Shown: piece after piece, positions 1-64,000 of the stretch | Layout of the letters: the number at the start of each line of letters is the position of its first letter | How positions within the stretch are numbered: position 1 is the first letter of the stretch | Assembly (NCBI RefSeq): GCF_022513635.1 | Contig: NZ_JAKWBL010000004.1 | Coordinates: forward strand, 620,001 to 684,000 | From: Paraniabella ginsengisoli | Lineage (GTDB): Bacteria; Bacteroidota; Bacteroidia; Chitinophagales; Chitinophagaceae | Length of the DNA stretch: 64,000 nucleotides | Direction of reading: 5' to 3' | The notes under the pieces: model-generated | Told to the model about the DNA's origin: nothing | Database searches by the model: none | What the model saw: only the letters and a program-made list of their open reading frames with translations | Program-made: the position numbers and the translations under genes

Positions 1-744
1 ACTTATTGATCTGCTATTTCCAGTTGCTTTCAACCCTTTTGTAATACTATTATTTATAGGGTCATCGTTCAAGTCACCCATTACAATCATCTTTGCAGAC
101 GGATCGATTATTAATAATGAATCCATAAATGTTCTTATCGTTGTAGCAGCCGCTATACGCGCAGGCTCTGAACGTTTTTCGCCTCCGGCACGGCTGGGCC
201 AGTGGTTTACAAATACATTTATTCTTTCTCCATCGAGCAATCCTTTTACCCATAATATGTCTCGCGTATAAACAGTTTCTTTTGCACCTGCCGGGATCCT
301 TACAAAAATCGGTCTGCTTCTCTCTACCTTAAAATATTTAGGATTATAAACAAGCGCCACATCCACGCCTCTAAAATCTTTTGAATTATAATGCACGTAT
401 TTATAATTACGATCAGCAATTAAAGGATGTCGTAACAAAGTATCCAGCACATACCTGTTTTCTATTTCGGCAATCCCCAACATCGCAGGTCCGTCGGGGC
501 TTACGTTGATTCCTATTTCAGATATTACTTTTGCAAGCTTAGCCAGCTTGTCGTTAAAAACTGCACTGGTATACGCTTTTGACCCACTCGGTGTAAAGTT
601 TACATCATCGTTACTTCCATGAAAAATGGTGTCGTATAAATTTTCCAGATTATAAAATCCTATTACTGCGCTTTTATAAAATGTTTGAGCTTTGGCAAAT
701 ACGGCAATACAAAACAGCAGCAACATCGCCATTAGTGTTTTCAT
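1..744 (-). CDS. Secreted endonuclease/exonuclease/phosphatase family protein (partial)
   Basis: DNase I-like EEP-fold hydrolase; only the first ~248 residues lie inside the window. The ATG at 744 opens a signal peptide (MKT, a hydrophobic stretch, then AKAQ), so the product is exported; an ATG two codons upstream (750) is an alternative. Visible family motifs are GFYNLENLYD near the N-terminus, the catalytic-Glu segment GIAEIENR, NHWPSR with the active-site Asn/His, and GDLNDDP with the metal-binding Asp/Asn. EEP folds cleave phosphodiesters or phosphomonoesters of nucleic acids, sugars or lipids; the substrate cannot be read from sequence. It is divergent from a TonB-dependent receptor and DUF5689 lipoprotein, which suggests a shared uptake job. 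Confidence 0.85.
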   Translation of the reverse strand, partial: MKTLMAMLLLFCIAVFAKAQTFYKSAVIGFYNLENLYDTIFHGSNDDVNFTPSGSKAYTSAVFNDKLAKLAKVISEIGINVSPDGPAMLGIAEIENRYVLDTLLRHPLIADRNYKYVHYNSKDFRGVDVALVYNPKYFKVERSRPIFVRIPAGAKETVYTRDILWVKGLLDGERINVFVNHWPSRAGGEKRSEPARIAAATTIRTFMDSLLIIDPSAKMIVMGDLNDDPINNSITKGLKATGNSRSIS

Positions 745-841
745 GTGCATAGGTTATGATAGTAAAAGTAAATTATTAGCTGGTATCAAAAATTTGTTTT
801 CGATTGATAATTTTTTTATATTTATATCACTAACCTGTTGT

Positions 842-3431
842 ATGAGAAAGACAGCTAACCTATTGTCCCTTTTACTGGGATTTTATGCGTATGCCAATGC
901 ACAGAAGCTAACGCCAATGCCAGACACCATTCCTGAACGGGACACTATTGTTGAAAAAATAAGGACTGAAGTAAGAAGCAATCTACCAACTATTGTGATA
1001 AACGACGATGAGCTTGAAGACGGTGGCTCTAACATAGTATCTTCTATTTTGACTGCCAGCCGCGATCCTTTTCTTTCCGCTGCTGCATTCAGTTTCAGTG
1101 CGCTTCGCTTCAGGCTTAGAGGCTACGAAACAGGAGGCAATGCCGTTTATATAAATGGTATTGATTTTAACGGATTAGACAATGGTTTTACACCTTTTGG
1201 TCTTTGGGGTGGGTTGAACAACTCCATGCGCTCGCAACAAAATAGCTACGGTTTACAAGCCAACGACTTTAGCTTTGGAACCATTGCGTTAAACACAAAT
1301 GTAGATATACGCGCCGGAGCACAACGTGCGCAAACTCAATTCAGCTATGCTCTTTCTAATAGAAATTATCGACATCGCATTACATTAAACCATGGATCAG
1401 GATTTAATAAAAAAGGATGGGCATATAGCTTTGCGCTTACCGGACGATATGCTAAGGAAGGTTTTGTACCAGGTACTTATTATGAAGGAGCAAGTTATTA
1501 TGCAGCGGTTGATAAAAAAATAAAAGACAAAAATATTTTATCGTTCATCACTTTTGGCGCGCCAACAGAAACGGGCAGGCAAGGCGCTTCCGTGCAGGAA
1601 ACGAGAGATATTGTTGGCAATAATTATTACAATTCATCGTGGGGTTATCAAAATGGGAAAAAGAGAAATGCCAATGTATTGCAAACCTTCCAGCCCGTAT
1701 TTATGGCGGCTTATGATTATAAGCCAAATGATAAAACCAGCCTTGTAACAACAGTCGCTTATGTATTTGGTAAAAGAAAAACGTCAACACTTGATTGGTA
1801 TAATGCACCTGACCCAAGACCGGATTATTACCGTTATCTGCCAAGTTATTATGCTAATGATAATCCTGAAATTTATCAATCTCTTCAAAATTTTTATCAA
1901 TCGAATCCTAATGCATTACAAGTGCAATGGGATAAACTGTATGGGGCCAACATCGGCAATATGCAAACTATTAACAATGCGGATGACATAATGAATAATG
2001 ATGTTTCGGGCAAACGCTCGGTGTACATTTTATCGAACCGTGTTAATGACACAAAAAGATTTTTAGCAAACTCCGTTTATAATGCTAAACTAAATAAAGC
2101 CATTACACTAACCATTGGCGCCAATTATCAGCAACAAATCAATCATTATTATCAGGAAGTAAAAGATTTGCTGGGCGGTGATTTTTGGGTAAATATTAAT
2201 CAGTTTGCAGAGCGTGATTTCCCGAATGATATTGACGCTGTTCAACACGATTTAAACCAACCTAATCGCATTATTACAAAAGGTGAACAATATGGTTATA
2301 ATTATAAAATAACTACCAGCCAGGTTGCAGCATGGGCACAGCTTTTGTTTAATTTAAAACGGTTTGATTTATTTGTTGCGGGCGAAATGTCTAACACGAG
2401 TTTTTTCAGAACAGGGTTGAACCGCAATGGACTATTTAAAGATTTAGCTTATGGAAAATCTGTTACACAAAGTTTTAATAACCATTCGGCAAAAACTGGT
2501 ATTACGTATAAATTGAATGGGCGGAATTATTTTTTTGTGAATGGAACTTATCGCACTATGCCACCATTTTTTGAGAATGCTTATATATCGCAACGCACGC
2601 GCAACACGGTTCAGGATGGATTAAAAAACGAAACTATTATTTCTGGCGAAGCTGGATATAAATTCATTGCGCCGCGTGCAAAACTGAGCATTACCGGCTA
2701 TTACACCAAAACAACAGATGCTGTTGATGTGCTTACTTTTTATCATGACCAATTTCAAAATTTTGTGAATTATGCATTGAGTGATATTGATAAAGTTTTC
2801 TTTGGCGTAGAATTAGGAACTGAAGTAAAACTCACGTCTACATTGAGTTTCAACGGAGCGGCATCCGTTGGACGATTTTATTATGACAGCAGGCAACGAG
2901 CTATTGTTACGGTTGATAATAGCGCAGAGACTTGCAAGGCAAACCATTTATTTAAAAAATTATCGCATTCCGTCAACGCCGCAAAATGCTTACAGCGCAG
3001 GCCTGTTCTATCGTTCACCTAAATATTGGTACATCAGTTTTGCCGGAAATTATTTTAGCAATATGTGGCTTAGTCCTAATCCGTTAAGAAGAACGGCAGA
3101 TGCGATTGCAGATGCCGATCCGGAAAATCCGTCTTCTGCCGAAATTAAAAGCGCCATTCTTGCACAAGAAAAGTTTAAAGAGCAGTTTACACTTGATTTT
3201 TTTGGCGGTTGGAGCAAACTGTTGCCGCGCAAGCATTATATCAATAGCAGACGTACTTATATCTTATTCAATCTTGGTGTGAATAATATTTTAAATAGCA
3301 CGAATATTCGTTCCGGCGGCTTTGAACAACTACGTTTTGATTTTGAAGGGAAGAATGTAAACAAGTTTCCGCCGAAGTATTATTATGCTTTTGGGTTGAA
3401 TTTCTTCGGAAGTATTGGGCTGAGGTTTTGA
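842..3431 (+). CDS. TonB-dependent receptor-like outer-membrane protein (frame break at ~2932)
   Basis: Large outer-membrane barrel with a plug-like N-terminal part. The ATG at 842 begins a signal peptide (MRKTANLLSLLLGF..ANAQ). After a short linker comes a plug-like segment (FRLRGYETGG, VYINGIDFNG, GLWGGLNN), then a Tyr/Asn-rich run of beta strands ending in NFFGSIGLRF, with the terminal aromatic typical of barrels. There is no carboxypeptidase-regulatory domain in front of the plug. The frame breaks at ~2932, where removing one T of a TT pair restores the reading; joined length is ~862 aa. It precedes the DUF5689 lipoprotein, likely its surface partner. The ligand is unknown. Confidence 0.8.
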
Positions 3432-3626
3432 GCTAATGAGCCAATTAGCCAATATGATAATGTGATAATGAAATGACTAAGCATTCCGGGTTAACGGAAT
3501 ATGAGCAGTGATTGTTGGCTATTGAAAATCGATTATTGAATATTAATGAGCAATGGACACAACTCCGAAGAAGTTCAATTGCAATAACCGGATGCGCAGC
3601 TTCCGGAGCAAAGAATATGTAGGTTG

Positions 3627-3697
3627 ATTTATAATCGGGACGATAAAACGAGCGTGGCAATACCGCTGCCACATATTTACTGGTGGTTAAATAAAAA
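3627..3697 (+). repeat. Leader element copy A (upstream of the DUF5689 gene)
   Basis: One of five related ~65-nt sequences in the window. The core reads GAGCGTGGCAA, four variable bases, then GCTGCCACATATTTACTG, followed by an A-rich TTAAATAAAA tail. GTGGCA and TGCCAC can pair as a 6-bp stem with a 7-nt loop. It ends 8 nt before the ATG at 3705. The 5' part, with ATAATCGG and ACGAT, is shared with copy D before prfA. Function unknown. Confidence 0.6.
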
Positions 3698-3704
3698 TAT
3701 ACTA

Positions 3705-5729
3705 ATGAAAAATTTTGGTTTCTTTTTAATAGCAATGGTTGCAATTGCCGCGTCTTGCAACAGGCAGTTTGATGCGCCACCAGAAAATGTCGATCCAGAA
3801 ATTGATGTAACGATGTCGATTATGGATTTGAAAGCGCGATATAAGGCCACTGGCAATTTTAAGAGAATTGAGGACGAACAAATCATATCAGGTATTGTAA
3901 TTGCTGATGATCGCTCTGGGAATTTTTATAAACAGATTATTATTCAGGATGAAACAGGCGGTATTCCGGTGTTGCTGGATGGCAATAATGTTTATACGCA
4001 ATATCCCGTAGGGCGCAGGGTTTTTATCAAGCTAAAAGGAATGATGCTCGGCGATTATGGTGGAACGATTCAGGTTGGGCTTGACTCTTCACGCTCCAGC
4101 GACGGACGATTTTTAAATTTAGATGGTATTCCGCAGGTAATGTTTGACGAGTATATTATAAAAGGTTCTTTTAATAATACGGTTACGCCTAAATTGATAT
4201 CGCCCGATGATTTTATCAACAACATGAAAGACCCGCTATTAAGCACTTTGGTACAAATAAATAATGCGGAATTTAGAGATGCAGACATTGACAAAACCTA
4301 TGCTGATGCATCTAAAAATGTAAGCGCTGTAAATCTCACTATTAAAACCTGCAATAAAGAAAGTGTTGTATTGCGAAATAGCAGTTACGCAAAGTTTGCT
4401 GCGTTAAATGTTCCTGACGGAAATGGAGTATTGACGGCCATTCCAAGTATTTTTAATGAGACGATGCAGCTTTTTATCCGCGATACAGCAGACGTGCAGT
4501 TTAATAATACTCGTTGCAGCGGACAAGTTCCAATACCAACTTTAAAAACTATTGCTGAATTAAAAATCTACGCCACCGGCGATTCATCCATTCCGGCAGG
4601 CGTATTTATTAAAGGTGTTGTAGTTAGCGATGTTAAAAATGAATCGACAGGAAATTATCGCTTGCAAGATGCAACAGCGGGTATTCAGTTAAGATTTAAA
4701 ACAGCCTCCAATCCGGATGCAGTTGTTGGCGATTCATTAACGGTTACTGTGGGCGGATTAAGTCTGAGCCAGTTTAACGGTGGGTTGCAGATAAACAATG
4801 TTGAAACGGTTACAAAGTCAGGTACAGGAGTTATTACGCCGCGCACAGCAACAGTTGCTGCGATCATTGAAAATAACCGCACATGGGAATCGACAGTTGT
4901 GATGATTAATAATGTTACAATTACCAAAGAATATGAAACAAATAGTGGCGCTAGTTATATTATTAGAGATGCGACGGGACAACTTAGCAGTTTTATAAGA
5001 AATACTTCAGGCATTACAATGCCGACCAACGCTACAAGCATTGCGGGTTATGTATCATTATATCAATCTTCCAACTCCGGATCTCAACTTGAAACACAAA
5101 TAACATTGAGAAGCCAGGATGATATTATTGGCGGTTCAGGAGGTGCTTTTTCTGCAACTTACGACTTTGCTGATGTAAAGAATTCAACCGGAACTACCGA
5201 CCCTACTGCGCCTCCAACAACAGAAGGTTTGACTTTTAGCAATTTTACAGCAGTGGGCGTAAGTGCCAACTCATCAGCATCTGCCAGATTTTCGTTTAGT
5301 TCGTGGCCAACCGGAGCTGAAAACAGTAGCAATGATTTTACTGGCGCAATCAATCTTTCCAAATATTATGAAGTAACGATTACGCCCGCATCAGGAAAGC
5401 AGATGGATTTAACAAAAATAACATTCACGCTTCAGCGTTCAAGTACAGGAGTAAGACAGGCCAGCTTGCGTTCAAGCATTGACGCTTATTCGTCCAACCT
5501 TCCTGCATCTATTGATCCAGAAAATGAAAACCTGTCTGTAGTTAATGCTAATATTTTTCAGGTTACGGATGAGGTTACCAACGCGCAAAACGGCTGTGCC
5601 ATTATGTTAGGAGCGGCTTATGTAAATATTAGCGGCTCGGTTACTTTTAGATTTTATGGCTTTAATGCCGAAAGCACCGGCGGTTCATTTAGTATTGATA
5701 ATGTAAAGTTTGAAGGCGTGGTAAAATAG
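3705..5729 (+). CDS. DUF5689-type lipoprotein with OB-fold-like repeats
   Basis: Exported lipoprotein of ~674 aa. The ATG at 3705 was chosen because it starts a lipoprotein signal (MKNFGFFLIAMVAIAASC) with the lipobox Cys followed by N; the open frame reaching back to 3624 is the leader element, not coding. Residues ~35-260 look like DUF5689 (ISGIVIADDRSGNFYKQIIIQD, an OB-fold strand pattern). Similar OB-like units recur at ~300-390 (GVVVSDVKNESTGNYRLQD) and ~400-490, and a beta-sandwich-like tail fills the rest. It follows the TonB-dependent receptor and probably sits on the cell surface as a binding partner. Family assignment is by pattern recognition only. Confidence 0.7.
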   Translation: MKNFGFFLIAMVAIAASCNRQFDAPPENVDPEIDVTMSIMDLKARYKATGNFKRIEDEQIISGIVIADDRSGNFYKQIIIQDETGGIPVLLDGNNVYTQYPVGRRVFIKLKGMMLGDYGGTIQVGLDSSRSSDGRFLNLDGIPQVMFDEYIIKGSFNNTVTPKLISPDDFINNMKDPLLSTLVQINNAEFRDADIDKTYADASKNVSAVNLTIKTCNKESVVLRNSSYAKFAALNVPDGNGVLTAIPSIFNETMQLFIRDTADVQFNNTRCSGQVPIPTLKTIAELKIYATGDSSIPAGVFIKGVVVSDVKNESTGNYRLQDATAGIQLRFKTASNPDAVVGDSLTVTVGGLSLSQFNGGLQINNVETVTKSGTGVITPRTATVAAIIENNRTWESTVVMINNVTITKEYETNSGASYIIRDATGQLSSFIRNTSGITMPTNATSIAGYVSLYQSSNSGSQLETQITLRSQDDIIGGSGGAFSATYDFADVKNSTGTTDPTAPPTTEGLTFSNFTAVGVSANSSASARFSFSSWPTGAENSSNDFTGAINLSKYYEVTITPASGKQMDLTKITFTLQRSSTGVRQASLRSSIDAYSSNLPASIDPENENLSVVNANIFQVTDEVTNAQNGCAIMLGAAYVNISGSVTFRFYGFNAESTGGSFSIDNVKFEGVVK

Positions 5730-5875
5730 GGAGAAGGTTGGCAGTTCACAGATGACAGTTGACAGCGTGTCTAAAATACATTGACAGGTTTAAATGATTC
5801 TAAGCACTTTTATCATCCAGACTATGTCCTCGTCTCATAAGTCTGTCATCCGTCCACTAACATCCGTCATCTATA

Positions 5876-5903
5876 TTGAATTCATTCTAAAAATGTACAT
5901 TCG
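5876..5903 (+). promoter_or_regulatory. Promoter of the DMT transporter gene
   Basis: TTG at 5876-5878 and TACATTCG at 5896-5903 match the Bacteroidota -33/-7 pattern (TTTG, TAnnTTTG) with 17 bases between them. The start codon follows at 5918. Not experimentally supported. Confidence 0.45.
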
Positions 5904-5917
5904 TAGCCTTTTTAGAA

Positions 5918-6829
5918 ATGAACAGTAAACAATCCTGGCTTATCACCGGCCTTATATTTGCCATCCTCTGGCCTTCGGCATCTACAGCAACTAAACTGGC
6001 GTTAACCGAAGCGCAACCTTTAGTTGTTGCGGTTTGCAGGTTTGGTATAGCAGCGGCAATTATGCTTTTTATTTCACATGTTATATTAAGGAAAAGGTTG
6101 CCTCAACGTAGCGAGTGGAAACAATTAGCGATTTACGGGTTGCTAAATATTAGTGTTTATTTAGGCATGTATGTCATCGCCATGAAAGAAGTAACCGCCA
6201 GCGTCGGCGCGCTAACGGTGGCTGCAAGTCCTGTTTTTATTAGCTTTTTATCATTTTTCCTGTTAAAGAAACCGATCAGCTTTCCCATATTACTGGCGCT
6301 GCTTGTTTGTATTTCCGGGTTTGTTGTTGTAGCCTGGCCATTGATTGGCGAAGCGGCTGTAACCGTAAGGGGGCTTACCTTACTAATTTTAAGTATGTTT
6401 TCCTATTCGGTTGGCACCATTTATTTTTCGTCAAAAAAATGGGAAGGTTTACATCTTCTTACCATTAATGGCTGGCAAACATTGTTAGGCGGCTTGTTCC
6501 TGCTTCCTTTTATGTTTATTACGTACAAAAAAGAGGCAAATCATTTTGATCATGATTTTTGGATTGGTACCACCTGGCTTGCCATACCTGTTTCGATCGT
6601 TGCCGTTTTGCTTTGGTTAAAACTTATTAAACAGGATGCCGTAAAAGCTGGCCTTTGGCTATTTCTGTGTCCCATATTCGGAATCCTTATCGCTGCAATA
6701 CTTCTGAAAGATAAGGTAAGCGCCTACACAGTTGTAGGCGTGACGCTGGTTTTGACAGGCTTGGGCATAAGCCATTATGGTAAAAGGAAATTCAGGATGC
6801 CTTTTAGCCGTTATATTTTTCGTGATTAG
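5918..6829 (+). CDS. EamA/DMT-family transporter
   Basis: Inner-membrane protein of 303 aa made of two homologous five-helix halves, the standard DMT/EamA layout. Ten hydrophobic segments are visible, from WLITGLIFAILWPSAS to TVVGVTLVLTGLGI. The first half has LAL..AQPLVVAVCRF and VGALTVAASPVF, which match EamA repeats. Such proteins usually export metabolites or amino acids; the substrate is not predictable. The gene is intact and monocistronic, with its own promoter upstream and the IS110 element downstream. Confidence 0.85.
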   Translation: MNSKQSWLITGLIFAILWPSASTATKLALTEAQPLVVAVCRFGIAAAIMLFISHVILRKRLPQRSEWKQLAIYGLLNISVYLGMYVIAMKEVTASVGALTVAASPVFISFLSFFLLKKPISFPILLALLVCISGFVVVAWPLIGEAAVTVRGLTLLILSMFSYSVGTIYFSSKKWEGLHLLTINGWQTLLGGLFLLPFMFITYKKEANHFDHDFWIGTTWLAIPVSIVAVLLWLKLIKQDAVKAGLWLFLCPIFGILIAAILLKDKVSAYTVVGVTLVLTGLGISHYGKRKFRMPFSRYIFRD

Positions 6830-6861
6830 TAAAGATGGTAGATGGTAGTAGATAGTGGAGT

Positions 6862-6889
6862 TGTTTAAACTTATTTTTTTACCACATAG
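6862..6889 (+). repeat. Left part of a dispersed repeat, apparently split by the IS110 element
   Basis: TGTTTAAACTTA, a T run and ACCACATAG match the first half of an uninterrupted copy at 13244-13305. The second half (GAGAAACATAGG..) reappears at 8301-8341 on the other side of the transposase, suggesting insertion inside the repeat. Confidence 0.5.
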
Positions 6890-6956
6890 ATTCTGTGTTA
6901 AAAACCAAAGATTTTTTAATTAATTTCGAATTTTAGGCGGCTATGCGCCAGCCTGT

Positions 6957-6985
6957 GTAGGGAGCAATATTTATTTGCTTCCTAC
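6957..6985 (-). terminator. Hairpin overlapping the transposase stop codon
   Basis: GTAGGGAGCAA (6957-6967) pairs with TTGCTTCCTAC (6975-6985), 11 bp with one G-T wobble and a 7-nt loop. It overlaps the TAG stop of the transposase. No T-tract follows on the minus strand, so it may be an IS-end structure and not a terminator. Confidence 0.35.
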
Positions 6986-8034
6986 TCCTTTTTTCCATCT
7001 TCTGTATCATGTTCTCCAGTATTGTTGTTAAAATAGTTTTTATCATATTTTTCTTGCTTTTTATAGAGCGTGTACATTAGTTCTAGCAGCTTTCTTTGTA
7101 TAGCTACTACAGCTTTCATTTTAATGCCGTGCCTGGCTACTAATCTTGCAAATATGGCTTTAAATCTTTCATCATGGCTTATTGCGCCCAACGCCGGCAT
7201 GTGCAAAGATTTTCGCAAATACTTGTTGCCTCTTTTTGATATTTTGGGTTTTCCTTTTACCGAAGTACCCGATTGCTTTTCCTTTACATCTAAGCCCGCA
7301 TAACTAGTCAGTTGTTTTTTATTCTTTATCAAATCAAAACCATTCGTTTCTGCCAGCACAGTTGAAGCGGTTAATAACCCCACTCCGGGAATGGAACATA
7401 ATAAATCAACCGCAACTTTTATTTTTTCATTTGACTTTATCAATACATTGATCTCTTGAACCACTTCTGTTATTTGTTTATCGAAAAACGTGATCTGCTT
7501 TTTTAGCCTGCTTACGGTATTTTTAAGTGGTATCGCTTCTGCCTGTTCTGCATGAAGCTGATTCTTGGCTACAGTGCGTGCCTGCACTATCTGATCTCGT
7601 TCCCTTACCAACTGCCGCATTTGCTTAAATACAGGATCGGGAGGACTCCAGGGCTCTGATTTTCGCTCTAATCCGAACTGTGTAATAGCTTCGCTGGCTG
7701 TTTTGTCCGTAACCGTTTTGACTTCTAATGAGCGGGCATAGTTGCTGATTTTATTGGGTAACACAATGTTCACTTGCTGATTATTCAGATAAAGATGATA
7801 CGCAAGCTTTTCATGATAAACACCCGTTGCTTCCATAAAAAATAGAACTTCAATAACTTCCTCTGACAACTTTTTTACCCAGCTTAATAAAGAATCGAAT
7901 CCTTTTACATTGTTCACAAATGTTTTGTGGGCATACACTTGCGAGCTAAAATCATCGTACATACGGCCAAATGCCACTACCAATTCTTTCTGCGCTACAT
8001 CAATACCGCAAACCTGTTTTACAATTTGTTTCAT
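6982..8034 (-). CDS. IS110-family transposase (DEDD recombinase)
   Basis: Transposase of ~350 aa. The start at 8034 (MKQIVKQVCGIDVAQKE) was chosen because the family begins just before the GIDV catalytic strand; the frame stays open to 8190 without family similarity. The N-terminal RuvC-like DEDD part shows GIDVAQ (Asp), FFMEATGVYH (Glu) and the VKTVTDKTASEAI segment (Asp). The C-terminal transposase domain shows SIPGVGLLTASTVLAE, then SYAGLDVKEKQSGTS with the conserved Ser, and KRGNKYLRKSLHMPA. Family members act with a bridge RNA from the element end. The gene is intact, so the copy may be active. Confidence 0.93.
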   Translation of the reverse strand: MKQIVKQVCGIDVAQKELVVAFGRMYDDFSSQVYAHKTFVNNVKGFDSLLSWVKKLSEEVIEVLFFMEATGVYHEKLAYHLYLNNQQVNIVLPNKISNYARSLEVKTVTDKTASEAITQFGLERKSEPWSPPDPVFKQMRQLVRERDQIVQARTVAKNQLHAEQAEAIPLKNTVSRLKKQITFFDKQITEVVQEINVLIKSNEKIKVAVDLLCSIPGVGLLTASTVLAETNGFDLIKNKKQLTSYAGLDVKEKQSGTSVKGKPKISKRGNKYLRKSLHMPALGAISHDERFKAIFARLVARHGIKMKAVVAIQRKLLELMYTLYKKQEKYDKNYFNNNTGEHDTEDGKKE

Positions 8035-8290
8035 ACCAATACTTTTGAAAATAAAAAAGTAAAGTGAAAAATCCCCCTTCGTTTTGTCTCCTGCTTGGAT
8101 ATTCTGGATACAAAGCTTTGCCCTGTTCCTTACATTCTGTTCAAACTCGAAGAGATAAAAAAGGATGAGGCTATATCTATGTGAGAGCATACTTAACGTT
8201 GCTTAGGTACATATTCGCTCTCATCCTTTTTCACTTTATAAACTCAAATCTATTGGTATCTTTAATCAAAATCTCAAAGAACTATTTTTA
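8035..8290 (-). ncRNA. Candidate IS110 bridge-RNA region
   Basis: Noncoding ~250-nt segment directly upstream of the transposase, where IS110-group elements carry their bridge RNA. It contains a 12-bp inverted repeat, AAAAAGGATGAG (8158-8169) with CTCATCCTTTTT (8220-8231), around a 50-nt internal part. A competing pairing is GAGAGC (8183-8188) with GCTCTC (8217-8222). A 10-bp palindrome CAAAGCTTTG lies at 8111-8120. No loop has been matched to a target, so the call rests on position and foldability. Confidence 0.35.
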
Positions 8291-8300
8291 TAAAAACAAA

Positions 8301-8671
8301 CATAGGAGAAACATAGGTTTTTATGATAAGCAGGAAACATAAATACAACATAATCGTTCATTTTCCAGAGGCTATATTCCGCCTACGGCGGATACTCTAT
8401 ATCCTCAAATGAAGAAAGCGCTATGTTTCTATGTGTTTTATAAAAAGTCTAAACAAGTTCAGTAGTAAAAAGTAGAATAACATTCCTGTTAATCCAAATA
8501 ATCCTAAAAATCAAGGTTCAGACATTATTGTCGTTTATGCAGGATGCCACATGTTATACATTTAAAACGAGCGTGGCAAGATCGATGCCATCTATTTATT
8601 GCCTGTTTAATAAAATTTGAAATCACCGTTTTGTGGAAGAGCCTTAATTTTACGGTTTACAATTCTATTAT
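8301..8671. other. Noncoding stretch with repeat fragments
   Basis: No gene seen. It holds the right half of the repeat split by the IS (8301-8341), a perfect TCCGCC-TAC-GGCGGA hairpin at 8378-8392, an inverted partial repeat copy at 8421-8455 (CTATGTTTCTATGTG..), and leader element copy B at 8549-8610 before lpxH. Confidence 0.5.
8549..8610 (+). repeat. Leader element copy B (upstream of lpxH)
   Basis: Core GAGCGTGGCAA, four bases, GATGCCATCTATTTATTG, then TTTAATAAAA. TGGCA and TGCCA can form a 5-bp stem around a 7-nt loop. The gene start at 8672 is ~60 nt downstream. Confidence 0.6.
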
Positions 8672-9451
8672 TTGGAAAACGGGAAAAGCATATATTTTTT
8701 ATCAGACTTTCACTTGGGTGTTCCTTCTCATGAAGAGAGCCTTGTCAGGGAAAAATTGATCATTCGGTTTTTAAATGAAATTGAACCAACAGCCAGCGAA
8801 ATTTTTATCGTTGGCGATATGTTTGATTTTTGGTACGAATACAAATATGTAGTTCCAAAAGGTTATGTACGATTGTTAGGTAAACTGGCAGAGCTTTCAG
8901 ACAAAGGCATTCAACTGCATTTTTTTGTTGGCAATCATGATATGTGGATGAATGATTACATGCAGCAAGAGCTGAATATGAAAGTTTATTTTGAACCGCA
9001 GGAGTTTGAGTGGAACGGTAAAAAATTTTTAATCGGACATGGTGATGGGCTTGGACCAGGAGACAAAGGTTACAAACGATTAAAAAAGATATTTAGAAAT
9101 CCGGTGTGTCAATGGGCATTTGGTATTTTACCTCCGCAAATTGGTGTGGGTGTTGCCAATTACATGAGTCGCAGAAGCCGAGCGAAAACAGGCAACACGG
9201 AAGAGGTTTTTTTGGGAGCAGACAAAGAGTGGCTGATACAATATTGCAAACAAAAACTTCAGGAAAAGAATTTTGATTTTTTTGTGTTTGGGCATAGACA
9301 TTTACCTATTGATTTTCGTCTAACAACAAACAGCCGGTATATTAACCTGGGAGACTGGATCAGTTTTTATACTTATGCCGTTTTTGACGGCAACGATATA
9401 CAATTGTTATCTTACAACAATAATGAACATAAAATTATTCGCAACTATTGA
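8672..9451 (+). CDS. lpxH: UDP-2,3-diacylglucosamine diphosphatase (LpxH)
   Basis: Calcineurin-like metallophosphoesterase of 259 aa that hydrolyses UDP-2,3-diacylglucosamine to lipid X in lipid A synthesis, on the inner face of the cytoplasmic membrane. All metal-binding motifs are present in order: SDFHLG (~9-14), GDMFDFW (~46-52), GNHD (~89-92), GHGD (~122-125) and GHRH (~210-213). The start is a TTG at 8672; no ATG fits, because the SDFHLG motif lies nine codons in. The stop overlaps the next start (TTGA), pointing to translational coupling. The related LpxI-type alternative is excluded by the fold motifs. Confidence 0.9.
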   Translation: MENGKSIYFLSDFHLGVPSHEESLVREKLIIRFLNEIEPTASEIFIVGDMFDFWYEYKYVVPKGYVRLLGKLAELSDKGIQLHFFVGNHDMWMNDYMQQELNMKVYFEPQEFEWNGKKFLIGHGDGLGPGDKGYKRLKKIFRNPVCQWAFGILPPQIGVGVANYMSRRSRAKTGNTEEVFLGADKEWLIQYCKQKLQEKNFDFFVFGHRHLPIDFRLTTNSRYINLGDWISFYTYAVFDGNDIQLLSYNNNEHKIIRNY

Positions 9452-10271
9452 AAACTTTACTTAGCATATTCTTTTTTCTTTTTTGTGGCAGTTTACTTGA
9501 CGCACAAGAGTTAATATTAAACCAAAAACTTAGAACAGTACCGGGTAAATATGTTTCTTTTTCGGTTGACAACCTGGATAATATTTATTTATTAAGCGCA
9601 ACCAATCAGCTTAAAAAATTAAACGGCAACGGCGATTCGATTTCGGTGTTTAATGATATTAAAAAATATGGAGAAGCCACACTGGTAGACGTTTCTAACC
9701 CTGTTAAGATTTTATTATACTATAAAGGATTTTCTACAATTGCAGTGTTGGATGGCTTGCTGAACCTTAAAAACACCATTGACTTGCGAAGAAAGGGCAT
9801 GTTCAATGTTACCGCCGTAGGTTTGTCATACGATGGAAAAATCTGGATGTATGATGACATGGATAATGTATTGAAAAAGCTGGATGATGAAGGAAATGTG
9901 ATTTTTAAAACTGCTGATTTTCGTCAGTTGTTTGATAAGGCTTTAGCACCATCGAAGATTTTTGACCAAAACCAATACGTTTATCTTTACGATAGTTTAC
10001 AAGGCATTTTTGTTTTTGATTATTATGGAACCTATAAAAATAAAATAGACATTACCCGCTGGAATCATTTGCGCATTGCCGATAAATATGTTTCTGGCGC
10101 AGCTAATGATAAATTATATCAGTACAATACGGCTTCCTTCAAATACGATATGTGGCCAGTTCCTGCTCAGTTTAAAAGTTACAGGCAATTATTTTTTAAA
10201 AATAATAAGTTGTATGCGTTGGGGGATGAGGGTTGGAGATATATGAGGTGCTTAGCAAGCAACTATTTTAA
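9448..10271 (+). CDS. Secreted protein, probable beta-propeller, unknown function
   Basis: Starts at a TTG overlapping the lpxH stop. A signal peptide is clear (MKTLLSIFFFLFCGSLLDAQE). The rest has repeated short strands of propeller type (VSVDNLDNIYLLSAT, GLSYDGKIWMYDD, NKLYALGDEG), without a family name I can defend. As given, the frame runs on to 10317 across the convergent toxin gene; restoring one base near 10233 gives a natural end (GLEIYEVLSKQLF) at 10271 and ~274 aa. The lpxH neighbour suggests an envelope role, but this is context only. Confidence 0.6.
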
Positions 10272-10559
10272 TAATTTGGAAGAAACAAAATCGCAAATTA
10301 CGATTTCATTTTTGTGACTTAAATAGGCGATAATATACTTTCTTTTGTATGTTACACATCTATAATTCAGGTGTTGCCATTTTTTAAATCTACAAGGTTT
10401 GTAAAGAATACGATCGTCGGACAGGGTTTTAAAGAAAGAGAACACTTCGTCAACAAATTTTTTTGCAGTTGCAGGCATTCCTTCAGATTCGATAAATAAC
10501 GCAATTTCCGCTATCGTGTCTACCGCTGCATCTAATATTGAGACTTTTCTTTTGCCCAT
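10263..10559 (-). CDS. RelE/ParE-type toxin
   Basis: Small basic protein of 98 aa with the RelE/ParE plan: N-terminal helix pair (ILDAAVDTIAEIALFIESEG, ATAKKFVDEVFSFFKTL), then strands with RFKKW, YRCVTYKRKYIIAYL and EIVICDFVSS. Members are mRNA interferases or gyrase poisons; which applies cannot be decided here. It starts inside the upstream antitoxin gene (28-nt overlap), so the two are co-translated. The 3' end meets the convergent secreted-protein gene with almost no gap. Confidence 0.75.
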   Translation of the reverse strand: MGKRKVSILDAAVDTIAEIALFIESEGMPATAKKFVDEVFSFFKTLSDDRILYKPCRFKKWQHLNYRCVTYKRKYIIAYLSHKNEIVICDFVSSKLLK

Positions 10560-10720
10560 TTGTCAATAAGTTTGTGCGCTCTTTTCTTTCCCTCTGCTAA
10601 CGATAGCTTTTTTGACTTCGGAACTTTTTGTGCAGCAATCAATTCAATCTTTTCATACGCTTCCTTTTCAATCACAACAAAGGTCTTTTTATCTAAAACT
10701 ATTGTCTCCATTTTTTTCAT
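10532..10720 (-). CDS. Antitoxin of a RelE/ParE-type pair
   Basis: Small protein of ~62 aa directly upstream of the toxin. MKKMETIVLDKKTFVVIEKEAYEKI fits a short DNA-binding or dimerisation strand-helix start, and the Lys-rich tail (AEGKKRAHKLIDKWAKEK) fits a toxin-wrapping helix. The ATG at 10720 is preferred; the frame is open to 10768. In typical modules such proteins neutralise the toxin and repress the operon. No palindromic operator was found with confidence upstream. Confidence 0.65.
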   Translation of the reverse strand: MKKMETIVLDKKTFVVIEKEAYEKIELIAAQKVPKSKKLSLAEGKKRAHKLIDKWAKEKSQY

Positions 10721-10836
10721 AAAGTTACGCTTTATAGGCCAAAAGTAAAATCCTCGATTATTTATCAAACGGTTACATAATAAAGAGACAGCCCAAAAGT
10801 AACGACTTTGAACTGCCTCTTTGTAACTTATAAACT

Positions 10837-13115
<2,279 letters not shown>

Positions 13116-13173
13116 TTTTATAGTTTTTGAGATGATATGAATGCTTAACATGCGATTAGTTGAACCGCTTTGA

Positions 13174-13181
13174 CAAACTTA
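13174..13181 (-). promoter_or_regulatory. katG -7 box
   Basis: TAAGTTTG on the minus strand fits the Bacteroidota -7 consensus TAnnTTTG, ~59 nt before the katG ATG. The OxyR-like site lies 22-65 nt further upstream, where an activator would bind. Confidence 0.5.
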
Positions 13182-13203
13182 TGATTTCTTCAATATAATT
13201 AAA

Positions 13204-13239
13204 ATTGATTAAATCTATATTTCCATAGTTTAAAACTAT
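13204..13239. promoter_or_regulatory. OxyR-like operator upstream of katG
   Basis: The right half at 13225-13239 is ATAG-TTTAAAA-CTAT and fits the OxyR half-site ATAGnTnnnAnCTAT at every fixed position. The left half at 13204-13218 is ATTG-ATTAAAT-CTAT, one mismatch. Six bases separate the halves where seven are expected, which one missing base would explain. Confidence 0.55.
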
Positions 13240-13243
13240 GACC

Positions 13244-13305
13244 TGTTTAAACTTACTTTTTTACCACATTAGAAACATAGGTTTTATGATAAAAAAGGAA
13301 ACATA
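13244..13305 (+). repeat. Uninterrupted copy of a dispersed repeat
   Basis: TGTTTAAACTTAC, a T run, ACCACATTAG, AAACATAGGTTTTATGAT and GGAAACATA. Its two halves match 6862-6889 and 8301-8341, on either side of the IS110 element; a partial inverted match is at 8421-8455. Confidence 0.5.
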
Positions 13306-13335
13306 CAAACACATCAGCCTTCTTTTTATGTAAAC

Positions 13336-13365
13336 AAAAAAGCCCTGGCATAAAATTGCCAGGGC
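13336..13365 (-). terminator. Rho-independent terminator of the first secreted paralogue
   Basis: On the minus strand GCCCTGGCA, loop ATTTTA, TGCCAGGGC and a 6-T tract: a perfect 9-bp stem 20 nt after the stop codon. The second paralogue has the same structure with a compensated base pair. Confidence 0.9.
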
Positions 13366-13385
13366 CCTGTTATAAAAAATAAAAT

Positions 13386-15350
13386 TTATTTCTGATTGAA
13401 TACTTTCACTACTTCGGAATATGCTTTTTTGCCATCTTTATCTACTTGTGCTATTCGGATATAGAGCGGTTTATTGCCGCTTACATCTAAAGCGTCTCCT
13501 TTCTTATTACAAGAAACAAATGTAGCAGCGAAAACCATAAAGGATAATGCAGACAATCCTATTATCTTTCTATTCCGGCGTTTTGCCATTAAAGAACCTG
13601 CTAATAATATCAATGATCCAATGCCCATTAATGCGCTGGCACCAGCCGCCTCAATACTAAATTCATAGTTAAGCGGTTGCGAAGAATTACCATCAGTTGC
13701 TTGCGAAGCGACGGTTCCAATTTTGGTAAAGTTTTTACCATCGGCAGAAGCCTCAATTTCAAAATGATCGTTATTACTTTCGGTAAGTGTTTGCCAGTTG
13801 ATGACCAATTGATCATTAGATATTTTGCCGGAGATGCGGCCAAAACCAACAGGTAAAGCACTTAGCGGACCCGTGGTGGAAGAAAGACAGCTAACATTTG
13901 TTTCGCCATTTATAAGATAAAGTGCAGGGTAAATCGGCCCATGAGCAACCGAAGCAGCATTTACAGCATTGCGATATGTTGTATTGAGTACATATCTGCC
14001 AAGCGAAGGGCGGTAAACCTTAACATTTAGAGATGCAGTACCATCAGGTTCAGGAATTAAAGTTGCGGTGATAATATCACCATCCTGGCCGTTATAATCT
14101 AATTGTGAGGTATTGATATTTTTTGTAACTCCTTCTGAGGTATTAACAGCCATATTTTGCCCTGTACCACCTGCAAATAAAATGTTAGCAAGCCACATTG
14201 TTTCATACTGAGTAGCAGTAGGGTTGGCAGCTTGTATTCTGCTGCCTCCATTATTTCCAGTAAAATCGGGGTTTGCCGTCCAGCCCAGTACCCAATTATT
14301 AGCGCCGCCCGAATTGGCTGTTTTGTAAGTTATGCTTATTTGAGAATAGTCAGTTGCAAGGTTGGCTCCTCCGCTTGTTTTTACAATAGCGTTAGCTGCC
14401 GTGCTGCCATTAGCGAGTCGGTTATTATTGGTTTTTAATGCATGACGAATATTGGTGCCGTCATCATATATATAGTAATTAGCGCCAGAAGCACCATTAC
14501 GCTGTAACCAATCCGTGCTGCTGTTAATAGTTTGACAGGAAGGGGCTGCAAATGTACTAGGTGTATAAGTATCTGCTACAGCAGATAAGCAGGCAACATT
14601 TGATGCGCCGGTAGTCATATACAATACAGGATATATGTCTCCATTTGCAACTGATGCAGCGTTAACGGCTGCGTAATAAGTGGTATTAAATACATCGTAC
14701 CCCACAGATGGGCGATACACTTTGACAGTCAAAGCGGCAGTCCCGTCAGGTTGAGGTATTAGGGTTGCAGTAATTACATCGCCGTCTGCTGCTGTATATC
14801 CATAATCTGCTGTGCTTATTGTTTTTGTTGCACCTTGTGCCGTATTGATGGCCATAGTTGTTCCTGCGCTACCGCCAAGTAAGATGTTAGCAAGCCACTG
14901 TGTTTGATACTGGGTAGCAGTAGGATTGGCTGCCTGAATTCTGCTGGTACTGCCAGCTCCAATAAATTCAGGATTTGCGCTCCACCCAATCATCCAGTTG
15001 TTAGCTCCGGTTGTGTTAGCAGCCTTATAAGTTATTGTTATTTGAGAGTATTCGGTATTTAAATCAGCACCGGCTGTCTCCTTTACCACTGTATTGGCAG
15101 CGTTACTTCCGTTGGCAAGTCTGTTATTGTCAGCTTTCAGCGCATGCCTGATATTAGTTCCATCGTCGTAAATATAATAATTAGCACCTGAGGCACCGTT
15201 GTGTTGTATCCAATCTGTGCTTCCGTTTATAGGGTCACATTGTGCTGTGGCATCTTGGTTAAACATTAGCAGACAAACACTTAATAAAAAAACATTAAGC
15301 ACTAAAAGTTTTGTTTTTGGGAAGAAATAAGAGTAGTACTTTGAAACCAT
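13386..15350 (-). CDS. Large secreted protein with two internal repeats and a C-terminal embedded membrane hairpin (paralogue 1)
   Basis: Exported protein of ~654 aa. The start at 15350 gives a signal peptide (MVSKYYSYF.. to DATAQ). Two ~225-residue units follow, each opening with C-x-x-I-N-x-S-T-D-W and carrying YIYDDGTNIRHAL, IGWSANPEF or LGWTANPDF, and VKVYRPS; they look like beta-sandwich binding units. The last ~150 residues resemble the FN3-like module common before type IX sorting tails (LPVGFG, INWQTLTESNNDHFEIEAS, IRIAQVDKDGKKAYSEVVKV). Between its strands lie two hydrophobic segments separated by KRRNRK, the second ending FVSC like a lipobox. Unknown function. Confidence 0.7.
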   Translation of the reverse strand: MVSKYYSYFFPKTKLLVLNVFLLSVCLLMFNQDATAQCDPINGSTDWIQHNGASGANYYIYDDGTNIRHALKADNNRLANGSNAANTVVKETAGADLNTEYSQITITYKAANTTGANNWMIGWSANPEFIGAGSTSRIQAANPTATQYQTQWLANILLGGSAGTTMAINTAQGATKTISTADYGYTAADGDVITATLIPQPDGTAALTVKVYRPSVGYDVFNTTYYAAVNAASVANGDIYPVLYMTTGASNVACLSAVADTYTPSTFAAPSCQTINSSTDWLQRNGASGANYYIYDDGTNIRHALKTNNNRLANGSTAANAIVKTSGGANLATDYSQISITYKTANSGGANNWVLGWTANPDFTGNNGGSRIQAANPTATQYETMWLANILFAGGTGQNMAVNTSEGVTKNINTSQLDYNGQDGDIITATLIPEPDGTASLNVKVYRPSLGRYVLNTTYRNAVNAASVAHGPIYPALYLINGETNVSCLSSTTGPLSALPVGFGRISGKISNDQLVINWQTLTESNNDHFEIEASADGKNFTKIGTVASQATDGNSSQPLNYEFSIEAAGASALMGIGSLILLAGSLMAKRRNRKIIGLSALSFMVFAATFVSCNKKGDALDVSGNKPLYIRIAQVDKDGKKAYSEVVKVFNQK

Positions 15351-16050
15351 GTTAAGAATTTTAAGTAAGTATAGGGATAGTCTTAAAAAGCACATCACCT
15401 GCGTCTATAATGATGTATGCTTGACTAAAAAATAAGACACTTCTCCAAGAATATTTAAAAACGGGTGCTTAAACATTTTTCTCAATAAATGCACAGGAAG
15501 TAAAATATCTGTTTTTTAATTTTTTATTATTTTTTCGGTGACATCTGTGAGAAGTATATCTAATCGGTTTAAGCATTTCCTGCAAAAGGGTTACGTACAT
15601 ATTTACTGCAAAGTACTTGAACAAAGGAGTCGGATTTATTTTATTTGATAAGTTGGCTATTTTTTTCGACGAAACGCCGAATTAGGAAGTTTAATTAGAT
15701 TCAAAACAAAGGGAAGCTACATTTCTACTGGCAAAAACAGCATCCATGGCAAGGAGTGAAACAAATTTTAGATTGTGTCTATAGTGCTAAATACTGTGTG
15801 GAGTAAAAGAAAAAATTAAATTATACTTTTATTGAAAAGGGATTGTTTAATGACAGGAAATTAACAAGACAATGCATAATATGGAACATTGCCGCCTGTT
15901 ACATCTTTCAATTGTCCAAAATCAAGATTTCGAATTAAGCTCTATGTGAACCCATAAGCGTATCTTTTAATTCGTGTGCAATTTCATGCCCTTCTTTCGC
16001 TTTTGTTTTGACAACCTTAAGAAAATATAATTAACCTTTAAAGCAACCCC
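15351..16050. other. Noncoding stretch between the two secreted paralogues
   Basis: About 700 bases, AT-rich, without a supportable gene on either strand. It must hold the promoter and leader of paralogue 1. I see no clear TAnnTTTG box close to the start and no repeat copy. Confidence 0.5.
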
Positions 16051-16080
16051 AAAAAAGCCCCGGCATAAAATTGCCGGGGC
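16051..16080 (-). terminator. Rho-independent terminator of the second secreted paralogue
   Basis: Minus strand: GCCCCGGCA, loop ATTTTA, TGCCGGGGC, 6-T tract. The loop equals that of 13336-13365, and the single stem difference is compensated on both arms. Confidence 0.9.
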
Positions 16081-16122
16081 TTCTGTTATGAAGAAACAAA
16101 ATTTATTCTGGTTGAATACTAT

Positions 16123-18072
16123 TTATTTCTGGTTGAATACTTTTACTACTTCAGAATATGCTTTTTTGCCATCTTTATCTACTTGTGCTATTCGGATATA
16201 GAGCGGTTTATTGCCGCTTACATCTAAAGCGTCTCCTTTCTTATTACAAGAAACAAATGTAGCAGCGAAAACCATAAAGGATAATGCAGACAATCCTATT
16301 ACCTTTCTGTTCCGGCGTTTTGCCATTAATGAACCTGCTAATAATATCAATGATCCAATGCCCATTAATGCGCTGGCACCAGCCGCCTCAATACTAAATT
16401 CATAGTTAAGTGGCTGCGACGAATTTCCATCGGTTGCCTGCGAAGCAAGGGTTCCAATTTTGGTAAAGTTTTTACCGTCGGTAGAAGCCTCAATTTCAAA
16501 ATGGTCATTATTACTTTCTGTAAGGGTTTGCCAGTTGATAAGTAACTGATTATTGGAAAGCTTGCCGGTGATTGTGCCAAAACCAACAGGCAAAGCTACA
16601 GCTGCGCTTGCAGAGAGACAGCTTAGGTTTACGGCACCATATTCGGGCTGAAGTGCGGGGTAAAAATCACCAGCATCAACGGTATTCGCATTTACCGCGC
16701 TATAGAAAGTTTTCTCAGCAATGTAGCCATTAGACGAGGGGCGATACACTTTCACGTTTAAAGCGGCACTTCCATCTGGTTGAGGAATCAAAGTTCCTGT
16801 TATTATATCTCCGTCGCTTACTACAACACGTGCATTAGCTCCCATAGAACCCATTAATCCCGACGCGGTTCTGATATCAAGATTATTGTTGCCATTAATG
16901 TTTATTACGGTAACCCAATTAGCTTCCAGTTCTGCGGGTGTGGGATTAGCTGATGTAACCCTGGCGTTAACACCTCCGCCACTAAACGCACTATTAGCGC
17001 TCCATCCCATAGTTGTAGGATCTCCTAAAGCAGTACCTGTTCGGTAAGTAATTGATATTGTTGATTGTTCTGTATTTAAATCAGCTCCTGCTGTTGCTTT
17101 TACGATAGTATTAAACTGAACCTGTGTTGCATTCGCTATCCTGGCATTAGTGGTAGCATTTGCCAGGCGAATATATGTGCCGTCATCATAGATATAGGAA
17201 TTAGCAGTTGTGCCCCCTGTATTGTGTTGTGTCCAGTCGGTGCTACCGTTAATAGACTCACAAGTTGCTGGTGTGGCGCTGGGAATATTTGTAGCGGTAG
17301 TGGCTGAAAGACAACTTAAATTTACGGCACCGTATTCAGGTTGAAGCACAGGATAGAACTCACCAGCATCAACGGTATTAATGTTGACCGCATTATAAAA
17401 GGTTTCGTTACCTATATAACTATTTGATGAAGGGCGATACACTTTCACGTTTAAAGCGGCACTTCCGTCTAGTTGAGGAATCAATGTGCCTGTTATTATA
17501 TCTCCGTCTGCTACAACCACAGATGATGCCTCTAGATTACCTTGCAACGCACCCATTAATCCCGACGCAGTTCTGACATCAATGTTATTATTGCCATTAA
17601 TGTTTATTACAGAAACCCAATTAGCTTCCAGCTCAGCTGGTGTGGGGTTAGTTGATGTAACCCTGGCATTAACACCTCCGCCACTAAACGCACTATTGGC
17701 GCTCCACCCTATAGTTGTAGGGTCGCCTGCGGCGTTACCTGTTCTGTAGGTTATTGATATGGTTGATTGTTCTGTATTTAAATCAGCGCCTGCAGTAGCT
17801 TTTACGATAGTATTAAACTGAACCTGTGTTGCATTGGCTATTCTGGCATTGGTGGTAGTGTTCGCCAGGCGAATATATGTGCCGTCGTCATAAACATAGG
17901 AATTAGCAGCTGTACCACCTGTATTGTGTTGTATCCAGTCGGTGCTACCGTTAATAGATTCACATTGAGCAACTGTATTTAGACTAAACACCAGCAAGCA
18001 AATACTTAAAAGTAGAATACTAAACGTTAAAAATTTTACTTTTCGCATAAAGGAATAGCAATGAGGACTCAT
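16123..18072 (-). CDS. Large secreted protein with two internal repeats and a C-terminal embedded membrane hairpin (paralogue 2)
   Basis: Paralogue of the gene at 13386, ~649 aa. The ATG at 18072 (MSPHCYSFMRKVK) is chosen because it aligns with the start of paralogue 1; the signal peptide ends at NTVAQ. Two ~220-residue repeats, nearly identical to each other, contain ESINGSTDW, YDDGTYIRLAN, TIGWSANSAFSGGG and VKVYRPSS. The C-terminal ~140 residues are almost identical to those of paralogue 1, including the hairpin (ALMGIGSLILLAGSLMAKRR then LSALSFMVFAATFVSC) placed inside the FN3-like module. The N-terminal repeats are far more diverged than this tail. Function unknown. Confidence 0.7.
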   Translation of the reverse strand: MSPHCYSFMRKVKFLTFSILLLSICLLVFSLNTVAQCESINGSTDWIQHNTGGTAANSYVYDDGTYIRLANTTTNARIANATQVQFNTIVKATAGADLNTEQSTISITYRTGNAAGDPTTIGWSANSAFSGGGVNARVTSTNPTPAELEANWVSVININGNNNIDVRTASGLMGALQGNLEASSVVVADGDIITGTLIPQLDGSAALNVKVYRPSSNSYIGNETFYNAVNINTVDAGEFYPVLQPEYGAVNLSCLSATTATNIPSATPATCESINGSTDWTQHNTGGTTANSYIYDDGTYIRLANATTNARIANATQVQFNTIVKATAGADLNTEQSTISITYRTGTALGDPTTMGWSANSAFSGGGVNARVTSANPTPAELEANWVTVININGNNNLDIRTASGLMGSMGANARVVVSDGDIITGTLIPQPDGSAALNVKVYRPSSNGYIAEKTFYSAVNANTVDAGDFYPALQPEYGAVNLSCLSASAAVALPVGFGTITGKLSNNQLLINWQTLTESNNDHFEIEASTDGKNFTKIGTLASQATDGNSSQPLNYEFSIEAAGASALMGIGSLILLAGSLMAKRRNRKVIGLSALSFMVFAATFVSCNKKGDALDVSGNKPLYIRIAQVDKDGKKAYSEVVKVFNQK

Positions 18073-18224
18073 GATTAAAAAATTTGAGGGTTTAAAAGGC
18101 TTTTTATTAAGCACGCGGGCTAACGGTGTGCCTGTTTTCATAATAACTTTAACGAAAATAAGACAAGTGCCTTAAAATATGTTAAAGCAAGCTGGAAAAT
18201 TTAGGTAGATATATATAAGGATAA

Positions 18225-18491
18225 TTAAGCTACGGCTTTCTTTTCGATCTGTGCTTGTATATAATTGTAAAAATCCTGAAAGGTTACTAACGGCAAGAAA
18301 TCGCCGGGTTGTACTTTAAAATGAAAATTGCTTTCCAGGGCTACAACAAGGTCAATATAATCCAGGCTGTCAAGATCCAGCACTTCTTTTAAGCTGGCTT
18401 CCGGTGTTATTAATGAAGCATCAGCCTCAAATTCTTCGATTAAAAATGAGTTAGTTTTCTCTATAATTTCCTGCATTGTCATAGTTGCCAC
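18225..18491 (-). CDS. Acyl carrier protein
   Basis: Acidic 88-aa protein with the four-helix ACP pattern and the phosphopantetheine attachment Ser in LDLDSLDYIDLVV. It is the next gene after the ketosynthase on the same strand (61-nt gap), so it likely carries that enzyme's substrate. The sequence differs from a typical housekeeping AcpP (DSLD followed by YIDL, where AcpP usually has DSLDTVEL), consistent with a dedicated secondary ACP. Other pathway genes are not in the neighbourhood. Confidence 0.85.
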   Translation of the reverse strand: MATMTMQEIIEKTNSFLIEEFEADASLITPEASLKEVLDLDSLDYIDLVVALESNFHFKVQPGDFLPLVTFQDFYNYIQAQIEKKAVA

Positions 18492-18552
18492 TTTTTTGCC
18501 TGATTGTATCTTATCTCAACCCGGCAGCATTCCCCTTATAAAATTTAAAATT

Positions 18553-19772
18553 TTATGAGAATCGTTTTACAATTAGGGTAGAATTGGTTCCCCCGAATCC
18601 GAAAGAATTGGACAAAAATACGTTTATATTTTTTCTGTGGTACTTTTTATGATGTTGAGATGTTGCGTATCCTCGTCAGGATTCTGATAATTAATGTTTG
18701 GCGCTATAAAATTATTTTGCATCATTAATGAGGAATAAACGATCTCACTGGCTCCAGCCATCCAGCACTCGTGACCGGTCATTGATTTTGTGGAACTTAC
18801 AGGTGTGTGACAATTTTTAAATACTTCGTCAATGGCTTTCGCTTCGCTGGCATCGCCTGCTAAAGTGCTTGTGGCATGCGCATTTATGTAATCTATTTCT
18901 TCTGGTTGTAAACCGGCATCGTTTAACGCCATTTTTAAAGATTTTGCGGGACCGGCAATAGTTGGATTGCTGATATGTTCTCCGTTAGAAGAAAAGCCAT
19001 AGCCAATTATTTCACCTATAATATTAGCACCTCGCTTTTGCGCGCTTTCTAAACTTTCAATAATAACCGTTGCTGCACCGCCACTGGGAATTAATCCATC
19101 CCTGTCTTTGTCGAAAGGGCGACTGGCTTTTTCCGGCTCGCTTTCGTTTACAGAGAACGCGCCGAGCGCGTCAAATGTCCCCATTGATAAATGATTGATC
19201 TCTTGGGCGCCTCCAGCAATAATGCAATGCTGTAACCCCATTTTTATCAAAACATAAGCCAGGCCAATGGCGTGCGAACCACTGGCACAGGCAGCACTTA
19301 CCGTAAGATTAATTCCCTTTAGTTTAAAAATGGTAGCCAGGTTCATGGTAACGGTTGAGTTCAGGGTTTGAAAAACGGCAGCAGAACCAACAAGCATGGT
19401 ATCTTTCTTTTCCCTTATCAGGTCAGTAGATTCGATAACAGCCTTTGCCGAACTATCGTTTCCATATAAAATGCCCGGTTGCGTTTCTGCGATAAATGCT
19501 TCATCAATGCCAGCATTTTTCATTGCTTCAACAGTTGCTACGTATGCATATTCTCCTTCTTCAGGAAGCATAATTCGAGAACGCCTGTCTAGCAAACCTT
19601 TTAAAGAAGGGCGCTCTACCCAGCCGGTTAAAGCTGAACGATAGCCAAACTCTTTACGTACCGGATCGAAAATAATCCCCGATTTGCCAGCTTTTAATGA
19701 TGCTGTCACCTCCTGTAGATTTTTGCCGATGCAGGAATAAATGCCCATGCCTGTTATGACTACTCTGTTCAT
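18553..19772 (-). CDS. Beta-ketoacyl-ACP synthase, KAS I/II type (frame break at 18629-18634)
   Basis: Condensing enzyme extending an acyl-ACP by two carbons. The Cys-His-His triad is complete: VSAACASGSHA (Cys ~165), INAHATST (His ~296), and KSMTGHECWMAG (His ~333). The frame ends early at 18624 because one base is missing in a 6-T run (18629-18634); restoring it gives INVFLSNSFGFGGTNSTLI to a stop at 18553, the conserved C-terminal motif, and 406 aa. Paired with the following ACP. Divergence from FabF and the private ACP suggest a specialised pathway such as aryl polyene or dialkylresorcinol synthesis, but no further cluster genes are seen. Confidence 0.88.
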
Positions 19773-19777
19773 AGTTA

Positions 19778-19785
19778 CAAAAGTA
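19778..19785 (-). promoter_or_regulatory. -7 box of the ketosynthase gene
   Basis: TACTTTTG on the minus strand, 5 nt before the ATG (19772). This implies a leaderless or nearly leaderless transcript. Confidence 0.45.
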
Positions 19786-19865
19786 ATATGAATTACTATT
19801 TGAGCGGAAGTATGACATATAAAATAAATTTTTCAACTTTGGTTGCACGATGCCAAGTGCACCAC

Positions 19866-19906
19866 AAATGAACGGAGCGTCGCAAGATTGATGCTATTTG
19901 TTCTTC
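19866..19906 (+). repeat. Leader element copy C (upstream of guaB)
   Basis: Diverged copy: GAGCGTCGCAA, four bases, GATGCTATTTGTTCTTCTG. It keeps the fixed spacing but has lost most of the stem. It lies 60-100 nt before the guaB ATG. Confidence 0.45.
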
Positions 19907-19954
19907 TGCTGATATCAATATTATTTTCAATTTTCCTGTTTATTCCCATTCCCT

Positions 19955-19962
19955 TAATTTTG
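19955..19962 (+). promoter_or_regulatory. guaB -7 box
   Basis: TAATTTTG, three bases before the ATG at 19966. A start this close predicts a leaderless guaB mRNA, in which case element C would be upstream of, not inside, the transcript. Confidence 0.45.
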
Positions 19963-19965
19963 CAC

Positions 19966-21461
19966 ATGGCAACAAGAAATATTCCTGCAGCAACTGCAAA
20001 TCCCCCTAAAATTTCATTAGAAGGTTTAACGTTTGATGACGTATTATTGATTCCGCTTACAGCGAGATTTTACCAAGAGACGTTGATATACGTACTAAAC
20101 TCACAAAAGATATTACGTTAAATACGCCCATTTTATCGGCAGCGATGGACACGGTGACAGAAGCCGCTTTGGCTACAGCTATTGCGCGTGAAGGAGGCTT
20201 AGGCATTCTACATAAAAACATGAGCATTGAGCAACAGGCTGCTCATGTACGCAAAGTGAAAAGAAGTGAAAGTGGGTTAATATTAGATCCGGTTACGTTA
20301 TTGGAAGATGCAACTATTGGCGATGCCTTAAAGTTGATGAAAGAAAATAAAATTGGTGGTATTCCTATTGTTGATGCTAATAAAAAACTAAAAGGCATTC
20401 TTACTAATCGCGACTTGCGCTTTGAGCATGATCCAGCCAGAAAGGTACAAGAAGTGATGACCAGCGAAAACCTGGTTACTGCACCGGCAGGTACTGATCT
20501 TAAAAAAGCGGAAACCATCTTGCGCCAGCATAAAATTGAAAAACTTCCTGTAGTTGATAAAAAGGGAACCTTGGTTGGGCTGATCACTTATCGCGATATT
20601 TTACAGGTAACCAGCTTTCCCAATGCCATTAAAGATTCTTTTGGTCGTTTATTGGTAGGAGCAGGTATTGGTATTACCGCCGATGTGCTGGATCGTATTA
20701 GTGCTTTGCAATATGTGGGTGTAGACTTAGTAGTGTTGGACAGCGCTCACGGACATACAAAAGGCGTAATTGATGCGCTTAAAAAAGTAAAAAAGAATTT
20801 CAAAAAATTAAACGTTATAGCTGGCAATGTGGGTACTGCCGCTGGTGCGTTAGCGCTGGCAGAAGCTGGTGCAGATGCAGTAAAAGTTGGTATTGGTCCG
20901 GGTTCTATTTGTACCACACGTATTGTTGCTGCTGCAGGAATGCCACAATTGTCGGCCATTATGGAAGCAGCCAAAAGCCTTTCTAAAAAAGGTATTCCGT
21001 TGATCGCTGATGGCGGTATTCGCTACACTGGCGATATGGTAAAAGCGTTGGCCGCTGGCGCTGATTGTGTGATGATGGGAAGCGTATTTGCCGGAACAGA
21101 AGAAAGCCCCGGAGAAACGATCATTTTTGAAGGCCGTAAGTTTAAGGCTTATCGTGGAATGGGTTCTTTAGGTGCAATGGCTACCGGAAGCAGCGACCGT
21201 TATTTCCAGGATCCCGAAGATGATGTAAAGAAATTTGTACCGGAAGGCATTGAAGGGCGCGTAGCTTATAAAGGTTCTTTAAAAGAAGTTATCTATCAAT
21301 ACGTTGGCGGACTTCGTGCAGGAATGGGATATTGCGGTGCTAATAGCATTGCTGATTTAAAGAAAGCACAATTTGTACGTATTACTAATGCGGGCATGAA
21401 CGAAAGCCATCCGCATGATGTGGTGGTAACAAGAGAAGCGCCTAATTATAGCAGGAAGTAA
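19966..21461 (+). CDS. guaB: Inosine-5'-monophosphate dehydrogenase (frame break at ~20055)
   Basis: Oxidises IMP to XMP with NAD, the first committed step to GMP. The ATG at 19966 ([14 protein letters not shown]) leads into [13 protein letters not shown]. One base is missing near 20055; restoring it reads [18 protein letters not shown] and joins to [11 protein letters not shown], giving 498 aa. The CBS pair lies at ~100-220 ([39 protein letters not shown]). The active-site Cys loop [11 protein letters not shown], the GGIRYTGDM segment and the flap ([10 protein letters not shown]) follow. guaA, the next step, is 4 kb downstream. Confidence 0.95.
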
Positions 21462-21470
21462 GTTTTAAGA

Positions 21471-21522
21471 AGTTGACAGATGATAGATGACGGTTTTAAG
21501 GCTGTCATCTGTCAACTTTTTT
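21471..21522 (+). terminator. guaB terminator
   Basis: AGTTGACAGATGA (21471-21483) pairs perfectly with TCATCTGTCAACT (21505-21517), 13 bp, followed by T residues to 21522. It starts 9 nt after the stop. Confidence 0.85.
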
Positions 21523-21574
21523 AATTAAAAAACTTAGATAATAAAAGAATAGCTTTTGTCACAAAATGGCTGTC

Positions 21575-22324
21575 CTAAATATTCTTCCCCAGTGCTATTT
21601 TTACGGTCTCTTTCTTAGTTTTCGAGATGGGTATTTTTTCTCCGTCCTGCATTAATAAAAATCCACCATCGCTTTTTTGTAGGCTTTTCACAAATGCTGG
21701 ATTGATTAAATGGGTTTGATGCGTGCGTAAAAAACCATGCGGTGTTAGTAATTCTTCAAACTCTTTAAGTGGTTTTGAAACCAGGATTTTTTCTTTATTA
21801 TCTAGATAAAACCAGGTATAAGTGTTATTGGCTTCACAACGAACTATTGAATTTATTTCGATATAACGAATCTCATTTTGCTGTGGCAAAGCAATTTTGG
21901 AAGGCGATCTCGCTCCTTGCCTCACGTATTCTATCAAGAAATCAAGCCGTGTATTTGCTTTTTTATTATTGATTTTTTGGGAAGCTTTTTCAACCGCTGC
22001 TATTAATTCATGGGTGTCAATGGGCTTTAGAATATAATCCAGTGCTGCAAATTTTACTGCCTGTATACCATAATGGTCATAAGCTGTAACAAAAATGACT
22101 TCAAAATCTCTTTGGGGTAATTGTTTTAGCAGCTCAAATCCGGTTTCATTACCTAATTGAATGTCAAGGAAAATAATATCCGGTTTGGCGCTGTTTATCC
22201 GTGGTAAAGCATCTTGAATATTATCTGCGGTAGCTACTATTTTTATATCAGAGCAATGCCTTTGCAATAAATGCTTCAGGTTTTCAATATTATGTTGCTC
22301 ATCGTCTACAATAATCGCATTCAT
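21575..22324 (-). CDS. LytTR-family response regulator
   Basis: Response regulator of 249 aa. The REC domain (~1-120) has the acidic pair in IIVDDEQHN, the phosphoacceptor Asp in KPDIIFLDIQLG, VTAYD and the KP of ILKPID. The LytTR DNA-binding domain (~145-245) has IRYIEINSIVRCEANNTYTWFYL and FLRTHQTHLINPAFV. The start at 22324 is preferred to 22348 because REC begins at once. It lies 37 nt after the sensor kinase gene on the same strand and is its expected partner; the regulated genes are unknown. Confidence 0.92.
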   Translation of the reverse strand: MNAIIVDDEQHNIENLKHLLQRHCSDIKIVATADNIQDALPRINSAKPDIIFLDIQLGNETGFELLKQLPQRDFEVIFVTAYDHYGIQAVKFAALDYILKPIDTHELIAAVEKASQKINNKKANTRLDFLIEYVRQGARSPSKIALPQQNEIRYIEINSIVRCEANNTYTWFYLDNKEKILVSKPLKEFEELLTPHGFLRTHQTHLINPAFVKSLQKSDGGFLLMQDGEKIPISKTKKETVKIALGKNI

Positions 22325-22361
22325 AAATTTTTTAATTGTGATATGCAAAAAATAAACTTGG

Positions 22362-24199
22362 TTACAATAGCCAGTTTTTTAAAGTGATCTTTGCCACTGA
22401 TCCATTTTTGCCGCTTTCAATATTAAAGAGTAATGGTGTTGCGTTATAAATGGTATTTAATAAAGATATCCGGTTTTTTGTAAGAGACAAACCATGGCCA
22501 GAATAGTTCAGACCGCTATCAAACCCATCGCCATTGTCCGTTACTGATAATACCAAATCATTATTTATTTTTGATAAGGAAACTTCAATCTCTCCCTTTT
22601 GTTTTTTAGTTATACTTCCGTGCTTTACGGCGTTCTCTATCAACGGTTGTAATAACATTGGTGGAATTTGAGCATTATGCCTGTCAATATTTTCATCAAA
22701 TGATATGTTGTATTGAAACCCAAAGCGCATCTGCTCCATTTGCAGATAATCTTCTAAAAGTTTAACCTCATCGTCAATCGTTATCATCTCCTTACTTGAA
22801 TCGTCAAGTATGCTTCTTGTTAGTCTTGAAAATTTGGTTAAATAAGCGTTGGCCTTATCATTTTCATGGGTATTCAATAAATTTTGAATACTCGACAGCG
22901 CATTGAAAATAAAGTGTGGGTTAAGTTGTGAACGAATGGATTCCAGCCTGTTTTTTGCTAATTCTTCATTTCTTTTAGCCTCAAGAAATTTTCGTTTGTT
23001 ACGATATTTAATAAAAAGAATAATGGCTGTTATAAGTAAAGTAATTAGCACTCCAATAAGCATAGCCAATCTGTTACTCAACTCAATCTTCGATTTTTCT
23101 TCCGGTAATACGGTTAAATGATAAGTAAATTTTTTATCATTAAATTCCTGCTCATACATTCCTGTTTTGTTAGCACGATCACTTCGTTTAACTATGGCGT
23201 AAGGAATGAATTCGATTTTATAATCGCCCGGTTCTTTCCATAGTTCTTTATTGATGGGAATCTTTTTATTATATCGGCCTCCAATCAGGATTCTTTCTTC
23301 TTTTTTATTCCTGTTTTTTACAAGGTAAACAAGTGTTGAAAGAGATTTACTATTGTGTGTGGTAAGCGAAATTTCAAGCAGCGAATCAGCGGATTGAAGT
23401 GTTGTATGGCGGAGGCTGAACGAATCAACCAAATTGAAGCTTTTTTAAAATCGTCAAAACTGAAATTTTTTGCTTTTTGAAAAATTGGATTTATTCCAAT
23501 TACGGAAGCCGCGAAAATTCCATGAAGATTCCGTGTTGTGTACATAACATCTCCCGAAATAACCGGCTTTTCTACTTCAACCCATTCCACATACATTGTC
23601 GACCGATCGGCATAATTTTTTACGTTGTAAATTTCAATTTTGATTTGTTGCTTTGGGCTGTATTCAAACTTGCCCAGATAAGCATAAGAAAATTTGCCAT
23701 CTTTTGTTTTAATAAATTGATCGGGCTTTTTCCATGATACTATTTCTTCTTTATCATTTTTAACAACATGATATCGGTAATCATTTGCATTCGATTTATC
23801 GATCAAAACATTTGCAAACTCTACGTAAGCTGTTCCATTTACAAGATAACCGTGGCCATTTATTTCTGAAACATATATCTCATCTTTATTAGGTTCGAAG
23901 GATGCTACAATTGAATACTTCGGGTTTCTAAAGCTCCAAAATGCATCATACCACTGGCCTTCTTTATTTATAGTTGTTAGCTTTTCGTATCGGTAGATAT
24001 TTATTTTTTGTTCCGTTGAGGCAGTTCGAATATCTACCACCGTATTCCCGTCATACTTCAGATAAGGAATTTGTGTTGAATCTTCAACCGTCACGAAAAG
24101 GGGTCCGACTTTTATCTGTTGTTGTGCAAATAAGGACAACCAATTGGCTAAAAGCAGTATCGTTAGGCAATAATTAACCAATATAAATTTTACTTTCAT
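22362..24199 (-). CDS. LytS-type sensor histidine kinase (frame break at 23441-23446)
   Basis: Membrane sensor kinase, ~612 aa after joining. A signal peptide (MKVKFILVNYCLTILLLANWLSLFAQ) and ~350-residue extracytoplasmic beta-rich region come first. One transmembrane segment (LAMLIGVLITLLITAIILFI) and a short coiled coil follow. The His_kinase domain has the phosphoacceptor His in RSQLNPHFIFNALSSIQN, then an HATPase with PPMLLQPLIENAVKHG and DNGDGFD. One base is missing in a 6-T run (23441-23446); with it the text reads FDDFKKSFNLVDSFSLRH. Pairs with the LytTR regulator just downstream. Confidence 0.9.
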
Positions 24200-24283
24200 A
24201 ATGTTTTTTCACAAACCTAAAATGCTGAAAACTTTATTACAAGCTTCATTTAGTAGCACTAATTAATTGCTTTAGAAATGGCA

Positions 24284-24328
24284 TGGTTTCAAACAGAATT
24301 TGAACATACGTCTTTCTGTTTCAAACAG
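24284..24328. promoter_or_regulatory. Tandem palindromic operator-like sites before the SelW-like gene
   Basis: Two near-identical palindromes: TGGTTTCAAACAG (24284-24296) and CTGTTTCAAACAG (24316-24328, perfect around a central C). Their centres are 32 bp apart, about three helical turns. The second covers the expected -33 region of the promoter at 24338. The binding protein is unknown. Confidence 0.5.
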
Positions 24329-24337
24329 TATTGTAGT

Positions 24338-24345
24338 TAAATTTG
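24338..24345 (+). promoter_or_regulatory. -7 box of the SelW-like gene
   Basis: TAAATTTG six bases before the ATG at 24352; predicts a leaderless transcript. Confidence 0.5.
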
Positions 24346-24351
24346 TACAAA

Positions 24352-24633
24352 ATGAAACCAACCATCACCATCGAATATTGTCCAAAATGCGGCTGGATGC
24401 TGCGCGCAGCTTATATGGCGCAGGAATTCCTGACTACTTTTTCAGATTATGTACAAGCGGTATCGCTAAAGCCTGGCGACGTAAGCGGAATATTTACCAT
24501 TTCGGTAAATGAAAAAATTGTTTTTGACAGAAAAGAAAACGGTGGCTTTAAAGAAATAAAAGAATTAAAACAACTCATTCGCGATGAAATAGATCCTGAA
24601 ATGAGCTTGGGGCATTCTGACAGACGTAGTTGA
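24352..24633 (+). CDS. SelT/SelW/SelH-family (Rdx) thioredoxin-like protein
   Basis: Small thioredoxin-fold protein of 93 aa with the redox motif CPKCGW at residues ~9-14 (IEYCPKCGWMLRAAYMAQEF), so it is the Cys form of the selenoprotein W family and not a selenoprotein. The C-terminal part has GGFKEIKELKQLIRDEIDP, the usual last helix. The start at 24352 is preferred to 24343 because of the promoter position. Its role in the family is redox-linked but undefined. The tandem operator upstream suggests dedicated regulation. Confidence 0.85.
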   Translation: MKPTITIEYCPKCGWMLRAAYMAQEFLTTFSDYVQAVSLKPGDVSGIFTISVNEKIVFDRKENGGFKEIKELKQLIRDEIDPEMSLGHSDRRS

Positions 24634-24658
24634 TAGTCCATGGTCGATGGTCCATCGA

Positions 24659-25381
24659 CTATTGGCTCTTATCCACGCTGCTGGCACCACTAACATTTGA
24701 TGTAATCTGTGGACTTCCCTTGTATTTAATACCGCTTGCACCACTTGCCTCGGCGTTTAAAGTAACGCTGCTGAACAAGCGAATAGTGCTGGCGCCACTC
24801 GCATCTACATCTGCATTTTCAGTTTTTAAATCAAATGCATTGATCGTTGCCGCGCCCGAAGCGTCAGCTTTCAGATCCCGGCACTCCCCATCAGCGGTAA
24901 GCGTACTTGCACCCGTAGACTCCAGTTCAATAACAGGCGCACGAAGTGAAACATTGCCGCTTGAAGCGCCCGATACTTCAATTCTTATTTGCTTATCCTG
25001 ACTAAATTTCCCCTGCGTTTTTATTTGGGCCGCGCCCGAAATCGAAACTTTATCCAGCGACGGTGCTGAAATATAAACCTTTACATCTCCCGTTGGATCC
25101 AGGTTTGTATCATTTTTAGTATCCACCTCAAGCGTTTGATGATCATGAACAGCCACGTCAATATAGTTGAACAGGTTTTCATCCGTCTCTATTTTTACGC
25201 TGTATTCATTCGCCTGGCTTATATATATTTCCATACTTTCTCCAGCATCTATTTGCGAAAAGTCTTTAAGATCATAGGTTTTGGAAACCACCTTTCCATT
25301 TCCCTTTACCCGTTGTTGGTCAATAATGTTGCAGGAGCTAAAAGCAATGGCGGCTATTAAAATGAAGCTTAAGTATTTCAT
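24659..25381 (-). CDS. Head GIN domain (DUF2807) lipoprotein
   Basis: Lipoprotein of 240 aa: MKYLSFILIAAIAFSSC gives the lipobox. The rest is a right-handed beta-helix with the typical GIN signature, repeated SGAS, SGAA and DASG turns at ~115-235 (VEVSGASSG, LTADG, DASGAAT, DASGAST, EASGASG, NVSGASS). These proteins are common in Bacteroidota, probably envelope adhesins or scaffolds, and have no proven function. The leader element copy E lies 19-70 nt upstream of the start. Confidence 0.88.
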   Translation of the reverse strand: MKYLSFILIAAIAFSSCNIIDQQRVKGNGKVVSKTYDLKDFSQIDAGESMEIYISQANEYSVKIETDENLFNYIDVAVHDHQTLEVDTKNDTNLDPTGDVKVYISAPSLDKVSISGAAQIKTQGKFSQDKQIRIEVSGASSGNVSLRAPVIELESTGASTLTADGECRDLKADASGAATINAFDLKTENADVDASGASTIRLFSSVTLNAEASGASGIKYKGSPQITSNVSGASSVDKSQ

Positions 25382-25399
25382 CAGTTTATTTTTTTATTA

Positions 25400-25450
25400 T
25401 TTTATCATCAATAAATATAGGTCATCTTTGTTGCCACGCTCGCTTGTACT
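25400..25450 (-). repeat. Leader element copy E (upstream of the GIN lipoprotein)
   Basis: On the minus strand GAGCGTGGCAA (25441-25431), four bases, GATGACCTATATTTATTG, then an A-rich AATAAAAAAATAAA stretch into the ATG at 25381. Upstream of the core it shares GATTTATA with copy A. Confidence 0.6.
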
Positions 25451-25494
25451 ACAGCATATAAATCATCCTACATAAACGAACGCATTCATATTTC

Positions 25495-25614
25495 TCACAG
25501 AAGTCACAGATGAACACAGAAAAAAACAATCTGTGTCATTCCGTGTTTTCTGTGAGCCACATTTTTCTGTGAGAACATTTGTCAAATCAAAAATCTCAAA
25601 TCTCAAATCTCAAA
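25495..25614. repeat. Simple inverted and tandem repeats before guaA
   Basis: 25495-25585 is built from CACAGA/TCTGTG words in both orientations (TCTCACAGAAGTCACAGAT, later CTGTGTCATTCCGTGTTTT and CTGTGAG), able to fold back. 25591-25611 is AAATCTC three times in tandem. No gene in this stretch. Confidence 0.5.
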
Positions 25615-25620
25615 TAATGT

Positions 25621-25628
25621 TACCTTCG
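25621..25628 (+). promoter_or_regulatory. guaA -7 box
   Basis: TACCTTCG, 7 nt before the ATG at 25636; fits TAnnTTNG and implies a very short or absent leader. Confidence 0.4.
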
Positions 25629-25635
25629 CCGCATT

Positions 25636-27170
25636 ATGACGGAACGGATACTTATTCTCGATTTTGGCTCTCAATATACACAGTTAATTGCCCGTGCGGT
25701 AAGAGAAGCCAATGTTTACTGCGAAATTATACCTTATTCAAAACCATTCGAAATCGATGGCAATTTAAAAGGAATTATTCTTTCTGGCTCACCGTTTTCG
25801 GTAAATGATCAAAATGCGCCTGTTATTGGCATAAAAGATATTGTAAAAAGCCTGCCGGTTTTAGGTATTTGCTACGGCGCGCAGCTTACAGCCAAAAGTT
25901 ATGGCGGCGCGTGGAAAAAAGTAGCAAGAGGGAATATGGTCGCGCTTCTATGTCGGTAAACGACGAAACAGATGTTTTGATGCAGGGCGTAAGCGCCAAA
26001 AGTCAGGTGTGGATGAGCCACGGCGATAGTATTTTAGAACTGCCTGAAGGGTTTGAAGTATTAGCTACAACCGATAGTATTCCGGTTGCAGCGTTCAAAA
26101 ACAAAACGGATGTAAACCCTTTATATGGTTTGCAGTTTCATCCTGAAGTGTATCATAGCACCGAAGGCAAACAAATATTGAAAAACTTCCTGGTAAATAT
26201 TTGTGGATGCGCACAGGATTGGACTCCGGCTCATTTCATTACAGATACAGTTAATGCGCTGAAAAAACAAATCGGTGACAGGCATGTAATTATGGCGCTG
26301 AGTGGCGGAGTTGATAGCACTGTGGCGGCAACACTGATACACCGAGCAATTGGCGATAAGCTGCACGGCATATTTGTAGACAACGGCGTATTGCGTAAAA
26401 ATGAATTTGAAGAAGTACTGGAAACTTATAATCAATTGGGATTGAATGTTACTGGTGTTAACGCCAGCCAGATGTTTTATGACGAATTGAAAGATAATCC
26501 TGATCCGGAAGCGAAAAGAAAGGTTATTGGCCGTTTATTTATTGAAGTGTTTCAGCAGGAAGCTGGTAAACTTGAAAATATTGAACTATTGGGCCAGGGC
26601 ACTATTTATCCGGATGTGATTGAAAGCGTATCCGTGCACGGTCCGTCTGTAACTATAAAATCACATCACAATGTTGGTGGATTGCCTGCTTCTATGAAAA
26701 TGGAACTGGTAGAACCGCTGCGTTATTTATTTAAAGATGAAGTAAGAAAAGTAGGCCGGGAATTAGGCATTCCTGCTAATCTTATTGATAGGCATCCATT
26801 TCCCGGGCCAGGTTTAGCCATCAGAATATTAGGAGAAGTAACCGAAGAAAAAGTGAAATTATTGCAGGAAGCTGATCATATTTATACCAATGCATTAAAA
26901 GAAACGGGGCTCTATGCAACGGTTTGGCAGGCTGGAACAATCTTGTTACCAGTAAAAAGTGTTGGTGTAATGGGCGATGAACGCACGTATGAATTTACGG
27001 TGGCGCTTCGTGCCGTAACCAGCGTAGATGGAATGACGGCTGATTGGGCACATCTTCCTTACGACTTTTTAGCAGATGTAAGTAACGAAATTATAAACAA
27101 CGTAAGAGGCATTAACCGTGTAGTTTATGATATAAGCAGTAAGCCTCCGGCTACTATAGAGTGGGAATAA
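25636..27170 (+). CDS. guaA: GMP synthase, glutamine-hydrolysing (frame break at ~25908)
   Basis: Makes GMP from XMP, ATP and glutamine. The class I amidotransferase domain (1-~190) opens [20 protein letters not shown], with the nucleophile Cys in LGICYGAQL and [11 protein letters not shown]. The ATP pyrophosphatase follows with the P-loop-like [12 protein letters not shown], and a dimerisation domain ends in KPPATIEWE. One base is missing at ~25908; restoring it reads [17 protein letters not shown] and gives 511 aa, normal for the family. The gene has its own promoter and no partner in an operon. Confidence 0.96.
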
Positions 27171-27221
27171 CACACTTACGCGATGTATAAATTTCGTTTT
27201 AGGAATAAAATTTGCTTAAAT

Positions 27222-27254
27222 AGTCCATCATCCATTTTCAATGAACGATGGACT
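27222..27254. repeat. Inverted repeat over a start codon
   Basis: AGTCCATC (27222-27229) and GATGGACT (27247-27254) form an 8-bp stem that would bury the ATG at 27248 of the ligand-binding protein gene. Could affect translation, or be one of the simple-word repeats seen between genes here. Confidence 0.4.
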
Positions 27255-28435
27255 TAAAAATACCGTATAATGAAGCAATTTTTTTATTGTTGGCCTTCTT
27301 CATTTGTTATTCCTCATTGACGCAAGCCCAGGGGTTTGGCGGCGCTCGGCATAAAATGGCCATATTTACTCCGCTTTATATTGATGAAGCGTTTGATAAT
27401 GCGGGAAGTTATAAGTATTCTGGCAAGACCTTTCCTAAGCAATCGATAAATGGCTTGGAGTTTTATCATGGTGCGTCGCTTGCTATCGACTCTCTCAATA
27501 AATTAAGTATTCCTTTAGATGTTTACATTTATGACACAAAGTCAAAGAAGGAAACGCTTGAGCAGCAATTTAGCAAATGCGCTGCCGACGGTGTAGAGCT
27601 TATTATTGCTAATTGTTCTTTATCAGAACTGACAACCCTTGCAAGATTAGGTTTAGATAAAAAGATCACGGTGCTGAACGCTACTGTTCCAAACGATGCT
27701 AATACAACCAACAATCCATATTTCGTAGTGATGAATCCTACTATACAAACCCAGTTGGAAAGATTGTATAATTATATCAAAACAAAGTATCCAGGTAAGC
27801 AGATTACAGTTATTACAAAAAAGGCGCCTTCTGAAAAGTATATACGTTCTGTGTTTGAAACGCTAAACACCCATTATAAAAACGCAATCAACTTTAATTT
27901 CAGAGAAGTGAATGACGATATTGCGTTAAAGGCTTTGGGCACTACAACACAACCAACAGAAGCGGGTTTATATGTTATCGGCTCTTTAGATACTGAGTTT
28001 GGTAAAAAGATTTTAGCACAGTTTGCGCAGAGCAGTAAAAACTATGCCTCACTTACGTTAATCGGGATGCCAACATGGGAAAATATCGATCTCACAAAAA
28101 CTGATTATAAAGGTGTTGAAGTTATTTACAGCACACCGTTTTATAATGCCAGAACAGATGCGGCAAGCAGATATATAACCAGTTATTATAGTAAAAAAAT
28201 GTATGCGCGCCCAAGCGATTTGGTATTTAGAGCTTATGGCCTTACGTACAGGTTTGGGCATTTATTGAACCGCTACGGAAAAGATATCAACAACAAACTT
28301 GCCGGCACTGAATATCGAGCTTTTTTCGACATGGAAATCCAACCGGATTATCTAAATGGTAAGATAAGCCATTACGAAAACAAGAAGCTTTATTACTTAA
28401 AGTACTTTAATGGTGCTCTAAAGGCGGTGAACTAA
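27248..28435 (+). CDS. Periplasmic binding-protein-like (type I fold) receptor
   Basis: Secreted protein of 395 aa. After a signal peptide (AIFLLLAFFICYSSLTQAQ) the sequence follows the type I periplasmic binding fold of branched-chain amino-acid receptors: MAIFTPLYIDEAF, NGLEFYHGASLAIDSLNK, VDVYIYDTKS-like strand, VELIIANCSLSELTTLA, and VVMNPTIQTQLERLYNYIKTKYPGKQITVITKK. No transporter genes are adjacent, so it may act as a ligand-binding or lipoprotein-like envelope factor and not as an ABC receptor. It lacks a LysM domain that some relatives carry. Confidence 0.7.
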   Translation: MDLKIPYNEAIFLLLAFFICYSSLTQAQGFGGARHKMAIFTPLYIDEAFDNAGSYKYSGKTFPKQSINGLEFYHGASLAIDSLNKLSIPLDVYIYDTKSKKETLEQQFSKCAADGVELIIANCSLSELTTLARLGLDKKITVLNATVPNDANTTNNPYFVVMNPTIQTQLERLYNYIKTKYPGKQITVITKKAPSEKYIRSVFETLNTHYKNAINFNFREVNDDIALKALGTTTQPTEAGLYVIGSLDTEFGKKILAQFAQSSKNYASLTLIGMPTWENIDLTKTDYKGVEVIYSTPFYNARTDAASRYITSYYSKKMYARPSDLVFRAYGLTYRFGHLLNRYGKDINNKLAGTEYRAFFDMEIQPDYLNGKISHYENKKLYYLKYFNGALKAVN

Positions 28436-28436
28436 T

Positions 28437-29039
28437 TTATAGCTTAGCTTTCAGGTCGTCCAATATCATCTTTTGAGATGCAATTATTTTTTGTTGTGCC
28501 TCCTGTTTGGATTTATTTGCCGCTAATTTCTCTTCCAGTTCTTTTTGTATCTCTTCCAGATCTGCCAAAGAATTTTCTTCTCCGACAAGAATTCCTTCCT
28601 GCCTTTTTATTTCTACGATATCACCGCTACGTTTTACGTTTGCGGTCATCTTTTCTAAAAAAGATTTGCTTTTATTCAAAAGAGAAGCCGGATTGTCTGA
28701 AATGCCAGCGCCCTGCATAATCATGTAAACCGTTGTTTTTTTGCTGCCACGCCTTCCGTCTTCTTCAAACTTAAAATAATAATCAAGTTTGCTTTTGGTT
28801 ACCTCAGTCATTGTAGCATTTTCATACGTTATAAAACCTTTGCTTTTAGAGCTGGAGTATTGCTTGTCGGCAAATTTTGCTACAAAAGCGTTTTCAACAA
28901 TTTCCTCTGGATAGTCGTACACCATTACAATGGCAGGCTCTTCTGCTTTGCCGTATTTTACCTTTCCTTCAAATGCCTGTGCTGATGCATTTGCTGTCAA
29001 TATTGCCAACCCCGAAAAAATTGCCCATTGCTTAACCAT
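28437..29039 (-). CDS. Secreted protein, DUF4412-like
   Basis: 200 aa with signal peptide (MVKQWAIFSGLAILTANASAQA). Residues 22-~110 (FEGKVKYGKAEEPAIVMVYDY, KSKLDYYFKFEEDGRRGSKKTTVYMIMQ) resemble DUF4412 proteins, which bind or read out small envelope ligands. The C-terminal third is a Lys/Glu coiled coil (LADLEEIQKELEEKLAANKS..). Convergent with the preceding gene, with only one base between stops. Function unknown. Confidence 0.5.
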   Translation of the reverse strand: MVKQWAIFSGLAILTANASAQAFEGKVKYGKAEEPAIVMVYDYPEEIVENAFVAKFADKQYSSSKSKGFITYENATMTEVTKSKLDYYFKFEEDGRRGSKKTTVYMIMQGAGISDNPASLLNKSKSFLEKMTANVKRSGDIVEIKRQEGILVGEENSLADLEEIQKELEEKLAANKSKQEAQQKIIASQKMILDDLKAKL

Positions 29040-29112
29040 AAAAACATATTAGAGTTTAATGAATTGATCTTGCGCAAAGGTATATTAACTCTCTGTTTTA
29101 TTTTAAGTACTT

Positions 29113-29120
29113 TAAATTTG
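29113..29120 (+). promoter_or_regulatory. -7 box of the flippase gene
   Basis: TAAATTTG, 18 nt before the TTG start at 29139. Confidence 0.45.
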
Positions 29121-29138
29121 CACCAATAATTTTTTACA

Positions 29139-30652
29139 TTGAGTGGGATTAAGAAACTGGCAGGACAAACTATTTGGTATGGCGTAAGTTCGATTGCGGC
29201 AAGGTTTATTAACTATTTGCTTACACCTTACCTAACGTATAAATTTACGACAGGTGAATATGGTGAGATGAGCATTCTATATGCTTTTATCCCATTTATG
29301 AATGTTATTTTCACTTATGGAATGGAAACCGGTTTTTTCCGGTTCTCCCAAAATAGCGATAAAGACAAAGTGTATAGTACTACAAGCTTGTCTTTGATTT
29401 ACTCCACGCTGATACTTGCACTGTTATTAATTGCTTTTAATAAACCCCTTTCAGGTTTGCTGTCTGTTGCAGATAAGCCTGAATACTTAATGCTTGCAGC
29501 GGCCATTATTGCCCTGGACGCACTTACCACTATTCCTTTTGCAAAGCTAAGACAGGATGGACGTCCCCGAAAGTTTGCCTTTACAAAACTTACCGGTATT
29601 CTTGTAAATATTGCGGCTATCTATTTTTTCCTAAGCATTTGCCCACAACTTATTGATCAAGAGCCAGACCATGTGCTCAGTCATTTTTATGACAAAGATT
29701 GGGTGGTAGGTTATGTGTTACTAGCTAATCTCATTCAAAATATTATTGTATTTCTTATTTTATCGAAAGAATTCTGGGGCTTTAGGTTTAAGTTTAATAA
29801 AGCACTTTGGAAAGAAATGATGTTATACAGCCTTCCATTAATCATTGCAGGACTGGGGGCATGATAAATGAAACGGCTGATCGTATTATGCTGTTAAAAT
29901 GGTGGACGCCCGCAGCTGGTGGTAGCGATGCAGAATCCGCTGTAGGAATTTACTCAGCATGTTATAAATTATCAATTCTTATTACTTTAGGAGTTCAGGC
30001 ATTTAAAATGGGTGCTGAGCCATTCTTTTTTAATCAGGCTGCCAGTGATAATGCGCCTCGGATATATGCACGCGTTATGAAATTCTTTGTAATTACAGTT
30101 TGCCTGATGTTTTTATTCGTGGTGTTATATTTAGATATATGGAAGCAATTTATTCGTAATCCGGAAATGTGGGTAGGCTTAAAAGTAGTTCCTATACTCT
30201 TGCTGGCGAACATGTTTTTAGGCATTTATTACAATTTAAGCATCTGGTACAAGCTTGGAAATAAAACTATTTCCGGCGCATACATCACCATTATTGGGGC
30301 CTTGGTTACGGTTCTGATAAACTATATTTTTATTCCGCATTATGGATATGTGGCTTGCGCCTGGGCAACGTTTGCGTGCTATGGCATTATGATGGTTGTT
30401 TCCTATATCTGGGGCCAAAAAAATTATCGGATACCTTATGCCACCAATAAATTGTTGGCTTACATAATTGTAGCGGTTGTATGTTACTTTATACATTTTT
30501 ATATCATAAGCGCCTTTCCTTTAGCCTGGCTTAGTTATAGCCTTGCGACAGTACTGTTCGCCCTTTATTTTTTACTTATTATCAGAATAGAAAGAAAAGA
30601 ATTTGCACAGTTCCCTGTTATTGGCAAATATTTAAAAAAGCCGTTGCCATAA
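29139..30652 (+). CDS. Polysaccharide flippase-like MOP-family transporter (frame break at 29855-29859)
   Basis: Integral membrane protein of ~504 aa with 12-14 hydrophobic segments, of the oligosaccharidyl-lipid flippase/PST type. It begins SGIKKLAGQTIWYGVSSIAARFINYLLTPYL, the typical family opening. The start is a TTG. A 5-G run at 29855-29859 lacks one base; restoring it reads LPLIIAGLGGMINETADRIML, the conserved mid-protein motif. It probably flips lipid-linked sugar intermediates across the inner membrane; no glycosyltransferase genes surround it, so the polymer is unknown. Confidence 0.85.
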
Positions 30653-30815
30653 AATCCGCTAATAAGTATTAATTTTCCGTATGCTATTTCAACATCGTTT
30701 GTCGAATGAAAGAGCGCCCTTTAAGCATCATTGCATTCAAGCTACATATTGTTGAAGGGTAAAGTAAAATGGTACTGAATAATCGCAGCGAAGCTGCAAC
30801 TTAACAAACATACGA
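30653..30815 (+). promoter_or_regulatory. Leader of the GlxA-type regulator gene, with a GAA-loop hairpin
   Basis: GCAGC-GAA-GCTGC at 30785-30797, then an A-rich stretch and CATACGA before the GTG at 30816. The last ~35 nt match the leader of the SurA-like gene (47448-47477), which supports both chosen starts. Confidence 0.5.
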
Positions 30816-31790
30816 GTGAAAACTATTTACATTCTAGCGCCTGAACATGCAGTAATGCAGGCAGTGGCTGATCCTCAATATTGTTTTAACACCGTTAATG
30901 AATTTCTGCAGGTAAGTGGAAGGGATGCTCTTTCCATGTACAAGTGGTGGGTGCAAAAAGAGAAGTGCGATTCAGCGGGAATCAGTTTACTGTAACAGTA
31001 GACAAATTATTGAGTGACACCGGTGTCGCAGACCTGGTAATTGTTCCTGCGTTATTTGGAGATATGGGAAACGCCGTGACTGCTAATGCAAAAATTGCGG
31101 AATGGTTGATATGGCAATATAAAGAAGGCGCAGAAATAGCCTCGCTTTGTGTGGGTGCTTTTTTACTGGCTTCTACCGGTTTGCTAAATGGAAGAAAATG
31201 CAGCACCCATTGGGGATACATTAATACTTTTCGTGAAATGTTTCCCAATGTTATGATCCAGGATGGCAGCATTGTTACAGAACAGAACCGTATTTATACC
31301 AGCGGAGGAGCCACTTCCTATTGGAACTTATTGCTTCATTTAGTTGAAAAGTATACCGACCGCCAAATTGCTATTCTGGTATCTAAATATTTCGCAATTG
31401 ATATTGATCGAAGTAGCCAGTCTGCATTTGCAGTGTTTACGGCACAAAAAAGCCATAACGATGATGCAGTAAAAAAGGCACAAGAATACATCGAGAAAAT
31501 ATTGAAGACCGCTTAACCATCGACGACATTGCTGCATATGTTGCATTAGGAAGGCGCAGCCTGGAACGCAGGTTTAACATGCAACCAACAATTCTGTACT
31601 GGAATATATACAAAGAGTAAAGATAGAAGCGGCCAAAAAGAGTTTTGAAAGCAGTAGGAAAAATATAAATGAGGTAATGTACGACGTTGGATACACCGAT
31701 ACTAAAGCATTCAGAAGCACCTTTAAAAAGATAACGGGCCTTACACCTATTGAGTACAAAAACAAATACAATAAACTTGCAGTAGCCTGA
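30816..31790 (+). CDS. GlxA/FtrA-family transcriptional regulator (three frame breaks)
   Basis: DJ-1/PfpI-like domain fused to an AraC DNA-binding domain, ~325 aa. The start is GTG (VKTIYILAPEHAVMQAV). The DJ-1 part carries the nucleophile-elbow Cys in ASLCVGAFLLASTGLLNG. The AraC part has two helix-turn-helix units (LTIDDIAAYVALGRRSLERRF and INEVMYDVGYTDTKAFRSTFKKITGLTPIEYK). Single bases are missing at 30931-30933 (T run), 31496-31499 (A run) and ~31576. Three breaks in one gene could mean decay, but the regional rate of such errors makes artefact more likely. Effector and targets unknown. Confidence 0.85.
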
Positions 31791-31841
31791 TAAAAACAAA
31801 GCGGTGTATTTATTGGCATCCTTTTTTCTTAGCTACTTTTG

Positions 31842-32937
31842 ATGCAAATAGAAGTCGCAGATAAAGTAGTTAATATTTCTCCTCAAAAGCTTGTCAGTGC
31901 TTTGAACGATCCTGAAAAAAGTGCGAGGATCGTAAAACTTACTTATGTGAACGATAGCGATGAAGGAATCGTTCGCGTAAAGTCGGGTAAGTCTTTTTCT
32001 TATAAAAAATCTTCCAAAAAATAAAAGACGAAAAGACCCTGGCCCGCATCAAAGGCCTGGTAATTCCGCCGGCATGGCGGGATGTGTGGATCTGTAACCT
32101 GGAGAATGGCCATTTGCAATGTACCGGAATAGATGCGTTGGGTCGCAAACAATATCGCTACCACTCTTTATGGAATGCTTTACGAAAAGAAACTAAGTTT
32201 TACAGGTTGTTACAATTTGGAGAAGCTTTGGGAAACCTTCGCAAAAAATTGTCAGCGCATTTAGCTGAACGTAGTTTAAGCAAGCAAAAAGTTTTGGCAG
32301 CTGTTGTAAGCACAATGGATAAAACAGGCATTCGGGTAGGAAACAGCATGTACGAAAAACTGTATGGATCTTACGGGCTATCCACTTTTAAAGATCAGCA
32401 TATTAAAATTAATGGCAGTAACGTAGCGTTTAGCTTCAGGGGTAAAAAAGGCGTATATCAAAATATTTCAATGCAAAGCGCCCGTTTGGCAAAAATCATT
32501 AAGCAATGCAAGGAAATTCCTGGAAGAGAGTTATTTCAGTACCTAGATGAAGATGGACAAAGGCATTCAATAACAAGCGGCGATGTAAATGATTATATAA
32601 AAGAAATTTCTGGCGGCGAGTTCACTAGTAAAGATTTTAGAACCTGGACGGGTACTGTTGATTGCATTGTAAATTTTGCCAGAATTGGAGGTTTCGAAAC
32701 CAAAACCCAAATGAAAAAAATATGGTTGACGCTTTGGATTGCGTAGCTAAAACACTTGGTAATACAAGGGCGGTTTGTAAAAGCCATTATGTTCATCCGC
32801 TAATACTGAGTATGTATGAAGATACTCGTTTAAATAACTATCTTAAAAAACTTGATGCTACAAGCGCAGATGCAATATCGAAAACAGAACCACTCCTGTT
32901 AAAGATCCTAAAAAAAGAAACCATTCAATCTAAATGA
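31842..32937 (+). CDS. DNA topoisomerase IB, poxvirus/bacterial type (two frame breaks)
   Basis: Type IB topoisomerase, relaxing supercoils through a 3'-phosphotyrosine intermediate. Joined length ~365 aa. The N-terminal domain has GLVIPPAWRDVWIC and LQCTGIDALGRKQYRYH. The catalytic domain has RVGNSMYEKLYGSYGLSTF (Arg), FSFRGKKGV (Lys), DFRTWTGT (Arg) and CKSHYVHP with the nucleophile Tyr. Breaks lie in A runs at 32004-32009 and 32714-32720, one base short each. The ATG at 31842 is preferred over a TTG one codon earlier. Confidence 0.9.
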
Positions 32938-32942
32938 GAGTA

Positions 32943-33413
32943 CTAAGAAAGTAAGTTCTGGCGTAATAAAAATTCGAGTTGCTCGTTAGTAGTCATAAGC
33001 TTCTCGGTTAGCTCTTCCTGATTTTTGCTATTGTTATACAATTTTAAAGCATTTTCAATAGTAGTTCGAAGCTCATCTTCAGACCATGGTTTTTGAACGT
33101 ATTTATAAACAGAACCTTTATTAATAGCATCAATAACGGCATTAATATCTGTATAGCCCGTTAACAAAATACGAGGAACAGCAGGGTAATCTTTTATAAT
33201 TGATTCGAGAAATTCAATGCCCGTAGTTTCCGGCATACGCTGATCTGTTATAATAAGATGAATATTATTAGCCTTTAATATCTGCCTTCCCTCTTCAGCA
33301 GATGATGCCGTAAAAATTGTATAGGATCGTCTGAAAACCGCCCTGAAGGAGTTTAGATTATGGACTTCATCATCAACGTAAAGAATATTTTTATAAATAT
33401 TTTCTTCACCCAT
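32943..33413 (-). CDS. Response regulator, REC with C-terminal coiled-coil
   Basis: 156 aa: REC domain (~8-125) with ILYVDDEVHN, phosphoacceptor Asp in HLIITDQRMPETTG, LLTGYTD and KPWS, followed by a helical extension (KNQEELTEKLMTTNEQLEFLLRQ) with no DNA-binding domain. It is the closest relative of the REC part of the REC-kinase gene at 37458 (both YVDDE.N.L.SF...FRR and GYTDI.A..DAIN). Divergent from the ThiF gene with 74 nt between, so it shares the control region and probably belongs to the same system. Output is likely by protein contact. Confidence 0.9.
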   Translation of the reverse strand: MGEENIYKNILYVDDEVHNLNSFRAVFRRSYTIFTASSAEEGRQILKANNIHLIITDQRMPETTGIEFLESIIKDYPAVPRILLTGYTDINAVIDAINKGSVYKYVQKPWSEDELRTTIENALKLYNNSKNQEELTEKLMTTNEQLEFLLRQNLLS

Positions 33414-33487
33414 AAAAAAGCAAATATTGTTAAATTTCTGTTCTATATTTATGTCCTACAAAATTATAAAAAGAACAAAAACTAATT

Positions 33488-34591
33488 ATGCTCCTAGGCT
33501 ATAATGTAGGCACAGAATATTATAAAGGATATAAACCATCATTTTACCGGTTACAAGACAAAGGTGAATCGGGAAAACTTAAAGAGCTTTTATCACAAAC
33601 TCCAGCTATACAAATATACGATACAATTGAAAGTCAATTATCAGAACTGGCGAAAATAAATAATCCGCAAAAACAGCTTACTTCTAATGAGGTAACGGAT
33701 TTTATAAACGAATATAGAAATGGAGCTCCTTTAGACGAATGCGGCGTTTGGGTTTATTACCCATGGTCACAAAAATTGGTTCACTTGTTAGATGAAGAAG
33801 ATTTTATACAAGTACGGACCAGCAGAAACAATTATAAAATAAAGCCGGAAGAACTTCAGATATTAAGAAAAAAAAAGATAGGCATTATAGGTTTATCAGT
33901 TGGGCAATCGATTGCATTAACAATTGCGACAGAGAGAGTTTGTAATGAGTTACATTTAGCTGATTTTGATACAGTCGAGTTGGCAAATATGAACAGGTTG
34001 AGCAACTGCAATGTGTATAATCTGGGCGCATCAAAAGCAATTATCACAGCCCAAAAAATAGCTGAGTTGGATCCATATCTTATTGTAACCTGTTTTTCAG
34101 AAGGGATTACTGAAAGTAATATTGATGCATTTTTAGGAGAAGGCAGTACTCAGCTTGATATATTGGTAGAGGAATGTGATAGTATAGACGTTAAAATATT
34201 AAGCAGAATAAAAGCGCGTGAAAAGAAAATTCCGGTTGTGATGGATACTAACGATAGAGGAATGTTAGATGTTGAACGTTTTGATCTGGAGCCGGAACGG
34301 CCCATATTTCATGGTAATTTAAAAGAAGATATTGATTTGACAAGATTAAAAGATCTTACAAACAAAGAGAAATTACCGATGCTAGACGCGATGGTAAATC
34401 TTTCAGCTCTTTCTGAAAGGATGAAATATTCTTTAAGTGAGATGGGGAAAAGTATTAATACCTGGCCACAGTTAGCTTCCTCGGTAATGCTTGGAGGCGC
34501 AATGGTTACGGACACATGCAGGCGAATCTTATTATCGGAAACGACCAGCTCTGGAAGGTATTATATCGATTTTAGCGAATTAATTAAATAA
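33488..34591 (+). CDS. ThiF/HesA/MoeB-like E1 enzyme with unknown N-terminal domain
   Basis: 367 aa. Residues ~115-270 form the ThiF/MoeB fold: KKIGIIGLSVGQSIALTIA as nucleotide-binding loop, LHLADFDTVELANMNRLSNC (Asp and NMNR, matching DxDxVxxSNLNRQ), a following Lys in GASKAIITAQ, and IPVVMDTND. It lacks zinc-binding Cys pairs and no ubiquitin-like partner is nearby. The first ~110 residues and the C-terminal ~90 have no match I recognise. E1-like enzymes adenylate carboxylates. The next gene, a GNAT-like transferase, starts eight nt after this stop. Together they could make an amide or ester from an activated acid; this is inference. Confidence 0.75.
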   Translation: MLLGYNVGTEYYKGYKPSFYRLQDKGESGKLKELLSQTPAIQIYDTIESQLSELAKINNPQKQLTSNEVTDFINEYRNGAPLDECGVWVYYPWSQKLVHLLDEEDFIQVRTSRNNYKIKPEELQILRKKKIGIIGLSVGQSIALTIATERVCNELHLADFDTVELANMNRLSNCNVYNLGASKAIITAQKIAELDPYLIVTCFSEGITESNIDAFLGEGSTQLDILVEECDSIDVKILSRIKAREKKIPVVMDTNDRGMLDVERFDLEPERPIFHGNLKEDIDLTRLKDLTNKEKLPMLDAMVNLSALSERMKYSLSEMGKSINTWPQLASSVMLGGAMVTDTCRRILLSETTSSGRYYIDFSELIK

Positions 34592-34599
34592 GCGGTGGG

Positions 34600-35276
34600 G
34601 TGGAAATAGCTATCAGAGCCTTCAAAGCCATTATGGATGAAGAAACATGCCTCAAGTTCATTGATGGGCACAGGCGTCTTCTGGAATTTCATTTTGGTGT
34701 TGCAAAGATTACATCGAGTCACACCAGCTGGATGCATCACGAAAATACATTTGTAGTGGTAGCTGAAAGTCTGGATAGGACAAAAGTGTACGGCGGCGTA
34801 CGTGTTCAGGTGGCCGACGGTCAACTCCCATTGCCCATAGAAACCGCTATTGGCAGGTACGATCCTGCCATTCATCAGCAGGCCACGCCCGGTTCTTCCG
34901 AGATTTGCGGCCTCTGGAATTCGATGGAAGTGGCGGGTATGGGTATTGGCAGCATCTTCATGGCTCGCGTTGGTGTAGTGCTCGCCATGCAGCTGAACGT
35001 TGAGAAAGCATTTTTTCTTTGTGCCCCGGTTACCGTGAGGATTGGTAAAAGAATAGGAGGTGTTATTGAAACCTCCCTTGGAAATAAAGGAGACTTTTTT
35101 ATCCCAAAGACGATTTTGTGGCCACCGCAATGGTAATTAATGACTGCAAAACACTTGTCCATGCAGATGAAAAAGAGCGAACAAGGATTTTTGATTTGTT
35201 CAATAATCCTATACAACGCGTAATGGAGGCCGGACCAAAGGGCGAGCTTTTGGTGGATTATTTATTAAAGATATAA
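34600..35276 (+). CDS. GNAT-like acyltransferase, possible small-molecule synthase (frame break at 35106-35108)
   Basis: ~225 aa after restoring one A near 35107, which reads FFIPKDDFVATAMVINDCKTL and ends at 35276. The start is a GTG at 34600; no nearer ATG fits. Family evidence is moderate. VYGGVRVQ, LPIETAIG, EICGLWNSMEVAGMGIGSIFMARVG has a GNAT-type acyl-CoA loop (GMGIGS), and the layout recalls FeeM/LuxI-like N-acyl synthases. The substrate is unknown. Position between the E1-like gene and the sensor kinase suggests it makes or modifies the molecule sensed. Confidence 0.6.
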
Positions 35277-35292
35277 TGATGTGATGGTCCTA

Positions 35293-37438
35293 ATGCGTAT
35301 TTATTTCTTTCTTATTTGCATTTTGTATGCATGTGGAATGTTATATGGGCAGGTGCCTGTACAGGTTACCAAAGAGGCCGCACTTTATAACGTAGTTAAA
35401 AGCCACATCCAATATCTGGAAGATAAAAACAGCAGCTTCTCAATCAATGAAGTAGCGCAAGTTCCATTTTTAAATACTTCGTCAGATGTGCCGGGGTTTT
35501 TTATTTCCTCTTCTTCTTTTTGGGTAAAGTTTATTATTCAGAATGAAACAGAAGATCCGCATCTAATCATTAATCTGGAACATGCAACCATCGACAGGGC
35601 TGTCTTATATTACAAGGTTGGAGCATCAGGCGAATTTGATTCAACAGTTTTAACTGAAGCACAACCGTTCAGGAATCGTAAATACAACTATCAAACATAC
35701 ATGTTTGATGCGGAGATAAATAAAGGGGAGCAAAAAACTTTTTTCTTAAAGTGAGCGCTTCAGAACAACTGCTCATTCCAATTACGGTAGGCCATGTAGA
35801 AAAAACTTTCGAAAAACTTGCAACCAACGACCTGATATTTGGGCTATACATTGGGCTGATACTTGTAATGGTGTTATATAATTTGTTTCTCTATTTTTCT
35901 ACAAAAGACAAAAGTTATTTTTATTATGTACTCTACATGGTTTTTGTAGGAATAACACAAGCTATGTTGCAAGGGTATACCTTTCGGTTCCTCTGGCCTA
36001 ACCTTCCTATTCTAAATAACTATGCCGCTATCTTGGTTCCTTTTTTTAATGGAATTGCTGCGTTAGAATTTATACGAAATTTTTTAAACCTTAAAAGCGT
36101 ATCAAAACGGTTTAACAAAGGCATTTTCTGGTTTGAAGCGTTTTATTCTATTTCGTTGGTTTTGGGTATAATGGGTATGTTTAGGAGTGCGCAAATTGCT
36201 GTGCAATCAGCAGCTTTTTTCACTGCATTTTATGTACTGGGAATTTGCTCTTTACTTGCGTATAAAAAAATCCAAGGAGCAAAAACCTTGTTGATTGCAT
36301 GGTCTGTTTTTTTATGCAGTGTTATCATTTTTGTGCTAAGAAATGTGGGCATACTTCCCTATAACAATCTCACTTTTTATGCATTACAAATTGGATCAGC
36401 GATTGAAGCCGTGCTACTTTCCCTGGCGCTGGCAGACAGATCAACACCTACCGGCGAGAACAGGAGCTTGCAAGGAAAGAGGCTTTAGAGGCTTCTTTGG
36501 AAAACGAGCGTTTAGTTAGGGACCAAAACATAACGCTGGAAAGACAGGTTCATGAGCGTACACAGGAATTGGAAAAATCTAATGATAATTTAAATAATAC
36601 GCTTTCTCAATTAAAGAGCGCTCAAAGCAAGCTTGTAGAATCTGAAAAAATGGTATCGCTGGGCCAGCTTACGGCAGGTATCGCGCATGAGATCAATAAT
36701 CCAATAAATTTTGTTACCTCAAACGTTAAGCCTTTGGAGTTGGACATTACCGACTTACTTACAGTTATTAAAAAGTACGAAGAAATCGATACATCTAAAA
36801 ATGTAGATGATCAGCTATCATCAATTGAGGAGTATAAAAAGCAAATAGATATAAACTACATTAATGAAGAAATAAGGACTTTACTAAGTGGCATTAAAGA
36901 TGGCGCTCATCGCACTGCAGAAATAGTCAGCAACTTGAAAAATTTTGCCAGGATTGATGAGGCCAATGTAAAATTCGTTAATTTGAATCGCGGCTTACAA
37001 TCAACCTTACTGTTGGTAAAAAATTCATTCCCAAGGGATTTTATACTCAACAAAGAGTTTGGCGACATTCCTGATGTAGAATGTACCGCCGGTAAGATCA
37101 ACCAGGTTTTCATGAATATAATTACAAATGGTTTGCAATCAATTGAGGAACGACAAGCCACTAACCCCGGTGTTGGTATTTTATCCATTAAAACTTTTGA
37201 AGAGGATGGTAAAGTAAAAGTTTCTATAAAAGACAACGGAACAGGGATTGAAGAAAATATAAGGGAAAAGATATTTGAGCCCTTTTATACTACAAAACCG
37301 GTGGGGCAGGGAACGGGACTTGGAATGTCGATCGTAAAAGGGATTATAGACAGCCATAATGGGACCATAGAAGTCATTTCAAATTTTGGGGATGGTGCAG
37401 AATTTATCATAACTTTACCCATAAACTATTTAAACTGA
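35293..37438 (+). CDS. 7TMR-DISM sensor histidine kinase (two frame breaks)
   Basis: Sensor kinase of ~715 aa. Start MRIYFFLICILYACGM (signal peptide). Residues ~20-155 are the extracellular DISM domain (ISSSSFWVKFIIQNETEDPHLIINLEHATIDRAVLYY). Seven transmembrane helices follow (from LIFGLYIGLILVMVLYNLFLYF to IEAVLLSLALADR), then a coiled coil (LERQVHERTQELEKSNDNL) and the kinase core with LTAGIAHEINNPINF (His) and DNGTGIEENIREKIFEPFYTTKP. Bases are missing at 35748-35750 and ~36440. It follows the GNAT-like gene by 16 nt and precedes a response-regulator kinase, so ligand sensing coupled to those is plausible. Confidence 0.9.
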
Positions 37439-37457
37439 GAGCTTTCAACTTTGCTTT

Positions 37458-38549
37458 ATGACAATAATAAAAGTTCTATACGTCGATGATGAAGAAAATA
37501 ATTTAAGCTCTTTTAAAGCAAATTTTAGGAGGCTGTACGAAATATATACCGCTACTTCAGGTGCTGCCGCTTTGGATATTTTATCCCAAACCGACGTGCA
37601 TGTGGTTATATCTGATCAGCGGATGCCCGGCATGACAGGCGTTGAGCTTTTTAAGAAGATAAAAAAATTTAATCCTGAACCTATACGCATTTTACTTACA
37701 GGATATACAGATATAGAGGCATTGGTAGATGCGATAAATGACGGCGATATATACAGATATATTACTAAACCCTGGAATGATATAGAGTTGAACAACGGTA
37801 TACAAAACGCATATGACGTTTTTAAAACCAGAAGAGAATTAAAAGAAAAGCTTGCAGAGCTGCAAAAAACAAATGATGAGCTTAATCGATTCATTTATAG
37901 CATTTCACATGAGTTAAGAGCGCCTCTTGCGTCAGCGCTCGGCGTTATTAATTTAGCAAAACTGGATAATGTTTACAGCGATTCAGAAAAGGGCCACGAA
38001 TACTGGAACCTTATGGAAGAATGTTGTAACCGACTTGACTATAATATAACCAGTACACTACAGTATTACAAGAATAGCCGATATACCAATATTAAGGAAG
38101 AAGTACACTTTGAGAAATTAATTCAGGATTTAATAATTATACATAAGCTGGCAAATAATATCGACGACAAAATTAAATTTGAAGTGAGTATTGATCAGAC
38201 AGAAGTATTTCTTGGAGACATATTCAGAATAGAAATTATTTTGGGCAATCTTATTTCAAACGCGATCAAGTATCAAAAGCCAGATGAAGAAAATAAGCTA
38301 ATAAAAATAGATGTAAAAGTAAACCTGTTAGATGCAGTAATTACTATTGTAGACAATGGGTTAGGTATTTTAAACGATCATTTGAACCAAATATTTAATC
38401 AATTTTTCAGAGTTCATAATCAGAAAGGAACAGGATTGGGCTTATTTATTGTAAGAGAGGCATTGGCAAAGTTGGACGGTAAAATTTCGGTAGAATCAGT
38501 CGTGAATTCAGGAACTCAATTTACTTTACGTATACCTAATCAACGCTAG
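37458..38549 (+). CDS. Response regulator-histidine kinase hybrid (REC-HK)
   Basis: 363 aa, soluble, no transmembrane segment. REC domain at ~1-125: VLYVDDEENNLSSF, Asp in VHVVISDQRMPGMTG, ILLTGYTDIEALVDAIN, ITKPWND. A coiled coil leads to a HisKA domain with His in FIYSISHELRAPLASALG, then an HATPase with GNLISNAIKYQKP, VDNGLGILNDHLNQIF and GTGLGLFIVREAL. It can receive phosphate and pass it on, as a relay between the 7TM kinase and the following response regulators. 19 nt from the upstream stop. Confidence 0.92.
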   Translation: MTIIKVLYVDDEENNLSSFKANFRRLYEIYTATSGAAALDILSQTDVHVVISDQRMPGMTGVELFKKIKKFNPEPIRILLTGYTDIEALVDAINDGDIYRYITKPWNDIELNNGIQNAYDVFKTRRELKEKLAELQKTNDELNRFIYSISHELRAPLASALGVINLAKLDNVYSDSEKGHEYWNLMEECCNRLDYNITSTLQYYKNSRYTNIKEEVHFEKLIQDLIIIHKLANNIDDKIKFEVSIDQTEVFLGDIFRIEIILGNLISNAIKYQKPDEENKLIKIDVKVNLLDAVITIVDNGLGILNDHLNQIFNQFFRVHNQKGTGLGLFIVREALAKLDGKISVESVVNSGTQFTLRIPNQR

Positions 38550-38580
38550 TACGCACCAACAAATAACTCTAAACTCCGCA

Positions 38581-39003
38581 ATGCCACCTAAAGCCCCAAA
38601 GCCCAACTTATTAGTTATCATTGATGATAGTTCATTCGATTTAAGAATTAATTCGGGAATAGCAACTCATATAAAGGTCTTCACACAAATATTATGTTTC
38701 TCCTCAGCTGAAGAAGGGCTCGATTTTTTAGTAGAAAATCTTGATAACCCGCAAATATATCCGCATCTTATTTTATTAGACATTCAAATGCCTGAAATGG
38801 ACGGTTTTGAATTCATGAAACGATATGATAAATTTCCTGATAATTTTAAAAAAGGTAGTAATGTTGTTATGCTTTCCTCAACCGACGACTTGCAGGACAT
38901 TACGCGGGTCGATTCCAACAAGAATGTATTCAGGCTTTTAAAAAAGCCATTACAAATAGAGCAACTTAAGGCCATTGCAGAAGAATTATATCTTCTCGAT
39001 TAA
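38581..39003 (+). CDS. Single-domain response regulator
   Basis: 140-aa REC-only protein. LLVIIDDSSFDLRIN gives the acidic residues, HLILLDIQMPEMDGFEF the phosphoacceptor Asp, VVMLSSTDD the Thr/Ser switch, and LLKKPLQ the Lys. No output domain, so a shuttle or allosteric partner. Closely related to the next gene, showing a tandem duplication. Downstream of the REC-kinase by 31 nt and likely co-transcribed. Confidence 0.92.
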   Translation: MPPKAPKPNLLVIIDDSSFDLRINSGIATHIKVFTQILCFSSAEEGLDFLVENLDNPQIYPHLILLDIQMPEMDGFEFMKRYDKFPDNFKKGSNVVMLSSTDDLQDITRVDSNKNVFRLLKKPLQIEQLKAIAEELYLLD

Positions 39004-39083
39004 TTTGGGATTTGGTAAAATAAGCAGCAAAGTGTATTTTGTACGTTGAAAAAATTTGTCGAATTTCTGTCGAAAGCGAAATA

Positions 39084-39503
39084 ATGCATTCCAAAAATTA
39101 TCCCCGTTATTTTTTAATAATTATTGATGATAGTGCTTTCGATCGAAAAATAAATTCAATCGTCGCAGACCGAACGAAACTATTTAAACAAATAGTAACA
39201 TTTTCCTCAGCCGAGGATGCGCTCGATTTTTTAACAGAGAATAGAAGTAATGCAGAAGTATTTCCACAAGTGCTTTTGCTGGACATTCAAATGCCCGGAT
39301 TAGATGGATTTGAATTTATAGTTGAGTATGAAAGATTTCCAGATTACTTCAAGGAACAGAGCCATATCATCATGCTTTCTTCAACCGATGATTTACGGGA
39401 TATAACACGTGCCGAGTCAAATAAAAATGTTATTACCTTATTAAAGAAACCTTTGCAGTTCGAACAATTTTCAGCTTTGATCAAAGAGCTGCATACCTTT
39501 TAA
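39084..39503 (+). CDS. Single-domain response regulator (tandem paralogue)
   Basis: 139 aa from the ATG at 39084 (MHSKNYPRYFLIIIDDSAFDRKIN); the frame is open to 39039 but has no family similarity there. Phosphoacceptor Asp in QVLLLDIQMPGLDGFEF, IIMLSSTDDLRDITR, TLLKKPLQ. About half of the residues match the preceding regulator, including the SAEDALDFL segment. Last gene of the signalling run. Confidence 0.92.
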   Translation: MHSKNYPRYFLIIIDDSAFDRKINSIVADRTKLFKQIVTFSSAEDALDFLTENRSNAEVFPQVLLLDIQMPGLDGFEFIVEYERFPDYFKEQSHIIMLSSTDDLRDITRAESNKNVITLLKKPLQFEQFSALIKELHTF

Positions 39504-39526
39504 ACCAGTTATAAATTTCGAAACTA

Positions 39527-40791
39527 ATGATAAAAATAAAAGTCTTTTTGTGCAGTTTTCTAATATCTTTTATGCACGTTGCCGGACAAAGTGTTAGCGT
39601 ACCAATTGCAGGTAACACATGGAGCTCTGCTAAAGAAAGCAGAAGCCTTGCAAAAACAGGAATAAGAGAATGGCAAAATAAAGAGCAAACATTTACAACA
39701 TATATACGTGTAGCAACACCAGGCACGCTAAAGCTTTCTATAGATGCTGCATCTCCGTCTGGTAATGCAACGCTTGGTATTACTGCCTTGTCAAAAACCC
39801 ATAAAGTAGAGATCAATGCTCAAAAAGAGTATGAAGTTGGGGAGTGGATGATAAAAGATTCTGGTTACATTGCTTTTACATTTTCAGGGATTGCCAAGGA
39901 AGGCTGTTGTTTTCCCGACATAAATAGTTTAAAGTTATCAGGCTCTGCAATAAATGAGCAGACATCATTTGTTAAAAATAATGAAGGCAATTTTTTTTAT
40001 TGGGGACGCCGAGGCCCTTCTACTCATTTAAATTATCAGTTACCGCAGCATGTGGATGTTGAGTGGTTTTATAATGAAGTAACTGTACCCGAAGGCAATG
40101 ACATTATTGGTTCTTATTTTATGGCAAATGGATTTGGAGAAGGATATTTTGGAATGCAGGTAAATTCCGATACAGAAAGACGCATACTGTTTTCAGTATG
40201 GAGCCCTTTACTACCGACAATCCAAAAGAAATTCCAGACGAGCAAAAAATTAAATTATTAAAAAAGGGAAATGATGTAAACACAGGAGAATTTGGCGGCG
40301 AAGGTTCTGGCGGGCAGAGCTTTCTGCGATATAACTGGAAAGCGGGTACAACACAGAAATTTTTATTGCACGGAATTCCAGATGGGGCAGATCATACCAT
40401 TTACACGGCCTATTTTTTTGACAACGAGCAAAAAACATGGAGATTGATTGCCAGCTTCAGGCGCCCAAAGAAATCGACCTATCTCACACGCCTGCATTCT
40501 TTTCTTGAAAACTTTAATCCAGAACAGGGAAATATTGATAGAAAAGTGCTGTTTTCCAATCAGTGGGTAAAAGATACAAAGGGAGAATGGCACGAACTTA
40601 CCAAAGCAAAATTTAGTGCAGATAATACTGCAAGAATCGGCTACAGAAAAGATTTTGAAGGCGGTGCAGATAAGAAAAACTTTTACCTGCATGCGTTTGG
40701 GTTTTTTAAACAGCAAACACCTATGGGTAAATCGCTTGAACGTGAGTCAATTAATACGCCACCAGCTATTGATTTCGCTTCTTTAAAATAG
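39527..40791 (+). CDS. Secreted DUF5077/DUF3472 protein (frame break at 40207-40209)
   Basis: ~421 aa. Signal peptide (MIKIKVFLCSFLISFMHVAGQ), then a DUF5077-like beta-sandwich (~25-140: VPIAGNTWSSAKE, TYIRVATPGTLKLSIDA) and a DUF3472 domain (HLNYQLPQHVDVEWFYNEVTVPEG, SYFMANGFGEGYFGMQVNS, FFGGEG-like FGGEGSGGQSFLRYNW, RLIASFRRPK). One T is missing at 40207-40209; restored it reads ILFSVWSPFTTDNP. Such proteins are thought to bind or cut carbohydrates, and none is characterised as far as I know. Confidence 0.8.
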
Positions 40792-40830
40792 AATTTGCAA
40801 CATTGTTGCTTTTTTGTATTTTGCAGCCGC

Positions 40831-41228
40831 ATGAAAAACAGATTTAATTGGGATGCATTGGGAATTACCACGTCCATTCTGTGCGCCATTCATTGTGCCG
40901 TATTGCCTTTGTTTTTGGTTGCACTTCCGCTTTGAATTAATATAATAGACAACCATGCTTTTGAAGTAGGTATGATTGCGCTGGCTTTTGTAATAGGATG
41001 TTACGCATTATGGCATGGGTACAAAGGGCATCATCATAGCAAAACTCCTTTGTTCCTCTTTATCGCTGGTATTTTTTTCTGATATTAAAGCAGGTTTTTT
41101 TACAATATCACATTGTTTTATTGGTTCCCGCTGTGATACTGATTGTAGCAGCGCATTTGATAAACTATCGCTACTGCCGGGTGCATAATCATGCACATGA
41201 TACAGACTGTAATCACGATCATTATTAA
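40831..41228 (+). pseudogene. MerC-domain protein with in-frame stop and frame break
   Basis: Small membrane protein of ~132 aa in the undamaged state. MKNRFNWDALGITTSILCAIHCAVLPLF has the MerC signature CxxxHC; a histidine-rich tail (HNHAHDTDCNHDHY) follows. A TGA stop lies in frame at 40933-40935 where GGA would read LLGINII, and one T is missing in a 7-T run at 41072-41078. The nonsense change is a substitution, unlike the one-base deletions elsewhere, so real inactivation is possible. MerC proteins carry mercury or other metals into the cytoplasm, but homologues here are often metal-homeostasis genes. Confidence 0.65.
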
Positions 41229-41257
41229 TCTTTAGCACTTATTTTTCTAAAAAGGAA

Positions 41258-41696
41258 ATGAAAAACATACAGATGAAACAGCTAATAATTTTCTCATTTC
41301 TTATTACAATATCTGTAATTGGTTTTGGGCAATCGAAAACAGAGGCGGCCATCCATTCCATACTTCAAAAACAAACCGATGCGTGGAACAAAGGCGATAT
41401 CAATACATTTATGCAGACATATTGGAAAAACGATTCACTGGTATTTGTAGGTAAAAATGGAGTAACCTATGGCTGGCAAAATACATTGGACAACTACAAA
41501 AAAATTATCCTGACAAGGCCACAATGGGGCAATTGCGATTTGATATTATTAAAATACAACCACTTTCGTCAAATATTTACAATGTAATTGGCAAATGGCA
41601 TCTTACCCGTACAATTGGTGATTTGCAGGGGCATTACACTTTACTGATAAAAAAATCGGGAAACAGTGGCTAATTGTTCAGGACCACTCAAGCTGA
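41258..41696 (+). CDS. Secreted NTF2-like (DUF4440/SnoaL) protein (two frame breaks)
   Basis: ~146 aa. Signal peptide (MKQLIIFSFLITISVIGFGQ) and the cone-shaped NTF2-like fold: IHSILQKQTDAWNKGDINTFMQTYWKNDSLVFVGKNGVTYGWQNTLDNYKK. The second half reads only after restoring one G at 41526-41529 and one A at 41649-41655: LRFDIIKIQPLS, GKWHLTRTIGDLQGHYTLL, QWLIVQDHSS. It probably binds or hydrolyses a small molecule in the periplasm. Start may be 41273 (MKQL) or 41258. Confidence 0.8.
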
Positions 41697-41697
41697 C

Positions 41698-41802
41698 GTC
41701 AATGGTGAATGGGTGAATAGTCAATAATTAATCAATAAATAAACAGCAGCGTGCATTCGTAATACGTCAATCGTAATTCACTACTCACTGTTCACCATTG
41801 AC
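41698..41802. terminator. Long inverted repeat between convergent genes
   Basis: GTCAATGGTGAA (41698-41709) and TTCACCATTGAC (41791-41802), 12-bp perfect arms 81 nt apart, built from the simple words seen between many genes here. It may act as a bidirectional transcription barrier. Confidence 0.4.
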
Positions 41803-42032
41803 TACTTTACTTCTTCAAAATCAATATATTCTCCTTCTTTTTGTTTAGGTGCTTCTTTTGTGGGCTCGTTAAAAGCAGACTTGGAGTTTTGCGCTTCCCG
41901 CTGTTCAGACATATTTTTAAATTGTCGCCTTACCTGACGGGTTGTTTTATAAACAGGGAGAATTATCTTCACTAGCAAGTTGTAAAAAAACCAGGCAAAA
42001 ATCATTAACAGAATAAAGCCAATTGTACTCAT
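41802..42032 (-). CDS. DUF4834-family small membrane protein
   Basis: 76 aa: one transmembrane helix (TIGFILLMIFAWFFYNLLVKIILPVY), then a basic cytoplasmic tail (KTTRQVRRQFKNMSEQREAQ) ending in an acidic EGEYIDFEEVK. This is the plan of the small DUF4834 proteins found in many Bacteroidota, whose function is unknown. Divergent from rimP. Confidence 0.75.
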   Translation of the reverse strand: MSTIGFILLMIFAWFFYNLLVKIILPVYKTTRQVRRQFKNMSEQREAQNSKSAFNEPTKEAPKQKEGEYIDFEEVK

Positions 42033-42143
42033 AATAAAAACCTTTTTCTATACTTGTAAACGGACTGACAGCAAAAATGTTTTAACCAAAACCGCCTCAA
42101 TAATAAATTTAAAGTTAAAGCTACACTTTTATATAAAAAATCA

Positions 42144-42151
42144 TAACTTTG
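42144..42151 (+). promoter_or_regulatory. -7 box of the rimP-nusA-infB operon
   Basis: TAACTTTG fits TAnnTTTG exactly, 18 nt before the stem-loop that precedes rimP. Confidence 0.55.
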
Positions 42152-42169
42152 CGCAAGATTTTGAGAAAA

Positions 42170-42188
42170 GGGAACGAGTGACGTTCCC
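42170..42188 (+). promoter_or_regulatory. Stem-loop in the rimP leader
   Basis: GGGAACG, loop AGTGA, CGTTCCC: perfect 7-bp stem, followed by TTATTTATTTG and the rimP ATG at 42214. Could be an attenuator or a 5'-end stabiliser; the T-rich stretch is weak for a terminator. Confidence 0.55.
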
Positions 42189-42213
42189 TTATTTATTTGT
42201 CGGAATATATAAC

Positions 42214-42678
42214 ATGGAAGCTGTTATTCAAAAAGTAGAAAAGGAAATTCTGGAGATCCTGGCGGAAAACCCGGATCATTTTTTAGTTGAAATTAAAATT
42301 AAGCCTACCAATAATATCAGGGTTTTTATTGATGGGGATAAAGGTGTAGGTATTGGCGATCTTGTTAAATATAATCGCAACCTGCATAAAGTGTTAGAAG
42401 AAGCTGGTTTCTTTCCCGAAGGTGATTTTTCACTTGAGGTTTCGTCGCCGGGTTTAGGCGAGCCGCTCAAAATGCGCCGCCAGTATCAAAAGAACATTGA
42501 TAGATTTGTGGAGATCATAAAAGAAGATGGCAGCAAAATAGAAGGGAAACTATTACAGGTAAATGATTCGGAAATCATAGTAGAAGAAACAAAAGGAAAA
42601 GGAAAAAAGGCGGAAACAATAACACATACCGTTTCTTTTCAGGATATAAAATCAACTCAAATTCAAATTAAATTTTAA
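42214..42678 (+). CDS. rimP: Ribosome maturation factor RimP
   Basis: 154 aa. Required for 30S subunit maturation. The ATG at 42214 (MEAVIQKVEKEILEILAENPD) is preferred to the open frame from 42178, which reads through the leader. The N-terminal domain ends with LEVSSPGLGEPLKMRRQYQKNIDR, the family signature (EVSSPGL). The C-terminal SH3-like domain shows GSKIEGKLLQVND and the last strand FQDIKSTQIQIKF. First gene of rimP-nusA-infB. Confidence 0.95.
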   Translation: MEAVIQKVEKEILEILAENPDHFLVEIKIKPTNNIRVFIDGDKGVGIGDLVKYNRNLHKVLEEAGFFPEGDFSLEVSSPGLGEPLKMRRQYQKNIDRFVEIIKEDGSKIEGKLLQVNDSEIIVEETKGKGKKAETITHTVSFQDIKSTQIQIKF

Positions 42679-42821
42679 ACATGCTTCCCTGCCCAGGCTG
42701 GGAAAGCGCAATAATTAATTATGAAATGAGCCATTATATCTTTCATTTTTACAAATGCAATGATATTTTGGTGAATTACATGTGACAACAAAAACAACAA
42801 AAAATAAACACATGAATTGCT

Positions 42822-44068
42822 ATGGCAAGTATTAATCTTATAGAAGCGTTCCAGGATTTTAAAGACGCTGAAAATATTGACAGGCCCACAATGATGAAGG
42901 TGGTAGAGGATGTTTTTAAAACATTACTCCGTAAAAAGTATGGCACCGATGATAATTTTGACGTTATTGTAAATGCCGAAAAAGGTGATCTTGAAATAGT
43001 GCGCCACCGTACTATTGTTGAAGATGGAGAAGTGGAAGACCCTTTAGCACAAGTTGCTTACTCTGAAGCGATCAAGCTGGAGCCCGACTATGAAGTAGGA
43101 GAAGATCTTTACGAAGAAATTGATCTGGTAGATTTTGGGCGCCGGGCTATTTTAGCCGCTAAGCAGACGCTTGCCGCCGTATAAGCGATTTGAAGAAAAA
43201 TGTACTTGCCAAAAAATATGAAGATAGAATCGGAGAGATCATAAGCGCAGAGGTTTATCAGGTTTGGAAAAAAGAAATTTTATTGCTTGATGAAGAAGGC
43301 AACGAACTTATCCTTCCTAAAAGTGAGCAAATACCACAGGATTATTTTAAAAAAGGTGAAAACATTCGTGCCGTTGTAACACGTGTTGATCTGAAAAATA
43401 ATAACCCCGTAATTATTTTATCAAGAACTTCTCCTGATTTTCTGGCCAAATTATTGGAAATTGAAGTACCGGAAATTTTTGATGGTTTAATCATCATCAA
43501 AAAAATAGTACGTGAACCAGGAGAAAGAGCAAAAGTAGCCGTTGAATCTTATGATGACAGGATTGATCCGGTTGGGGCTTGTGTGGGTATGAAAGGTAGC
43601 CGTATTCACGGTATTGTGAGAGAATTGAAGAACGAAAATATTGATGTTATTAACTGGACAAGCAACCTTCAGCTCTTAATTCAAAGGTCACTTACGCCAG
43701 CTAAAATAACCAGCATGAGCGTGGATTCGGAAGGAAAGCATGCAAGTATCTTTTTGAAACCCGACCAGGTGTCGCTGGCTATTGGCAAACGAGGCGCTAA
43801 TATTAAACTTGCTTCCGAACTTACCGGTTTTGAACTGGATGTTTATAGAGATAACGAAGAGGAAGAAGAAGAGTTTGATGTGGATCTTGAAGAATTTAGT
43901 GATGAAATTGACGAATGGGTTATTGACGCATTGAAAAAGATCGGTTGCGATACAGCACGTAGCGTAATGAGAATGACACCGTCTGAGTTAGAGAAAAGAG
44001 CCGATTTAGAAAAAGAAACTGTAGAAGATATAAGAAGAATATTAAAGGAAGAATTGGAAAGGGAATAA
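42822..44068 (+). CDS. nusA: Transcription termination/antitermination factor NusA (frame break at ~43178)
   Basis: 415 aa after joining. The N-terminal RNA polymerase-binding domain (MASINLIEAFQDFKDAENID to ~120) runs into the S1 domain after the break: one base missing near 43178, restored it reads TLAARISDLKKNVLAKKYEDRIGEI. KH1 carries VGACVGMKGSRIHGIVREL, KH2 carries SLAIGKRGANIKLASELTG. The C-terminus has a short acidic stretch and a helical repeat (DALKKIGCDTARSVMRMTPSELE). Binds polymerase in pausing and antitermination; follows rimP in the usual order. Confidence 0.95.
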
Positions 44069-44252
44069 GCCGTGTTGAAGGGGAAAAATATTGTGTGGAA
44101 TGGTAAATTAAAAATTGTCTTCACAAAAGGCAATTGGAGAGAACCCGACGCGAAATCTTAGATCTTAAATAAATAAACAGATCTAAAGAGTTTCATCAAA
44201 GGCTACCCTTGGCCAATAAGATTAAAATAAGAAATACAAGGGAAATTTATAT
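44069..44252 (+). other. Gap between nusA and infB
   Basis: 184 nt, purine-rich, no gene, no good promoter box and no stable hairpin seen. Confidence 0.5.
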
Positions 44253-47161
44253 ATGTCAGAAATCAAACTTCCAAGATTATTACAAGCAGCAAAAGAGTTT
44301 AACATTGGGCAGGATACGCTCGTTGAATTTCTTGTTGGAAAAGGCTTTTCGAAAGATGATTTAAAACCATCTACAAAGCTTAGCGAAGCCATGTACGTGG
44401 CTTTGCAGCAAGGATTTCAAAGTGATAAGGCTGCCAAACTAAAAAGCGATAAGGTAGATCTGCCTAAAGGTGTTGGCGGCGAATCTAAAAAACGCAAAGA
44501 GGATGAAGAGCCGCTACAAAAGAAAGAACCGGTTATTGAACCTGTTGTAGAACAACCTCCGGTAGCGGAGCCGGTTGAAGAAATTAAAGAACCTTCTCAG
44601 CCTGAACCTCAATCTCAACCTGAGCCAGAACCCCAGCCCGAGCCTCAACCCGAGCCGGAAGTAAAGGTTGAAGAGCCACAACCGGTTGAACCCGTTGTGC
44701 CTGCGCAGGAAGAACCTAAAAAAGAAGACAACATTATTAAAGCTAGTGCTCCAGGAATTGAGGGCCCTAAAATATTGGACAAAATTGATCTTTCTGCTTT
44801 AGAAAAATCAACAAGGCCTAAAAAGCCTTCTCCCCAAGTAACTGAACAAAAACCAGTGGTAGTAAAAGAAAAAGAACCCCCGTTCAGGCACCTGTGCAGG
44901 AGATAAAAACAGAAACGCCAATACCGGCGCCGGTAATAAAACCAGCGCCGCTGGTTGCCGAAAAACCAGAAATAACTAAGATTAAGGCGGCAAAAATTGA
45001 AGGCCCTAAAATTCTGGGTAAAATTAATTTACCTGTTGATAGCGATACAAGGCCTAAACGCGACGAAAAGCGTAAACGCAAACGCATTCCTATCGAAAGA
45101 AAAGAGGTAAAGCCTGATCCTGCAGCTAAAAAGCCATTTCAGCAAGGTGCCGGTGGCGGCGGTGCTGGCCGTGATAGAAGAGACGGACCTGGTTTTAGAA
45201 ATGACAGAAGGCCACATCATCAGCAAAGAGAAGACAAGCAGATTGATGAAAAAGCAATACAGGATAAGATTCGCGAAACACAGGCTAAGTTAAGCGGCGG
45301 CGGCGGTAACAAGCAAAAAGCTATGAGAGCTAAAGCGCGCCGCGACAAGAGAAATGAGGCGGAAGAAATGAATGAGGAGGCTGGAGACAACAAATTGCAG
45401 TTAACGGAATTCATTAGTGTAAGTGAATTAGCAAGCCTTATGGATGTAAGCTTTGCTGATGTTATCAGCAAATGTATGGGGCTTGGTATCATGGTTTCTA
45501 TCAATCAGCGATTGGATGCTGAAGTAATTGAATTGGTGGCTAGCGAGTTCGGTTACGATGTGGAATTCATCGATATGGAAAAGCAAATGGAAATGGAGGA
45601 TGATGAAGAGGAGGAAGATGATGTAGACAGCCTGCAGCCTCGCAGTCCTATTGTAACCATTATGGGTCACGTCGATCATGGTAAAACATCGCTACTTGAT
45701 CATATACGCAGCGCGAACGTTGTTGCTGGTGAAGCCGGCGGTATTACACAGCATATTGGTGCTTATCGTGTACAAGTTGGAGAAGAGCGGGAAATTACAT
45801 TCCTTGACACTCCAGGTCACGAAGCCTTTACTGCCATGCGTGCGCGCGGTGCTAAAGTTACTGACATCGCAATCATAGTTGTAGCTGCCGATGATGCGGT
45901 GATGCCTCAAACCAAAGAAGCCATCAGTCACGCACAAGCGGCGGGTGTTCCAATGATCTTTGCTGTAAATAAAATTGATAAGGACGGAGCTAATCCGACT
46001 AAGATATATGAGCAGCTTTCGCAAATGAATATTTTGGTTGAAGAATGGGGTGGAAAATTCCAAAGCCAGGAGCTTTCTGCTAAGCAAGGACTGAATATTG
46101 ATAAGTTGCTGGAGAAAATTTTGCTTGAAGCGGAATTACTGGAACTGAAAGCAAATCCTGAAAGAGAAGCAACCGGAACTATCATTGAAGCATCGCTCGA
46201 TAAAGGAAGAGGCTACGTTGCTACATTACTGGTAGAAAATGGTACATTAAAGCAGGGAGATCTTGTTGTGAGTGGTCAGTACTATGGCCGTGTAAAAGCC
46301 ATGTTTAACGAGCGTAATAAAAAACAGGACGCTGCAGGTCCTTCTGCACCTGCTGTAATATTGGGCTTGAACGGTGCTCCGCAAGCTGGTGAGAAATTTA
46401 AAGTTTATGAAGATGAGGCAGAAGCTAAAAGCATTGCAAACCGTCGCGCACAAATTTTACGCGAACAAGGTATGCGTACCAAAAAACACATTACACTTGA
46501 TGAAATTGGACGCCGCCTTGCTTTAGGAAACTTTAAAGAACTAAACGTTATTATTAAAGGTGATGTGGATGGTTCGGTTGAAGCACTAAGTGATTCGCTG
46601 CAAAAACTTTCTACCGAAGAAATAGTAGTTAATGTAATTCATAAAGGTGTTGGACAGATTAATGAGAGCGACATTGTATTGGCGGAGGCTTCGGATGCAA
46701 TCGTAATTGCGTTCAATGTAAGACCATCATCTCAGGCAGCCAGACTTGCAGACAATGCAGGTATTGAAATTAAGATGTACTCAATCATTTACAATGCGAT
46801 CGGAGAAGTGAAGAGTGCCATGGAAGGTATGATGGAACCTGCCGTTAAGGAAAAAATCACAGCTAATGTTGAAATTAGAGAGGTATTTAAATTTGATAAA
46901 GCCACAGTAGCAGGTTGCGTTGTGCTGGATGGAAAAATAAAACGTGATAATAAAGTAAGGCTTATTCGCGATGGTATTGTAATTTATCCGATAGGTGAAA
47001 ATGCAGTAGCAGAACTAGGCTCTTTAAAACGCTTTAAAGATGATGCAAAAGAAGTACTTACAGGAATGGAATGTGGTCTTACCATCAAAAATTATAGCGA
47101 TCTTAAAGTAGGTGATGTAGTGGAAGCGTATGAACTTGAAGAAGTAAAAAGAACACTTTAA
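44253..47161 (+). CDS. infB: Translation initiation factor IF-2 (frame break at 44877-44881)
   Basis: 969 aa. The N-terminal IF2N helix ([27 protein letters not shown]) is followed by a long Pro/Glu-rich linker (PEPQ repeats ~115-150) and a basic Arg/Gly linker. Then comes the GTPase domain with [12 protein letters not shown] (G1), [16 protein letters not shown] (G3) and NKIDK (G4), then domains II-IV ([46 protein letters not shown]). In a 5-C run at 44877-44881 one C is missing; restored, the text reads [16 protein letters not shown]. Delivers fMet-tRNA to the ribosome. Confidence 0.97.
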
Positions 47162-47170
47162 TTAGTAATT

Positions 47171-47235
47171 AGGGAATGGTGAGTAGCGAGGGGGAGATTG
47201 TGAATATTTCTACTTCCTACTAACTATTCCCTTTT
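47171..47235 (+). terminator. infB terminator
   Basis: AGGGAAT (47171-47177) and ATTCCCT (47226-47232), with inner GAGTAG/CTACT pairing of lower quality, then TTTT. Ten nt after the infB stop. Confidence 0.6.
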
Positions 47236-47447
47236 CTCATAAAACTTTTGTTAAATACGATACTCGCTCCATTTATTGGACGGCTCGTGACTAATTTTGA
47301 AGTATGAGTATTTGCAACATCCCAACTAACTATAAAATCAGCCTGCGCTGTGCGGGTATAAAGGAGTTATACATGAAACGAAGCAATACAAATTTTTCTC
47401 ATACGAAGGAGTGTGTAAGCGTAATTCCATCCAACCTGGAAAAATCA

Positions 47448-47477
47448 CAGCGAAGCTGCAAACAAAAAAACATACGC
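47448..47477 (+). promoter_or_regulatory. Leader of the SurA-like gene with a GAA-loop hairpin
   Basis: CACAGCGAAGCTG contains CAGC-GAA-GCTG; then CAAAC and AACATACGC before the ATG at 47478. The match with 30784-30815 over ~35 nt suggests a shared leader type. Confidence 0.5.
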
Positions 47478-48853
47478 ATGAAATATTTTCTGGCCGGTTT
47501 ATTTATTATTGCCGCTTATACAACTGCAATAGCTCAAGGGCAAACACAAAAAGTAGTGGTTGATAAAATTGTAGGAGCAGTTGGTGACAGGATTATTTTA
47601 AAATCTGATATAGAAAACGCCATAGCTGATGCGGCCCGTTCAGGTGATAAACTGCCTGAAGGAGCAGCTTGTAATATCCTTGAACAATCTCTTATTTCAA
47701 AAATATTGGCATTGCAAGCTGAGAGAGATTCTTTACCGGTTAGCGATGAAGAAGTAGAAGCAAACCTTGACATGCGTGTTCGCGGCTGGGTAATGCAGTT
47801 TGGCAGCGAACAGGCAGTAGAAGATGTAGCAGGTAAAACCATATACCAGTTAAAAGATGATTCACGGCATGCTATTAGAGAGCAAATGCTGGCTCAGCGC
47901 ATGCAGCAAAAAATTGTGGAAAATGTACACATTACACCCACGGAAGTAAAAGCATTTTTTGACCGTGTGCCAACAGATAGCGTACCTTTTTTAGAATCAG
48001 AACTGGAGATCGGGCAGATAAATATATATCCCAAAGCAGCAAAAGAGGTGGAAGATTATATTTATAATGAAATGATGAACTATCGCAAACAGATAGAATC
48101 AGGAAGAATAACTTTTGCTGATGCCGCTAAAAAATATTCAGAAGATCCTGGCAGCCGTGATCGTGGAGGTGCTTACGAAGTCAACAGAAATGATAAAGAT
48201 CAGTGGGATCCGGTTTTTTTATCAACTTCATTCAGGCTTAAAGCGGGTGAGTTATCTATGCCTGTAAAATCAAATAAATTTGGGTATTTTTTAATACAAA
48301 GCGAAAGCAGGCGCGGCGATAATGCAAAGATCAGAATGATTTTAAGAATACCTCCTGTAACGCAAACCGAATTAGATGCAGCTAAAGTAAAGCTTGATTC
48401 TGTAAGAAAAGAAATTGCGGCAAACAAAATTACATTTAAAGATGCTGCTTATAAATACAGCGATGATGAAAGTGTTAAAAACAATGGACCTTTTATTTTA
48501 GGTAATGATGGCTCTACTTTTATTCCTATAGACAGGCTTGATAAAGAAACTGTAGGAACTATTGGAAGCATGAAGGTTGGCGATATTTCTCAACCAGTGG
48601 AATTTACAAATGAGCAAGGAAAAAAGGGGTTAGGTTGGTTTATCTGAAATCAAGAACAGAGCCGCATAAAATGAATCTTCAGGACGATTACAGCAAAATA
48701 GCCGAGATGGCGCTCGCCACTAAAAAGAACCAGGCGTTAGACGAATGGCTCGCAAAAAAAGTTCCCACATTTTATGTATTGGTAGATAAAGACGCTTCTG
48801 ACCAGTGCCCTAATTTGCAAAAATACCAGGCCACCAGCAGCAGAGGATTTTAA
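47478..48853 (+). CDS. SurA-like periplasmic peptidyl-prolyl isomerase (frame break at 48626-48629)
   Basis: 458 aa. Start MKYFLAGLFIIAAYTTAIAQ (signal peptide); the open frame back to 47304 has no family similarity. The SurA N-terminal part has VVDKIVGAVGDRIILKSDIENAI, followed by ILALQAERDSLPVSDEEVE. Two parvulin modules are visible: one at ~195-300 (ITFADAAKKYSEDPGSRDRGGAYEV), one at ~310-410 (ITFKDAAYKYSDDESVKNNGPFI). One G is missing at 48626-48629; restored, the end reads GVRLVYLKSRTEPHKMNLQDD. Assists outer-membrane protein folding in the periplasm. Confidence 0.88.
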
Positions 48854-48874
48854 TAAAGAAAACTTATTTAAGAA

Positions 48875-48909
48875 TAAAAGTCGCGTAGTTTAACAACGAC
48901 GCGGCTTTT
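48875..48909. terminator. Bidirectional terminator between the SurA-like and RND genes
   Basis: AAAAGTCGCGT (48875-48885) and ACGCGGCTTTT (48898-48908), 11 bp with one G-T wobble and a 12-nt loop, with T/A tracts on both sides. It overlaps the stop of the RND gene at 48909. Confidence 0.8.
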
Positions 48910-51272
48910 TAGTTTCTATTTCTTTTTTTCTTAGAAAAGCTGATCAACAATGCGGGTAGTAATATCAGGTTCGTGATGGTTGCCGTTATTAGCGTAACAG
49001 ATGTAAGCCATCCCAAAGCTTTGGTACCACCAAATCCGCTAAAACAGAAAATGACAAACCCTGCTATCAGTACCATCGATGTATAAATAATACTAATGCC
49101 TGTGCTATGTATAGTTTGTATTACAGTACTTTTCACATCGTTATCATGATAGGCAAGCTCCTGCTTGTAATTCACTAAAAAACGTATGGTAATGTCAATC
49201 GCAATTCCCAACGCCACACTAAAGATCAATACGGTACTGGGTTTCAAAGGAACGCCTACCCAACCCATAATTCCGGCTGTTATAATAAGCGGAATAATAT
49301 TAGGAATCAAAGAACATAGCAGTATGCGAAAGGATTTAAACAGATAAAGCATACATAGCGCAATTAGTAAAAATGCCCAAAATATACTTTCTTTCAAGCC
49401 GTTGATAATAAAACGCCCCCTTCCAAAAATGCGATGCTACTTCCTGTTAATGAAACAGTATAATCATCTTTAGGGAAAATCTCATCTGCACGCTTCTGTA
49501 TACCGCTTAATAATTCTGGTAATGCATGCGTTCCAATATCGGCCATATTAACACTCAACCGTGCTTCCTGTTTTGTGCTGTCCATAAAACGCGAAACAAG
49601 TTTGGTGAAAGAATCATCGTTGCCTGAGTTTTCCGTACTGCCTGTATTCATATTCAAATATTGTGCAAGGCCAGGTAAATCAAATTCTGAGGGCATCGAA
49701 TAATTACTGCTATCACCTTCGTAGAAAGCTTGTTTAGCAAATTTCAAACCTTCTACAATGCTTAATGGGCGTGCAATTTCGGGCCTGGATGCTAAATATT
49801 GGGAGAATGAATCGATCTTAACCAGGTTTTTGAAATTTCTTGTAACGCCGTATTTCTTTTTAGTATCTATCACAATTTCTAGCGGCATTACACCTTTGAA
49901 GTTTTTTTCGAAAAACTTAAGATCTGTATAGATCTTATCAGTTTTAGGCACATCGTCTACCATGTAAGCATTGCTTTGCAATCTAAAGGCACCTATAGCA
50001 GCTACAACAACCAGCAACGTTGTAACAATATATATTTGTTTACGATGCGATAAAGACCATCTTTCAAGCCTGTCAAGCCAACGGTTTAGCCTGGCATTGT
50101 GTAAATATTTTGTATGCTTTTCTTTGGGTGGTGGTAAGAAGAATAAAGCAATAGGAATTAATATCAGTGATATAAAAAACAAAAGCATGATGTTGATACC
50201 AGCAACCACGCCAAATTCTTTTAAAATAGCGCTTTTTGTAAGTGCAAACACAGCAAAACCAATACCTGCCGCTACGTTACAAAACAAGGTTACAATACCC
50301 ATGCGGCTTACCATATCTACAATAGCATTTTTCTTTTTGTATGAACTGGTATTTCAGAACCTAATGTTGCCTGCTTTTGCCAACTTGTATGATATTTATT
50401 TAGGAAGTAAATGCAATTAGGAATACCAATTACAACAAGCAGTGGCGGAATTAACGCTGTCAATATTGTTATGTTGTAACCAAAAATGTAAATGGTTCCC
50501 AGGCTGAACAGAACGCCGATAATTACTACGCCGAGCGATAACAACATAGAACTGATCGATCTGAAAAAAGCAATAATATAATTGCCGAAAGAATAATTGA
50601 GGCGGTAAGAAAATAGCGCATTTCATTAGCAATTCGTGCAGACAAAACGGTTCTGATATAAGGCAGACCGCTTAGTTTTACTTCTACATTAGTTGCTTTT
50701 TCAAAAACAGAAATTTGATTTTTAATCGCATTAATCGCGGCATCTCTTTTTCTGAATTTATAATCTCCGCATCCATGCTTAACCCCATTAAATAGGCATG
50801 TGTAGATGGATTATATAATAACCCCTGATAAAAAGGAAGGTTAAGAAATGTTGCAGCACTTTGGTCAATTTGAGCCTGTGTAAGACTTGTAGCAGGAAAT
50901 ATTTTTTTGCCTGAAGCTTTTGTGACGATGAATCTTTTACAAGATTTACAGATCCTGGTACACTGATAATGTCCAGAACTCCCGGAATTTTTTCAGGTTT
51001 TGTTGAAGATTGATATATTGGTTAAATATTTTTTCACTGAAAAATTGATCTGTTTGTACGCCTACCACAAGTAGGTTTCCATCCTGGCCATATTTTTCTT
51101 TAAATTTTTGATAGGAAATGTTAACCGGATGGTCTGACGGGACGGCTTTTGTGAACTCATATCCAAGCTCTGCTTTACTACCCCAATAGCCAAATAATGC
51201 GGTTGAAGCAGTTAATATTAATAAAAGAACAAACCTGTATTTAATGATGGCTTTGCCAAGCTTCTCCCACAT
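48909..51272 (-). CDS. RND/MMPL-family transporter (six frame breaks)
   Basis: Large membrane protein, 789 aa after restoring six bases. Breaks are at A/T runs 50988-50993, 50902-50908, 50747-50751, 50564-50569 and 50334-50338, and a C run 49416-49420. It starts MWEKLGKAIIKYRFVLLLIL and has two halves, each a large periplasmic loop followed by a helix bundle (MLLSLGVVIIGVLFSLGTIYIFG; GVVAGINIMLLFFISLILIPIALFFLPPP; VALGIAIDITIRFLVNY). GVPLKPSTVLIFSVALGIAIDIT is the conserved RND helix. MMPL proteins of this type export lipids or hydrophobic compounds by proton motive force; no fusion or outer-membrane partner is adjacent, which fits lipid-type transporters. Confidence 0.85.
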
Positions 51273-51550
51273 AAAACGCTATTTATCTTTTAGACGATGT
51301 TTAGTTTATTAACTTTTTGTAAGATGGTGCATAGTTAACAGTACGTAGCAAAGAAAAGCAAAAAACATTGCCAACGCAGAATATTTTTATACCGATAGAA
51401 TGGTTATGCAGGATGAGAGATGCACAGGTGTTGAAGCGATCTGCCAGTTGGAGGAAACGAAGATGCCCGTCCGACCAATCATTCGGGCGGACCATATATA
51501 CATAGCCGGGACAAAAATTAAAAATTACCTTGCATATTATTACATTTTAA
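51273..51550. other. Divergent intergenic region of RND and recO genes
   Basis: 278 nt, must hold the promoters of both flanking genes. One weak GCCCG/CGGGC hairpin lies at 51465-51488. No gene and no leader element copy seen. Confidence 0.45.
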
Positions 51551-52308
51551 TTGAGCGATAAAATTCATAAAACAAAAGGTATTGTGTTGCGCTATATTAA
51601 GTATAGCGAAACCAGTATTGTTGTGTCTGTTTATACCGAACTGTTTGGTTTGCAATCTTATTTATTAAATGGGATACGGGCATCTGGCAAAAAAGGTGGT
51701 TCAAGAATAGGTTTTTTTCAGCCTGCGGCACTTTTAGATATGGAAGTATATCATAATGAATTTAAGCAACTGAATCGTGTAAAGGAATATAAATTTTCGT
51801 TTTTATACCAACAGATTTTTACAGATGTGCTAAAGAATGGAGTGGCGGCATATATGATTGAATTGTTGACAAAGTGTTTGAAGCAACCTGAAAATAATTA
51901 TGGCCTATTCGCTTTTGCAGAAGATTGTTTTATGTTTCTTGATGGTTGCAACGATAAGGTAATGGCCAATTTCCCTGTTTTTTTTGCAGTGCAGCTCAGT
52001 CATTTTTTCGGATTTCAGCCGCAGGGCATTTCATCGGATGTATGGAAAAGCAGCGAGGTTTTATTTGATATTGAGGAAGGTGTATTTACACACGGGCCTG
52101 TTTTTCACCATTTGAGTCTTGAAAAAAGTATGCGCTTGTATTGGCCGAATTGTTACAGGTGAGACACCCGCAAGAGCTGGAAGAGATTAGCACCAATGCA
52201 GATGCAAGGCGTAAAATTCTGGAAACAATGGAAATTTATTATGGATTGCATATTCCAGATTTTGGTAAAATGAAAACCTTACCAATATTAAAAGAAATTA
52301 TGCGATGA
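51551..52308 (+). CDS. recO: DNA repair protein RecO (frame break at ~52129)
   Basis: 252 aa. Start is a TTG: SDKIHKTKGIVLRYIKYSETSIVVSVYTELFG matches the RecO OB-fold. The helical domain follows (YMIELLTKCLKQPENNYGLFAFAEDC, PVFFAVQLSHFFGFQPQ). One T is missing near 52129; restored it reads KSYALVLAELLQVRHPQELEEISTNADARRKI. The C-terminal zinc Cys motif of some RecO proteins is absent, as in many Bacteroidota. Mediates RecA loading with RecR, which is encoded in this window at 61512. Confidence 0.92.
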
Positions 52309-52322
52309 GTATTAAGTTCGGG

Positions 52323-52951
52323 CTAATGGTTGATTTGTTTTTTTCGGAGACTCTTCACCACTTTTTTGGTCGGATCGGTCATCCATTTAAAAGTTCGCGA
52401 AAAGCGGCCATCCGTTGGATATTTTCTGTTAACAGTCATATTGTTAAATATAAGCGCAATAAGCAATAGGATTAATGCTCCGGAAAAAACGGGAGATAGA
52501 ACGAACCAATAACCCAACGCTTTTATTTTTTCTGAACCAATAACGCCGATAAGCGCTGTTGCCCCGCCAGGTGGATGAAGCGTTTTGGTTATTTGCATCG
52601 CAATAATAGATAACGCCACGGCAAGCGGGGCGGAAAGCCAAATTACAGGAGGTGATAATTTGCAAACAGTAACCCCAATAATTGCACATAATACATGGCC
52701 GCCTATCAGGTTGCGGGGTTGTGCAAGCGGACTTTGTATATTTCCGTAGATCAACACAGAAGAAGCGCCGAAAGATCCTATTAAAAACAAATTATCTGTA
52801 TCGGGTAGTTTTGTCTGGCAAAGCGCAATAATACCAATCCCAAAAAAGCACCTAAAAAAGACCAGAAATGCTCTCTTCTGTCAATAAGCGTTTCCTTATA
52901 TGCTACATATTTTGCGATACGATATCCTCTTTTGATTTTTGCTTTTACCAT
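52323..52951 (-). CDS. HPP-family membrane protein (frame break at 52842-52847)
   Basis: 209 aa. The missing base in a 6-T run at 52842-52847 separates the N-terminus (MVKAKIKRGYRIAKYVAYKE, then HFWSFLGAFFGIGIIAL) from the rest. Four to five transmembrane helices. The family signature is TLHPPGGATALIGVIGS, and FGASSVLIYGNIQSPLAQPRN matches the conserved first loop. HPP proteins transport nitrite or related anions in some bacteria, so a transport role is possible; none is established here. Confidence 0.88.
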
Positions 52952-53057
52952 CTATTATCTGATTTCTGTACAATTGGGTACAAAGTTGGGGCTGCAAAGT
53001 TCTGCTTTGGCTATAGCTTTACCAAATCAAAAAATGACGTTTTTGGGTAATGTATTA

Positions 53058-54207
53058 TTAAATGAGGGCAAAATGATTGGCGTTCCCGTCTTTAATATTA
53101 ACAACTCCGGGCCTCTTTCCTTTTTCAAAAGAGCCATATTGTGTATCAATCTTTAGGGCTTTGGCGCCGTTAATGGTAGCCCATTGCAAAAATTGTTGTA
53201 ACTGAATTTCGGGAAACGCTTTTTGAAGTGTTTGGATTTCTTCCCAAATGCTTAACTGACGGTTTGATGCGAGGCTGTCTGTTCCCAAAACTATATCAGC
53301 ACCAGCTTTCAAAAACATAGGAAGATCTGGCAATAACCGGCTAATAAAATAATTGGCATTTGGGCAAAAACACCAAAATAAAGGCTGTTTTGATTGTTTG
53401 CTAAATACAATATCTTCTTCCATTGTAAAAACATTATGAACCAATAACAATTGAATATCGATCGGGAATTTTGATAGATAAGTTTGCAAACTACTTTTAC
53501 CTGAGGCAATGAAACTGTCTGTATTTAGTCCCATCCCTTTGAACATATCAACAAAACCTCCGGTTTTTTGCGTAAACCAAAGGGTTTCATCTTCCGTTTC
53601 CTGATTATGGATCGAAAGCAGGCCGTTGCTATTATGTGCTACTATTTTTTTCCATAATGGATCAGAAACAGAATAAGGCGCATGTGGCGTAATAGAAACC
53701 TGTTGTGGTAAACGTTCTTGTATAAATTGATTGTATATTTTTTGTACAAAGAAAAATTTTGATCGGCAACGGCAGGGTTAAAACCCATGGCCTCGATAAA
53801 ATTGTGATAATATAATTTGTTTTGCCGTTTCTGAGTAAGCGTGTGCGTAGTGTTACAAATGTCGCCGACAGCTATAATGCCGTTTTCTAACATTTCTGTT
53901 TCAGCCGCGTTGATAGCATTGAAGATGATCTCTTCTGAAAAATTTCTTTTTGTACAACCTGCCTAACAAAGCCCGCCAGGCCTGTGTTTTCAGCTATTTG
54001 ATCTTTTAGATGACTTAACTCAAGATGGCAATGGCAATTAATAAACCCCGGCGATAAAATACCTGGAATTTTTTGCGCATCACCCCCGGCATCTTCGATA
54101 GCAATGATTTCTTCCACAGTTCCATCTGACTGTAGCACTAAAACTTTGTTTTCGTGGAAAAGATAGCCGTCAAAAATTTGATCTGCCTGTAACTTGATAT
54201 ATGCCAT
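53058..54207 (-). CDS. Amidohydrolase of the chlorohydrolase/SAH-deaminase type (two frame breaks)
   Basis: ~383 aa. Start MAYIKLQADQIFDGYLFHENK. Metal and catalytic motifs in order: PGFINCHCHLELSH (HxH), SITPHAPYSVSD (His), LSIHNQETEDE (His and Glu), and GTDSLASNRQLS (Asp). Breaks: one T at 53938-53942 and one at 53738-53743. This plan is shared by ATZ/TRZ-like deaminases, including guanine and S-adenosylhomocysteine deaminases. The substrate cannot be chosen. The upstream neighbour on the same strand is the HPP protein, with no sign of an operon. Confidence 0.85.
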
Positions 54208-54258
54208 CAGGACAATATTATATTTTTTATTTGGATGAACGAAAAATGATCTAATGAT

Positions 54259-54305
54259 CCGGGAGTTTGACTCCCGGCCATTATAGTTGAAGTCCTTCGG
54301 ACTTC
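54259..54305. repeat. REP-like palindromes, upstream copy
   Basis: CCGGGAGT-TTG-ACTCCCGG (54259-54277) and GAAGTCC-TTC-GGACTTC (54289-54305), two perfect hairpins in tandem. The same pair occurs after the transposase at 54865-54911. A third, imperfect hairpin (AAAGACC-GAA-GGACTTT) is at 54332-54348. Confidence 0.75.
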
Positions 54306-54404
54306 GCAATTCCAGGCACATATTTTTTAACAAAGACCGAAGGACTTTAACAATCATTTCAATATTAATTTTTTGTACTTTTAAACAACCAACCTGCTAA
54401 CTAT

Positions 54405-54849
54405 ATGAGCTATCGCCAGATATTATATCATATTGTATTTGCAACTAAATATAGGCATGCAACTATTCCTGAAGAACATTGCGACGCATTGTACAAATAC
54501 ATTTGGAACGTTATTAAAAACAAAAGAAGTGTGCTTTATAGGATTAATGGCGTAGAAAATCACATTCATATTCTTACAGATATCCATCCAAGCATTTTCT
54601 TTAGCTAATTTGATAAAAGATATTAAGATATCAAGTAATCTATGGATGAAACAAACCGGTCTGTTTCCCTTGTTTGAAGCCTGGCAAGAAAGCTACGGCG
54701 CATTCACCTATTCCATAAAAGACAAAGAAAGAATCAGCAATTATATTAAAAACCAAAAAGAACACCACAAGCATGAAGGATTTGATGAAGAATATAAGCG
54801 CTTGCTTAGTGAACATAAAATTGATTTTGATGAGAAATTTCTTCTTTGA
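54405..54849 (+). CDS. REP-associated tyrosine transposase (RAYT, Y1 family) with one frame break
   Basis: ~147 aa. Y1 HUH-like transposase: MSYRQILYHIVFATKYRHATIP, ENHIHILTDIHPSI with the HUH-like HIH, the helix NLIKDIKISSNLWMK, and a catalytic-Tyr helix region (AFTYSIKDKERISNYIKNQKEHHKHEGFDEEYKRLL). An extra T in TTTT (54595-54598) breaks the frame; removing it reads HPSISLANLIKDIK. Flanking REP hairpins make the unit a RAYT/REP locus. RAYT proteins are domesticated and move or maintain REP elements. Confidence 0.82.
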
Positions 54850-54864
54850 TTCTGAATTCATGAT

Positions 54865-54911
54865 CCGGGAGTTGAACTCCCGGCTATTATAATTGAAGTC
54901 CTTCGGACTTC
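54865..54911. repeat. REP-like palindromes, downstream copy
   Basis: CCGGGAGT-TGA-ACTCCCGG (54865-54883) and GAAGTCC-TTC-GGACTTC (54895-54911), in the same order and orientation as at 54259-54305. It ends the RAYT unit. Confidence 0.75.
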
Positions 54912-54968
54912 GTAATTCAAGAATGAGTTTTTTAATGCATATCCGTCTTTGGGTTTTATTTTTTTGTC

Positions 54969-55009
54969 CTTCAATCCTTTGCGGCAAAATTTACCGCAAA
55001 GGATTGAAG
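54969..55009. repeat. Strong isolated hairpin
   Basis: CTTCAATCCTTTGCGG (54969-54984) pairs perfectly with CCGCAAAGGATTGAAG (54994-55009), 16 bp, 9-nt loop. No T-tract on either side, so not a typical terminator. It is next to the REP unit. Confidence 0.6.
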
Positions 55010-55262
55010 CGGTTTCAAGAGAGCCAAGCATATCCTTCTTTTATTATTATTTGAACCAAATTCCAGATAGTCATTTTTTTATGGAGATGACGAAGTCCGA
55101 AGGACTTCAATAAAAATGGCCACCAATAAAATTGGTGGAAAAAGGTAGATTTGCAGCCGCTTTCGCCGGATGGTGATGATCGATAATCGGAACGATGAAG
55201 AGTGCGACGCAATTTCGTTGCCACATATGCTCCAGCCCGGCTAATAAAAATAAGCGATTAAC
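55010..55262 (+). other. Leader region before prfA
   Basis: No gene. It holds a third GAAGTCC-GAA-GGACTTC hairpin (55092-55108, opposite orientation to the REP pairs) and leader element copy D at 55177-55245, then the prfA start. Confidence 0.5.
55177..55245 (+). repeat. Leader element copy D (upstream of prfA)
   Basis: ATAATCGG and ACGATGAAGAG, then GCGACGCAA, four bases, GTTGCCACATATGCTCCAG, then TAATAAAAA. It ends 18 nt before the prfA ATG. The 5' part matches copy A closely. Confidence 0.6.
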
Positions 55263-56327
55263 ATGTTAGATAAACTCGAAGCTATAAAAGCAAAATACGA
55301 TCAGTTGGGTGTGGCATTAAGCAATCCTGAGATTGTGAGCGACAATAAAAAATTTGCCGCTACAAGTAAGGAGTACCGTGGCCTTGAGAAAATTGTGGTT
55401 GCTTATAATGATTACAAGCGATTATTAGACGATATAGATTTTAACAGAGAGGCGCTGAATGGCGACGATGAGGAGTTGCGTGAGTTGGCAAAGCTGGAAA
55501 CGGCTGATCAGCAGGAGCGTAAAGAAAGTATGGAGGCGGCTATTCGTCAATTATTAATTCCAAAAGATCCGCAGGATGAGAAAAATGCGATCATGGAAAT
55601 TCGTGCAGGAACCGGAGGTGACGAGGCGAGTATTTTTGCTGGTGATTTATTACGCATGTACATGAAGTATTGCGAAAAACATGGATTTAAGATAGCGCTA
55701 TTAAGTGAGAGCGAAGGAACGGCAGGTGGTTATAAAGAGGTGCAATTAGAAGTAACGGGCGATGATGTATACGGAACATTAAAATTTGAAAGTGGCGTGC
55801 ATCGTGTGCAAAGGGTGCCCGATACGGAAACTCAGGGCCGTGTACATACTTCTGCAGCTACAGTTGCTGTAATGCCGGAAGCGGAAGAAATTGATTTTGA
55901 ACTGCGTGAGGCCGATGTGAAAATGGAAACCTCGCGAAGCGGTGGTGCTGGTGGGCAGAATGTAAACAAGGTGGAAACGAAGGTGATGTTAACCCATATT
56001 CCAACGGGTACGGTAGTTATTTGTCAGACAGAACGTACGCAGTTGGGCAACCGCGAAAAGGCGATGCAAACTTTGCGTACCAAACTGTATGAAGAGCAGG
56101 TGCGTAAACAGGAGGAAGAGATTTCGCGTCATCGTAAAAGCCTTGTAAGCAGTGGCGATAGAAGTGCGAAGATTAGAACTTATAATTATCCGCAGGGACG
56201 TGTTACGGACCACCGTATTAATTTTACAGCATATAACCTTGATGCAGTAATGAACGGAGAGTTGAAGGAGTTCATTGATGCATTACAGTTTGCTGAAAAT
56301 TCAGAAAAATTAACCAAGCAGGAGTAA
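55263..56327 (+). CDS. prfA: Peptide chain release factor 1
   Basis: 354 aa, intact. Terminates translation at UAA and UAG. The GGQ catalytic motif lies in [11 protein letters not shown], the recognition motif region [14 protein letters not shown] has the PxT tripeptide of RF1 (not SPF of RF2), and the end has [17 protein letters not shown]. Start at the ATG at 55263, after element D. Its 3' end overlaps the convergent receptor gene by 18 nt. Confidence 0.96.
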
Positions 56328-59148
56328 TTTACCACACTTGCTCAACCACTCTTTTTTAACTTCTGCCTTCCCAAATTTTCTGGGATAGTAGGAAAGCGTA
56401 AGCATAAAATATTGCTGTAACCCGTTAGTGATACGGGTTGTGGTGCCAAATTGATCAGCTGAATTGGAAATATTTTGAAACTGCTTTAATATATCCATTG
56501 CCGAAAACTTAACTTCTGCCTGTTGATTTTTTAAGAATCGACAAGTGGCAAATGCATTCCATAGTATGATAGGTTTGTCGAGGTTGTTGTTTTTCGTATG
56601 ATCGAATGTAGTGCTAATGGTGTAGCTTTTAGGAAGGTTTACTGTAAGCCCGAACCTGGAAATGTCTGTATAGTTTTTAAAAGACGTAAGCCCGGCGGCT
56701 GACTGATCTGATTTATAATTATTGTATGTTTTCCCAATTTTAAAAATCACCAATGACCTTAATGCTAATTGAAGATTGATGCTGTTATTGATGCCAATGG
56801 TATTGGTTTGAGAATATATATTATCAATATAAATAGGCCTCATTCCATTATTGTAAGAGCCATTGTACATAAGCTGAATATTACTTTTTTGAGGTTGCGG
56901 GTGAGGTTTAAGTTATAGCTCATGTTAAATGAGCGGCTTTCGGGAGCGTTTATATAATAATAAAATCTCTTTCCGGACGAATCGTTTATAAGGCTATCTG
57001 TAACCGGGTTAAGGGATTTTAGAAAAGATCCGTTTAGATTTCCGTTTAGGGCATATTTTGATTTAGGCTTTTGGGTATTAAAGTTCCCGTAAATGGAATA
57101 GGTATGATTTACCTGATTCTTCAGGTTAGGATTCCCTATTCTTACATTAAAAACATCCAAACCGTCAGTAATAGTATAAAGCTGGTCAATATCCGGATAT
57201 CCATAATTTTTGCGATAATTGGCACTAACATTATATGAAAGCTTTTCTCTTTTTTGATAGTAATAGCCAAGGTTTCCTTCGTACCTGAAAAATGCAAATG
57301 AACGGGAAAGATTTCTTATGTCGATTGAGGATGTGTTACGGTCTTGCTTAATATCTTCTACGATGTTTACGTTACTATAAAAATTATAATAATAGGAATC
57401 CTTCCATTTAAAAATAGATTTGCCCAGTCGCAAGGATGGCGTGTACTCAATTTTTTCATTGAGGTTAGTATTAGTTAGCTTGCTGTTGATTATATAGTTG
57501 CCCGAAAGAGTGTCGAAATCAAATACATTTTGTTTATTGTTAGACTTATTATAGTTAAACCATTGATCGAAACTTAAAGAGATGCCAAACAAATTATAGC
57601 GTCCCAGTAAAAGTCTTTTAAGCCCTTCGTAAGATGCATTTGCACTTAGATTTAAGTTAGCATTATTGTTATTGTAATTTCTGTTATATGCGGTATCGTC
57701 GTCACTATTGATATACGATTTAAACACGCTATTAACATAGCGGTTAGAACTGCTGTTATTATTATTTACATTGAGGTTAACACTAAATTGCTTTAGCGGA
57801 TCTTCCTGACTATAACTTCTATAATCAACCGACAATGATTGGTCGTTCGAGCGGCTGTCTTCCCGATTATTTACGTCGTTATTACTTATCGGATTGCCCG
57901 ATGGATCTTCAATATCTGTGGTACTTTTTGTATTGCCGGAGTTGTTTGAGAAAGTTGCTGTACCATTTACTGTGAACTGGTCATTATAACTATTAGTTTT
58001 AATGTAATTAACACCAATATCATTGCTGTTATTAGTATTGTTAGAGACTGAATTATTTTCTATAAACTGTGGGTTATCTTCCGTTGTCCTGTTCTGTAAA
58101 GAAAGATCCGTAAGAAATTGTTCGCTACCTGATTTTGTATAGTTGACGGTAATGCGGTCATTCTGTCGGCTATTGGTGGTTTCAATAAAATTATGTGTAA
58201 ACACACCACCTATGGAATGATATTTATTGATCCCGTCTTTGTCGAAACTGCCTACATTATATAGGTTCGGATTATAATTCCGATATGTATTGTTTTGAAA
58301 CATTTCCTGTAGGTTCTTCACGCTTTTGTTAATATTATTAAAACCACCGCCAAACCCAAAGGAAGTTTTCTTGTTATACATCTGAAAGGAAAGGTCGCTT
58401 TCAAAACGATCTGTTCCATAACCTATGCCTGCTTTTCCAAAGTACCCGGTTTTTTTATCTTCTTTTAGTTTAATGTTCATGGTAAGCAAGGAGTCCTTCT
58501 GCTTTCGCTCTTCAGGTTTTAACGATCGATCCACTTCCTGATAAACCTGTATTTTATCAATGGCATTTTTAGGCAGGTTTTGGGTAGCGAGCCTTGCATC
58601 ACCCGAACCCATGAAAGGCTTGCCATCAACCAATACACTTGGAATTTTTCTGCCATTCATCGTTATAGAACCATCAGCCCAAACGGTAACACCAGGCACC
58701 TGCGTTAAAAGGTCTTCAACTACAGCATTAGGGTCCATCTTAAAAGCCGCAGGATTGATCTCTAATGTATCGCCATTCATACGTATAGGTACATGAGCCG
58801 TAACAGTTACATTTGAATCATTAAATGAAGGTGCTAAAAGAACAGTAACATTCAATGTGTTCGAATCTACCTGTACTGATTTGTTAAAGCTTTTAAACCC
58901 AACATAAGTTACATTTAATAAGATGTCTTTTTTAGGGGAACTTTGCTTAATTGAAAGGAACCATAGCTATCGGTAAGTTGATAGTTGATCAGAGAAGAGT
59001 CTTTGCCAAAAATGCTTACTGTCGCCGATTCCAGAAAAACGCCGGTTAGTGAGTCTTTAACAACGCCTGTAATGGTACCGCTTTGGGCAATCGAGAAAGT
59101 ATAAAATAAAAAGGTAATGGCAACCGAAAGGAAAATACGCTTCATCAT
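56310..59148 (-). CDS. TonB-dependent receptor-like barrel with carboxypeptidase-regulatory domain (two frame breaks)
   Basis: ~946 aa. Signal peptide ([21 protein letters not shown]), then a CarboxypepD_reg-like domain ([23 protein letters not shown]), a plug-like segment ([27 protein letters not shown]) and a long OMP_b-brl_3-like barrel rich in Asn (~250-420, e.g. [13 protein letters not shown]). Breaks in T runs at 58928-58933 and 56885-56890, each one base short. It is translationally coupled (ATGA) to the upstream propeller gene, so the two are expressed together. Ligand unknown. Confidence 0.88.
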
Positions 59149-60384
59149 TTAGTTTTAATGGTATACTCAGCAATGAGGGGTTTAGGATTGGTGCTGTCTT
59201 TTAAACTTTCGCGTAACTCTTTGGGCATGTGGTCTGTCTTGCCTTTGTTTTGCTCATATACTTTTTTGAGATGCTCAGCGGTTATGATTTTGTAGAATTT
59301 ACCTTCATGTTCTCTACCTGCATTATATCGTTCATATAAGGGCAGAAAATAGCTGGCGCTATCAGGCTTTATTTTTTCGAGGTTGTAAGAAGCCATTGTT
59401 TTTTTATCGTAGATGTACTGTCCATAATTAGAAAAAAACGATATATTGAAAAGCATATACCTGTCTGTTTCGTAGCTTAAATGGATTTGCCTCAGCAGCC
59501 ATCCATTATTTCTTTCAAAATTTTCTCTTTCGGTTTTGTTTTTGAAAGCTGTTTCAAAAAACGATTTGGGCAGGCTGTTTTCCATCGGTAGTATAATTTG
59601 ATAAAGCGGTGTAACAATGCTGTCGAAAAGAGCATATATGGTATCTACATATGGCCTGCTGATATAAAATACATTGGGCTTAGGGCTTTCCTGGGTAGAA
59701 GCCCCAACATAGCGGGCGTATAAATATCTAATTTCATTTTGTTTGTTATAAGGGAAATAACCCTTAATAAATTTTGTGCCTTTGTAAATCTTTACCTCAT
59801 AATCTGTAGTATCCTTATAGTTCTTATCTACAGCGATTTCATAAGTGCAATAATAATCGTCTTTTAAATTGTATGCCTCTAAAACATCGAAAGAAGTAGG
59901 TTCTGATTTTTGAATGGAAAAGGTGGGTCTTTTAAATCAATGATATATTTTTTATAATATTTTTTGTTTCGCTTGTCAGAAAAATTGGCTTTTATGGCTA
60001 TTTGATCCTTTTTTGTTAATGAATAGTTTTTGTTGGGGAAGAAAATGATCAATTGTTGTTTGGCCTTATCATATTTAGTACTTACCTGATCTCCTACTTT
60101 TTTGTACGAAATTTTTTTATGAAGCGACCATCCTTAGCATAGATGAAAATTTCTTTATTGATATAATTTTGAGCAAGGAAATAATCTTTTGTTATTATCA
60201 GATATGTATAGCTTCCAAAAGAAACGTCCTTATTTGCCTCAAGCGGAAAAAGTTTTAAGGAATCAATAAAGAGCGATTGGTTAGCGCCTCCCGCCGCTTT
60301 GGGGCTTAAATAGATCTTGGTTGGCTGCCCATACGCAATGGCCCAGGTTAGATGGCAAACGAGCAGCAATAATTTGAATTTCAA
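59145..60384 (-). CDS. Secreted 6-bladed beta-propeller-like protein (two frame breaks)
   Basis: ~413 aa. Signal peptide (MKFKLLLLVCHLTWAIAYGQ), then an opening typical of Bacteroidota propeller proteins (LSPKAAGGANQSLFIDSLKLFPLE, YTYLIITKDYFLAQN, IFIYAKDGRFIKKF). The later part reads only after restoring one T at 60098-60103 and one at 59918-59921. Visible strands there: FDVLEAYNLKDDYYCTYEIAV, YFLPLYERYNAG. Stop overlaps the start of the receptor gene. Probably a surface partner of that receptor. Confidence 0.7.
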
Positions 60385-60484
60385 ATATTGGGGTTTTAGT
60401 TTTGTGAAGATAAATACTCTAATTGTTAACTGATTATAGAGTGCTTTACAAAAAGGTTAAAATTTTGGTTAATAGTTTTAATGC

Positions 60485-61415
60485 TTACCACATCCATCCT
60501 ACTTGTAGGCTACCATAATACTGTGACGAAAATTGAGTTAATGATTGTCGGTTTTCATAAATGGTAGAGATACCTACCGTAAGTTTATTACATGCATAAG
60601 TAGCACCCATCTTACTTTGAAAAAAACAGGATTTAGTTTACCCGGAATATTTTCATTTTCTCTACGAAACATTCCACCTTGAACAGTAGCATCGTAAGCC
60701 TTTAAATAGACCATTGGTAAAAGATATATAAAAAGCTCACGTTCTGCCTTGGACGTTTGCTGGTGATTATTCCAAAATGCGGAAGCGCTGTTTTTGTTGA
60801 ACTTGCCATACACAAGCGCGCCTCCTGCGGCTGCGTTAGTAAACAATGTGCCGGCGGTTGCAGTTAATAATGGTTTAAAATCCCACTTCGATGTTTTTGT
60901 TTTGTTTATAATTTGTGGTGACCATGCTATATCTGCATTCAATCCCCACGCTGCTTTTAACTGCCGATCCCAATAGGTAGGCTCATATATTCTTGCTATT
61001 TTATGAGCCAGTTTTTGTACTTCTGCTCCTCTCGCTGGCGGGCCAATAACGCCAGCGCTTACACCCCATCTAAGCAAATCCTGTTTTTTATTATAAAGGC
61101 TTTTTTGAAATCCACCATATAAATAGCCAGTTATGGGCCTGTCAAGTTTTTCGGTTTTAGACTCGGCAGAAAAGCGGGAGTTATAAATATTATGACCGGC
61201 ATAAATACTATTGACCCTTTCGGTTCTTTTCCTATCGGCTATGTTTTTTCTCCATTGATAAGCAAGCCTTATACCATTGCTATAGTAACCATCTTTGTTT
61301 ATTGAGATGTAACTATCGTTTTCTGAAACAATTGTAAACTGATGTTTTTTTGGCCGGATACAGCAGTGACAGTGCTTGTAAGTATTGAAAATAAAATCAA
61401 AAACTGGTATCGCAT
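60485..61415 (-). CDS. LpxR-family lipid A deacylase-like outer-membrane protein (two frame breaks)
   Basis: ~310 aa. Start MRYQFLILFSILTSTVTAVSGQ. The N-terminal part has ENDSY, DGYYSNGIRLAYQW, the family signature of lipid A 3'-O-deacylase. Further on WGVSAGVIGPPARG, YEPTYWDRQLKAAWGLN and ITGYLYGGFQKSLY match the barrel. Breaks: one base near 61331 and one T at 60616-60618; the restored end reads ISTIYENRQSLTQFSSQYYGSLQVGWMW. It would remove a fatty acid from lipid A at the outer membrane, altering envelope properties. Confidence 0.8.
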
Positions 61416-61511
61416 TGTTAGATATGGCTGCTGGTTTACAAATGGATTTAGCAAAAATAAGAGACTAAATCCTTTTTGAAACACAAATGAGACAACGGAC
61501 AAACAAACCCA

Positions 61512-62129
61512 TTATCTATTCATATATTTTTCTACTGGCAGCCGGTTTTGTAAGCTGCGGCCCAATGTAAGTTCATCAGCATACTCCAGCTCTCCACCAA
61601 AAGCAATACCGCGGGCAATGGTTGTGATGTTTATGTTGCGGCCATTTAGTTTTTTCTGGATATAATAAATTGTGGTGTCGCCTTGTATATTAGGGCTAAG
61701 TGCAAATACCAATTCTTCTGTATTCTCTTTTTCGATTCGCTCTATTAACGCATCAATATTTAATTGATCGGGACCAATTCCATCTAAAGGAGAAATTACG
61801 CCACCCAATACATGATAAGTGCCGTTAAACTGTTGTGTGCTTTCAATTGCAATTACATCACGTATATTTTCAACCACGCAAATGATATGCTGTTGCCGGT
61901 AAGCGTTGCTGCAAATAGTGCAAAGATCCCCATCGGATACGTTAAAGCATCTTTTGCAAAATCGTATTTCACTTCGCATACGGGCGATGGTCTCGCTGAA
62001 TTGCGTGGCCTGGCTCTCATCCTGTTTTAGCAAATGCAATACTAACCGCAGGGCGGTTTTTTTACCAATACCGGGCAGGCGCGAAAATTCATTTACAGCG
62101 GCTTCTAACAGTGCGGACGAAAATTGCAT
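61512..62129 (-). CDS. recR: Recombination protein RecR
   Basis: 205 aa, intact. Helix-hairpin-helix (SRLPGIGKKTALRLVLHLL), a four-Cys zinc finger (CKRCFNVSDGDLCTIC), and a Toprim domain with VVENIRDVIAIEST and LGGVISPLDGIGPDQLNI, then GELEYADELTLGRSL. Works with RecO in recombinational repair. The -7 box 4 nt before its start implies a leaderless transcript. Confidence 0.96.
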   Translation of the reverse strand: MQFSSALLEAAVNEFSRLPGIGKKTALRLVLHLLKQDESQATQFSETIARMRSEIRFCKRCFNVSDGDLCTICSNAYRQQHIICVVENIRDVIAIESTQQFNGTYHVLGGVISPLDGIGPDQLNIDALIERIEKENTEELVFALSPNIQGDTTIYYIQKKLNGRNINITTIARGIAFGGELEYADELTLGRSLQNRLPVEKYMNR

Positions 62130-62133
62130 CCTG

Positions 62134-62141
62134 CAAAGATA
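62134..62141 (-). promoter_or_regulatory. recR -7 box
   Basis: TATCTTTG on the minus strand, 4 nt before the ATG at 62129. Exact match to TAnnTTTG. Confidence 0.5.
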
Positions 62142-62221
62142 AAATGAGGTTGCTAATGGAAAATTAAAAATTCAAAATAGCGTTCCATCTTGCCTAAAAA
62201 CGTTTTATGTTTGCTTTTCAT

Positions 62222-63658
62222 ATGCGTGCTAAAAATATTCTGTTTGTGGGGTTGATATTGGCTTCGGCTATCGCCCTTCTGTTTTCAGAAACGGGTTGTG
62301 CCAGTATCGTACCTCCTTCCGGCGGTCCGAGAGATTCTTTGCCACCTGTGATTGTTTCTGTGATTCCTGAAAATCAAACATTGAACTTCAATGCAAAAGA
62401 AATAAAGATCGAATTTGATGAATATGTCGAGCTTAACGATCCGTATAAGAACCTGCTTATATCTCCTTTCCCCAAAATAAACCCGGAAGTAACCCGAAAA
62501 CTTAGAACGGTAACCGTTAAGATTAAAGACACTTTGCAGCCTAATACAACCTATGTTTACAATTTTGCTAACACGATAAAAGATTTGAACGAAGGCAACC
62601 AGGGCAAGGACCTATTGTATGTGGTTTCTACCGGAACTTATGTTGATTCAATGGAATTGAGTGGAAATGTGCGTATGGCAAAAACCGGCAAAGCAGACTC
62701 AACGCTGTCGGTAATGTTATATAATAATCTTGATGATAGCGCTATTGTTAAGGAGCGGCCAAGGTACATTGCCAGAGTCGATACCACAGGTACTTTCTTT
62801 TTTAGATTTTTAGCCCCGGGAAAATATCGTCTCTACGCAATGAAAGATGAAAGCGGGATGTATATGTATAATGGGGAACAGATTTTTGCCTTTGCCGATT
62901 CTGTTGTAACCATTGCTCCCGAACCACCTGCGCCCGTTAGAATGTGGGCTTACGAACCCGAAAAAAGGAAAGAGGAGGACATGGATGAGGAAACGGAAAT
63001 TGATGAAAAAGAGAAGCGGCTGAAATTTAATACCAATCTTGAGGCGAGTCAACAAGATTTGTTGTCGGCTTTTATAATGACTTTTGATAATCCGCTAAAA
63101 ACCTTTGATACGACCAAAATGAGCCTTAGCATGGATAGTACTTTCAGGCCGATAACGGGTCATCGGTTCACCTTGGACAGCACGGCGAAAATTGTAACCA
63201 TGAATTTGCCCTGGTTGGAAGACACAACCTATAATCTTGTGCTCGAAAAAGAGTTTGCATCAGACAGCCTTAACCGGCAGATATTCAGGAAGGATACTAT
63301 AACTTTTAAAACGAAAGCACGAACGGATTATGGCCAGGTTAGGATCAATTTTGTCGATATTGAGATGGATAGGAATCCAGTATTACTAATAACACAGGGC
63401 GAGACCATCAAAAATGCTTTTCCCATTCCTGCTAACCGGGTTATTGAATTGCAACTTTATAACCCCGGCGAGTACGACATGAAGATATTATACGACAAGA
63501 ATAAAAACGGCAAATGGGATCCGGGCGAGTTTTTCGTTGAGCACCGGCAGCCTGAATTAATTAATGATATTGATCGTAAATTGATTGTCCGGCCAGATAG
63601 AATGGAAGATTTTGAACTTAAAAAAGGCAGAGGACTCCCGGTAAATCCGCTTAAATGA
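62222..63658 (+). CDS. Ig-like domain lipoprotein
   Basis: 478 aa. The ATG at 62222 (MRAKNILFVGLILASAIALLFSETGC) gives a lipobox; the frame is open to 62207. Residues ~35-130 form an Ig-like domain of the Big_5 type (PPVIVSVIPENQTLNF, IKIEFDEYVELNDPYKNLLISP, NTTYVYNFANTIKDLNEGN). A second similar part is at ~290-390 (MTFDNPLKTFDTTKMSLSMDS, NLVLEKEFASDSL), and DKNKNGKWDPGEFF marks the end as an EF-hand-like turn. The N-terminal PPSGGPRDSLPP is typical. Function unknown. Confidence 0.8.
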   Translation: MRAKNILFVGLILASAIALLFSETGCASIVPPSGGPRDSLPPVIVSVIPENQTLNFNAKEIKIEFDEYVELNDPYKNLLISPFPKINPEVTRKLRTVTVKIKDTLQPNTTYVYNFANTIKDLNEGNQGKDLLYVVSTGTYVDSMELSGNVRMAKTGKADSTLSVMLYNNLDDSAIVKERPRYIARVDTTGTFFFRFLAPGKYRLYAMKDESGMYMYNGEQIFAFADSVVTIAPEPPAPVRMWAYEPEKRKEEDMDEETEIDEKEKRLKFNTNLEASQQDLLSAFIMTFDNPLKTFDTTKMSLSMDSTFRPITGHRFTLDSTAKIVTMNLPWLEDTTYNLVLEKEFASDSLNRQIFRKDTITFKTKARTDYGQVRINFVDIEMDRNPVLLITQGETIKNAFPIPANRVIELQLYNPGEYDMKILYDKNKNGKWDPGEFFVEHRQPELINDIDRKLIVRPDRMEDFELKKGRGLPVNPLK

Positions 63659-63738
63659 GTAGTGAGTGATGAGCAGTGAATGATGAATAGTGAATAGTGA
63701 ATGAAATCATCGTCAATTGTCAACTGCCAACTCACGCT

Positions 63739-64000
63739 CTATCCCGGCATTCTGGAAATATACTTTCCAATTTCTTTTAACTGATCAACAATCTGAGGTG
63801 TAGTTGGATTGCAGGCTTTAGCTTTTCTATAAAAATCTTTAGCTGCGCGAAATTCACGCTTATTCATCATGATGCTGCACATTTGCAAAAACGCAGCTGC
63901 TTCGTTTTCTTTATCTGGAAGGCCTTTTCTAATAGCCTGGCGAATATAGCTTTCTCCTTGCTTATTATTCCCTTTTTGCATGGCCAGCATACCCATTTGC
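63739..64000 (-). CDS. TPR-repeat protein (partial)
   Basis: Runs past the right edge; ~85 C-terminal residues are visible. Two TPR-like helix pairs: QGESYIRQAIRKGLPDKENEAAAFLQMCSIMMNKREFRAAKDFYRKAKACNPTTPQI. The gene begins upstream of base 64000, so its domain set and start are unknown. It is convergent with the Ig-like lipoprotein gene. Confidence 0.7.
   Translation of the reverse strand, partial: QMGMLAMQKGNNKQGESYIRQAIRKGLPDKENEAAAFLQMCSIMMNKREFRAAKDFYRKAKACNPTTPQIVDQLKEIGKYISRMPG

Follow-up and report, generated by a model that had tools for sequence, protein, structure and literature searches.

A predicted acyl-oxazolone synthase paired with a 7TMR-DISM sensor kinase in Bacteroidota

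Why two predicted small-molecule enzymes should share a compact gene run with a membrane sensor kinase and several receiver proteins is the question raised by a locus in the soil-type bacterium Paraniabella ginsengisoli. Positions 32943–39503 of the window (the 64,000-nucleotide stretch of DNA that was analysed) encode a ThiF-like protein, an acyltransferase of predicted GNAT/LuxI fold, a 7TMR-DISM kinase, a REC-kinase, two REC proteins and a divergent REC protein. We favour, with a probability of roughly 0.52, a synthase–sensor-kinase circuit in which an N-acyl amino acid or oxazolone would be made and then read by the adjacent kinase. Judged from its genes, this compact module, which is kept as a unit in many relatives, is likely to represent a new form of bacterial self-signalling. 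If so, Bacteroidota would gain a small-molecule signal whose receptor is identified, and we know of none that is well established in this phylum. Among the literature matches listed, which comprised titles and abstract openings and did not extend to subscription papers or preprints, none dealt with a gene cluster for oxazolones or N-acyl amino acids that includes a 7TM kinase. In the accessible text of PMC12856293, the discoverers of acyl-oxazolones regard the role of these compounds as an important question still to be answered and mention signalling as one possible role. In whole-genome surveys of 99 and 296 genomes, the predicted synthase is paired with one sensor subfamily wherever either turned up, and this pairing offers a direct test of oxazolone signalling in environmental bacteria that are harmless.

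Gene organization

The gene order, strands and coordinates given in a preliminary description of the locus agree with the ORF list and the Pfam matches. For comparison, 125 loci were examined, and removal of 6 duplicates and 12 loci without an intact kinase ORF left 107 distinct loci. The twelve comprised seven at contig edges (L048, L076, L090, L099, L104, L112 and L165), two from one genome with broken frames (L056 and L120), two from other stretches of the window's own genome (L174 and L175) and L075, a true exception that is described below.

On the minus strand, 32943–33413 encodes RECn, a divergent, stand-alone receiver protein of 156 aa that keeps the phospho-acceptor Asp motif. In NCBIfam it scores best against the REC part of NosR-type c-di-GMP phosphodiesterases but has no catalytic domain; it is present in 65 of the 107 distinct loci, with 64 of 68 copies on the strand opposite the kinase. 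The plus strand carries the ThiF/E1-like adenylating cyclase (33488–34591; 367 aa, frame intact, no nitroreductase half), the N-acyltransferase of predicted LuxI/FeeM fold (34600–35276, with an ORF open to 35136) and the 7TMR-DISM sensor histidine kinase (35281–37438), which consists of an extracellular 7TMR-DISMED2 domain, the 7TM part, HisKA and HATPase. These are followed by a 363-aa REC-HisKA-HATPase protein, a second kinase or relay (37458–38549), found in 101/107 loci. Its REC Asp and HisKA His are each conserved in 99/99 sequences by aligned column; literal motif patterns matched 80/99 and 55/99 and so missed many rows, and the aligned-column counts were used instead. Two stand-alone receivers, REC1 (38581–39003; 140 aa) and REC2 (39039–39503), close the run, and a terminal REC gene is present in 78 of the 107 loci. 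REC2 is an apparent duplicate of REC1. Both align to one single REC gene in the relative locus L111 (genome G003), which places the duplication locally, outside the conserved module; the 'branching output' once read into it is thus no property of the module. Within the module, only ThiF, 7TMR-DISM, kinase and REC domains score above the Pfam cut-off, and neither a DNA-binding nor a LuxR-type domain was found among its proteins.

Interrupted reading frames

The 7TM kinase, originally described as one gene, is split in this assembly into three ORFs (35281–35754, 35751–36488 and 36497–37438), and the GNAT-like ORF ends early, the conserved tail continuing to ~35276 in a different frame. L111 carries an intact kinase orthologue of 719 aa. 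Relative to this locus, the window is one base short at 35097, in the acyltransferase gene, and at 35746 and 36440, in the kinase gene. Strain-specific decay, by which both genes would be pseudogenes here, seems unlikely, and it is compatible with the other readings discussed below. It would account for three frame-changing one-base differences within these two genes, and frames are also broken at the module in two genus-mates, G002 and G012. However, all three differences are single missing bases, and one-base differences also mark the splits of neighbouring genes, for example at 25908 and 29852, which favours assembly error over decay. Moreover, the genomes with broken frames have completeness values of 92, 72 and 83%, whereas the frames are open in 13 other genus-mates (G001 is cut by contig edges); two of the open-frame genomes are also less complete (G013, 74%; G016, 90%). 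The alignments suggest that the frame breaks reflect assembly error more than decay.

Predicted chemistry of the enzyme pair

The ThiF protein matches Pfam ThiF (2.9e-15) and family NF005901 (9e-138) over profile positions 9–339 of 722; its 460.6 bits fall below the whole-protein cut-off of 476 because only half of the profile is present. By homology, it is the predicted equivalent of the N-terminal cyclase half of TrzS (Rv1355c family), and it is 41–48% identical to homologues on 13 actinobacterial plasmids. Its predicted model (pLDDT 90.5) gave AclA, ThiF and TcdA as best Foldseek matches. TcdA, in which a carboxylate is cyclised after adenylation, also provided the sole sequence matches in the PDB. 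The catalytic-type residue Asp231 is conserved in 112/112 sequences when the aligned column is counted (the literal pattern E-x-C-D matched 102/112). The TrzS cyclase half closes N-acyl amino acids to oxazolones, a chemistry shown in vitro according to the accessible text of PMC12856293, which also indicates that these rings react with acid and with methanol.

The acyltransferase is recognizable by fold. Neither the window protein nor six relatives matched a Pfam family above cut-off, the profile matched no PDB chain, and the link to a TrzA-like neighbour is weak in sequence (hhalign probability 25%, E 7.6e-4). A model of the homologue from Niabella aurantiaca (L034; pLDDT 92.8) gave BjaI, MesI and FeeM as best Foldseek matches, and the top six are N-acyl-homoserine lactone (AHL) and N-acyl-amino-acid synthases, a resemblance that supports the acyltransferase fold proposed earlier; the AHL synthases it matches are CoA-dependent. 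Ordinary GNATs interleave with AHL synthases from rank 7 onwards (AAC(6′)-Ib, E 3.7e-6), and the target-normalized TM-score of the small GNAT 1xeb (0.78–0.80) exceeds that of FeeM (0.70–0.74). Glu101, likewise a catalytic-type residue, is conserved in 104/104 sequences by aligned column, the literal pattern having matched 84/104.

The matches of ThiF to the TrzS cyclase half and of the acyltransferase to BjaI, MesI and FeeM indicate that the two enzymes together would probably produce an N-acyl amino acid and close it to an oxazolone. The preliminary description had proposed that the two genes could make or modify a small amide-type molecule; a TrzS-type cyclase family and an acyl-synthase fold can now be added to that proposal, the product itself being a prediction.

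A classical E1 or sulfur-carrier role for ThiF was considered and rejected on its TrzS homology and on the absence of two CxxC pairs from the first 380 residues of all 112 ThiF sequences, yet a Ubl-activating E1 (6h78, rank 9) is among the fold matches. The clustered enzymes could instead modify the signalling proteins, the acyltransferase acylating REC or kinase proteins, or ThiF activating a peptide or protein, and thereby tune the phosphorelay. The RiPP enzymes PaaA and MccB in the Foldseek list of the cyclase, together with the E1, and the protein acetyltransferases among the matches of the acyltransferase would fit such a role. We regard it as improbable, given the TrzS homology, the missing CxxC pairs and the six best acyltransferase matches; moreover, no Ubl partner or precursor-peptide gene was noted among operon ORFs of at least 60 aa.

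The oxidase half

The oxidase (nitroreductase) half that is absent from the window ThiF occurs in 33 of the 107 distinct loci from relatives, and in 32 of these it is fused to ThiF. A hidden dedicated oxidase for the short form was sought and rejected: for 72 of 73 short-form loci, none lies in the examined flanks (duplicates included; the flanks reach at most 10 kb and are often shorter where a contig ends), and no close homologue of the oxidase half was found in the window's genome (G000) in a search with three positive controls. G000 does encode a generic nitroreductase ~85 kb from the module (L174, 8302–8898), which scores 29 bits against the oxidase profile and matches Pfam at 4.9e-17, so help from an oxidase encoded elsewhere is possible. 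The window module is best described, as far as its genes predict, as a variant of the TrzS-type oxazolone pathway without the desaturation step.

Linkage of the acyltransferase to the sensor kinase

When the two genes were searched for separately, 33 of 99 relatives had the acyltransferase, and the identical 33 gave kinase matches at E ≤ 3.1e-149; the best kinase value among the other 66 was 1.3e-84. Among 296 genomes of the phylum, both were found in the same 12 (kinase E ≤ 4.7e-130; the next match, 8.7e-89, covers the kinase part only), and the cyclase occurs in 11 of these 12 and in no other at E ≤ 1e-40. The H-[ED]-x-NNP box of the kinase is present in 104/104 orthologues examined. Acyltransferase and kinase are co-directional in 106 of 106 distinct loci that have both with an intact kinase ORF; the single locus of the 107 lacking the acyltransferase is L093, whose contig begins inside ThiF. 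A recurrence of 106/106 shows that the arrangement is not due to chance, and in the flanking-gene survey, which found no extra conserved member, even the most frequent family reaches at most 9 of 45 genus labels, so the linkage is not general synteny. A mobile island was also considered and rejected, as window positions 25004–44895 align piecewise to L111 around the module.

Seven loci were scored as lacking ThiF, of which L166 and L197 are cut by contig ends, leaving five; one of these, L164, is also at a contig edge, and its genome gave no ThiF match. In all five, acyltransferase and kinase stay together, and in two a methyltransferase gene lies between them. ThiF is dispensable, and the constant partner of the kinase is the acyltransferase. 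The linkage predicted from the window thus extends to relatives for the acyltransferase–kinase pair, with ThiF as an optional member. The exception is L075 of Dyadobacter flavalbus, which encodes a cyclase and an acyltransferase of divergent sequence and lacks a kinase of this kind within its 21 kb.

Acyltransferase and sensor distances are correlated beyond other genes (partial correlation 0.277; none of 300 permutations reached this value). The correlation with the kinase domain is essentially as large (0.272), which leaves no sign of co-evolution specific to the sensor. The type of tailoring enzyme follows the trees (104 rows; L093, L166 and L197 excluded), with 12 changes, whereas two sets of 100 shuffles gave no fewer than 26 and 27. 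It does so for acyltransferase and kinase trees alike and does not discriminate between the readings considered next.

Proposed circuit

In the synthase–sensor circuit, the GNAT-like protein would acylate an amino acid at its amino group, with acyl-CoA as the probable donor. ThiF and ATP would then adenylate the carboxylate of the resulting N-acyl amino acid, and the amide oxygen would close the ring to a 5(4H)-oxazolone. Because the module has no flavin oxidase, the ring should remain saturated in the window strain, unless an oxidase from elsewhere acts; relatives with the fused oxidase would form an unsaturated azolone. The product would leave the cytoplasm by diffusion or a carrier and bind the DISMED2/7TM part of the neighbouring kinase, from which phosphate would pass to the REC-kinase and the stand-alone receivers. 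With no DNA-binding output in the module, the latter would act by protein contact. We give even odds to the step in which the kinase reads the product.

The same gene linkage also fits a kinase that reads an outside signal (sugar, metal or stress) and a relay that switches on synthesis of an N-acyl amino acid or oxazolone serving as a membrane lipid or antimicrobial and not as a ligand. This possibility is a serious one, if somewhat less probable than self-signalling. The DISM-type sensor SagS reportedly answers a non-self ligand, glucose-6-phosphate (title of PMC8544897), and regulators commonly lie next to the enzymes in biosynthetic clusters. The published oxazolones have no proven role, and stress physiology is discussed by the authors in the accessible text of PMC12856293. 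Moreover, the Dyadobacter locus keeps the enzymes without the kinase. On the other hand, one sensor subfamily is kept across 45 genus labels despite changing tailoring enzymes, and no DNA-binding domain was found among the module proteins, which leaves no obvious way to switch local transcription directly.

Should the synthase–sensor circuit be correct, it might extend across Bacteroidota as cell–cell signalling by N-acyl amino acids with interchangeable carboxylate caps, read by one dedicated 7TMR-DISM kinase subfamily, a proposal we advance tentatively. The caps would be ring closure by ThiF, closure and desaturation by ThiF–oxidase, and possibly methylation by an ICMT or SAM methyltransferase; a swapped capping enzyme would then give lineages private dialects.

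No exporter gene was seen in the module, and the published tryptazolones were more abundant inside cells (PMC12856293, accessible text); both observations count against the proposed circuit.

Comparison with known systems

One close parallel is TrzAS (Rv1356c–Rv1355c) of Mycobacterium and Rhodococcus, which makes N-acyl tryptazolones and shares the ThiF family NF005901 and an adjacent acyltransferase of LuxI/FeeM-like fold. However, the window acyltransferase is barely alike in sequence, the oxidase half is missing in the window, though present in some relatives, and a 7TM kinase module takes the place of the c-di-GMP genes found there. The tyrazolone systems TyzABC (M. tuberculosis) and OxzAB (Pseudoalteromonas rubra) share the logic of acyltransferase plus ThiF, and a TyzA model likewise matches FeeM and BjaI. 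Their ThiF proteins fall in a different subcluster from the TrzS type in the accessible text of PMC12856293, and no sensor kinase is mentioned in that of PMC10404671, where the word 'kinase' occurs 0 times. The preliminary description named no known system of this composition; the literature consulted mentions no such kinase module, whereas the biosynthetic half had already been described in Actinomycetota and Pseudomonadota.

The predicted acyltransferase fold is shared with the AHL synthases LuxI and BjaI, but the window protein matches no LuxI or FeeM sequence family above the Pfam cut-off, and its partner is a membrane kinase in place of LuxR. In LuxM/LuxN, CqsA/CqsS, LqsA/LqsS and RpfF/RpfC, the synthase gene adjoins that of its membrane histidine kinase and receivers. 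As in those circuits, the synthase here is linked to one membrane kinase subfamily, with L075 as the exception; the synthase family, the predicted chemistry and the 7TMR-DISM sensor differ, and signalling is here a prediction from the genes. The combination of DISMED2, 7TM and histidine kinase is that of the 7TMR-DISM kinases RetS, LadS and SagS. In contrast to these, the kinase described here is paired with a synthase gene in every genome of the two surveys in which its subfamily was detected (33 in one, 12 in the other).

A conserved acyltransferase–sensor module

The module at window positions 32943–39503 comprises, on the basis of open reading frames (ORFs) and Pfam matches, a divergent receiver gene (RECn), a ThiF-family gene, a GNAT-like gene (hereafter the acyltransferase), a 7TM kinase with 7TMR-DISMED2, 7TM, HisKA and HATPase domains, a REC-HisKA-HATPase gene (REC-kinase) and two REC-only genes. 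No Pfam family matched the window's acyltransferase. RECn (32943–33413; 156 residues) gave a match to the receiver region of NosR-type c-di-GMP phosphodiesterases, and no Pfam domain other than the receiver was found in it. The window copies retain the kinase and receiver motifs. The 7TM kinase is made up of three ORFs, and the acyltransferase ORF meets an early stop at 35136. When aligned with the intact relative L111, the window is shorter by one base at 35097, 35746 and 36440, and its split neighbouring genes also show one-base differences. We read the broken acyltransferase and kinase frames as a putative assembly error. Many frame-changing one-base differences from L111 occur across 25606–44895, outside the module too, and further genes of the window may be wrongly split.

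Related loci were collected by a ThiF scan of public genomes (best 80 of 196 relatives) and by ThiF, kinase or acyltransferase searches of further genomes. In total, 125 loci were examined, 107 of which were distinct and held an intact kinase ORF. The acyltransferase is present in 106 of these 107, the REC-kinase in 101, the stand-alone terminal receiver in 78 and RECn in 65. In all 106 loci holding both, the acyltransferase and kinase share a strand; the order ThiF–acyltransferase–kinase–REC-kinase is found in 69, and the first two genes are swapped in 24. No shared flanking genes were found, the largest flanking family reaching at most 9 of 45 (overlapping) genus labels; the commonest occurs at 32 loci, 30 of them from Chitinophaga.

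Co-occurrence across genomes

Two genome surveys, of 99 relatives and of 296 genomes sampled across the phylum, were independent of linkage as a starting point. Among the relatives, the acyltransferase profile matched 33 genomes. These 33 also gave kinase matches at E ≤ 3.1e-149, whereas the other 66 reached 1.3e-84 at best. ThiF was detected at E < 1e-100 in 29 of the 33 and in none of the 66, a tally that rises to 51 of 99 when weaker, generic ThiF matches are included. The genes were found together in all 33, in the window or retrieved stretches (across contig edges in genomes G001 and G048).

Across the phylum, the acyltransferase matched 12 genomes. Of the kinase's 31 matches at E ≤ 1e-60, 12 lie at E ≤ 4.7e-130 and come from the same 12 genomes; the remainder begin at 8.7e-89 and mostly cover the kinase part only. 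ThiF (E ≤ 1e-40) was found in 11 of the 12 and in none of the others. Linkage is visible in all 10 of the 12 that were retrieved, the other two being the window and G030. Were the sets independent, the chance of an identical 12 of 296 would be approximately 1e-21, a figure that overstates the case because the genomes are related; presence is nevertheless patchy even within family and genus, with genus member G008 lacking all three genes. The search profiles were made from module members and the kinase cut was placed after the gap was visible; the size of that gap argues against an artefact.

The GNAT-like acyltransferase ACYLTRANSFERASE

A structure was predicted for the homologue from Niabella aurantiaca (L034) using a 53-row alignment (pLDDT 92.8). 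The best structural matches of the model were the CoA-dependent AHL synthases BjaI (E 5.4e-7) and MesI, followed by FeeM (six chains listed; target-normalised TM-score 0.70–0.74), with TofI and RpaI also within the top nine. Ordinary GNATs are interleaved from rank 7 (AAC(6′)-Ib, E 3.7e-6) and the small GNAT 1xeb reaches target-normalised TM-scores of 0.78–0.80; therefore, the substrate is not fixed by the fold alone. The authors who described TyzA, the acyltransferase of the tyrazolone pathway, compared it with FeeM and BjaI (PMC10404671). The acyltransferase shows marginal sequence similarity to a TrzA-like protein adjoining a Rhodococcus TrzS.

The ThiF-family cyclase

The window ThiF protein (367 residues) matches NCBIfam NF005901, 'Rv1355c family', at 9e-138. 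The match spans only profile positions 9–339 of 722, thereby covering the ThiF half and leaving out the nitroreductase half, and its score (460.6 bits) is slightly below the cut-off of 476 set for the whole protein. Rv1355c is TrzS, which has been shown to perform ATP-dependent cyclisation of N-acyl tryptophan, followed by desaturation to an N-acyl tryptazolone (PMC12856293). The window protein is 41–48% identical to homologues on 13 actinobacterial plasmids. Its structure model (pLDDT 90.5) is nearest to AclA, ThiF and TcdA, and then to Ubl-activating E1, PaaA and MccB. All 44 of the aligned relatives share the NxNR motif, Lys183 and Cys230-Asp231 without variation, and the Asp231 column is kept in 112 of 112. 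From its position, which is 202 in one actinobacterial homologue and 212 in another, we infer that Asp231 is the counterpart of D217, a residue tested in TrzS.

On a Streptomyces plasmid (L220, 7917–9715), an oxidase-less TrzS-type ThiF is followed by a GNAT without a match to the Bacteroidota acyltransferase profile. On a Rhodococcus qingshengii plasmid (L222, 4853–9055), a TrzS gene adjoins an opposite-strand TrzA-like gene and a GGDEF gene, an arrangement reminiscent of the neighbouring c-di-GMP genes described in M. tuberculosis.

Tailoring variants and proposed function

One sensor subfamily is common to three tailoring states: ThiF without the oxidase (nitroreductase) half, the window's type (67 loci); ThiF with the oxidase, seen at 33 loci and fused at 32 of them; and no ThiF, the state of five loci once contig-cut cases are removed. 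The constant pair of the module is the acyltransferase and the sensor. A search of the window's own genome, with three positive controls, revealed no close oxidase homologue, and at 72 of the 73 short-form loci the flanking sequence examined contained no oxidase; a generic nitroreductase elsewhere in the window's genome may help the short form. At L171 (7251–9368), a 706-residue ThiF carries a C-terminal part that weakly matches the oxidase profile (28 bits) and no Pfam family, consistent with a degenerate or different second domain. Among the ThiF-less loci, a class I SAM methyltransferase (L161, 10459–11241) and an ICMT-family methyltransferase (L195, 7706–8368) lie between acyltransferase and kinase. 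These could cap the same carboxylate as ThiF, two cases being few; no methyltransferase was seen at that position in L162 or L163, and L164 sits at a contig edge.

In the simplest reading, the acyltransferase would make an N-acyl amino acid, ThiF would cyclise this compound to an oxazolone, and the resulting product would be sensed by the kinase. The enzyme chemistry is likely by homology, and sensing by the kinase is suggested by the gene pairing. The chief alternative, compatible with the genomic data, is that a cue controls the production of a lipid or antimicrobial. A co-evolution test gave no sensor-specific signal. Dyadobacter flavalbus (L075, 9890–11878) encodes ThiF and a divergent acyltransferase and, across 21 kb, lacks a kinase module of this type. 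This locus is the one clear exception to pairing with the kinase, and the enzymes may therefore be useful without it.

Precedents exist for the enzyme chemistry and for the circuit layout separately and, to our knowledge, none exists for their combination. In PMC12856293, the authors of TrzAS note that oxazolones resemble signals and that c-di-GMP genes lie nearby, and leave the role open; the words 'histidine kinase', 'Chitinophaga' and 'Pedobacter' are absent from that paper, and 'Bacteroid' occurs once, in the reference list. Acyltransferase–ThiF–nitroreductase clusters have been described for N-acyl tyrosine makers, including Stieleria, in PMC12479983, the accessible text of which lacks the word 'kinase'. 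Such a kinase module was not found among the matches listed in the literature searched, leaving a conserved synthase–sensor module unremarked in the searchable literature.

Outside the subfamily, the closest full-length kinase (33% identity) is found at L217 (4774–10237, genome G225). It adjoins a gene of the RPE65/carotenoid-oxygenase family (PF03055, 8.5e-30) and a REC-kinase-like ORF, and may be a further 7TM kinase whose partner enzyme makes a small hydrophobic molecule.
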